Positions 1 to 38,251 of a stretch of DNA of 38,251 nt are shown here, one piece after another. The DNA is from an uncultured Saprospiraceae bacterium. Its GTDB lineage: Bacteria; Bacteroidota; Bacteroidia; Chitinophagales; Saprospiraceae. Under the pieces are notes generated by a model that saw nothing but the letters and a program-made list of their open reading frames with translations, ran no database searches and was not told the origin of the DNA. The DNA is taken from NCBI GenBank assembly GCA_937969415.1, contig CALBWK010000076.1:1-38251 (forward strand). The letters run 5' to 3'. Numbering within the stretch: position 1 is the first letter of the stretch; the number at the start of each line of letters is the position of its first letter. Both the position numbers and the translations under genes were made by a program.

Positions 1-265
1 CACTCGCCTTATGTACATCCTCCCAGTGATGAGATAAGAAATCTTTCATTTCACTGATCGGCTTATCAAAATAAGGTCGTAATCCTCCAGTTACCAACTC
101 TATGTCCACTTGGCCTTCGTACTGCTCTACGATTTGCTCTAGCTCTGGTGCAAAACCATAACACCACGAGCACATAGGGTCTCCTATATAAATTAGTTTG
201 TCTTGTGCCATTATCGATATGCTTGTTGTGATAAAAAAAATAACACCTACTATAAGTCTATTCAT
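1..265 (-). CDS. DsbA-family thiol oxidoreductase (FrnE-like), 3' part missing
   Basis: Only the first 88 codons lie in the window; the rest runs off the left edge. The protein opens with a signal peptide (about residues 1-20, ending in a Bacteroidota-typical ALA-GLN type junction, M-A-Q) and then a beta strand leading into a C-S-W-C motif (Cys32, Cys35) in the context D-P-M-C-S-W-C-Y-G. That context is typical of the DsbA/FrnE/2-hydroxychromene-2-carboxylate isomerase thioredoxin fold. By family it should be an extracytoplasmic dithiol-disulfide oxidoreductase. An upstream in-frame-looking ATG at 268-270 is followed at once by a stop, so the start at 265 is the sensible one. It begins 18 bp after the NAD kinase stop and probably shares that transcript. 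Substrate is unknown. Confidence 0.8.
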   Translation of the reverse strand, partial: MNRLIVGVIFFITTSISIMAQDKLIYIGDPMCSWCYGFAPELEQIVEQYEGQVDIELVTGGLRPYFDKPISEMKDFLSHHWEDVHKAS

Positions 266-283
266 TTCATTTATTTAAAGCAC

Positions 284-1153
284 CTAGTTTCTTTTATCTA
301 GACCCCAGTGCAGTTTGTTTCTAATTGTACTCATAAAGTTATCACCGTCTAGATTAATCAACTTGGTACTAAATTTATTTTTCCGAATCTTAAGATCATA
401 CTCTGAGGTTACTGTTGTATGTCGACTGTCAAGAGTGCACAAATAATTCTCTGAACGGCCCTCTATTTTAAAACTTAACTCGTGATCACTAGATAAGAGA
501 ACAGGTCTCACATTAAGATTGTGAGGCGCTACTGGTGTCAGTATAAAGTTATCAGAGGTCGGAAAGATAATCGGTCCACCACAAGAGAGATTATATCCTG
601 TAGAACCAGTTGGTGTCGAGACAATAAGTCCATCTGCCCAATAAGAATTAAGAAACTCTCCGTCCACATAAGTATGTAGGACAATCATAGAGTTGTTATC
701 TCTTTTCAAAATAGTAAAATCATTAAGGGCATAATTCTCATCTCCGAAATTATTAGGCTCGGATAGCAACTCTAACATCGCTCGCTCACTTATCGTATAC
801 TTTCCAGCAAGAAAAAGATCTATCGCTTCTCTAATTCTTTGTTGTTCTATACTAGCAAGAAAACCAAGTCGCCCGAGATTGATACCTAAGATGGGAATCT
901 CTAACTCTCTAATAAGTGTCACTGCTGACAGTATGGTACCGTCACCACCTAGGGTAATAATAACATCAGGACTATATTGCTCTAAGGCATCTTGTGTCTT
1001 AATGGTAGGTTGGCTATAGGGTCTAGGTGCTTCCTTGGTCATATTCTCAGAGAAAGCATACTCTACACCCTCTTCATCTAACTTATTAAGTAAGACCTGT
1101 ATGTAAGGGTCATTCTCTTTTTTCCACTTCTGTCCGTATATGAGTGCTTTCAT
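284..1153 (-). CDS. nadK: NAD kinase
   Basis: This cytoplasmic enzyme phosphorylates NAD to NADP using ATP or polyphosphate. The 289-aa length fits the family. The hallmark G-G-D-G-T motif lies at residues 69-73, preceded by hydrophobic strand residues, followed by G-R-L-G-F-L-A near 94-100 and the second conserved block T-P-T-G-S-T-G-Y near 180-187, then C-G-G-P-I. The start is an ATG 4 bp after the stop of the upstream POTRA/barrel gene, so the two are almost certainly co-transcribed and perhaps translationally coupled. All key motifs are intact. Pairing with a CBS protein and an outer-membrane protein looks like a conserved housekeeping neighbourhood rather than a pathway. Confidence 0.97.
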   Translation of the reverse strand: MKALIYGQKWKKENDPYIQVLLNKLDEEGVEYAFSENMTKEAPRPYSQPTIKTQDALEQYSPDVIITLGGDGTILSAVTLIRELEIPILGINLGRLGFLASIEQQRIREAIDLFLAGKYTISERAMLELLSEPNNFGDENYALNDFTILKRDNNSMIVLHTYVDGEFLNSYWADGLIVSTPTGSTGYNLSCGGPIIFPTSDNFILTPVAPHNLNVRPVLLSSDHELSFKIEGRSENYLCTLDSRHTTVTSEYDLKIRKNKFSTKLINLDGDNFMSTIRNKLHWGLDKRN

Positions 1154-1157
1154 TTGT

Positions 1158-2555
1158 CTAAAACGCTATCGTATTATGGAAGAACAGACCGCTCTCCCCT
1201 AAGTCATTAAAACTATACTCAAAGCTAAACAGAAAATTATTAAAGAAAATAATATCCAGCGCTGGTCCTCCACCATAGATCCATCTGTTATTCAGCGTAT
1301 TGGTATCCACATAAGTGCGCTCATTGACAATAGCGGCATCGACATTGAAACGTAAGAAAGCAATAAAGTTCATCTTTCTAAACTGCTTAGGGACCCACTT
1401 AACTGTATTAAGATTCCGATCTATAAATTTCCACTTAAGATCATTCATCGTCAAGAAATAATCTGTCCCGTCTAATACATATAACTCATAGCCACTGACA
1501 AGGTCTCGAGTCCACCCTAGCCCAGTATTGTTGGCAAAGGCCACTACACCTCGGTTAAGATTCGTCTTTCCTTTGTTCCTGGTACTGAGGATAATATTCT
1601 TGGTTAAGGTATGGTGCACCTCAAACCCTAGCTCGACACTTAGATTATCGTAATCGTTATAAAATCCTAATCCTTCCTTTTTTACATTACCAAAAAGTAG
1701 ATAGCCACCTTGAGGATACTGGCTATATAATCGCTTATCGTAATTAAAATCATACTCCAAAAAGAAAAATCTCAAATCTGTACGGCCATCCAAAAAATAA
1801 TCTCTGTTTAATTGCTCAACTACTATCGGTGCTATCTGATTATGATGAAACTCCAACCTCAAGGAATGATACTGGTTGATAGTAGGTCTAAATTTGAGAT
1901 GAGGCCCAATACGAAATCTAGATAAGAGTCGGCGCTCATCCTCTTCCATATGGAATTGTGTCTTATTGCCAAGTGTCTGGAAAGCTATCTCTCTATTCTC
2001 AGAATAAAAAATACTGCCACCTATACCCAGTTTGTTATCCACTAGCCAATAAGGATAATCATACGTTAACTCATACTTTCTTGTATAACCGAAGTGTATT
2101 TTTAATCTCAACGGATCACGATTACCTGTCGTATTGTAATGCCCCAATCTGAAACCAATATTTGTACGACTTAGCTTAGCGTCTTGCTCTTTGACCCAGA
2201 CTGTAAAGTTTCTATCGGCCAACTCAAAAATAGGTACCGGAAAGAGATACCAATTTTCTTCAAGTATAATTTCTATATCTGCAGTAGCGGATTCTACCTG
2301 ATAATTTTTCAGATTTATACTGACTTGATTAAAAAGACCAGTGCTGAGTAACTGTAATCTGTTTCTAGAGAATCGCTCATCTATATCTTTGAGAACCAGA
2401 GTACTACCGGAAATGAGATCAAGTTCTCTTTCTATAACCTTCTTTTTGGTCTTATCGTTTCCAATGATTAAAACTTCGTTGATAACTACTTCCTGGGCAG
2501 TTGCTAGATAGCAAAAGCTTAATAAGAAAATACTTAACCAAAAAAACTTAGACAT
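1158..2555 (-). CDS. Outer-membrane protein with one POTRA-like domain and a BamA/TamA-type barrel
   Basis: The 465-aa product has a signal peptide (cleavage after about residue 20, before Q-E-V-V-I). One POTRA-like segment follows (about 22-100: strand, G-N-x-K-T-K-K-x-V-I-x-R-E-L, then L-x-x-x-G-L-F-N-Q-V). The rest alternates hydrophobic and polar residues with many aromatics, as in a 16-stranded Omp85-type barrel, ending in aromatic A-F. It is much shorter than BamA (five POTRA domains), so it is an accessory Omp85-superfamily protein, not the main BamA. Its ATG overlaps the end of the upstream CBS gene by 8 bp, a sign of coupled translation. Substrate and role are not evident. A barrel with only one POTRA might insert or translocate a specific client, which is inference. 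Confidence 0.8.
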   Translation of the reverse strand: MSKFFWLSIFLLSFCYLATAQEVVINEVLIIGNDKTKKKVIERELDLISGSTLVLKDIDERFSRNRLQLLSTGLFNQVSINLKNYQVESATADIEIILEENWYLFPVPIFELADRNFTVWVKEQDAKLSRTNIGFRLGHYNTTGNRDPLRLKIHFGYTRKYELTYDYPYWLVDNKLGIGGSIFYSENREIAFQTLGNKTQFHMEEDERRLLSRFRIGPHLKFRPTINQYHSLRLEFHHNQIAPIVVEQLNRDYFLDGRTDLRFFFLEYDFNYDKRLYSQYPQGGYLLFGNVKKEGLGFYNDYDNLSVELGFEVHHTLTKNIILSTRNKGKTNLNRGVVAFANNTGLGWTRDLVSGYELYVLDGTDYFLTMNDLKWKFIDRNLNTVKWVPKQFRKMNFIAFLRFNVDAAIVNERTYVDTNTLNNRWIYGGGPALDIIFFNNFLFSFEYSFNDLGESGLFFHNTIAF

Positions 2556-3207
2556 TGAGATAGGTCATCAAGAGGTCATACCTGCTCTTAAGATCACTGG
2601 TATATTCATCCTCAGCAAACGTAGCGTGGATATCATACTCATAACGTTCTAGGGCAGCAAGAATAGTGCTTATTTCGTGTTGGTTGATCTTAAGCGTTAC
2701 AAGTAAGTGATTTGAATCTGGAAGTGTAGATATGAAGCTCGCTAAAATAGTAGCACCCTCCATTTCTATAACACGCGTCATCTCAGAAAGAGAATATTCA
2801 TTCTTTAGGACCTTGATAACTACAATGCTACCCACCTCCTTAAAAGAGTAGGTGTTGGCATAATATTGTAGCAATGCCTCTTGAGTTATCATACCTAGAT
2901 ACTTCTCTTCACTATCCAATACTGGAATCACGGAGATACGGTTCTCTGCAAGTTTGCCCAATATCTCGAAGATATGCTCAGTATCAGAAGCATAGATATA
3001 AGACTGGCCAAGTCTAAAGGAAGACATCTCTGAGTTGACATCTACGCTATTGACCTGATCCTCTCCGACCATCCCTAACAGCTTATCGTCCTCTACCACT
3101 GGAAGATCACCGACTCGATATATCGACATCATCGTCATAGCTTGAGCCGCCGTGTCTGTAGGCCTCAGAGGTAAAATGTCATTTGTCAGTATGTTTTTAG
3201 CTATCAC
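2548..3207 (-). CDS. CBS-domain protein
   Basis: The 219-aa soluble protein has a tandem CBS pair (about residues 1-60 and 70-125), recognisable from the I-L-P-L-R-P-T-D-T-A-A-Q-A opening, the V-G-D-L-P-V-V-E-D-D-K-L-L-G-M-V core and the I-S-V-I-P-V-L-D core of the second repeat. A C-terminal segment (about 135-215) has an ACT-like strand and helix pattern. CBS pairs usually bind adenine nucleotides and regulate a partner; none is fused here. The start codon is GTG: the second residue onward (I-A-K-N-I-L) fits family N-termini and no closer ATG exists. It heads the leftward set CBS - POTRA/barrel - nadK - DsbA-like. Function beyond ligand sensing is unknown. Confidence 0.85.
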   Translation of the reverse strand: MIAKNILTNDILPLRPTDTAAQAMTMMSIYRVGDLPVVEDDKLLGMVGEDQVNSVDVNSEMSSFRLGQSYIYASDTEHIFEILGKLAENRISVIPVLDSEEKYLGMITQEALLQYYANTYSFKEVGSIVVIKVLKNEYSLSEMTRVIEMEGATILASFISTLPDSNHLLVTLKINQHEISTILAALERYEYDIHATFAEDEYTSDLKSRYDLLMTYLNV

Positions 3208-3488
3208 CTTTATAGGGATTTATCATTGATACGCAAGTTTACGGCTTTTGGTTTCCCCATACTTGTTCAAGCAAAGGAAATGTCTGATTATAACTACAGA
3301 ATCCCTTAATAACTCATCACACGAGATTCCTTGGTAATTTTAGAGATTTGCTCATTTGAGACATACTACAATTCCTTTTTTGGCTATTTATCTAGATTAT
3401 CGTGAATGCTGAACTTACATCTTAATATGATAGCCATTACCTTGCATAGTATTCTTATGGTTTACATTGATATGCTAAAATCCTAATA

Positions 3489-4025
3489 GTGCATTGCTAC
3501 CTAACAAATAACCTTACCATTTCCCTAGTCATACTACTCTTCTGTACTTGCCATATTACAGCACAGTCAGCTTTTCCCTTTTCATCCGTCCATGGTTCTA
3601 CTAAGGAGCCCTTAGATATCCACGTCAGGGATGAAAATGGTCAGAAGTCCTACTTAGAAACACATATGCCTCAGGGTAAGTTATATCTCGTAAGTGTCTG
3701 GGCTACCTGGTGTAGAAGTTGTCGCAGCGAACTGCGGGCTGTACAAAAAGTGTATTGCGACTGGGCAGACGACTACGATGTAGAATTTCTAGCCATATCT
3801 GTAGACACTCCTACTGATCATCCTAAAATATTTGCTCTCGCCAAAAAAATGAAGTGGGATTTTAAAATCTTACACGATGAATATGGTTACCTCGTCGGTG
3901 AGTTAGGCGTTTCTTTACTGCCAAGGATGTTTCTGGTCGATCGAAAAGGTCATATCGTCTACGAACCCAAAGGCTACAGCACAACCGCACTGAAAAAACT
4001 TGAAAAAAAGATGAGCTCTCTTTAG
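3489..4025 (+). CDS. TlpA/ResA-like thioredoxin-domain protein
   Basis: The 178-aa exported protein has an N-terminal signal sequence (hydrophobic core about residues 9-20, likely cut after H-I-T-A-Q). A thioredoxin fold of the TlpA/ResA/AhpC-TSA type follows, with active site W-C-R-S-C (Cys75, Cys78) in the context V-S-V-W-A-T-W-C. A downstream cis-proline region reads L-L-P-R-M-F-L-V-D. Family members are membrane- or periplasm-facing thiol reductases that act on cytochrome c maturation or other envelope proteins. The start is GTG: the frame is closed 21 bp upstream by TGA and contains no ATG before the signal peptide. It converges with the next small gene, with only 5 bp between stops. Specific client is unknown. 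Confidence 0.85.
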   Translation: MHCYLTNNLTISLVILLFCTCHITAQSAFPFSSVHGSTKEPLDIHVRDENGQKSYLETHMPQGKLYLVSVWATWCRSCRSELRAVQKVYCDWADDYDVEFLAISVDTPTDHPKIFALAKKMKWDFKILHDEYGYLVGELGVSLLPRMFLVDRKGHIVYEPKGYSTTALKKLEKKMSSL

Positions 4026-4030
4026 CATTA

Positions 4031-4324
4031 TTAATTTGGAACTTCACAGTGCCTTAGTCCACTTAAGAATATAGCCTCAGCTGTTTCAGAATCTATAGTC
4101 AAGCACGCTTGACTCACCGTGATACATTCTTGGTGCTTGTCCTTATTTCGAGACAACTGTGTTAATAGCAAAATAGGTTGTGCTCGGTCTAGATGACGAG
4201 CCAATAACTCCTCAATAACTTCCCTCGCCTCTTTGTACCACTTAAGATCAAGCAATTGTGAGGCCTCATAGAGGTAGATGTGCATAATAACTGATTGAAT
4301 TCTAAAATATCTTGTTTCTACCAT
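4031..4324 (-). CDS. Small TPR-like hypothetical protein
   Basis: A 97-aa product that I do not recognise. From about residue 14 on it is strongly helical with the alternation seen in TPR-like helical hairpins (Y-E-A-S-Q-L-L-D-L-K-W-Y-K-E-A-R-E-V-I and a later helix with C-L-T-I-D-S-E-T-A-E-A). An internal ATG at codon 14 (M-H-I-Y-L-Y-E-A) would remove a weak N-terminus and could be the true start. There is no signal peptide or membrane segment. It lies tail-to-tail with the TlpA-like gene. Support is moderate: the residue pattern looks coding, but length is small and no motif decides it. Confidence 0.5.
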   Translation of the reverse strand: MVETRYFRIQSVIMHIYLYEASQLLDLKWYKEAREVIEELLARHLDRAQPILLLTQLSRNKDKHQECITVSQACLTIDSETAEAIFLSGLRHCEVPN

Positions 4325-4443
4325 AAAAAAGCAGACAACTTCCTGATAATCAACGGAATGGAACCATTTGAGGTGACCTTCCGTTATAAGTCTGTAAACG
4401 TCAGCTTATAGACCATAACTCCTTAATAATGAGTAATTAAGCT

Positions 4444-4451
4444 TACATTTG
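4444..4451 (+). promoter_or_regulatory. Bacteroidota-type -7 box for the cold-shock-domain gene
   Basis: An exact TAnnTTTG match (TACATTTG) lies 95 bp before the ATG of the cold-shock-domain gene. The implied 5' leader of roughly 90 nt fits the long structured leaders usual for cold-shock genes. No clear TTG -33 element is seen at the usual 17-23 bp distance, so this is a motif call only. Confidence 0.5.
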
Positions 4452-4546
4452 CGCCTTCTCTTATTTTCAAAACTTCAGATAGGAATTTCTATTTGCTTGA
4501 GGTTGACAATAAGCAAACAAGGATTTCCTAATCATCAAATCACTTT

Positions 4547-4984
4547 ATGGCAGATAGCTACAATAAAAAAGAAAGACAAAAGAAAAAACAAAAGCGGAAA
4601 AAAGACAAAGAAGAGAAGAAGAAGCAACGTAAAATTGATGGTGTCAAACCATTAGAGTTTATGTATCTAGATGAAGATGGCAACCTCTCTGCTACACCTC
4701 CCGATCCAACAAAAAAGAAAAAAGAAATCAGCTTAGATGATGTACAAATCAGTACACCTAAGAAAGAAGATCTAGAACAAGAAGAGACTGAACGCAAAGG
4801 TCGTGTCAAGTTCTACAATAAAGAAAAACGATTTGGCTTCATCAGAGAAGTAAGTACTGGAAACGAATTCTTCTTCCACGAAGAAAAACTTCTAGAGCCA
4901 ATAGACGAAGGCAATAAAGTCTTCTTTGAAGTTGAGAGTGGTCCTAAGGGTCCAATCGCAGTCAACGTCAAACTACAGAAATAA
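4547..4984 (+). CDS. Cold-shock-domain protein with a lysine-rich N-terminal arm
   Basis: The 145-aa protein has two parts. Residues 1-30 are an almost continuous run of Lys, Arg, Glu and Gln, and 31-83 are charged linker. Residues 84-145 form a cold-shock domain with G-R-V-K-F-Y-N (85-91), RNP1-like R-F-G-F-I (95-99) and RNP2-like E-F-F-F-H (107-111). The domain binds single-stranded RNA or DNA. The basic arm likely adds non-specific RNA or ribosome binding (inference). It is twice the length of a classic CspA. The start M-A-D-S-Y is chosen because the basic arm begins directly and a long leader precedes it. A perfect-stem terminator follows immediately after the stop. Confidence 0.9.
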   Translation: MADSYNKKERQKKKQKRKKDKEEKKKQRKIDGVKPLEFMYLDEDGNLSATPPDPTKKKKEISLDDVQISTPKKEDLEQEETERKGRVKFYNKEKRFGFIREVSTGNEFFFHEEKLLEPIDEGNKVFFEVESGPKGPIAVNVKLQK

Positions 4985-4991
4985 AAATCAT

Positions 4992-5027
4992 AACGCCTGA
5001 TCAGGATTTATCTCCTCTTCAGGCGTT
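4992..5027. terminator. Bidirectional-type terminator between convergent genes
   Basis: A 9-bp perfect stem (AACGCCTGA at 4992-5000 with TCAGGCGTT at 5019-5027) encloses an 18-nt loop and is followed by a T-rich tract CCTTTTC. It sits just after the cold-shock gene stop. The right arm lies inside the last codons of the convergent TM2 gene, whose stop falls in the loop. Confidence 0.65.
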
Positions 5028-5793
5028 CCTTTTCATAGGCAAACTCCTTATCAGAAAGTAAGCCTCTTTCCCGCATTTCTTTCAATTTATTTAGCTGTGC
5101 GAGCAATGCATCATTCTGCAATAAATCATCTTTAGGCGGTTGCATTGCAGCGGGTTGATTTTTTCTTGTATATCCATCAGCTACAAATGACTCAAACTCT
5201 GGTTGTATTCTCAAGTATGCCAATTCATCTTTAGTATTAATTTCATCTACATCCTTATATCCCATAGAAATCGCCTTTTCCAAGTGATGTAGACTTTTAT
5301 CTATATTTTCCTTTAAGGAATAGATACAAGCCAAATTAAAGTGCATACTCATGTCTGCCGGAGTAATTTCAGTAGCCTTCTCGTAATCTTCTAGTGCACC
5401 ATCTAAATCGTATTCTTCAAATTTTTGATCAGCACTCTTTCTAAAAGGATTATTTCTCTGCTTTTTTGAAATAGCTTTATAATTGTTTCTATCCCGTTGC
5501 ATCTTAATTTCTTCCTGCCTAGAATTCCGAGACCTTTGCCGTTGGCGTTGACGAGGCTGATTTGAAGTCCGCTTATTTTTGCTATACTTAGCATCAAACT
5601 TCTGAGACGACATAGAAAACAAACGAATAGCATCTATCACACCTAATAAGGCACCAACAGGAAAAAAATTGGCTGTAATAAACGTAATAATTAGATACAT
5701 AATACCCGTTTGGGGTTCACCTAAGTAGAACTTATGTAATCCAAAACTACCTCCAAATAAGGCTAAGAGTGCTGCTGTCGTTTTGTTTTTCAT
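5008..5793 (-). CDS. TM2 - TPR - SHOCT domain membrane protein
   Basis: The 261-aa protein joins three modules. Residues 1-60 form a TM2 domain: K-T-x-A-x-L-L-A-L-F-G-G-S-F-G-L-H-K-F-Y-L-G, then a second hydrophobic hairpin ending in D-A-I-R-L-F. Residues 75-110 are a basic Arg/Gln-rich linker. Residues 120-205 are a TPR-like block (A-L-E-D-Y-E-K-A-T-E-I-T-P, then L-A-C-I-Y-S-L). Residues 228-261 form a SHOCT-like tail (L-A-Q-L-N-K-L-K-E-M-R-E-R-G-L-L-S-D-K-E-F). The domains are known as membrane and protein-protein interaction modules; no enzyme activity is seen. It lies about 20 bp downstream of the RsbU-type phosphatase gene in the same direction, so a shared transcript is likely. Role unknown, perhaps a membrane scaffold. 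Confidence 0.8.
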   Translation of the reverse strand: MKNKTTAALLALFGGSFGLHKFYLGEPQTGIMYLIITFITANFFPVGALLGVIDAIRLFSMSSQKFDAKYSKNKRTSNQPRQRQRQRSRNSRQEEIKMQRDRNNYKAISKKQRNNPFRKSADQKFEEYDLDGALEDYEKATEITPADMSMHFNLACIYSLKENIDKSLHHLEKAISMGYKDVDEINTKDELAYLRIQPEFESFVADGYTRKNQPAAMQPPKDDLLQNDALLAQLNKLKEMRERGLLSDKEFAYEKERLKRR

Positions 5794-5812
5794 CTATGTT
5801 TTTTCTCTAGAT

Positions 5813-7018
5813 CTAAAAAATCTTTGTCGTCAATATCGCGATATCATCCACATACTCCCTTTCACCTCTGTAATCATCTAGTGTTTGAATTAACTTTTCA
5901 TTAAATGCATCTACATCTAACTCTTTGTTGTCCAACACATATTTATTTATTTGCGTTTCTTCAAAGTAGTTTCCATCATCATCTTGAAGATCTGCAAGTC
6001 CATCAGTAAAGCAGAATAAAAGGGCATCACTTTTAAGAGCGATTTTTTCTTCTTGTATAAATGGTAACTTATCAAAGGCACCGATTACTGTACTTCCTGT
6101 TTTTAACTCTGTTATCTCTCCCCCATTATATAATACTGGTGGAAAATGACCAGCATTAATGTACGTCATCGAACGCTTAGCTATATCAAATTCTGCTATA
6201 AAGAATGTGATAAACTTATCACTTTTAGTAATTCTGTACACAGCTTGATTTAATGCGAATACAAATGTTTCTAGATCTCTATACTGCTGCACTAGGCCAT
6301 GTAGCATCGCTTGAAAATTAGACATCAATAACGCTGCAGCTACTCCCTTTCCCGATATATCTGCAATCACTACTGCAAATCTATCTTTATTATATTTTAT
6401 AAAATCTACATAATCTCCACCAACATTGGAGTGCGGTCTATAATAAATATCCACAGCATACTTATCACTAGGGGGAATTTTTTCTGGTATAAGCATTTGT
6501 TGAAACTCCTTAGCCAATTCCATTTCTTTATTAAGTCGCTCTTGTTTTATCTGCTGACGAAAAAGACGTTTGTTCTCAATAGCTACCGCAATAATATTAG
6601 TGATGGTTGTTATAAATTGAATTCTATTATATATGTCCTCTCTATCCTTAATCCCTCCTATCAATGCATAAGCAATAGGTTGGTTTTTATGAAAAACAGG
6701 AATGATAATATCGAAGATTCTTATAGAAACATGATCATCTTCTTTGACGGTATGCAATCGCTTGTAGACTTGACACTGTTCTATTACTTCTGCCTCATCA
6801 ATGGCCTCTACTTTTATTTTAGCCGCAACTTCCCAACTCTCGTCGTCTCTAATAAATAAAATCATATGGGCTATACCCATCTCCCAACTTAAAAAAGAAC
6901 GATACATATTAAAGAGCCCTTCTGAAGACACATTATCATTTATAGCTTGTGTGATCGTCAGTAGACTTTTTATCTGGAGTTCCTTAAGACTCAATTCCTT
7001 CTCTAGCTTATTGAGCAT
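5813..7018 (-). CDS. RsbU/SpoIIE-type PP2C phosphatase with GAF-like sensor domain
   Basis: A serine phosphatase of the PPM family used in partner-switching signalling. The N-terminal helix is followed by a GAF-like domain (first ~180 residues) and a linker helix rich in E/K/Q (A-K-E-F-Q-Q-M-L-I-P). The SpoIIE domain has G-G-D-Y-V-D-F, then A-D-I-S-G-K-G-V-A-A-A-L, then N-A-G-H-F-P-P, then F-T-D-G-L-A-D. The metal-binding aspartates are all there. The open frame extends to 7096, but that start would overlap the upstream mazG-like gene by 68 bp. I chose the ATG at 7018 (M-L-N-K-L-E-K-E-L), 10 bp after that gene's stop. No RsbV/RsbW-like partner lies in the window. Confidence 0.88.
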   Translation of the reverse strand: MLNKLEKELSLKELQIKSLLTITQAINDNVSSEGLFNMYRSFLSWEMGIAHMILFIRDDESWEVAAKIKVEAIDEAEVIEQCQVYKRLHTVKEDDHVSIRIFDIIIPVFHKNQPIAYALIGGIKDREDIYNRIQFITTITNIIAVAIENKRLFRQQIKQERLNKEMELAKEFQQMLIPEKIPPSDKYAVDIYYRPHSNVGGDYVDFIKYNKDRFAVVIADISGKGVAAALLMSNFQAMLHGLVQQYRDLETFVFALNQAVYRITKSDKFITFFIAEFDIAKRSMTYINAGHFPPVLYNGGEITELKTGSTVIGAFDKLPFIQEEKIALKSDALLFCFTDGLADLQDDDGNYFEETQINKYVLDNKELDVDAFNEKLIQTLDDYRGEREYVDDIAILTTKIF

Positions 7019-7028
7019 TTCTAAATCT

Positions 7029-7376
7029 CTATTCACCCTTCTTAAGTTTGTCGTTAGATAAATGACGGGTAGCATCTCGCTTTGTCTTTTTTTCAAAATT
7101 AGCTTGCATCGCTGAGGTAAGATCTACATCCATTTGATTAGCCAAACAAGTCAATACAAATAATATATCCGCCATCTCATCCGCAATATTTTTTTTAACC
7201 TCTTCTGTTGACACCTCTTTTTTAAATGATTGCTCTCCATACTGCCTACTCACCAAGCGTGCCAATTCTCCTATCTCCTCTGTCAACAAGGTCATATTGG
7301 TGAGTTCTGAAAAATACCTAACGCCATAGGTCTTTATCCAAGTATCCGTATCTGTCTGCAACTCTTTCAGTGTCAT
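7029..7376 (-). CDS. MazG-like nucleotide pyrophosphohydrolase
   Basis: The 115-aa all-alpha NTP pyrophosphatase carries the family's acidic metal-binding pattern: E-E-I-G-E near residues 33-37 and D-E-M-A-D near 66-70. Such single-domain enzymes hydrolyse non-canonical or excess NTPs to NMP and pyrophosphate. This is the short, single-domain MazG class found widely in Bacteroidota, about half the length of E. coli MazG. Its ATG overlaps the stop of dtd by 4 bp (ATGA), so translation is coupled. Exact substrate cannot be read from the sequence. Confidence 0.88.
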   Translation of the reverse strand: MTLKELQTDTDTWIKTYGVRYFSELTNMTLLTEEIGELARLVSRQYGEQSFKKEVSTEEVKKNIADEMADILFVLTCLANQMDVDLTSAMQANFEKKTKRDATRHLSNDKLKKGE

Positions 7377-7828
7377 TCTTTATTCTTTGTATCCATTAGG
7401 ATTGTAACGGGACCATCATTAATATACTCCACCTTCATATCTGCTGCAAAAATGCCCGTCTCTACTGGAAGCCCATAGTGTGCCGCCGTATGTTCGACAA
7501 ATCTATTATACAGGCTCTGTGCTAGATCAGGAGAAGCAGAATTAAGATATGATGGACGGTTGCCCTTCTTAGTACTGGCATAAAGAGTAAACTGACTAAT
7601 GACAAGTAGACCACCCCCAATTTGTTCCACGTTGAGATTCATCTTTCCTGCCTCATCACCAAATATGCGCATCTGGACGATTTTCTTAGCCAACCAAGTT
7701 ATGTCCTCTTCAGTATCTTCTTTACCTATACCTAGATAAACAATAAGTCCTTTATCTATGCGCCCTGTAACAGTATCATCTACCTTTACAGAGGCCGGTG
7801 TTAATGTTCGTTGAATAACTGCTTTCAC
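7373..7828 (-). CDS. dtd: D-aminoacyl-tRNA deacylase
   Basis: This 151-aa enzyme hydrolyses D-aminoacyl-tRNAs (and Gly-tRNA-Ala), a proofreading step in translation. Both catalytic motifs are present: S-Q-F-T-L-Y-A at 78-84 and N-D-G-P-V-T at 137-142 (family form N-x-G-P-V-T). The N-terminus K-A-V-I-Q-R is the family's classic first strand and is reached only with a GTG start, as no ATG lies nearby. It is the first gene of the leftward operon dtd - mazG-like - phosphatase - TM2 protein. The upstream region is a 463-bp gene-free stretch that must contain its promoter. Confidence 0.96.
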   Translation of the reverse strand: MKAVIQRTLTPASVKVDDTVTGRIDKGLIVYLGIGKEDTEEDITWLAKKIVQMRIFGDEAGKMNLNVEQIGGGLLVISQFTLYASTKKGNRPSYLNSASPDLAQSLYNRFVEHTAAHYGLPVETGIFAADMKVEYINDGPVTILMDTKNKE

Positions 7829-7982
7829 CCTGTTAGTTAATTGTTATAAAGAGACGGAAATCAACATTTGAATATCAGTCCGATATCTTTTCAATACTTT
7901 ATACATGAAGATATCTCATATGTAAAATTTATGCATGTTATCTCCGCATAAACTACTACTTAATTCACATCAACAAGATAAA

Positions 7983-8022
7983 TCAATTATTCACATCGCC
8001 GAATGTGAGTAATTGTTGATAA
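7983..8022. promoter_or_regulatory. Inverted repeat with DnaA-box-like sites
   Basis: The arms at 7983-7996 and 8003-8016 match at 12 of 14 positions around the 6-nt spacer CGCCGA. TTATTCACA at 7987-7995 fits the relaxed DnaA-box consensus TTWTNCACA. The reverse complements of 8004-8012 (TTACTCACA) and 8014-8022 (TTATCAACA) each miss it by one base. It could be a DnaA-binding site, an operator for the divergent promoters, or part of an origin. The sequence alone does not decide. Confidence 0.4.
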
Positions 8023-8276
8023 AGGCTCGATTATAAGCAAAACAAGGGTTGATATAGAGTTGGGCTACTGTTAATAGTGATGACTTTCACCAACAAGTAT
8101 ATTACACGGTAAGAAATGATAATAAGATTATACCCGTACTAACAAGCTTAATAATAGCAATCTGTTTTTATTTAATTAAGAATCATATTTATTAAAAGGA
8201 GTTGTGAATTGTTGATATCCTCAAATATTTAGAACACATCTGAATAGTCAAGAATGATGAACAAGCTTTGCTTTCA

Positions 8277-8284
8277 TACCTTTG
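8277..8284 (+). promoter_or_regulatory. -7 box for ctaA
   Basis: TACCTTTG is an exact TAnnTTTG match 7 bp before the preferred ctaA start, which would give a nearly leaderless mRNA. No TTG -33 element is obvious. The box lies inside the longer 5' extension of the open frame, which argues for the downstream ATG. Confidence 0.45.
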
Positions 8285-8291
8285 TATCGTC

Positions 8292-9344
8292 ATGAAGTAT
8301 AGAAGTATTGTCAAGTATTGGCTGTATGCTGGTTGCATCTTGGTTTTCTTCCAAGTTGTTATTGGTGGTGTTACAAGGATAACTGGATCTGGTTTGTCTA
8401 TTACAAAGTGGGAGATTGTAACAGGGACTCTGCCGCCTACTTCTGACGCAGCTTGGCAATCTGAATTTGACCTGTATAAGGAGACACCTCAGTATAAGAA
8501 GATTAACCAAGGAATGTCTCTCAAGGATTTTAAGTTCATCTACTTCTGGGAGTATTTCCATAGGCTATGGGCAAGGATGATGGGCTTCATCTTCTTATTT
8601 CCGTTTATCTTTTTTGTTATCAAGAAATGGATAGACCCCTGGATGATAAGACAACTAGGTTTCGTGATTTTCTGGGCAGCGATGGCGGCTGTCTTTGGTT
8701 GGATTATGGTAGCCAGTGGTTTGGTAGATAGGCCTTGGGTCAACGCCTATAAGTTATCCTTACACTTGGGTATTGCATTGATGACTTTTTCCTTTTTGAT
8801 CTGGGGTACCTTCAAGTCTACAGATGTACAGACTAAAGCCATCAACAATACCAAAATCTATAAACTGGCTATGTGGTTTTTGCTGGCTTTGATCCTTCAG
8901 ATCTTCTTTGGTGCAGTATTATCAGGTATGCGGGCAGCACTTTATTATCCATCGTGGCCCGATCTCAATGGGCAGTATCTTCCAGAGGTCTTATTTGATA
9001 GTACGGCGTGGAGCAAAGAGAATATCCTAGATTACGACAAGGACGCGTTTATGCCTGCGCTGATACATGTCTTACATAGAAATTGGGGCTATGTGGTCTA
9101 CTTCTTCGGTATGTACCTCAGTCTACGCATATTTAAGTACCCGCTGAGGCGCTTATTTTATAGAGGTGCTATTTTGCTGATAGTCTTACTCAATCTGCAA
9201 GTCTTACTAGGAATACTTACCTTGTTGAATACTACTGATACTATTCCTGTCTTCTATGGTGTTATGCATCAAGCTGTGGCACTATGTATATTAGCGGTTT
9301 CATTGTTCCATCTCTTTATATATAAGAGGAGAAACTATACGTAA
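8292..9344 (+). CDS. ctaA: Heme A synthase (COX15/CtaA family)
   Basis: This integral membrane enzyme oxidises the C8 methyl of heme O to the formyl group of heme A for aa3-type cytochrome oxidase. About eight membrane helices can be traced. The first loop carries the family signature G-G-V-T-R-I-T-G-S-G-L-S-I-T-K-W. Heme-ligand candidate histidines occur in helix contexts F-H-R-L-W, S-L-H-L-G, H-V-L-H-R-N-W-G and M-H-Q-A-V-A. The frame is open from 8268, but the M-K-Y-R-S start at 8292 is preferred because the first codons of the longer form overlap a -7 box. Stands alone with a hydrolase gene 15 bp downstream; no cytochrome oxidase genes are in the window. Confidence 0.92.
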   Translation: MKYRSIVKYWLYAGCILVFFQVVIGGVTRITGSGLSITKWEIVTGTLPPTSDAAWQSEFDLYKETPQYKKINQGMSLKDFKFIYFWEYFHRLWARMMGFIFLFPFIFFVIKKWIDPWMIRQLGFVIFWAAMAAVFGWIMVASGLVDRPWVNAYKLSLHLGIALMTFSFLIWGTFKSTDVQTKAINNTKIYKLAMWFLLALILQIFFGAVLSGMRAALYYPSWPDLNGQYLPEVLFDSTAWSKENILDYDKDAFMPALIHVLHRNWGYVVYFFGMYLSLRIFKYPLRRLFYRGAILLIVLLNLQVLLGILTLLNTTDTIPVFYGVMHQAVALCILAVSLFHLFIYKRRNYT

Positions 9345-9359
9345 CAGAAGATAAAGAAT

Positions 9360-10103
9360 ATGTCCAATAATGAGTTTGAGTATTTAGAGACGAAGGGTGG
9401 CGATAGCGTTCTGCTCCTCTTACATGGGTTGTTTGGGGCAACAGGTAATTTCAAAGGGATTCAGGAGTATTTCGGATCTAAGTTTAATGTGGTAACACCC
9501 ATACTACCTATCCTCACTATGGATGTTAAACAATTGAGTTTAGAATCACTTGTGGAGTATATAGAGGACTTTGTAAAATATAAAGGCTTTACAAAAGTGC
9601 ATCTGGTCGGCAATTCTTTGGGTGGCCATATAGCACAGCTCTTTGCGCTGTCTAATATGGATAAGGTGGCTTCCATAACTCTAACCGGGAGTTCTGGTTT
9701 ATTTGAGAATTCTATGGGCTCTACTTTTCCTAAGCGTGGTGATTATGACTTTGTCGAGAACAAAGCGAAGGCTATATTTTATGATCCTGAAGTAGCCACT
9801 AAGGAAGTGATTGATGAAGTCTTTGATATTGTCAATGATAGAAATAAAGCTTTACGTGTGGTGGTTGCAGCAAAGTCAGCAGTCCGAAACAATCTCAAAG
9901 AACTGATCCATAAAATCACTGCACCTGTCCTCTTAGTTTGGGGTAAGCAAGATACTGTAACTCCTAGCTGGGTGGGTGAGAAGTTCCACGAGTTATTACC
10001 CAATTCTAGGTTGGAGCTTTTTGACAAGTGTGGCCATGCGCCTATGATGGAGTTGCCGCAACAATTCAATGAAACCTTGGAGGATTTTTTGTCTAAAGTC
10101 TGA
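9360..10103 (+). CDS. Alpha/beta hydrolase
   Basis: The 247-aa cytoplasmic hydrolase has the full catalytic triad. The nucleophile is Ser86 in the elbow G-N-S-L-G-G, the acid is Asp198 in V-W-G-K-Q-D-T-V-T-P, and the base is His226 in K-C-G-H-A-P-M-M-E. The oxyanion-hole strand L-L-L-L-H-G-L-F-G lies at 18-26. A cap domain spans roughly 115-175. Substrate cannot be told; relatives include esterases, haloperoxidase-like enzymes and C-C hydrolases. It begins 15 bp after ctaA on the same strand, so the two are probably co-transcribed. Confidence 0.88.
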   Translation: MSNNEFEYLETKGGDSVLLLLHGLFGATGNFKGIQEYFGSKFNVVTPILPILTMDVKQLSLESLVEYIEDFVKYKGFTKVHLVGNSLGGHIAQLFALSNMDKVASITLTGSSGLFENSMGSTFPKRGDYDFVENKAKAIFYDPEVATKEVIDEVFDIVNDRNKALRVVVAAKSAVRNNLKELIHKITAPVLLVWGKQDTVTPSWVGEKFHELLPNSRLELFDKCGHAPMMELPQQFNETLEDFLSKV

Positions 10104-10131
10104 TCTCTCTCGCGGAAAGGATTACTATTTG

Positions 10132-11178
10132 CTACAATAGTGTTACCGTTCCTATCACTATCTTTTCAGTACCATCAGTTAATTGGTATTCTATTCTGTA
10201 GACGTACACTCCTTTTTCTATAAAGCTACCTGGGGACCAACCATCTGATTTATTATTAACCCTAGCATCGAGCTTCTCATAAGTAGGAGCTCCCCACTTA
10301 TCATATATGGATAGGCTGTAAGTGATATCTGAATTTTCTCCTTGTAAGTAGAGAGTCGAGTTCTGATCGTTGTTTATTTGAGAAATTGTATTAGGAATAT
10401 AGAGTGCATCACTTCTCATATCAACGACATTGATAGAATATATGATACTATCACAGCCAAAAGTCGAGCTAATAGTATCCGCGTAAACGCCTGGAATGGA
10501 ATACGGAATGTCTGCGAATACGACCTCATCATTATGTAGTTCCAGTTCTATAGATTCTGTTTGTACTTCAGGGGCTTCAATATTAATTGTGAAGATAGTG
10601 CTATCACAATTTTGTAATACAGTATCTATATAGATGCCTGGTTCGTAGTATTCACTTTCAAAAAATTCAAAGGTGTCTTGGTCACATATACTTTGAGTCA
10701 CAGTGTCTTTAAGTAGAGGTATTGGTACAGAGATTTGATAGATCCATATGTCACTTCCACCGTAGTTATTAGGCACGTCTCCATCGAAGGAACTTGTGGA
10801 TGCGGCAATAATATATGTGCCATTGCCTTTGCTGACCATTGAAGGAGTAAAGTCGTCTCCGGATCCTCCAAAGGATTTTTGCCACAATAGATTTCCTTCG
10901 TCATCTAATTGTAAAATCCAGTTATCTAATCCTCCATAACTGTTTGTGATATCAACATCGTCAGAATAAGTATCTCCTGATACAAGGTATCCGTTACAGT
11001 GCGAATGGATAAAGTCTGAAACTCTTTCAATACCAGATCCTCCATAATTCTTTTCATAGATAAAATTTCCTTGTGCATCTATATTGAGAATTCCAATGTT
11101 AGTGTCTTTTGCGAACAGTATATGTTTGGCGATGCTACTCCAGTAGATGGAAATATGTATTTGTTTGAAAAAATAGAT
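10132..11178 (-). pseudogene. 5'-truncated secreted repeat protein with CHU_C (type B) sorting domain
   Basis: The frame is open for 348 codons down to a TAA. It has no ATG anywhere and no signal peptide; the first usable start is a TTG at 10885-10887. The 5' part encodes repeats of the form G-N-x-x-x-x-Q-K-S-F-G-G-S-G, Y-G-G-x-D-x-W-I-x-Q, as in beta-propeller-like secreted proteins of Bacteroidota. Two cysteine-containing repeats follow (C-D-S-T-I-F and C-D-S-I-I-Y). The last ~90 residues are a CHU_C-type domain (Y-I-P-N-T-I-S, then L-S-I-Y-D-K-W-G, then G-V-Y-V-Y-R-I-E-Y), the signal for type IX secretion. The intact protein would be surface-exposed. Loss of the 5' end suggests a deletion remnant, although a non-standard start remains possible. 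Confidence 0.65.
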
Positions 11179-11323
11179 TAGAATAAATCGGGCGAGTCAG
11201 ATACGCTTCTATGATTAGTGATATTTTATTATCATAAGTATCAATTTTGTATCAAAACTATAACTTGAAGTTGCACTACTCTCTCATTATAATTTTTGTT
11301 TATAATATCACAGAACTAGTACT

Positions 11324-11357
11324 AAAAAAAGCGGACCATTTGTGATCCGCTTTTTTT
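11324..11357 (-). terminator. Terminator after the M1 peptidase gene
   Basis: A perfect 12-bp stem (AAAAAAAGCGGA with TCCGCTTTTTTT) encloses a 10-nt loop. Read leftward it lies 15 bp past the peptidase stop and ends in a T run. Because the arms are A-rich and T-rich it could work in both directions. Confidence 0.8.
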
Positions 11358-11372
11358 AATGTACCTTTTGAA

Positions 11373-13721
11373 TTAAGGCTGTTGTATTTTCTTTTTCAGC
11401 TCTTCAGCTTTCTTCGCTCGTTGCATTGGGTTCTCTCCCCTACTCGACCCTCTTGGTCCTTGTCTTCTTTTGAATAATTCAAATCTTGTAGGACTAGATG
11501 AAGGTTGCATTGTGTTGTTAGATACATCGACATCGGCAGTTTCTAGGTATGGATCCAATACGATATCCACAACTTTTTTATTCAAGACAAATGACTTATT
11601 GACAGTATCTCCGAACCTCCATATTTCAGCAGGTATACGTTTAACGTCAGAAGTACCATCTGCATATTTGAACTCTAAAATGACAGGCATTGGAATCCCT
11701 TCACTTTCTAATGATAAAGTATAAAAGTGTGGATCCTTTTCTACCAAGGCTTTCTCCTCAGGACTTAGACTAGCGAGATAGTCATCGTATTCTTTCTTAT
11801 CAATAGCATCGGTATCGAGTGGATCGTAATCAGTGTAATAGTCTTCTATACTAGAGTCTCTTTCGTTAAGTGTCTCTGGAATAGCATCTCTATTTCTTTC
11901 ACGTGTGATGTCATAAGTTGTGGCCTTTCTATTGGCTTTGGCTTCTGCTTCATTGACTTCTGGATTCTTGGTATTGATTTGCTTGTACTCTACCTTAGTC
12001 AACTTTTGATCTACGTGATCATTAGTATAGAACCATCCTCTCCAGAACCAATCCAAATCAAAAGCTGAGGCATCTTCCATCGTTCTAAAGAAGTCAGCAG
12101 GTGTCGGATGCTTGAAAGCCCATCTCTGACAATACTCCTTAAAGGCATAATCAAACAACTCTCTGCCCATCACTGATTCTCTCAATATGTTCAAAGCGGT
12201 TGCTGGCTTTCCATAAGCGTTATTTCCGAATTGAAATATGGATTCTGAGTTGGTCATAATTGGAGAGATCTTGTCTTTATCTCCTTTCATATAATCGACG
12301 ATCTTATGTGCTGGCCCTCTTCTAGAAGGATAGTTTCTTTCCCAGTGTTGCTCCGTTAGATATTGGACAAAAGTATTGAGCCCTTCATCCATCCAAGTCC
12401 ACTGTCTCTCATCAGAGTTGATGATCATTGGAAACCAGTTGTGCCCTACTTCATGGATGATTACACCGATGTGGCCATATTTCATTCGCTGAGAGTAAGT
12501 ACCGTCCTCTTCACATCGACCATAGTTAAAGCAGATCATCGGATATTCCATACCCATATTACCATCTATAGACCAAGCGACTGGATAGGGATAGTCTATA
12601 GTATAATGAGAAAACCACTTTACTGTATGCGCTACAGCTTTAGTAGAATATTTGTTCCAGAGACAATCTCCTTCTTTAGTCCACATAGAGGCAGCCATTA
12701 CAGTACGACCATCATCCATAGGTACACCCACAGCATCCCAGATAAATCTTCTAGAGGTGGCAAAGGCGAAGTCTCTAACATTATCTGCTTTGAACTTCCA
12801 CGTCTTGGTCTTCGAAGGCACACCATCTCCAGCTGCTTCTATTCTGTCATCGGCTTCCTCCAATGTAGAAATTGTGACAGGTTGGAGATCTTCTTTCATG
12901 GCAGACTTAAGTCTTTTCTTCTGCTCGCCACTGAGTACTTTATCAGCATTTTGTAATTCTCCTGAGGCTGCGACGAGGTGATCATTAGGTACAGTGATAT
13001 TCACTTCGTAATCTCCAAAGACAAGAGCAAACTCTCCCCTACCAAGAAATTGTTTATTCTGCCACCCATTCACATCATCGTATACACACATACGCGGGAA
13101 GTATTGGGCGATGACATATACATTATGTCCATCATCAAAGGGTTCGTATCCACTTCGACCACCGACTTCTTTTGTGTTATTGATATTGTACCACCAATCG
13201 ATACTGAAGGTCACTGATTGTCCTTTCGCTAAGGGCTTAGGCAGTTCAACCCGCATCATCGTTTTATTAATAAAATACGGCATGGCTTTACCACTAGAAT
13301 TCTTAATAGAGGTAATATTAAATCCACCTTCAAAGCTAGGCGCAATTCTTTCGATACCTGCAGGGCTCACACGTTCTCCAATAGAGGAAGAACGGATATC
13401 ATGAGAGTGTGAATCTTGTGCTCTTACATTTTGATCAAGCTGTAACCATAGATAAGATAGAGCATCTGGAGACTGGTTGTAATAGGTGATGGTTTCTTCT
13501 CCAGTTAGGGTTTGCTTTTCATCATCTAGGACAAGGTCCATCTTGTAATCGGCCCGTTGTTGCCAATACTCGTGACCCGGTGCTCCTGAAGCTGTTCTGT
13601 AGACATTAGGTGAAGGAAGGTCCTGACCTAGTTGTCTGAATTTGCTTTGGTTATAATTATCTACTTGCGCTGATACGGCAAATGCTAAACTCATAGATAT
13701 TATAAAAAGTAATTGTCTCAT
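11373..13721 (-). CDS. M1-family metallopeptidase, secreted
   Basis: A zinc aminopeptidase-like enzyme of 782 aa. It has a signal peptide (M-R-Q-L-L-F to A-V-S-A-Q, about 19 residues). The zinc site H-E-V-G-H lies at 423-427 with the third ligand Glu446 (W-M-D-E-G-L-N-T-F), giving the M1 spacing HExxH-x18-E. The usual exopeptidase motif GAMEN is replaced by G-M-E-Y-P near 390, as in several Bacteroidota homologues. The C-terminal region (about 580-782) is charged and ends in a basic, proline-rich tail with no clear sorting domain. The frame could be read from a TTG 21 bp upstream, but the ATG at 13721 starts directly at the signal peptide. A TACCTTTA -7-like box (one mismatch) lies at 13747-13754. 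Peptide substrates are unknown. Confidence 0.93.
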   Translation of the reverse strand: MRQLLFIISMSLAFAVSAQVDNYNQSKFRQLGQDLPSPNVYRTASGAPGHEYWQQRADYKMDLVLDDEKQTLTGEETITYYNQSPDALSYLWLQLDQNVRAQDSHSHDIRSSSIGERVSPAGIERIAPSFEGGFNITSIKNSSGKAMPYFINKTMMRVELPKPLAKGQSVTFSIDWWYNINNTKEVGGRSGYEPFDDGHNVYVIAQYFPRMCVYDDVNGWQNKQFLGRGEFALVFGDYEVNITVPNDHLVAASGELQNADKVLSGEQKKRLKSAMKEDLQPVTISTLEEADDRIEAAGDGVPSKTKTWKFKADNVRDFAFATSRRFIWDAVGVPMDDGRTVMAASMWTKEGDCLWNKYSTKAVAHTVKWFSHYTIDYPYPVAWSIDGNMGMEYPMICFNYGRCEEDGTYSQRMKYGHIGVIIHEVGHNWFPMIINSDERQWTWMDEGLNTFVQYLTEQHWERNYPSRRGPAHKIVDYMKGDKDKISPIMTNSESIFQFGNNAYGKPATALNILRESVMGRELFDYAFKEYCQRWAFKHPTPADFFRTMEDASAFDLDWFWRGWFYTNDHVDQKLTKVEYKQINTKNPEVNEAEAKANRKATTYDITRERNRDAIPETLNERDSSIEDYYTDYDPLDTDAIDKKEYDDYLASLSPEEKALVEKDPHFYTLSLESEGIPMPVILEFKYADGTSDVKRIPAEIWRFGDTVNKSFVLNKKVVDIVLDPYLETADVDVSNNTMQPSSSPTRFELFKRRQGPRGSSRGENPMQRAKKAEELKKKIQQP

Positions 13722-13921
13722 AATTTTTACTGTGATTTTCAATCGCTAAAGGTAAAGAATACAAGTGTAGGATAGCACTAAGGTTCAGTTAATTACCCGA
13801 CAGTGAAGATGCGTTTTTTAATACCTATGGCACGTAACCTATATGTCTGTCTTATCAAGAGAGCTAATAACAACACCAACATATTAATATTTGTTTTAAT
13901 ATATTTATTTGAAATTCAGTT

Positions 13922-14461
13922 ATGTCATTTATAAGAGTTGTATGGCTATTATCCTCTTTCTTGGTTTCTAGTCTTTCGTTTGGACAGTCGATATCCGTGA
14001 CTGTAAGCGAAAAGGTTCCAGTGACCATCTATAGTCTAGATTTTCAAACTGCTTTAGATGAAATATCCATTAAAGCGCTGAAGCAAGAAGGTGTTCAAGT
14101 TGATGTCTATTCTACAGAGTTAAGTGCGGAAGGTGCACGATATGCTTGTAAGTTGACTTCTGTGACTAAGGATGTGTACGATAAATTGGCGGATAGGTGG
14201 AAAGTACAATTAGCTTCTGCCAAGATTACGAATACGAGTCTCGAGAATCAAGATAGGTTTCTTGAGGAGGTCTATGCCACACTATTAGGCACTGCAAAGA
14301 TGAAGGCTTACCCTATAGCGAAAGCAATGAAGAGGCAACTTGGTGAGATACAGTCTATTGAACTTCTTGAGTACTATACGATAGAGAGTCAATCAGCACA
14401 AAATCCATTTGCCTCAGAAGTTTTTGCTAAGCTCGGTGTGGACTTTGTAACTAAGAGATAG
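13922..14461 (+). CDS. Unrecognised secreted protein
   Basis: A 179-aa product with a clear signal peptide (hydrophobic residues 5-20, likely cut after S-F-G-Q). The mature part alternates short strands (S-I-S-V-T-V-S-E-K-V-P-V-T-I-Y) and helices (E-I-S-I-K-A-L-K-Q-E-G). It has few cysteines and no enzymatic motif that I recognise. The N-terminal part is loosely like SIMPL-type periplasmic proteins, but I cannot support that assignment. It has its own upstream region and converges with the following lipoprotein gene. Confidence 0.7.
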   Translation: MSFIRVVWLLSSFLVSSLSFGQSISVTVSEKVPVTIYSLDFQTALDEISIKALKQEGVQVDVYSTELSAEGARYACKLTSVTKDVYDKLADRWKVQLASAKITNTSLENQDRFLEEVYATLLGTAKMKAYPIAKAMKRQLGEIQSIELLEYYTIESQSAQNPFASEVFAKLGVDFVTKR

Positions 14462-14468
14462 CACCGTC

Positions 14469-15218
14469 CTATTCTCTTAACCAAAGTTCATCTTCTACTT
14501 CAAATCCAAGGATACCAACATCCTTCTGTACGAAGTATCTATAGTCAGGTTCTGCGTCTATATGAGTACCTAAAGCATACTCGACTACATCATTGTATAG
14601 TGAGTTGTTGAGTGTTATTGATTGGTGAAAGGTCTGCTTGGTGTTTTCATAATAGCCGCTTCCTATAAAGTGTCGTAACCAGAAGTTTCTGATAGGGCTA
14701 TTGGCCCTATCCTGATATAGACTTATGATGTTTCTCTTTTCTTGATTAGAATGATCCTGAACTACTGTCCTCAGCTCTAGGGTCAATTTATCGCTACCTA
14801 GTAAGTTATTGAGAAATGAGACATAGATTACTTCATTCTTTTGACACAAGAAGGTCGTGTGCTCAATTGATATATCACTCGAAGCAAATATTCTCTCCTT
14901 GGCAATGTAATGACCTCGTTCCACAACATTCCAAACTGTTGTTCTTGCACCGCTTGTAAATAGGATGTTATCGTCTAGTTCTAGTGCACAGATATCTGGA
15001 CTCCACCTGTAGGACTCAGCATCTATAAACTGCGTCTCTTCTAGTACTATCACATCGCATACAAAAGGGTTGTTTGTTTCGCTACATGTATCTCCACTTG
15101 AGATCACTTCCAAAGTAGTTTCATTGCAAGGAAGAGATACATCTCGTGGAATGTTCTCTAGTTCTTCTCTATTACAACTTATTAGTAGAAGCGGTAGGAG
15201 TAATGTTAGGTATTTCAT
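14469..15218 (-). CDS. Unrecognised lipoprotein
   Basis: The 249-aa protein starts with a lipoprotein signal (M-K-Y-L-T-L-L-L-P-L-L-L-I-S-C, lipobox Cys15). The mature chain has several cysteines in its first 80 residues (N-P-F-V-C-D, S-P-D-I-C-A) and is predicted mostly beta. I recognise no domain. It is probably anchored in the outer membrane or on the surface. It converges with the preceding secreted-protein gene (7 bp between stops). Confidence 0.7.
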   Translation of the reverse strand: MKYLTLLLPLLLISCNREELENIPRDVSLPCNETTLEVISSGDTCSETNNPFVCDVIVLEETQFIDAESYRWSPDICALELDDNILFTSGARTTVWNVVERGHYIAKERIFASSDISIEHTTFLCQKNEVIYVSFLNNLLGSDKLTLELRTVVQDHSNQEKRNIISLYQDRANSPIRNFWLRHFIGSGYYENTKQTFHQSITLNNSLYNDVVEYALGTHIDAEPDYRYFVQKDVGILGFEVEDELWLRE

Positions 15219-15332
15219 ATTCTTTGAAGTTAAGTTGCTCGTCTATGTTATAAGGGAAGACGGACCATTTTAGAATTCCGTTGGTTTTAGAACGCGATTT
15301 ATTTGACATCTGATGTATATCTTAAGAATTGA

Positions 15333-15346
15333 GTTCCACGTGGAAC
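15333..15346. other. parS-like centromere site 1
   Basis: Perfect 14-bp palindrome GTTCCACGTGGAAC in an intergenic region; the flanking A and T extend it to 16 bp. It matches the ParB-binding parS family (consensus TGTTnCACGTGnAACA) apart from the outermost base on each side. It is the first of three copies within 1.3 kb. Confidence 0.7.
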
Positions 15347-15446
15347 TTATCTCTTTGATGCTTGATGTCAAGCAATATAAGTTCATTCTGATTTAAGTTC
15401 AGTATTCTCTTTATACACAGCCCTGCTAAAATTGGGTCTTGTCGTA

Positions 15447-15462
15447 TGTGACATATGTCACT
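15447..15462. promoter_or_regulatory. CRP/FNR-type palindromic operator
   Basis: TGTGACATATGTCACT contains the perfect 14-bp palindrome GTGACATATGTCAC and matches the CRP half-site layout TGTGA-N6-TCACA with one mismatch. It lies 26 bp before the EGF-like lipoprotein gene, close to where the -33 element would sit relative to TATATTTG at 15477-15484. A CRP/FNR-family regulator is the natural reader, but none is encoded here. Confidence 0.45.
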
Positions 15463-15476
15463 ATGCTACAAAGCTC

Positions 15477-15484
15477 TATATTTG
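15477..15484 (+). promoter_or_regulatory. -7 box for the EGF-like lipoprotein gene
   Basis: TATATTTG is an exact TAnnTTTG match only 4 bp before the ATG, which would imply a leaderless or near-leaderless transcript. The palindromic operator lies 14 bp upstream. It may be a chance match in AT-rich DNA. Confidence 0.35.
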
Positions 15485-15488
15485 AAAT

Positions 15489-15953
15489 ATGAGACTATAT
15501 GTACAACTTCTTCTTTGCTTAATTATATCTAGCTGCGGCAGTGATGACGAGTGCCCAGAGAACGCAAGACTAATCAACGGTAACTGTATTTGTGATATAC
15601 ATTATGAGGGGGAGTTTTGCGATGAGGAAAGAGGATTTAAGTTTTGGGGAACTTGGAACGCCAAGAGACGCTGCAATTTCGGCCCGCAATTTTTTATAGA
15701 CAGTTCGTTTAATATAAGTTCTCGGGCAATAGACTCCATTGTTATACAATCAGGGAATCTATTTTTTAATTATCCAATTGTTGGTCGTATACAATCCTCA
15801 ACCTTGATTGGATTTAACTATTTCCAGCCTCCTATGTCATCTATATTTGATGCTAGGATGGACTATGTGGGTCTTGATTCTATTGTCTTTCAGGTGGATG
15901 AAGTAACAACTTCAGGAGGAATGTGGCCGTGCACGTTCATCTTAACAAAGTAA
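15489..15953 (+). CDS. Small lipoprotein with an EGF-like cysteine module
   Basis: The 154-aa protein has a lipoprotein signal (L-L-L-C-L-I-I-S-S-C, lipobox Cys16). A compact module with the pattern C-x8-C-x-C-x8-C follows (E-C-P-E-N-A, N-C-I-C-D, G-E-F-C-D, about residues 21-45), like the EGF-like motif seen in other Bacteroidota lipoproteins. The rest (46-154) is predicted beta with two further cysteines and no recognised domain. It is probably a surface lipoprotein; function unknown. Both flanks carry a parS-like palindrome. Confidence 0.7.
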   Translation: MRLYVQLLLCLIISSCGSDDECPENARLINGNCICDIHYEGEFCDEERGFKFWGTWNAKRRCNFGPQFFIDSSFNISSRAIDSIVIQSGNLFFNYPIVGRIQSSTLIGFNYFQPPMSSIFDARMDYVGLDSIVFQVDEVTTSGGMWPCTFILTK

Positions 15954-15961
15954 ATACGCTT

Positions 15962-15975
15962 GTTCCACGTGGAAC
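15962..15975. other. parS-like centromere site 2
   Basis: A second perfect GTTCCACGTGGAAC, preceded by T as in the parS consensus. It lies 9 bp after the EGF-like lipoprotein stop and 629 bp from site 1. Confidence 0.7.
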
Positions 15976-16045
15976 TTGTTCATCCCCTAAAGGGGAGGCC
16001 AGCACTTCAATCAAGCCTACACCAAGAAAATTGGTGTCTCAAGAT

Positions 16046-16239
16046 GCGGGTAGCGGTCCTTCCTTCAGGAAGTTAGAAGGTAGCATAGCAGATATCCCTA
16101 GAGGGGAGGCTGCGCTCTTGAGTTTAGGAACCAAATAATAGTTATTGAATTGCGGGCTGCGGTCCTTCACATTCGACTCACTTTGGTCGCTCAGTGCAGG
16201 CCTTTAGGAAGTTTAGAAGGTAGCATTAGCATAATCCCT
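16046..16239. repeat. Two imperfect direct copies of a short intergenic repeat
   Basis: Copy A (16046-16099) and copy B (16152-16239) both begin GCGGG..GCGGTCCTTC. Both contain AGGAAGTT.AGAAGGTAGCAT and end in ATCCCT. Copy B carries about 35 extra bases in the middle, containing CACTTTGGTCGCTCAGTGCAGG. The inner CCTTC and GAAGG parts can pair as a hairpin. Nearby CCCCTAAAGGGG (about 15986-15997) is also palindromic. This looks like a dispersed, non-coding REP-like element between convergent genes; no coding frame of interest is present. Confidence 0.55.
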
Positions 16240-16251
16240 TTATGGCGAATG

Positions 16252-17559
16252 TTAACTCAAGAGTATCTCCTTAAAGTCCGCATAGTCTTTACTGCAACTC
16301 TTCGCTACCTTCTCTCCACTCATAAATGCCTCTAGCTTAGGAGGAAAGGACACCTTGCCTAAGGCTTCTTTCATCGGTTTCTCAAACTTTCCAGGGTGGG
16401 CAGTTTCGAGGAAGATGGTCTGATGAGTAGGGTGCTTTTTGATATAATTCTTACAAGCAAGATAGCCGACTGCACCGTGTGGATCGGCTTCATAGTTGTG
16501 CTGGGACTGTATTTCTTTTATAGCTTGGTAGGTTTCAGTATCGGTATAGCTGTCACCGGTTATGAAACCTTTTAGCTTGTTCCACGTGGAACTTTCATCC
16601 TGCCCAGTATAGAGCGCTTGCATCCTAGGGAAGTTACTGGGGTTACCGACGTCCATCGCATTAGAGATGGTCGGGACAGAAGGCTTGGCAGTATAAGTAC
16701 CAGAACTGAGATAAGCCGGCACAGTATCATTGGCATTGGTAGCAGCTATGAATTGGTGGATGGGCAAGCCCATCTGTGTAGCCAATAGTCCAGCGGTGAG
16801 GTTCCCAAAGTTGCCAGAGGGAACGGAAAAAACCACTGGTCTAGACTTGTCTTGAACTTGCCTATATCCTTCAAAGTAGTAAAACGACTGAGGGATGAGC
16901 CGAGCTATATTGATAGAATTGGCCGAGCTGAAGTTGTATTTATTTTGAAGATCAGCATCTATAAAAGCCGTCTTGACCAAGTGCTGGCAGTCATCAAATA
17001 CACCATCAATTTCTATAGCAGAAATATTATCTCCCCAGGTCGTCAGTTGCTTTTCTTGGAGTGCGCTGACCTTGCCAGAAGGGTAGAGGATGATCACTTC
17101 TATACCGGGTACTTTGTGAAATCCAGCCGCTACAGCACCACCAGTATCACCACTAGTCGCCACGAGAATGGTCGTCGGTCTGTCTTCGCCTCTAAGAAAA
17201 TAGGACATCAACTCTGCCATAAATCTGGCTCCAAAATCCTTGAAAGCCATTGTCGGACCGTGCCATAATTCTAAGGTAGAAATCTGATCCGTCAGCTGGA
17301 CAAGGGGTGCTTTAAAGTTGATGGCTCTAGCAATGAGTTGGTATAAATCCGACTCTGGAATAGCGTTGCCGATGAGTCGAGAAGCCACTTGAAAACCTAT
17401 TTCTTCAAAGCTGTATTGATCTAAATGCTCTAGAAATTGCTTGTCGAGTTGAGGAATTTCAGTGGGCATATAGAGGCCCTTATCTTGTGGAAATGCATTG
17501 AGCACTGCCTCTTTAAGGTCGACAATGTTGTGCTTATTATTGGTACTATAGAGTTGCAT
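16252..17559 (-). CDS. thrC: Threonine synthase
   Basis: A PLP enzyme that converts O-phosphohomoserine to threonine, the last step of the pathway. The 435-aa length fits the family. The PLP lysine is in T-M-A-F-K-D-F-G-A-R-F (about residue 107). The substrate and phosphate loop A-T-S-G-D-T-G-G-A-V-A lies near 132-142, and S-V-P-S-G-N-F-G-N near 245. It follows thrB with 1 bp between stop and start and is the last gene of the leftward thrA-thrB-thrC operon. A perfect GTTCCACGTGGAAC palindrome is embedded in the reading frame, encoding S-S-T-W-N, in a loop region not containing catalytic residues. Confidence 0.96.
   Translation of the reverse strand: MQLYSTNNKHNIVDLKEAVLNAFPQDKGLYMPTEIPQLDKQFLEHLDQYSFEEIGFQVASRLIGNAIPESDLYQLIARAINFKAPLVQLTDQISTLELWHGPTMAFKDFGARFMAELMSYFLRGEDRPTTILVATSGDTGGAVAAGFHKVPGIEVIILYPSGKVSALQEKQLTTWGDNISAIEIDGVFDDCQHLVKTAFIDADLQNKYNFSSANSINIARLIPQSFYYFEGYRQVQDKSRPVVFSVPSGNFGNLTAGLLATQMGLPIHQFIAATNANDTVPAYLSSGTYTAKPSVPTISNAMDVGNPSNFPRMQALYTGQDESSTWNKLKGFITGDSYTDTETYQAIKEIQSQHNYEADPHGAVGYLACKNYIKKHPTHQTIFLETAHPGKFEKPMKEALGKVSFPPKLEAFMSGEKVAKSCSKDYADFKEILLS
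16579..16592. other. parS-like centromere site 3, inside thrC
   Basis: A third perfect GTTCCACGTGGAAC, preceded by T on the plus strand. It lies 617 bp from site 2 and inside the thrC coding region. Sites embedded in genes are well known for parS. Confidence 0.7.
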
Positions 17560-17560
17560 C

Positions 17561-18496
17561 CTAGTATCTTTTTGCGCCCTCTAAGTTGATGGCAGAATTG
17601 TAAATAGTGACGGGTCGCTTCTTATCTTCGAAGAATTTTTGAACAGCATCTGCGATATTATCGGCGACCACAGAGTTGGCACAGAGGGCAAACATCGATG
17701 GTCCCGCTCCCGAAATAGAGAAACCAAGTGCTCCATTTTCCAATGCTAAATCTTTGATAGGATAGAAATCTGGAATCAACTTGGCCCGTTGTGGTTCTAT
17801 AATGACATCTTCTAGAGACCTTTCCAGGAGCCCCAAATCTGATTTGTACATTGCCGCTACGAAGGCCGCAAGATTCCCTGACTGCTTGATATGACTATCT
17901 AGAGGCACATTTTCACTCAGTACATCGCGACTGTCTTTGGTTAATATCTTGATATGCGGAAAGATAACTACTGCCCTCAATCCTGGAATACAGGGAAGGC
18001 CGACCACGTCCAAACTTGGATTATCTCGTATCAAAACGAAACCACCAAAAAGAGAAGGGGCAACATTATCTGCGTGCCAAGCGCCGTCGGCAATTTGCTC
18101 CGCTTCTGTCGCACAACGCAAGATGGTCATCTTATCACACGGAAAATCGAGAAATGCATTCATCGCAAAAGCGCCAGCCGCCGCACTGGATGCCGAACTC
18201 CCCAAACCAGTGCCGACAGGCATCCGCTTATTGAGCTCCATCTTGACCGGCAGATCTTCTATTCCCAAATGTTGCATCACTCGCCAAGCGGCAAATCCCG
18301 CAACGTTCTCTTTTATATTTTTTGAGAGCTTGGATTTGTTGTTTCTGATCAAAGTAATCTCAAGACCCTTTTTTGTCGCATCATTGAGGATAACTTCGTC
18401 TCCTAATTCCTCGATTGCGAAGCCTAGCACGTCATACCCTACGGCGACATTGGCTACAGAGGCAGGAGCGAAGCATTTACAAGGGATAGTTTTCAC
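17561..18496 (-). CDS. thrB: Homoserine kinase
   Basis: A GHMP-family kinase (311 aa) that makes O-phosphohomoserine from homoserine and ATP. The ATP-binding motif is P-V-G-T-G-L-G-S-S-A-S-S-A-A-A near 93-107. The N-terminal strand with A-P-A-S-V-A-N-V-A-V-G-Y-D-V-L-G is the substrate-facing segment of the family, and the C-terminal G-A-L-G-F-S-I-S-G-A-G-P-S is the third GHMP motif. The start is a GTG; no nearer ATG gives the family N-terminus. It sits between thrA (116 bp upstream) and thrC (1 bp downstream). Confidence 0.96.
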   Translation of the reverse strand: MKTIPCKCFAPASVANVAVGYDVLGFAIEELGDEVILNDATKKGLEITLIRNNKSKLSKNIKENVAGFAAWRVMQHLGIEDLPVKMELNKRMPVGTGLGSSASSAAAGAFAMNAFLDFPCDKMTILRCATEAEQIADGAWHADNVAPSLFGGFVLIRDNPSLDVVGLPCIPGLRAVVIFPHIKILTKDSRDVLSENVPLDSHIKQSGNLAAFVAAMYKSDLGLLERSLEDVIIEPQRAKLIPDFYPIKDLALENGALGFSISGAGPSMFALCANSVVADNIADAVQKFFEDKKRPVTIYNSAINLEGAKRY

Positions 18497-18513
18497 GAAA
18501 TATCGAGTTAATT

Positions 18514-18528
18514 AACTGATTATCAGTT
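18514..18528. repeat. 15-bp palindrome between thrA and thrB
   Basis: AACTGAT-T-ATCAGTT is a perfect palindrome around one central base, 18 bp upstream of the thrB GTG. Its loop is too small for a normal hairpin, so a protein-binding site is more likely than a terminator. I have no other support for its function. Confidence 0.3.
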
Positions 18529-18612
18529 GTTTATGTAATTATTTTTCTTCATACTTAAGAACACGTTCTAAAACGATTCTCAGCGCATTTTTCACGTTTT
18601 GAGCCCAAAATT

Positions 18613-21069
18613 TTAGAGATGACCGCTCATTCCTAAAATTTCGGCCAATAATCCAGCCGCCGTCACATCAGCCCCAGCACCCGGTCCTCGGACCACAAGA
18701 GGGGTTTCGTTGTAGCGATCAGAATAGATGACAATCATATTATCACTTCCACTCAGAGAGTAGAATGGATTACGACCATCGACAGATTGTAAAGAGATTG
18801 TTCCACGGCCATCTTTGTATTGGGCAATGAAGCGTAGCTTCTCACCGCGACTCTCTGCTTGCTTCGCCATTTCGGTAAAGCGGTCTGTATCTTTTTCTAG
18901 CTCCGTGTAAAAGTTGGCTACACTCTCTGCTTGCAAACAAGCTTCTGAAAGAATAGGCTCAATTGTCACCGCGCTTTCTTCTAGTTCGAAACCTGACTCT
19001 CTCGCGAGAATCAGAATTTTTCTTTTCACATCAGAACCGGAAAGATCTTCTCGAGGATCTGGTTCTGTTAATCCTTTGGCCTGTGCATCCTTGACTACAT
19101 CTATAAATCTTTTGTCCGAAGAAAAATTATTGAAGATGTAAGAAACAGAGCCAGACAGTACCGCCTCCAGTTGGGTTATCCTATCTCCTGTAGTTGTCAA
19201 ACTTTTGAGAGTCGAGATAACTGGGAGACCTGCACCAACATTGGTTTCAAAGTTGAGCGGAATATTTCTAGCGCCTGACAAGGCTTTAAGTTTTTTATAT
19301 CGACTCAGACTACTCGATAAGGCAATCTTGTTTGGTGTCGAGATAGCAATGTTATTTTCTATAATTCTGTGATAGTGCTCAGGAATCAACTTACTCGCTG
19401 TGTTGTCCACAAAAACGGAGTACGGAAAATTCATCTCTATCATCTTATCGATGAACGTACTTATATCTGCTGCCTCAGTGGCTTGGTCTAGTTCACTTTG
19501 GAAATTATCAAAAGGCACCCCTTCCTCAGAGAAAATCATTTTTCTAGAATTGGTTAATCCGTTGAGGACTAATTCTATTTTGCTATTGTCTTTGATGTCC
19601 GAGTAGTGGTCCCTAATCTGTCCGAGTAGGGTAGAGCCGATAAGACCTACGCCGACAACAAATAAGTGTACCTGCTTGTGTTCTGATAAAAAGAAGGCAT
19701 CGTGCACCGCATTAAGCGCTTTGGCTTCATCCTCTTTGTGTACAGCAAAGGTAATATTGAGCTCCGAAGAGCCTTGCGCTATAGCTTCGACATTGATGCC
19801 ATTTTTACCTAAGGTACTAAACAAACGGCCAGATACACCCGGCGCATTTTTCATATGCTCTCCGATCACTGCGAGTAGGCAAAGATCTTTGGTAAGCTTA
19901 GTGGGCTCTATTAGACCTCTATTGGATTCTACCTCGAACTCACTGTCTATCAAGGACTTAGCTCTATCTGTATCGCTGTTTTTTATCGCAATACAGATGG
20001 AGTGTTCAGAAGAGGCTTGGGTTATCATTATTATATTAATCTTACCGTCCGCCATTACTTTGAACAAACGATAGGCAATACCCGGTATACCTTGCATACC
20101 CGATCCCTCTAAGGAAACTAGTGCAATATCTTTTATGGAGGATAGACCCGAAATAACACTGTCTCCCGCAACAACGGCATCGTGTATCAATGTTCCTGGG
20201 TGAGCAGGATTGAATGTATTCTTAATACGCGTTGGGATATTTTTTTCCTTAACAGGTCTTATGGTTGGTGCATAAAGCACCTTGGCACCGAAGTGCGACA
20301 TTTCTGCAGCCTCTAGATAAGTCAATTCTGGAATAGGGTAGGCCTTGGTTACGACACGTGGGTCACTAGTTAAGACTCCATCCACATCTGTCCATATCTC
20401 TAGGACATCAGCATTGAGTGCTGCAGCAAATATGGCTGCACTATAATCTGAACCACCGCGTCCAAGAGTTGTCGTTACACCAGATACCTTTTCTGATCCT
20501 ATAAAACCGGTAATGACATAGATGGCTTTATTGGAGTTGAGCTTATTTGTGATTAGTTGATTTGTTAGTTTAAAATCTACTACGGCAGCACCATAATTAT
20601 CATCTGTCTTGATGAGCTGTCTGGCATCTATATATTCTGCAGGTAGACCTTGACTCTTTATAAAGTGTGATAAGATAAAGGCACAGTTTCTCTCACCAAA
20701 AGAAACGACAAAATCCTTAGTCTTCGGTGAAGCTTCTTGTATGAGACTAACACCGGATAAGAGATCTTTCAGTTTCTGATGGTTCTCATTGAGCTCTTCA
20801 GCTATTTGGTTATAGATAGTCGTATCTAGAAGTTCTTGGGCTACTTGATGTGCCTTAGATATAAACTCTTCGCAGGCTTGTAGATACGCTTGATCATTTG
20901 CTTCTGCTAGACGGACTGTTTTTAACAACAGATCTGTCATCCCACTAAAAGCAGAGACAACGACACAGATTTTAGTGTCTTGCTTGTATTGATCGTGGAC
21001 GATATCTGTCACCAGCCGCAAGCGTTCGGCGCTAGCTACAGACGTTCCACCAAATTTCAGGACCCTCAT
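18613..21069 (-). CDS. thrA: Bifunctional aspartokinase / homoserine dehydrogenase
   Basis: The 818-aa fusion covers the first and third steps of the aspartate pathway. Residues 1-300 form the aspartokinase domain, with K-F-G-G-T-S-V-A at 5-12, F-G-E-R near 126 and T-L-G-R-G-G-S-D-Y near 205. Tandem ACT regulatory domains span about 310-455 (G-I-P-G-I-A-Y-R-L-F; G-V-S-G-R-L-F). Homoserine dehydrogenase starts near 465 with the NAD(P)-binding G-V-G-L-I-G-S-T-L-L, followed by the catalytic-domain signature D-V-K-R-K-I-L-I-L-A-R. Feedback inhibition by threonine is known for this class. It heads the operon; the promoter must lie in the 84-bp gap before the divergent ABC permease gene. I found no leader peptide or attenuator. 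Confidence 0.97.
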   Translation of the reverse strand: MRVLKFGGTSVASAERLRLVTDIVHDQYKQDTKICVVVSAFSGMTDLLLKTVRLAEANDQAYLQACEEFISKAHQVAQELLDTTIYNQIAEELNENHQKLKDLLSGVSLIQEASPKTKDFVVSFGERNCAFILSHFIKSQGLPAEYIDARQLIKTDDNYGAAVVDFKLTNQLITNKLNSNKAIYVITGFIGSEKVSGVTTTLGRGGSDYSAAIFAAALNADVLEIWTDVDGVLTSDPRVVTKAYPIPELTYLEAAEMSHFGAKVLYAPTIRPVKEKNIPTRIKNTFNPAHPGTLIHDAVVAGDSVISGLSSIKDIALVSLEGSGMQGIPGIAYRLFKVMADGKINIIMITQASSEHSICIAIKNSDTDRAKSLIDSEFEVESNRGLIEPTKLTKDLCLLAVIGEHMKNAPGVSGRLFSTLGKNGINVEAIAQGSSELNITFAVHKEDEAKALNAVHDAFFLSEHKQVHLFVVGVGLIGSTLLGQIRDHYSDIKDNSKIELVLNGLTNSRKMIFSEEGVPFDNFQSELDQATEAADISTFIDKMIEMNFPYSVFVDNTASKLIPEHYHRIIENNIAISTPNKIALSSSLSRYKKLKALSGARNIPLNFETNVGAGLPVISTLKSLTTTGDRITQLEAVLSGSVSYIFNNFSSDKRFIDVVKDAQAKGLTEPDPREDLSGSDVKRKILILARESGFELEESAVTIEPILSEACLQAESVANFYTELEKDTDRFTEMAKQAESRGEKLRFIAQYKDGRGTISLQSVDGRNPFYSLSGSDNMIVIYSDRYNETPLVVRGPGAGADVTAAGLLAEILGMSGHL

Positions 21070-21153
21070 TTCATATTATCATTAGGTATAATATATGCAG
21101 AGATTATGCCATAATGCGGGTAGATCGCTATGATTATCTTATAATAGAGGGTT

Positions 21154-22083
21154 ATGGGAGGGAATACAACCTATTATTTCAAATTACAATGGAAACGGCT
21201 TCTGCGCTGGAGCGAAGACTTTGGTTTGCCCTTCCCATTCCTGGCCATCTTGTCCTTGGGGTTGTTTTTGATAGGTTCTATTATGGTCTTTTATAAAATA
21301 GAGCAAGCAACCTGGGTTTATCTCTTGTTGGCCTTTGCATTTATGGGAGCTGGTAGGCGCTCGGAAGCTATAGAGAAGAGGTTAAGATTATTGTATGGTT
21401 CGTCTGATTATCTTTTTATAAAGTTTGTCGAGATCAGTCTGAAAGCTCTGCCTTTTGTTTTATTTGCCGTGTACCAAAAGGAAATTTATTTGGCTTTAGG
21501 TATTTTGGGCTTGGGACTTATACAGGTTTTGTTTAGAAAAAAGTCTAGGGCTGTACCAGTTCTACCGACACCTTTTAAGCGATGGGCTTTTGAGTTTGTT
21601 ATCGGATTCAGAAAATACTTTCTCTTGATTATGTTGTTGTATCTACTTATTGCCATAGCTGTACGAGTCAATAATGCTAATTTGGGTCTCGTCATTTTGG
21701 GTTTCTTAAGTTGTTTATCAGCTGCTTTTTATATTCCTGTGGAACCGATAAGAATTGTATGGCAACACAACTTAACACCGAACCAATTTTTATGTCGAAA
21801 GATAGGTTATGCTTTATTGTGTCAGTTTTTATATTTGATTCCTGCTATAATAATTTTGGCTTTTTTATTTCCAGATTTTCATTGGGCTGTTTTTATTATA
21901 GCAATGATGGCAACTTTGATTTTGATAACAGTGGTGCTGGCCAAGTATTCTTCTTATCCGCGAGAAATAGGCGTCTTGCAAAGCTTTATTATGGCTCTTA
22001 GTTTGGGTCTGCCTGTTTTATTGCCTTTTGTATGGTGGATATTTTTCAGACAATCTAAACGAAGATTAGACGTGATATTGTAA
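21154..22083 (+). CDS. ABC-2-like exporter permease
   Basis: The 309-aa polytopic membrane protein has about eight hydrophobic segments (for example around 25-45, 55-70, 98-125, 155-200, 215-260 and 275-298). A conserved cytoplasmic N-terminal helix (F-K-L-Q-W-K-R-L-L-R-W) resembles ABC exporter permeases of Bacteroidota. It lacks an ATPase motif; the ATP-binding subunit is encoded by the next gene, overlapping by 1 bp at TAATG. Substrate is unknown. The permease is divergent from thrA. Confidence 0.82.
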   Translation: MGGNTTYYFKLQWKRLLRWSEDFGLPFPFLAILSLGLFLIGSIMVFYKIEQATWVYLLLAFAFMGAGRRSEAIEKRLRLLYGSSDYLFIKFVEISLKALPFVLFAVYQKEIYLALGILGLGLIQVLFRKKSRAVPVLPTPFKRWAFEFVIGFRKYFLLIMLLYLLIAIAVRVNNANLGLVILGFLSCLSAAFYIPVEPIRIVWQHNLTPNQFLCRKIGYALLCQFLYLIPAIIILAFLFPDFHWAVFIIAMMATLILITVVLAKYSSYPREIGVLQSFIMALSLGLPVLLPFVWWIFFRQSKRRLDVIL

Positions 22084-22760
22084 TGATAAGTATAAAAGAG
22101 CTTTCTAAAAAATATGGTAGTCATACAGTGTTACAAGGTGTAGACTTAAATCTTAACGGTGGATGTGTGTCTGGCATTGTCGGACACAATGGAGCTGGAA
22201 AAACAACACTTTTTAATTGTATAGCAGGATTAGAAACGTATGATGGAGAGATTATCTCAGCTCACCAACCACTAAAGGATTACCTCGGTTATCTGGAGAC
22301 TAACCCACATTTCTTGTCTTATATGACGGGTTGGGAATATCTCAAATGGGTCTCTACAGCCAAGGGTATAGGAGAAGAGGATTTTGAAAGTAAAAATATT
22401 TTCGACCTTCCGCTACACCAGTATGCACTAACGTATTCAACTGGAATGAAAAAGAAGTTGGCTTTGATGGGGGAACTCCTTCGTCGGAACATGGTTTTTA
22501 TTTTTGATGAGCCTTTTAATGGTGTAGACCTAAGGAGCAACCTCTTGATGGTCGAGGTTATTAATAAATTAAAAGCACAGGGAAAATTGATTTTAATCTC
22601 GTCACATATTTTTATGATACTCAAAGAAGTATGTGATGAAATTTATCTTCTAGAAGAAGGGAAAATTGTGATGGGTAGCGGCACACCAACGAAAATAGAA
22701 GAGATGGAAACTAGATTAAAATTAGGACTCAATCAAAGTAGTGGGTTGGATTGGATTTGA
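22083..22760 (+). CDS. ABC transporter ATP-binding protein
   Basis: The 225-aa nucleotide-binding subunit has Walker A G-H-N-G-A-G-K-T-T-L near 34-43. The signature is degenerate, Y-S-T-G-M-K-K-K, near 118-125. Walker B with catalytic Glu is M-V-F-I-F-D-E-P near 138-145, followed by a D-loop G-V-D and an H-loop S-S-H near 172. The signature S-T-G-M-K-K-K in place of L-S-G-G-Q is typical of exporter ATPases of the CcmA/DrrA type. It is translationally coupled to the preceding permease. Cargo unknown. Confidence 0.92.
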   Translation: MISIKELSKKYGSHTVLQGVDLNLNGGCVSGIVGHNGAGKTTLFNCIAGLETYDGEIISAHQPLKDYLGYLETNPHFLSYMTGWEYLKWVSTAKGIGEEDFESKNIFDLPLHQYALTYSTGMKKKLALMGELLRRNMVFIFDEPFNGVDLRSNLLMVEVINKLKAQGKLILISSHIFMILKEVCDEIYLLEEGKIVMGSGTPTKIEEMETRLKLGLNQSSGLDWI

Positions 22761-22763
22761 GTA

Positions 22764-23228
22764 CTAAGATGCAAATCGCAACGAAGCTGTTTCTTGATCA
22801 AAGCGCTTGACCAAAGCCATTATCCTTTTTCTGTTGGTATCATATAAGATAAAACCATAGCCTCTTATGACCTTACCATATATCTTATGTCCTTGTAGAC
22901 GAAACTCCCCAATTTCATAACTGGGAAATAAGTTTTCTGGCGAGGATACAATTACAGTAACTGCATCTCTGCGTTCTATCTTAACTGCATTTAATATTTT
23001 GGATTCACTAGAATCTGCATTGTCATATTCTAATGTGCCTTGACCTTGGTGAGTACCTAGTACAACATTAATGAGTTCTTCTGAGCTTGCAGTCGCTAGG
23101 TCTGTCGTAGTTGCGGATGTTGTTGAGGTAGTGCTCTCTGTAACAACTGGTGCAGGAGCTGCTGGGCTAGTCGCATCTTTACAAGAACATAGAAAAAGGA
23201 GGGTAGCAAGGCATAGTAAATACTTCAT
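22764..23228 (-). CDS. Unrecognised small lipoprotein
   Basis: The 154-aa protein opens with a lipoprotein signal (L-L-F-L-C-S-C, Cys16). A low-complexity Thr/Ser/Ala linker follows (residues 20-48), then a compact mostly beta domain (about 52-154) with G-T-H-Q-G-Q-G-T-L-E-Y and two charged hairpins. No family is recognised. The Thr/Ser linker suggests a tethered envelope domain. It converges with the ABC ATPase gene (3 bp between stops) and is divergent from the GntR regulator. Confidence 0.7.
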   Translation of the reverse strand: MKYLLCLATLLFLCSCKDATSPAAPAPVVTESTTSTTSATTTDLATASSEELINVVLGTHQGQGTLEYDNADSSESKILNAVKIERRDAVTVIVSSPENLFPSYEIGEFRLQGHKIYGKVIRGYGFILYDTNRKRIMALVKRFDQETASLRFAS

Positions 23229-23462
23229 ATTGCTGGAATTGATATGATCGGTGTTGATATCAAGATGATATAATACAAGGTAATAAAGATTCGGTCAAGC
23301 GCCAATTTCTCGGTGTCAGCTGCCACTAGAAGTGTCTCAAGGCCTTATAAACAAACGGTTGTTCGTACTTATTTTCTATGGATTTCACCCAACTCTGCCA
23401 AATAAACCTTCGTGTGGATCAGTAGATATGCAATATTATACTAGGAAGGTCAATTATTTTAC

Positions 23463-23470
23463 TACATTTG
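23463..23470 (+). promoter_or_regulatory. -7 box of the GntR regulator gene
   Basis: TACATTTG is an exact TAnnTTTG match 38 bp before the ATG. Its last three bases are the first three bases of operator copy 1, so a bound regulator would block the promoter. No clear -33 TTG is present. Confidence 0.6.
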
Positions 23471-23494
23471 GTCAACCAATTATTGGTCAACCAA
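23468..23494. promoter_or_regulatory. Two tandem GntR/FadR-type operators
   Basis: TTGGTCAACCAA occurs at 23468-23479 and again at 23483-23494, 15 bp apart centre to centre. Each has 5-bp inverted arms TTGGT and ACCAA around a CA centre, the layout typical of FadR/FCD-subfamily GntR operators (TGGTnnnACCA-like). The pair lies between the -7 box and the start codon of the regulator gene, so autorepression is the natural reading. Confidence 0.75.
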
Positions 23495-23508
23495 TTTGTT
23501 GAGACTTT

Positions 23509-24213
23509 ATGTTAGAGAACTTAAACAGAATAGAAGTCAAAAGTCCTGTAGATCTGATTATATCTCAGATAAAAGATCTTATAAGCTCAGGATCAATCAA
23601 ACCAGGCGAGAAACTACCCCCAGAGAGAAAGTTAGCAGAGCATCTCGGTGTAAGTCGTGGACAGGTGAGAGAGGCAATTAATAAGCTACAATTCTATGGG
23701 ATACTCAAGGTACAGCCGCAGAGTGGCACTATTGTAACTGGTATTGGCATCACTGCACTTGAGGGTTTGATTACGGATATCTTAGAGATAGAAGATGTTG
23801 ACTTCAAGTCCCTCATAGATACGAGAGTGCTGCTCGAAAAGGAGGCAGCTAGACTCGCTGCTATTAATAGAACTGCAGATGACCTCGTAGAACTTAATAA
23901 AGCACTGAATGCTTACGAGTATAAGCTAGAGATGGGAGATCAGGCCGTAGAGGAAGATTTACTTTTCCACGTCAAAATAGGAGAGGCAAGTAAGAACTCA
24001 GTACTCAAGTCTCTTATGATTATTATCACTCCAGATATCGTCAATAGTTTTATTAAGCTCAAGGTTTGTGACGAGACTAGTGACAGAAGGACTATAGAAG
24101 AGCATCGAGACATCCTAGCTATGATAGCGGAACAGAACCCACAAGGAGCAGTAAACGCTATGGAATTGCACCTTCAAAATATCATCGGATTCAGTAAAAC
24201 TTACAATTCATAA
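23509..24213 (+). CDS. GntR-family regulator, FadR/FCD subfamily, of the alginate locus
   Basis: The 234-aa regulator has an N-terminal winged helix-turn-helix (about 10-75) with P-G-E-K-L-P-P-E-R-K-L-A-E and G-V-S-R-G-Q-V-R-E-A-I, the classic GntR recognition helix. A C-terminal all-helical FCD domain follows (about 90-230), with candidate metal ligands D-T-R (start of the domain), F-H-V-K-I, E-H-R-D-I-L and L-H-L-Q-N. FCD regulators bind small carboxylates. In this context the effector is likely an alginate intermediate such as DEH, KDG or KDPG (inference). It stands just before susC and has tandem operators on its own promoter. Related regulators occur in alginate loci of flavobacteria. 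Confidence 0.9.
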   Translation: MLENLNRIEVKSPVDLIISQIKDLISSGSIKPGEKLPPERKLAEHLGVSRGQVREAINKLQFYGILKVQPQSGTIVTGIGITALEGLITDILEIEDVDFKSLIDTRVLLEKEAARLAAINRTADDLVELNKALNAYEYKLEMGDQAVEEDLLFHVKIGEASKNSVLKSLMIIITPDIVNSFIKLKVCDETSDRRTIEEHRDILAMIAEQNPQGAVNAMELHLQNIIGFSKTYNS

Positions 24214-24503
24214 GGTCAGATTATTTTCTGTCCATATTTATAAGATATAATGGCTGTGAATTTTTATTTAAGGCATCGCTTAGAACTGAAATTAACCACA
24301 AGTAAAATTTATCCTTAAGATATATTTTGAATCAGAAATCCTTGCTAACAAAATGACTTTGAATATGAAACTATGAAGAAACTAAACAATTAATTATTAG
24401 GCACAATAAGCCTATTTCCAATTAACTGATGAGATGCCAGAAAATATACTTAGACGGCGTCTGTTATACTTCTTTACTAACACCTTAAAAAGGTAATTAA
24501 TCT

Positions 24504-27500
24504 ATGAAAAAAATTATTAAAAAAACTAAGCTGATCACGTCAGTCTTACCTTATCAAAGAATGTTGTATTCTTTGATATTCTTAATGGGCTTTGGCCTAT
24601 TTTCTTCTCTGGATGCTCAGGTTTCAGGGAATCTAACAGATGATAATGGAGACCCATTAATTGGTGTCAATGTTATGGTTAAAGGAACTACTACAGGAAC
24701 GATTACTGATATTGATGGCAACTACTCTATCGATGCAAGTCCTTCTGATGTTTTGGTATTTAGTTATGTGGGTTATAAAGATTCCGAGGTTACCGTAGGC
24801 AATCAGCAGAACATCACAATTTCTCTAATGAGTGATTCTGAGGTGATGGAAGAGATTGTTGTTATCGGTTACGGTACGCGAAAAAAATCGCACGTAACAG
24901 GCGCTATCTCTCAGATAGAAGGTACTGAAGTGGCCGCTATCCAAGCCAATAGGGTGGATGATGCCATAGCCGGTAAACTTGCTGGGGTACTTATCCAGAA
25001 TCAAGATGGAGCGCCAGGTGCAGATCCTAAAATTCAGATTAGAGCAGCAGCTTCTATCTCTGGAGATTCTAATCCACTTATAGTCGTTGACGGTTATCCG
25101 ATTTCTGGTAGTCTTGCTACAGTTAATCCTAATGATATCCAAAGTCTTGAGATACTTAAGGATGCAGCTTCTGCAGCTATCTATGGGTCAAGGGGTGCCA
25201 ATGGTGTTGTTCTTGTAACAACAAAAAAAGGCAGATCAGGTAAGCCATCAATAACATATGATGGTTATGTAAGTACGTCTCACAGATATGTGCAGGACAA
25301 CATACTTGCCGATGCATCTGATATGGCTGCATCAATGGAGCAGTTGAGAGACGCAGGTGCTGTTGATTTTTCTCTTTTTGATGTGACGACAGAAGACGAC
25401 CAAGGAAATGAGGTTCTTGTGACACCGGGAGAAGACATATTTAACTACAGACTTAATGGATACAGAAATGCTCCAGACGTAGTACCAGTAGAAGACTGGT
25501 TATTTCAGAATGGATCAAGTACAAGTCATAATCTAGGAATTAGTGGAGGGACAGACGATATAAATTATTATGCGTCAGTAGGATATCTTAATACTCAAGG
25601 TGTCGTTAGAACTCAAGCTTTTGAGAGATATAATGCCAGATTAAATCTAGATGCGAAGTTGTCAAATAAACTGAAAGCAGGTTTGAGCATAAATGGATTT
25701 TTAGGAGACAGAGATATTGTGGGTCATGACATGAGAGATTTATTAAGAGCCTATAGTGTACACCCGATATACCATACAGAAGAATCTATCAGATTTGTAC
25801 AAGAACTTAATGACGAGGCAGTTTCTTTAGGTCTTCCTTCGTTTGATTCAGGATTTAGAGGTGGATCTGATGCACCATGGAATCAAAGTATCTCGACTCT
25901 GCAACCAGGGATGACAGCTCAAGACTGGCACTATGGTAGAAGTGGAAACGGGATAGCAGGTTCAGGAGATGCAGGGCCAGCAACAAAATTAGATAACACA
26001 GATAGATCCCAGAAAACTTTGTTTGGTAATGCCAACGCTTATCTTCAATATGAAATAGTTGATGGCCTTAATATCAAAACAGTTGTCGGAGCAGATAATA
26101 GAAACACGAGAGATTTTTTCTGGAGAGGACTAGAGTTTGACTCTAGAGCGAGAACTACACAGACGCGACTACAAGAGTCAGTTGTAGATAGATCTTCTGT
26201 ATTAAGTGAGACAACATTAAATTTTGCGAAGAACATCAATGGTGTTCATGATGTAGGAGCAGTGTTAGGAGTAGAGTTTCAAACCTTCTTTATAAATGGA
26301 ATTTCTCTTAGTGGAACAAATGTACCATTCGGACAACCGCAAAACTTTGCACTCTTAGATCCTGCTGACGTTTCGATTTCTGAAAGAGATGAGACGATAG
26401 CAAGACAAAGTGTGTTTGGTAGAGTTAACTACGCTTACGATAATAGATACTTAGTCTCCCTTTCATTAAGAAGAGATGGAGATTCTCGATTTGGAGTTAA
26501 CAACAGATTTGAAGTATTTCCAGCTATATCTTTAGGATGGAATGTACACAATGAGGGATTCTGGAATTCTAGCTTATTATCTGATCTTAGGTTAAGATTT
26601 AGTAGAGGTTCATTAGGAACTACATCGTTTCTTGGAGCATTTAGTTCTCAAAGTTTACTTGACCCTAGAGCAACTATCTTTGGTACAGGATTCTTAATAC
26701 CATCAGATGTAGAAAATCCAGACCTTACATGGCAGACGAATACGGAGACCAACATTGGTGTTACCCTAGGCTTTTTGGACAATAGATTTAGAGCAGGAGT
26801 TGACTATTATACATCTGATATAGAAGATATTTTGATTAGACAAAGTGTCTCTGAAGTTGTAGGTACAACAGATATCGCCTTGAACTCAGGTGATGTAAGA
26901 AGTTCTGGAATAGAAATTGAGTTGGGTGCTAATCTTGTCAACAATAGTGATTTTACATGGTCTATTGGTGCCAATGCGTCAACTGTAAATACAGAAATTA
27001 CAGCCTTAGGAAACTTAGAGGAATTACCGCGTTCTGATTACGGGCAGTCAGGAAGACACCCAGTGTGGAGAAACTATGTCGGTGGTCAAATAGGAGAAAT
27101 GTGGGGACTAGAGACAACAGGAGTGGTGCCTCTTTCTGAGCTCGCAAATCCTGTAGAATTTCCAGGACAAGAAAGTGGATGGAGTTATGTTGTAGACCAG
27201 CAAGCACCAGGAGAAGAAGGACACGGAGAGATAGATGCCAGTAGAACAGTAGAAGAAGGCGGTGACCTAGTTAAGATCGGTAACAACACACCAGATTTTT
27301 ATTATGGATTCAATACGTCTCTAACCTACAGAAACTTGGATTTCTCTATGCAGTTCCAAGGCGCTCAAGGAGGAGAAGTGTGGAATGTTGATCCTCTATA
27401 CTATGGATCACAGTGGGGTAGAGCATTAAGCGCAGATTTTGATGCGAACGGTGACGGTCTTGCAGATAGCAATAATCAGCACTTTGCTCGTAACAGAGAT

Positions 27501-27788
27501 GAGACTGATGCAATGATTCAAGATGCTTCTTATTTAGCATTAAGAAACTTTACAATTGGTTACAATCCTAGAATAGCAAGATTATCTAATGCAGGTGTAG
27601 GTTCTTTTAGAGTTTATGTTGCAGCTACCAATCTATTGTACATAATGGGAGAGGATTATACTTCATTTAACCCAGAAGGTGTTGAGATCACGAATGGTGG
27701 TTACCTAGGTCCAACCACTTACGGATTACAAGTAGGTGCAAGTCCAGTAGTAAGAAGCTTTTCACTAGGTGTTAATCTTAAATTCTAA
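24504..27788 (+). CDS. SusC-like TonB-dependent oligosaccharide transporter
   Basis: The 1094-aa outer-membrane importer has a signal peptide (about residues 1-39, ending S-L-D-A-Q). A carboxypeptidase-regulatory-like beta domain spans about 42-115 (G-D-P-L-I-G-V-N-V and D-I-D-G-N-Y-S-I). The bridging E-E-I-V-V-I-G-Y-G-T motif leads into the plug (about 125-245, with P-L-I-V-V-D-G and I-L-K-D-A-A-S-A-A-I-Y-G-S-R-G-A-N-G-V). A 22-strand barrel ends in V-N-L-K-F. These are diagnostic of the SusC/RagA family. It is followed 12 bp later by its SusD lipoprotein partner. Cargo is inferred as alginate oligosaccharides from the downstream catabolic genes. A 290-bp region precedes it; I found no operator copy there. 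Confidence 0.95.
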   Translation: MKKIIKKTKLITSVLPYQRMLYSLIFLMGFGLFSSLDAQVSGNLTDDNGDPLIGVNVMVKGTTTGTITDIDGNYSIDASPSDVLVFSYVGYKDSEVTVGNQQNITISLMSDSEVMEEIVVIGYGTRKKSHVTGAISQIEGTEVAAIQANRVDDAIAGKLAGVLIQNQDGAPGADPKIQIRAAASISGDSNPLIVVDGYPISGSLATVNPNDIQSLEILKDAASAAIYGSRGANGVVLVTTKKGRSGKPSITYDGYVSTSHRYVQDNILADASDMAASMEQLRDAGAVDFSLFDVTTEDDQGNEVLVTPGEDIFNYRLNGYRNAPDVVPVEDWLFQNGSSTSHNLGISGGTDDINYYASVGYLNTQGVVRTQAFERYNARLNLDAKLSNKLKAGLSINGFLGDRDIVGHDMRDLLRAYSVHPIYHTEESIRFVQELNDEAVSLGLPSFDSGFRGGSDAPWNQSISTLQPGMTAQDWHYGRSGNGIAGSGDAGPATKLDNTDRSQKTLFGNANAYLQYEIVDGLNIKTVVGADNRNTRDFFWRGLEFDSRARTTQTRLQESVVDRSSVLSETTLNFAKNINGVHDVGAVLGVEFQTFFINGISLSGTNVPFGQPQNFALLDPADVSISERDETIARQSVFGRVNYAYDNRYLVSLSLRRDGDSRFGVNNRFEVFPAISLGWNVHNEGFWNSSLLSDLRLRFSRGSLGTTSFLGAFSSQSLLDPRATIFGTGFLIPSDVENPDLTWQTNTETNIGVTLGFLDNRFRAGVDYYTSDIEDILIRQSVSEVVGTTDIALNSGDVRSSGIEIELGANLVNNSDFTWSIGANASTVNTEITALGNLEELPRSDYGQSGRHPVWRNYVGGQIGEMWGLETTGVVPLSELANPVEFPGQESGWSYVVDQQAPGEEGHGEIDASRTVEEGGDLVKIGNNTPDFYYGFNTSLTYRNLDFSMQFQGAQGGEVWNVDPLYYGSQWGRALSADFDANGDGLADSNNQHFARNRDETDAMIQDASYLALRNFTIGYNPRIARLSNAGVGSFRVYVAATNLLYIMGEDYTSFNPEGVEITNGGYLGPTTYGLQVGASPVVRSFSLGVNLKF

Positions 27789-27800
27789 AAAAACTTGAAC

Positions 27801-29099
27801 ATGAAAAAATATATATATTTCTTGCCATTAGTTCTTTTGATGGCATGTACTAGTGACTTAGATCAATTTCCGCCAAACATTGCAAGTGCGGATTCGTTAA
27901 CAGATTTTGATGGTGTGCTTAATGCAGCTTATTACTATCAGTTAGGTACAGTAACGCCGATGGCTGTTATGGGTGACTTTAGAGCAGATAATGCTCTTAT
28001 GTTTGAGGCACCTTTCGATGAGTTTGACAAGTACGGTCCAGATTTAGTCCAGATGGATGAGCAGTTTTTTAGTCCTTTTTATACGGCTAGTTACAAGTCT
28101 ATATTGAGTTCTAATATTGTTATCGAAAACTCTTCAGACGCTACGGAAATAGGAGAGGCGCGATTTTTAAGAGCCTTAAGTTACTTCAAGCTTGTAAGAG
28201 TGTTTGGTGGCGTTACAATTAATCTATCCGATTCTCCAAGTGTAACAGACCAAGACATATTGGAACGCCAATCGCCTTCTACAGTCTATAATGATGTAAT
28301 TATTCCAGACTTAGAGGCAGCTATTGCTGCGTTGGGGTCTACTGCATCTAATGGCAGAGCTTCAAGGCTTGCAGCTCAAGGCTTACTTGGTAAGGTGTAT
28401 ATGCAGATGGGAGAATTCTCTAATGCTGAGGCGGAATTATCTGCAGTAGTTAATGCGGCAGGTGAGGCAGGAATTGCTTTACAAAGTGATTTTTCTCAAG
28501 TTTTTGGTGTTGACTTTGACTTGAATCCTGAAATAATTTTTGCAACGCAGGTATCAAGTTCTATAGTTGATGAATATGGATTTTCTGAATTTTGGTCTTG
28601 GTCAGGTGGTTTGGATACTAAGTCTCTAGAGCCTCTTGATGTAGATCTTATTGATGCTTTTGATAATAGTCCTGGAGACTTAAGAAGAGCAGTTACCATT
28701 GATGAAGGTTTACTAAGTTCTCCTAAGTTTCCGCAGACAGGCGGACCAGATCATGATTGGATAGAATTGAGACTTGCAGATGTTATTCTTCTTTATGCTG
28801 AGGCATTAAATGAAAATGGTAATGCTTCCGCTGCCTTGACTGAATTGAATAAAATCAGAACAAGAGCAGGACTAGAGAACTCAACTGCTTCTGGCCAAGG
28901 TGAAATAAGAACTGCAATTGCTCAGGAAAGAAGACTTGAACTTGCCTTTGAAGGACAGAGATGGTTTGATTTAGTAAGAACTGGAACTGTAGATGCAGAG
29001 ATGGGTCAGGCAATCAATAGTGACTATCACTTGTTCCCTATCCCTAACTCGGAAATACTTTCTAGCTTTATGGTTATTACACAGAACCCAGGATATTAA
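27801..29099 (+). CDS. SusD-like surface glycan-binding lipoprotein
   Basis: The lid partner of the SusC transporter. The lipobox is L-L-M-A-C with Cys16. The fold is TPR-rich and helical: A-R-F-L-R-A-L-S-Y-F-K-L-V-R-V-F-G-G is the SusD hallmark (about 110-130), Y-N-D-V-I-I-P-D-L-E-A-A-I near 168, and R-L-A-A-Q-G-L-L-G-K-V-Y-M near 198. The C-terminal E-R-R-L-E-L-A-F-E-G-Q-R-W-F-D-L-V-R-T block (about 385-405) is definitive. At 432 aa it is shorter than typical SusD (500-550). The frame is open from a TTG at 27795, but the ATG at 27801 begins the signal peptide. Two terminators follow it. Confidence 0.95.
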   Translation: MKKYIYFLPLVLLMACTSDLDQFPPNIASADSLTDFDGVLNAAYYYQLGTVTPMAVMGDFRADNALMFEAPFDEFDKYGPDLVQMDEQFFSPFYTASYKSILSSNIVIENSSDATEIGEARFLRALSYFKLVRVFGGVTINLSDSPSVTDQDILERQSPSTVYNDVIIPDLEAAIAALGSTASNGRASRLAAQGLLGKVYMQMGEFSNAEAELSAVVNAAGEAGIALQSDFSQVFGVDFDLNPEIIFATQVSSSIVDEYGFSEFWSWSGGLDTKSLEPLDVDLIDAFDNSPGDLRRAVTIDEGLLSSPKFPQTGGPDHDWIELRLADVILLYAEALNENGNASAALTELNKIRTRAGLENSTASGQGEIRTAIAQERRLELAFEGQRWFDLVRTGTVDAEMGQAINSDYHLFPIPNSEILSSFMVITQNPGY

Positions 29100-29109
29100 G
29101 ATTTTTTAT

Positions 29110-29138
29110 AAGTGAAAGGAGTTCTACTCCTTTCACTT
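29110..29138 (+). terminator. Strong terminator after susD
   Basis: A perfect 12-bp stem (AAGTGAAAGGAG with CTCCTTTCACTT) encloses a 5-nt loop and is followed by TATTTT. It lies 11 bp after the susD stop and should end or attenuate the susCD transcript. Confidence 0.85.
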
Positions 29139-29196
29139 TATTTTAAAATTCGCATTTATAAAAAGATAGAATAGTTTTTAGTTTTTTCATTCTGAT

Positions 29197-29224
29197 TCAT
29201 TAGAGGTCATTGTACCTCTAATGA
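29197..29224 (+). terminator. Second terminator between susD and the catabolic operon
   Basis: A perfect 11-bp stem (TCATTAGAGGT with ACCTCTAATGA) encloses a 6-nt loop and is followed at once by TTTTTATTTTTTC. Together with the first hairpin it insulates susCD from the kdgF-led operon. A third weaker dyad, CTCTAT/ATAGAG, lies at 29248-29266. Confidence 0.8.
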
Positions 29225-29287
29225 TTTTTATTTTTTCAATGCCAGTGCTCTATCATTTTTATAGAGTGACAATTTTATACATTCCAA

Positions 29288-29683
29288 ATGAATACATTAC
29301 ACGACAACCTAGAACCCACAAAAGCATATTGGATTGATAGCGAAACACCATGGGAACCTGTGGCGGAAGGCTTATCTAGACAGATAATGGGCTATGACGA
29401 TAAGATTATGCTCGTGAAAGCAAAGTTTGAAACAGGCGCTGTTGGTCAACTGCACAAGCACTACCACTCACAAGTAACTTATGTCGCCAGTGGGGAATTC
29501 GAGATGACGATAGGTGACGATATCCGGATTATAAAGGAAGGAGATTCTTACTATATACCACCGCATGAAATACATGGATGTGTATGCAAAAAGCCAGGCA
29601 TTTTAATTGATATCTTCAGCCCTGCAAGAGAAGACTTTTTAGGTCATGATCAACTAAAATTAGATAGATGGCCGATCAAGTAA
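29288..29683 (+). CDS. kdgF: KdgF-like cupin (unsaturated uronate ring opening)
   Basis: The 131-aa single-domain cupin is by family an accelerator of conversion of 4,5-unsaturated monouronates to the linear keto form (DEH). Candidate metal ligands are His56 and His58 in Q-L-H-K-H-Y-H-S-Q, with Gln62 and His96 (P-P-H-E-I-H-G). The KdgF-type tail D-I-F-S-P-A-R-E-D-F-L holds Asp108, Phe110 and Arg114, the residues of the expected catalytic pattern. It leads the catabolic operon and its end overlaps the transporter gene by 16 bp. The same enzyme serves pectin and alginate pathways; here PL7 and the SDR reductase point to alginate. Confidence 0.88.
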   Translation: MNTLHDNLEPTKAYWIDSETPWEPVAEGLSRQIMGYDDKIMLVKAKFETGAVGQLHKHYHSQVTYVASGEFEMTIGDDIRIIKEGDSYYIPPHEIHGCVCKKPGILIDIFSPAREDFLGHDQLKLDRWPIK

Positions 29684-30972
29684 AAAAGAAAGGTGGTTTG
29701 CGTTGGTGGGTAATAGCCTTGGTTGCCTTAGCTGCAGTCATTAATTATATCGATAGGCAAGCATTTTCTGTTTTGTGGGAATCTGATATAGGAGCGGAAA
29801 TGTTTCCAGACTTGGACGTTGCCGAAAGAGGAAAAATCTACGGCGAGATTAGTGCTTACTTCATAATTGCCTATGCTCTGGGCCAAGCGATTTTTGGCCG
29901 AATCTTTGACAAGTTAGGTACACGTATAGGCTTCGTGCTTTCTTTAGGATTTTGGTCCTTAGCTACAGGTCTACACGCTGTTGTAAAATCTGTTACAGGA
30001 TTTTCTTACCTAAGAGTTTTATTAGGACTTTCTGAAGCCGGTAACTGGCCAGGAGCAGCAAAAGCTAATGCTGAATGGTTTCCTACAGATGAACGAGCAG
30101 TTGCACAAGGTATCTTTAACTTTGGTGCCTCTTTTGGCGCTATGATTTCAATTCCTGTAATAGGATTACTTGCACAAAATTTTCATTGGCAAACGGTTTT
30201 CCTTGCTATTGGACTGGTCGGATTTATATGGTTGATTCCTTGGTGGATTTATGTAAAGTCTCCACCCAAGACGCATCCATGGATTTCTGATGAAGAAAAG
30301 AAATATATTCTTAGTGGTCAGGAGAATGAAGTGTCTTCTGATGGAGAAGAAGCTGAGAGTTTGAGTTATGGTAAGATCTTAGGATTCAAACAAAGTTGGG
30401 GAGTTATACTAGCCTCTGCAGCGATAGATCCGATTTGGTGGATATTTGTTATCTGGATTCCAAACTATTTAGTAAGTGTGTTCGATATGGATATTGCGGG
30501 CATCACGAAATTAGGTTGGGTCCCATTCTTAGGAGCTATGATAGGTGCTTGGTTTGGTGGATTATTAGCCAAAGCATTTTTTAACAAAGGATGGAATGTC
30601 AATAAAGTTAGAAAAACAACAATCGGTATTGGTTGTGCTATTATGTTGCCAGCGCTACTGGCATTGAGTAATCCCGGTAGTGCACTTGTAGCTGTCTTAA
30701 TTATGGCCGTAATCTTATTTGGCTTCCAAACAGCCATTGGTAATATTCAGACCTTACCTAGTGATTTGTTAAGAGGTAAATCTGTTGGTACCCTATCTGG
30801 TATCGCAGGTATGTCTGCGAAGTTTGCAGCAGCAGGACTGGTATGGTATATCAAAGATGTTATAACTCCAGAGAGTTATGGTCAGGTATTCTTTATTGGT
30901 GCAGCTTTAGTTATTATTGTTGTCGCTTCTATTTGGTTATTAATACCAAAAATCAAACCGTTAGAAGCATAA
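29668..30972 (+). CDS. MFS transporter, hexuronate/DEH type (ExuT-like)
   Basis: The 434-aa protein has 12 hydrophobic segments with the central cytoplasmic loop after helix 6 (about 210-245). N-terminal R-W-W-V-I-A-L-V-A-L-A-A-V-I-N-Y-I-D-R-Q-A-F-S carries the ACS/hexuronate-family N-Y-I-D-R motif of helix 1. The loop 2-3 motif is G-R-I-F-D-K-L-G-T-R, and G-L-S-E-A-G-N-W-P-G-A-A-K lies in helix 4-5. By family it moves hexuronates or the unsaturated or keto derivative across the inner membrane with protons. It starts inside the kdgF gene (16-bp overlap), so coupling is likely. Placement between a monouronate-opening cupin and a reductase suggests DEH or unsaturated monouronate as cargo. Confidence 0.9.
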   Translation: MADQVKKKGGLRWWVIALVALAAVINYIDRQAFSVLWESDIGAEMFPDLDVAERGKIYGEISAYFIIAYALGQAIFGRIFDKLGTRIGFVLSLGFWSLATGLHAVVKSVTGFSYLRVLLGLSEAGNWPGAAKANAEWFPTDERAVAQGIFNFGASFGAMISIPVIGLLAQNFHWQTVFLAIGLVGFIWLIPWWIYVKSPPKTHPWISDEEKKYILSGQENEVSSDGEEAESLSYGKILGFKQSWGVILASAAIDPIWWIFVIWIPNYLVSVFDMDIAGITKLGWVPFLGAMIGAWFGGLLAKAFFNKGWNVNKVRKTTIGIGCAIMLPALLALSNPGSALVAVLIMAVILFGFQTAIGNIQTLPSDLLRGKSVGTLSGIAGMSAKFAAAGLVWYIKDVITPESYGQVFFIGAALVIIVVASIWLLIPKIKPLEA

Positions 30973-31025
30973 GTAAGAAATTAATAAGAAAGTTAATATA
31001 TATTTTAAATTAGAACTAACACAAA

Positions 31026-31784
31026 ATGAGTAAAGGAAAAGTAGCCATAGTAACTGGATCAACCAGTGGAATAGGATTGGCAGTAGCAAAGAGATTAGGA
31101 TCAGATGGTTTTACAATCATCGTCAATGGCTTAGATCACGATAAAGGTGCAGAGCGAGTAAAAGAAATGGTTGCGGATGGCGTTGATGCGATCTATCACG
31201 GCTTTGATGTAACTGATGAAAAGGCAGTCACAGATAATGTTACTGCTATTGGAAACAAGTATGGCAAGATCGATGCACTAATCAATAATGCAGGTGGTCT
31301 GGGAGGAAGATCTAGGTTTGAAGAAATGACGACTGAGTTTTACAGAGGCGTTATGGCGCTTAACTTGGATTCTGTATTCTTTGCGTCAAGAGCGGCTATT
31401 CCTTTTCTAAAGAAAGGAGACAACCCAACTATTATAAACTATACATCTAATGCAGGATGGAACGCAGGTGGACCAGGCGCTGGTATGTATGGTACGTCTA
31501 AGGCAGCTGTACACACAATCACGAGAGCTCTTGCTAAAGATCTTGCTGAGTACGGTATTCGTGTGAATGCAGTTTCTCCAGGAACGATAGACACAGACTT
31601 TCATATTGGTATCAAGTCTACGAAGCCAGAAGTATTCAAGTCATGGGCCAACAACATTATGCTAAAGAGACTAGGTCAGCCAGAAGATGTGGCTGGTGTG
31701 GTATCTTTCTTAGTTAGTCCAGATGCAGGATTCCTGACTGCAGAAACGATACAGATTGGCGGTGGTCAAGCTTTAGGTATATAA
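31026..31784 (+). CDS. SDR-family DEH reductase
   Basis: The 252-aa short-chain dehydrogenase should reduce 4-deoxy-L-erythro-5-hexoseulose uronate (DEH) to 2-keto-3-deoxygluconate (KDG) in the alginate pathway. The cofactor motif is T-G-S-T-S-G-I-G (10-17) and the N-N-A-G block lies at 87-90. The catalytic set is Ser141, Tyr155 and Lys159 (M-Y-G-T-S-K), all intact. The next block, P-G-T-I-D-T-D, is also typical. KduD, the pectin-pathway SDR, is the alternative, but no KduI isomerase is present and the neighbours are alginate-type. Cofactor preference (NADH or NADPH) cannot be read with confidence. Confidence 0.88.
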   Translation: MSKGKVAIVTGSTSGIGLAVAKRLGSDGFTIIVNGLDHDKGAERVKEMVADGVDAIYHGFDVTDEKAVTDNVTAIGNKYGKIDALINNAGGLGGRSRFEEMTTEFYRGVMALNLDSVFFASRAAIPFLKKGDNPTIINYTSNAGWNAGGPGAGMYGTSKAAVHTITRALAKDLAEYGIRVNAVSPGTIDTDFHIGIKSTKPEVFKSWANNIMLKRLGQPEDVAGVVSFLVSPDAGFLTAETIQIGGGQALGI

Positions 31785-31808
31785 TAGAATCAAGGGCAAA
31801 AAATTACG

Positions 31809-32843
31809 ATGAAACGAATAGTCACTTTTGGTGAGATTATGCTGAGGCTTAGTCCACCAGGATATAAGCGTTTTTCTCAGACATATTCTTTTGATGCCGT
31901 CTATGGGGGAGGGGAGAGCAACGTTGCTGTTTCTCTTGCTAACTATGGAATGGATGCCGCTTTTGTCTCTAGGATTCCTTCCAGTGACATAGGGCAGTGT
32001 GCAGTGATGGAACTTAGAAAACGTGGAGTAGACACACAACACATTCTAAGAGAAGGAGAGCGACTAGGTATCTATTTCTTAGAAACAGGAGCAGTGAGTA
32101 GAGGCAGTAAGGTTGTCTATGATAGAGCCCACTCAGGGATGGCGACGATAGGTGCAGGGATGATAGACTGGGAGAAGGTGCTCAAAGGCGCTGACTGGTT
32201 TCACTGGACAGGCATAACGCCAGCTCTATCCCAAGGTGCAGCAGATGCTTGCTTAGAAGCTATCCAAATGGCCAATAAGCTCGGCGTCACAGTCTCTACA
32301 GATCTCAACTACAGAAAGAAGCTCTGGAAATACGGCAAGCAACCGGGCGAAGTGATGCCAGAGCTCGTAGCGGGCTGCGATATCATCTTGGGCAATGAAG
32401 AAGATGCAGAAAAGCACTTTGGATTACATCCAGAAGGTGTAGATGTCACACATGGTGGTTCTGTAGATGCGGATTCTTATTTGTCTGTATTACAGCAACT
32501 GATGAAGATGTTTCCAAGAGCCAAGAAGGTTATCACGACACTTAGGGGTTCTATTTCTGCTTCACATAACAGCTGGTCTGGTGTATTGTGGGATGGAAAA
32601 GAATTGTTTAAGGCGCCTACGTATCAGATAACGGATATAGTAGACCGTGTAGGCGGTGGAGATAGTTTTATGGCCGGTTTGATTTATGGTCTACTAACTT
32701 ATGATAATGACCAAGATGCACTCAACTATGCAGTTGCTGCTTCTTGTCTTAAGCATACCATAAAGGGAGATGCCAATTTAGTGACTGTTGATGAAGTAGA
32801 GAAATTGATGCAAGGAGATGCATCTGGACGGGTATCAAGATAG
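31809..32843 (+). CDS. kdgK: 2-Keto-3-deoxygluconate kinase (PfkB family)
   Basis: The 344-aa sugar kinase phosphorylates KDG to KDPG. N-terminal F-G-E-I-M-L-R-L-S-P-P is the KdgK-type start, with G-G-G-E-S-N-V-A-V-S-L-A binding substrate. The PfkB signature with catalytic Asp is D-R-V-G-G-G-D-S-F-M-A-G near 278-289. The start ATG lies 24 bp after the SDR stop. Length and motifs are complete. The product feeds directly into the aldolase encoded 4 bp downstream. Confidence 0.94.
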   Translation: MKRIVTFGEIMLRLSPPGYKRFSQTYSFDAVYGGGESNVAVSLANYGMDAAFVSRIPSSDIGQCAVMELRKRGVDTQHILREGERLGIYFLETGAVSRGSKVVYDRAHSGMATIGAGMIDWEKVLKGADWFHWTGITPALSQGAADACLEAIQMANKLGVTVSTDLNYRKKLWKYGKQPGEVMPELVAGCDIILGNEEDAEKHFGLHPEGVDVTHGGSVDADSYLSVLQQLMKMFPRAKKVITTLRGSISASHNSWSGVLWDGKELFKAPTYQITDIVDRVGGGDSFMAGLIYGLLTYDNDQDALNYAVAASCLKHTIKGDANLVTVDEVEKLMQGDASGRVSR

Positions 32844-32847
32844 AAAA

Positions 32848-33510
32848 ATGGAAAGAATAAAAGTTATTGGCCTAATGGAAGAACAAGGGATGGTTCCCTT
32901 GTTTTTTAATACAGACCTAGAAGTCTGTAAGCAAGTCCTTAAAGCCTGTTATGATGGTGGCTCGAGATTGTTGGAGTTTACAAATAGAGGCTTGTTTGCT
33001 CACGAAATATTTTCTGAGTTAAGCAAGTATGTGCTTAAGGAATTGCCGGGTATGGCACTAGGTGTGGGTTCTGTCCCTGATGGTGGCACGGCTTCTTTGT
33101 TTATACAATGCGGAGCAGCATTTATTGTCACACCCTCTATGCGAGAAGATGTCGCTAAGGTCTGCAATAGGAGAAAAATATTGTTTTCTCCTGGCTGTGG
33201 ATCATTAACGGAGATAGGATACGCGGAGGAATTGGGTTGTGAGATTGTCAAGTTATTTCCTGGCAGCGTCTACGGACCTAATTTTATTAAGTCTGTCCGA
33301 GCACCGCAGCCGTGGACTAAAATTATGCCTACTGGCGGTGTAGCGCCCAACGAAGAGAATCTTACTGGATGGTTGGGTGCTGGCGCTACTTGTGTTGGTA
33401 TGGGTTCTAAGTTGATTACCAAAGAGATACTTGCCGAGAAAAATTATTCAGAACTAGAGAACAAGGTTAGAAATACCCTTGACCTCATTAAGACAATAAG
33501 AAACCGATAA
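32848..33510 (+). CDS. eda: KDPG aldolase
   Basis: The class I aldolase (220 aa from the chosen start) cleaves 2-keto-3-deoxy-6-phosphogluconate to pyruvate and glyceraldehyde-3-phosphate. The Schiff-base lysine is Lys135 in E-I-V-K-L-F-P-G-S, the catalytic Glu43 lies in L-L-E-F-T-N-R-G, and the phosphate loop is P-T-G-G-V. An ATG at 32818 lies inside kdgK in the same frame and gives a 230-aa form. I preferred the ATG at 32848 (M-E-R-I-K-V), 4 bp after the kdgK stop. It closes the entry into central metabolism and precedes the PL7 gene by 9 bp. Confidence 0.93.
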   Translation: MERIKVIGLMEEQGMVPLFFNTDLEVCKQVLKACYDGGSRLLEFTNRGLFAHEIFSELSKYVLKELPGMALGVGSVPDGGTASLFIQCGAAFIVTPSMREDVAKVCNRRKILFSPGCGSLTEIGYAEELGCEIVKLFPGSVYGPNFIKSVRAPQPWTKIMPTGGVAPNEENLTGWLGAGATCVGMGSKLITKEILAEKNYSELENKVRNTLDLIKTIRNR

Positions 33511-33519
33511 ACGCTGATT

Positions 33520-35568
33520 ATGAAATCCTTCCTATCGCAATCCCTAGCTGCTTTTACACTTGTACTGATACTCTTGTCAGGCTGTAATTCTTCATCGACA
33601 AAGTCTGAGAAGTCAGGATCAGATTCTGAAATGTCATCAAGTCAAAAGCATCCAAGTGATATCTTGACCAATCTTGAGCATTGGAATCTTATACTTGGAA
33701 ATGGTAGCAATAGTGGAGTACCTGTTAATTTCAGCGACAAGGATTTTGTCTATACAACCAATGAAGGTGGTCAAGACTGGGCTGTATTCAAGACGCCTAA
33801 TGCGGGCAACACCCACGGTACATCTAATAACACAAGAACAGAGTTGGCACAACTCAAGAAGTGGTCTCCTAAGACCGGTGGAAAATTATCGGCCAACCTC
33901 AAAGTGATGAATGTAGCACAGACTGGTGATGCTCGAGTAGCGGCTACTTATTCTGTTGTTATAGGTCAGATTCATAGTGCAGATGGACACGAGAATGAAC
34001 CCTTTAAGTTGTTTTACAAGAAATTTCCTGGGCATACTAAAGGCTCTGTCTTCTGGAACTATGAGATCAATACAGCAGGTAATGACAATTCTGGTCGATG
34101 GGATTATTCGTACCCAATCTGGGGATATGATTTTTCTGTCGTAGGACCTGAGAAAGATGTCTATCCACCAGAGCCAGAAGACGGTATTGCATTAGGAGAA
34201 GAGTTTAGTTATGAGATCGACGTTAGAGATGGCGTGATGTATCTCAAATTTGAAAGTAAAGGCCATCCCACAAAAACATTTACCAAAAACCTTATCCAAT
34301 CTGAATATGCAAAGGTATCACAACGACCAGAGCAAGTCACCAACTTATTTGTACCTATAGGTCAAGATGGCGTAGAAGTCGAGACAGCTTATGCTGGGCA
34401 AGGCCTCTTCTTTAAGCTAGGCGCCTACAATCAAACCAATGGAAAAGATCCAGTTGTCAATATGGTATGGTGCTCAGGTGCTGAGACACAAGGTGGAGAC
34501 TTACAAAAACAGTATGCTAATGGCAATTACGCTGAAGTGTGGTTCAAGTCTTCTGAGTTGACTATCAATGAAGGCGCCATATCCAACGCGGGATATTTTG
34601 CTGCTAATGACGGCTTAGCTAGTAAGACTGTCTACCCACACGCAGTTATCCCAGTGATGGACAAGTTTAAGATTATGTTGGGAGATGGTAGCCATATAGA
34701 GGATCTGACTGCTTATGAGCATAAGGATTTCTTTTATTCAGTTATAGACGGTACAAGAAGATGGGTCGTTTATAAGACCCCTAATGCTGGAGTGACCTCT
34801 CAGAACTCGAGTAACACACGAACAGAATTGCATGAAAAGAGGGAGTGGACACCAGAAGAGGGTGGAAAACTCACGGGTACTTGTAAAGTGATGCAGGTGT
34901 CTACCTCAGGTGATGCAAGAGTTGCCGCTTCTTTCTCTACTGTAGTGGGGCAGATACATAGTGGTGAAGGCCATGAGAACGAGCCGCTTAAGATCTTTTA
35001 CAAGAAGTTTCCAGGGCACGAGAAAGGTTCTGTATTTTGGAATTATGAAATCAATACAGCTGGTGAAAGCAATAAGGGCCGTTGGGATTATTCTACTGCG
35101 GTCTGGGGCGATGATTTTGCAAAGGTAGGTCCTGATGCCAACACTTATCCTGCAGAGCCAGCTGATGGTATAAAGTTAGGAGAGGAGTTCAGCTATGAGG
35201 TCAATGTGTATAAGGGTATTATGTATTTGACTTTTGCGAGTGAAGGCCATCCCACTAAGACGTATACAAAGAACTTAATAAAGTCAGAGTATACTACTAA
35301 GTCAGATATTCCTGCACAAGTGAAGAAAACTTTTGTACCGATAGGCCAAGATGGGACCGAGAAGCCAGTGGCTTACGCGGGTGAGCTTAATTACTTCAAG
35401 CAAGGAGCTTATAACCAAACTAACGGAAAAGATCCCGCCAAGAATATCGTCTGGTGTACAGGTGCAGAAGTCTATGGTGGAGATATCGCTAAGCAGTATG
35501 AGAACGGTAGCTACACCGAAGTATGGTTTAGAGAGACTTCAGTGGGGCCAGGAACTGCACCGCAGTAG
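33520..35568 (+). CDS. Lipoprotein with two tandem PL7 alginate-lyase domains
   Basis: The 682-aa lipoprotein (L-L-S-G-C, Cys22) carries two complete PL7-like jelly-roll domains: about 45-345 and 378-672. Each has the three family motifs. Domain 1 has R-T-E-L at 106-109, Q-I-H at 150-152 and F-F-K-L-G-A-Y-N-Q at 297-305. Domain 2 has R-T-E-L at 434-437, Q-I-H at 478-480 and Y-F-K-Q-G-A-Y-N-Q at 625-633. All three offsets are exactly 328 residues. Arg, Gln, His and the second Tyr of the catalytic set are present in both; domain 1 has Phe for the first Tyr of the last motif. It cleaves alginate by beta-elimination by family. It is the last gene of the operon and likely surface-exposed. Endo or exo mode and M/G preference cannot be read. 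Confidence 0.9.
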   Translation: MKSFLSQSLAAFTLVLILLSGCNSSSTKSEKSGSDSEMSSSQKHPSDILTNLEHWNLILGNGSNSGVPVNFSDKDFVYTTNEGGQDWAVFKTPNAGNTHGTSNNTRTELAQLKKWSPKTGGKLSANLKVMNVAQTGDARVAATYSVVIGQIHSADGHENEPFKLFYKKFPGHTKGSVFWNYEINTAGNDNSGRWDYSYPIWGYDFSVVGPEKDVYPPEPEDGIALGEEFSYEIDVRDGVMYLKFESKGHPTKTFTKNLIQSEYAKVSQRPEQVTNLFVPIGQDGVEVETAYAGQGLFFKLGAYNQTNGKDPVVNMVWCSGAETQGGDLQKQYANGNYAEVWFKSSELTINEGAISNAGYFAANDGLASKTVYPHAVIPVMDKFKIMLGDGSHIEDLTAYEHKDFFYSVIDGTRRWVVYKTPNAGVTSQNSSNTRTELHEKREWTPEEGGKLTGTCKVMQVSTSGDARVAASFSTVVGQIHSGEGHENEPLKIFYKKFPGHEKGSVFWNYEINTAGESNKGRWDYSTAVWGDDFAKVGPDANTYPAEPADGIKLGEEFSYEVNVYKGIMYLTFASEGHPTKTYTKNLIKSEYTTKSDIPAQVKKTFVPIGQDGTEKPVAYAGELNYFKQGAYNQTNGKDPAKNIVWCTGAEVYGGDIAKQYENGSYTEVWFRETSVGPGTAPQ

Positions 35569-35602
35569 GTTCTCGAGTTCGTTATTTATCTCTAAGAAAA
35601 AT

Positions 35603-35636
35603 AAAAGTGGCAGTCAGTATTCTGGCTGCCACTTTT
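35603..35636 (+). terminator. Terminator at the end of the alginate operon
   Basis: A 15-bp stem (AAAAGTGGCAGTCAG with CTGGCTGCCACTTTT, one T-G pair) encloses a 4-nt loop, 35 bp after the PL7 stop. It ends in a T tract and closes the utilisation locus. Confidence 0.85.
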
Positions 35637-35950
35637 GTATAAGGTACTTTCTATAATATGCGATATGCAGTTTAGAAGGGCATCTCTTTCTTATCAAAGC
35701 AGATAAATTCATTGGCGACGATCTCTGTTAATCAATGAAGGAGAGTTAAGGCTGTGTCTATGATTTTATCCAAGAAATAATAAAGAAGCACTTCGTTGGC
35801 GCAAAAACACGTCATATAACGGATAAATAAGTTGTATGATTGAATATTACGTTTATATTTGTAGAAGATTAGATTTACCTACTCACTAAATAGGTTTTTA
35901 GGACCATTTAGAATGAGAACTTGAAATTGGAGATCAAAAAACATGCAATT
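35637..35950. other. Gene-free stretch between the PL7 terminator and the next gene
   Basis: About 310 bp with no plausible coding frame. Apart from the promoter near its right end I see only AT-rich DNA and no repeat or RNA gene. Confidence 0.5.
35832..35861 (+). promoter_or_regulatory. Complete Bacteroidota promoter for the secreted-protein gene
   Basis: A TTG -33 element (35832-35834) is separated by 19 bp from a perfect TAnnTTTG -7 box, TATATTTG (35854-35861). This is the cleanest two-part promoter in the window. Transcription would begin about 35866-35868 and give a leader of roughly 80 nt. Confidence 0.65.
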
Positions 35951-36892
35951 ATGAAAATGGCTTTCAGTTTATTCTTCCTTGTATCTGTGTTCTATACTTT
36001 TCATGCACAGGACTGCGACTATAGGTATGAGAGTAGCTTGATTATGACCGACAACATAGAGATAACTCTTGAACAAAAAGCTAAGTCTGAAAAGCAAATT
36101 CAGGACTACCTGAATTGTATTCAAACCACACAAGACTCCGTCAAGCTCTTTTGGCTGAATAGCCGTATCGCATTTAATTATAGTAGGTTAATGCCCCATA
36201 GTGAACTTGTAGAGACATATGGCTTAAGAGCTTTTCATTATAATCAAGAAAGGTTTTGTAAGGACTATGTAAAGCTATATGTATACCACTCGGAGGATAG
36301 TGATTTTCCTATGCAAAGACCATATCTAGATCAAATTGATACCGATGAAGCAAATGAAGTCAAATCTCATTGTCTCGATAACTATAAAGAAGCTGAACTG
36401 GAAAGCTATTATAGCTGTAAGCAAAAACTATTAGGCTCAAAATCTTCGCCTGATTTTAATGAGGTCTATTTCAATGCGCTAGAACGAATAGGTGAGAATG
36501 ATCAAGTTGAACGTAAAAAAGAGATTGTGAATTGGGATATCCAAAATCAATTAGATGCGGCAAATAGAGCCAAGTTAGATGAGCTCTATGACAACTATGA
36601 TTTCCCTACAAAAGAACTTGTGTCACATAAAGGATTGATGTCTGCCTTTATGATACTACAGCATAGCAAAGATTGTGAATGGAATGAGAAATGGACGAGA
36701 CGATTTTTATTATACAAGGATGATCTGGGCATAGATGGTTTATTCTCTTTTTATTTTTTTAGAAATTTCAACTCTAAGGATGGTGTTTGCAAAGACAACT
36801 TGAAATTTATAAAAGAGCTTAAGGAAGATGACAACTATAAAGAATTATTAGACTTTTCTCGTTTGGAAAAGCAATTCAATAAAGAGAAATAG
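35951..36892 (+). CDS. Unrecognised secreted protein, DUF6624-like pattern
   Basis: The 313-aa product starts with a signal peptide (M-K-M-A-F-S-L-F-F-L to F-H-A-Q, about 19 residues). The mature part is helical, charged and cysteine-containing. Near its C-terminal third there is D-I-Q-N-Q-L-D-A-A-N-R-A-K-L-D-E-L, then D-F-P-T, S-H-K-G-L, and A-F-M-I-L-Q-H-S. That order (D, N-R, L; P; H-K-G; A, L-Q-H) recalls the DUF6624 pattern seen in Bacteroidota secreted proteins. I am not sure of this and state it as a resemblance. The frame opens at a TTG 30 bp upstream; the ATG at 35951 is preferred because the signal peptide begins there. Confidence 0.6.
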   Translation: MKMAFSLFFLVSVFYTFHAQDCDYRYESSLIMTDNIEITLEQKAKSEKQIQDYLNCIQTTQDSVKLFWLNSRIAFNYSRLMPHSELVETYGLRAFHYNQERFCKDYVKLYVYHSEDSDFPMQRPYLDQIDTDEANEVKSHCLDNYKEAELESYYSCKQKLLGSKSSPDFNEVYFNALERIGENDQVERKKEIVNWDIQNQLDAANRAKLDELYDNYDFPTKELVSHKGLMSAFMILQHSKDCEWNEKWTRRFLLYKDDLGIDGLFSFYFFRNFNSKDGVCKDNLKFIKELKEDDNYKELLDFSRLEKQFNKEK

Positions 36893-36925
36893 CACACTTT
36901 AAACGCCTCTTTAAGCTGTACTTTT

Positions 36926-36946
36926 GTTCCTTTTAACTAAAGGAAC
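36926..36946 (+). terminator. Hairpin terminator candidate
   Basis: An 8-bp perfect stem (GTTCCTTT with AAAGGAAC) encloses a 5-nt loop, followed by CTTTTG. It lies 33 bp after the secreted-protein stop and before the kinase gene. Confidence 0.5.
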
Positions 36947-36999
36947 CTTTTGATGCTAATTCTACACTGCCTAAGCACTTCAGTAAAGCCCTATGCTCT

Positions 37000-37947
37000 A
37001 TGAAGAAAGAGCATCAATCTTTTATCCTCAACAACACCGCTGCAACTGCAATTACTTCACAAGAAATCATACAAGAGCTTTGGAGTGGTTATGGAAAGAT
37101 AATTCGTGTTAGGCTACAAGGATCTGACAGAGACAGTGTTGTTGTTAAATTAGTGCAACTGCCTAATCGAAGTGATCACCCACGGGGATGGAATTCAGAT
37201 TTTGGACACCAGAGAAAAGTTAAGTCTTATCAGGTGGAGATGGCGTGGTATCAACGGTATGCTAAGAACAGTAAAGCAAGACTCCCACAGTGCTTGGCTA
37301 TTGAAACTGAAGGCGATGATCTTTTGCTCTTACTCGAAGACTTAAATGCTGCTGGATATAATCTGCGTAAGCGCTCGTTAGGTTGGGATGAGATAAGAGA
37401 GTGCCTACAGTGGTTGGCCCAGTTTCATGCTAGTTATATAAGCCAGTCACCGAGAGGTCTTTGGCCCCAAGGTACTTATTGGCACCTAGAGACCAGACCA
37501 GAAGAATTAGGGGCCCTCAGTGATTCTAAGCTGAGGGAAGCGGCACCCCACATAGATCAGAAGTTGCGTAATTGCCAGTTTAAAACCTTTGTACATGGCG
37601 ATGCCAAGGTGGCTAACTTTTGTTTTTCTGATAATGGCCAGGTTGCTGGATTGGATTTCCAGTATGTCGGGGGCGGTTGCGGTATGAAAGATGTAGCTTA
37701 CTTTGTTGGCAGTTGTCTATCGGAGAAGGATTGCGGGCGCATGGAGTCTAAAATATTAGATACCTATTTTGCTTACTTACAAGAAGCTCTCCCAGAGGAA
37801 AATGAAGCTTTAGAGTTAGAGTGGCGTGCTCTTTATAGAGTTGCTTGGGCAGATTTTCATCGTTTCCTCAAGGGTTGGAGTCCGGGCCACTGGAAGATCA
37901 ACAGTTATAGTGAACGTGTTACACAGGAAGTTATCAATGCTTTGTGA
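37000..37947 (+). CDS. APH/CHK-type small-molecule kinase
   Basis: The 315-aa protein belongs to the aminoglycoside-phosphotransferase/choline-kinase-like fold. The nucleotide-binding lobe contains V-V-V-K-L-V near 47-52 (likely the ATP-contacting Lys) and L-L-L-L-E-D-L near the hinge. The catalytic loop is [13 protein letters not shown] (Brenner motif, HGDxxxxN) around 196-208, and the metal-binding Asp sits in [10 protein letters not shown]. Such enzymes phosphorylate small alcohols, amines or sugars; the exact substrate is unknown. The stop lies 1 bp before the ATG of the next gene, so the two are likely co-transcribed. Confidence 0.88.
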
Positions 37948-37948
37948 T

Positions 37949-38251
37949 ATGGATCTAGTAGAACTAAAAGATATTGCAGTCAAGGCAGCCCGCGCCGCCG
38001 GCGAGGTTATCCAGGGGTATGTAACAAAAGAAGTAGTTACAGAAATAAAACCAGAACCCACTAGCTATGCAGCCCAGGTAGTTACCGAAGTAGATAAGAA
38101 GTGCGAGAAGCTTATTTTGAATCATTTGCAGGCTAGTTGTGAGCGCTATGATCTTGCTATTCTGTCTGAGGAGACCGTTGATGATGGAGGTAGATTTAAG
38201 AAGGACTATTTCTGGTGTATAGATCCCTTAGATGGGACGCTAGCGTTTATC
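37949..38251 (+). CDS. Inositol-monophosphatase family enzyme (CysQ-like), 3' part missing
   Basis: The first 101 codons are in the window. The protein opens with a helix (L-K-D-I-A-V-K-A-A-R-A-A-G-E-V-I), then V-T-E-V-D, I-L-S-E-E and W-C-I-D-P-L-D-G-T-L-A-F, the metal-binding set (E-E and D-P-x-D-G-T) of the lithium-sensitive phosphatase family. The family includes inositol monophosphatase, FBPase-like and 3'(2'),5'-bisphosphate nucleotidases (CysQ). I-D-P-L-D-G-T-L-A-F fits CysQ well, but the 3' end that could settle it is outside. An in-frame ATG at 37937 (overlapping the kinase stop) is an alternative start. Confidence 0.85.
   Translation, partial: MDLVELKDIAVKAARAAGEVIQGYVTKEVVTEIKPEPTSYAAQVVTEVDKKCEKLILNHLQASCERYDLAILSEETVDDGGRFKKDYFWCIDPLDGTLAFI

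Follow-up and report, generated by a model that had tools for sequence, protein, structure and literature searches.

In the ParABS system of Myxococcus xanthus, the parS consensus contains the 14-mer GTTCCACGTGGAAC, ParB binds this sequence in gel shifts, and two substitutions in parS lower ParB binding about ten-fold; 22–24 such sites are arranged there upstream of parAB, roughly 30 kb from ori. Intragenic parS sites are already known, with 9 of the 10 sites predicted in Pseudomonas aeruginosa lying within coding sequences. According to a review, parS sites and par operons are usually found in the ori domain, and a study that applied Hi-C and coverage to 12 gut bacteria, including two Bacteroidetes, placed ori by parS and skew and described it as not systematically coincident with dnaA.

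Compared with these systems, the 38,251-base stretch of DNA from a Saprospiraceae bacterium analysed here (the window throughout) carries the same 14-mer core as M. xanthus, in a cluster that likewise appears to lie near ori, but with three copies and with parAB on another contig. An in-gene parS is common to P. aeruginosa and to this locus, and we found no published account of a single in-gene site conserved in its codons across a family. Our placement of ori follows the same logic as the gut study; in neither of the two Bacteroidetes of that study was a known condensin found, whereas a full-length SMC is encoded in the genome studied here. A search of the literature on parS in coding sequence, in thrC or in Bacteroidota, conducted largely outside subscription journals, returned no title or abstract on a thrC parS kept across a family, and the in-register thrC copy is the new part of the finding. 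Our overall reading, which we regard as very probable, is of a parS centromere cluster served by a distant ParAB, with an origin upstream of ctaA and with the thrC copy under selection at the DNA level.

Three palindromes and the partition genes

Scanning the window, we recovered three exact copies of GTTCCACGTGGAAC, at 15333–15346, 15962–15975 and 16579–16592 (all unstranded features), spaced 629 and 617 bp apart and contained within 1.26 kb, precisely as the first-pass annotation of this DNA had listed its perfect palindromes. By simple arithmetic, about 0.00014 copies of a given 14-mer are expected in 38,251 bases, so that the annotation was also right to call the three copies more than chance. 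The sole other match in the window at three or fewer mismatches, at 7624, has three mismatches. Assignment to the parS family held as well when the copies were set against the 16-mer consensus TGTTnCACGTGnAACA: its inner bases are matched 14/14 in all three, and with the outer pair included the agreement is 15/16 for copies 2 and 3 (T...T on the plus strand) and 14/16 for copy 1 (A...T). The three palindromes are best read, from their sequence, as the chromosomal parS cluster of this Saprospiraceae bacterium.

Copy 1 lies between the ORFs 14469–15218 and 15489–15953, copy 2 starts 8 bases past the stop of the second of these ORFs, downstream of thrC, and copy 3 is embedded in thrC, where it covers the codons xGT TCC ACG TGG AAC for residues 323–327 (SSTWN). 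The location of copy 3 had been given correctly, and the description of the other two as intergenic stands if these small ORFs, neither of which has a Pfam match, are genes or are of no consequence. In the interval from copy 2 to thrC (15976–16240), inspection by eye showed recurring similar short stretches with the look of a dispersed repeat, among them a palindrome resembling CCCCTTTAGGGGA and a phrase resembling GGAAGTTTAGAAGGTAGCAT that is repeated.

When the search was extended to the draft genome (255 contigs, 3.84 Mb), GTTCCACGTGGAAC had no occurrence at zero or one mismatch outside the cluster; the one-mismatch search that the annotation had proposed thus found the copies not scattered but all within the 1.26 kb. 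At two mismatches it occurred in two places, compared with 13 places at up to two mismatches for the reversed-pattern control, and GTTNCACGTGNAAC, at up to one mismatch, gave four additional one-mismatch places against 8 for its reversed control.

No parA or parB gene lies in the window, in agreement with the first reading, and ParA, ParB and SMC are all encoded on other contigs of the genome. Its one ParB match is on contig C63, in an overlapping parA–parB pair, and the closest solved relatives of this ParB are ParB and Spo0J proteins; the SMC is full-length (G000 C6:9138–12644, L264, E 2.3e-279). Across the family, ParB was found in 219 of 226 genomes, with 3 of the 7 lacking a match carrying the site; the site was carried by 174/217 genomes with ParB versus 3/7 without (p = 0.037), a test of little weight given that the genomes are drafts and that the figure of 217 assumes the 224 genomes searched for the site to be among the 226. 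The distance from parB to parS was 0.95–3.42 Mb, or 12.5–46% of the chromosome, in five relatives, so that parAB does not lie near the parS region in these genomes, as it usually, though not universally, does near origins. Given the placement of par operons in the ori domain by the review, a distant parAB is unusual.

Position of the replication origin

We searched 15 near-closed or few-contig relatives and computed distances from parS to dnaA and parB in five of them, taking the main contig as circular. dnaA was 1.46, 1.98, 2.04, 2.36 and 3.79 Mb from parS, which corresponds to 19–47% of the chromosome. For GC skew, the chromosomes of four genomes (G061, G162, G088 and G233) were each sampled at twenty places of 20 kb. 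In G061 and G162, skew passes from negative to positive next to parS and reverses about half a chromosome away, and finer, though not gap-free, sampling located the local minimum at a distance from parS of 31 kb for G061 and of 14 kb for G162. The cumulative skew of the window itself is lowest near 8.0 kb, which is 7.3 kb from copy 1; this minimum is shallow and nearly equalled by lows at 14 and 20 kb. All three minima are no more than about 2 kb from ctaA (8268–9344, plus strand; haem A synthase family, Pfam COX15-CtaA, E 7.8e-85). The earlier suggestion that the cluster is origin-proximal is therefore supported by skew, as read from these sequences, and not by dnaA; mapping parS against dnaA, which had been proposed alongside skew, would have misled. 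The first reading recognised neither that relatives in much of the family keep the thrC copy in register nor that the window itself contains the likely origin.

Perfect DnaA boxes (TTATCCACA) are concentrated upstream of ctaA, nine in 0.72 kb in G061 and six in 0.32 kb in G233, with fewer in G162 and G088. ctaA was present in 26 of 100 loci; in 18 of these 26, the best box cluster is located between −1200 and +300 bases from the ctaA start, with a score of at least 4 in 11 and a weak one in 7. In G233, a second DnaA-box cluster is seen at the parS copies (G233:C1:2044901–2045500, L194/L195), with 14 boxes at up to one mismatch, 3 of them perfect.

The corresponding gap in the window (7829–8267, unstranded) is AT-rich (29% GC), is flanked by divergent genes and coincides with the window skew minimum. 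No perfect DnaA box was present in the window; one-mismatch boxes numbered 20 against 11.8 expected, a count reached by 1 of 100 shuffles, and were dispersed over its length. The gap itself holds two boxes at one mismatch and six at up to two, a weak signal that 7 of 500 Markov shuffles matched. On the strength of skew and of the relatives, we consider this gap upstream of ctaA the likely origin.

Could the sites be parS and the origin nevertheless lie at dnaA as usual, with parS having moved away? Contigs start within 209 bases of dnaA in 6 of 16 genomes (G061, G088, G162, G233, G234 and G236), as is customary; the skew signal of G088 is weak, positive samples at 2.25 and 2.70 Mb counting against a turn at parS, that of G233 is uninformative, and nine 7-kb samples of G180 gave no clear answer on the origin. 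However, in the two genomes with a readable pattern, G061 and G162, the turn of the skew is found at parS rather than at dnaA, and the DnaA-box clusters are at ctaA, none comparable being found in the 20 kb on the downstream side of dnaA in four genomes. The gut Hi-C study likewise speaks against a systematic origin at dnaA, and we consider an origin there very unlikely.

Returning to the parS cluster with its likely origin at ctaA, what can be read directly in the sequence is where the sites lie and how they cluster, the constraint on the codons and, for two relatives, the position of the skew turn; ParB binding, spreading, SMC loading and origin firing at ctaA are inferred. ParB, made together with ParA at a distant locus, would load on the three palindromes and spread across the origin-proximal DNA; ParA would then move ParB, and ParB would recruit SMC. 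Replication would most likely start some 7 kb away in this window, in the AT-rich gap that precedes ctaA, and not at the dnaA locus. parS, together with the ctaA-side DnaA boxes where these are present, may serve as an origin marker for a large and mostly uncultured family in whose examined genomes dnaA does not lie near the likely origin.

The site in relatives and around the threonine genes

The exact 14-mer was found in 39 of 59 relatives (40 of 60 genomes with our own), and the reversed control was absent from all 60 except G033. Where relatives had several copies, these were on one contig within 3.3 kb in 28 of 29 cases, the exception being G011, with copies on two contigs. In the wider set of 224 family genomes, each at least 95% complete, 177 (own included) carried the exact 14-mer and 47 did not; among the matches listed, those of G064 and of G092 are each split between two contigs. 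G235 has a stray exact copy at G235:C2:3631180, 1.7 Mb from its main cluster. A sample of the phylum gave 18 of 118 genomes, counting our own and two others of its family, indicating that the exact form of the site is not phylum-wide. In six genomes from other families of the order (L288–L293), exact copies occur as one single and as five pairs with spacings between 38 bp and 3.3 kb; among the matches listed for their 20-kb stretches, none of 18 query proteins from the window appeared at E 1e-20.

In the window, thrC (16252–17559; threonine synthase, Pfam Thr_synth_N and PALP, like 1vb3, E 4.7e-101) shares the minus strand with thrB (17561–18496; homoserine kinase of the GHMP type, Pfam GHMP_kinases_N/C) and thrA (18613–21069; fused aspartokinase/homoserine dehydrogenase, Pfam AA_kinase, ACT and Homoserine_dh). 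On the other side of the cluster are an M1 peptidase (11373–13742, minus strand, Pfam Peptidase_M1), which is a frequent parS neighbour in relatives, and, in the same neighbourhood, an alpha/beta hydrolase (9360–10103, plus strand, Pfam Abhydrolase_1). Translations from 23509–35568 are what we take to be a GntR-type regulator, a SusC/SusD-like pair, a cupin, a transporter, a reductase, a sugar kinase, an aldolase and a lyase-like protein, a gene set that presumably resembles a uronate or alginate use locus. Among named genomes, most relatives of ThrC carry the label Saprospiraceae and some the label Lewinella, and the nearest shares 92% identity. In the locus alignment with the nearest relative, L037, copy 2 is kept in place; no site aligns with copy 1, but L037 has its own copy nearby.

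We gathered 80 ThrC loci by peptide patterns outside the site, and so without reference to parS. The stretch available contained an exact copy in 58 of them, inside thrC in 48. Lewinella cohaerens DSM 23179 and Flavilitoribacter nigricans DSM 23189, both cultured members, have two exact copies each, immediately downstream of thrC. At least 1 kb of downstream sequence was present in 65 loci, 40 with an embedded copy and 25 without: a second site, at up to one mismatch, lay within −1.5 to +2.5 kb in 38 of the 40, and an exact copy was near in 8 of the 25, six of these having two copies. When 21 genomes drawn from the 32 loci lacking an exact embedded copy were searched, 17 had a site at up to one mismatch and 4 had none anywhere at that threshold. 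An association of the embedded copy with thrC lying near the ctaA-side genes was not supported (Fisher p = 0.38): among 49 of the 80 loci with at least 6 kb downstream, five duplicate genes included, 19 were embedded and 9 not where genes of this block were present, and 11 embedded and 10 not where they were absent. G180 and G173 are examples of genomes whose embedded copy lies away from ctaA.

CACGTG-centred palindromes are targets of other regulators too, and with one copy in thrC and others just downstream of it in many relatives, the palindrome could be pictured as the operator of a transcription factor for the threonine genes, its nearness to the origin being incidental. We hold this to be highly improbable. 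In most of the 80 loci the copies lie inside or after thrC and not at the operon promoter; L283–L285, from three genomes, have a parS stretch without thrC and keep three exact copies next to the M1 peptidase, at 4.5 kb from ctaA; elsewhere in the order, other families carry their exact copies away from these genes; and a genome-wide count of three, together with the match to a ParB-bound sequence, fits parS.

Codon constraint on the copy inside thrC

Copy 3 reads AGT TCC ACG TGG AAC within thrC (minus strand), and copies inside thrC of relatives sit at the same aligned codon. After removal of five identical duplicates from the 80 loci, 75 distinct ThrC genes were available for a codon test. 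STWN is encoded at the site in 45 of them, and in 44 of the 45 the codons are precisely those of parS, TCC ACG TGG AAC after NGT, where the codon usage of the same genes predicts 0.5; the only STWN gene with other codons is L070. The residue before STWN is C in 18, G in 13, S in 9 and R in 4, which are the four spelled by NGT, and the base following AAC is A in 42 of 44. Within the 44 genes, each of the S, T and N columns shows a single codon, and of 157 conserved-residue columns the one that comes next stands at 93%, a comparison that is partly circular given that these genes were chosen by the site, so that 44/45 is the number to weigh. A one-mismatch site was present in four genes without an exact copy (L064, L099, L112 and L114).

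Selection of STWN for ThrC function, with the palindrome as a by-product, has a probability close to negligible: W is common at this column also in genes without the site (30/36 rows), but one codon combination accounts for nearly all STWN genes, site-less genes show a wide variety of residues at this spot, only residues spelled by NGT precede it, and the 36-row alignment has no invariant column in segment 313–339.

The parS copy is instead kept in register in much of the family, and selection on the DNA site would thereby fix four threonine synthase amino acids in an otherwise variable segment; judging from the codons, the ThrC protein appears to have part of its sequence set by the centromere. 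Such codon-level evidence points to an in-gene bacterial centromere site under strong selection across divergent species, overriding choice at the protein level, and would make the thrC copy a natural dual-coding site, testable by recoding.

On a ThrC tree of 76 rows from which the site-flanking columns were excluded, 10 changes of the site trait are needed, compared with 24.5 in shuffles, so that the thrC copy looks old, with several losses or regains; counting well-supported branches alone, 3 changes are needed. A further proposal, that the centromere became locked into thrC deep in Saprospiraceae history, with DNA-level selection writing part of ThrC and with ParB loading in thrC coupling threonine gene expression to origin segregation, we regard as unlikely. 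In the AlphaFold model of ThrC (mean pLDDT 90.4), the residues of the site begin a helix, 322–332, that follows a loop of varying length.
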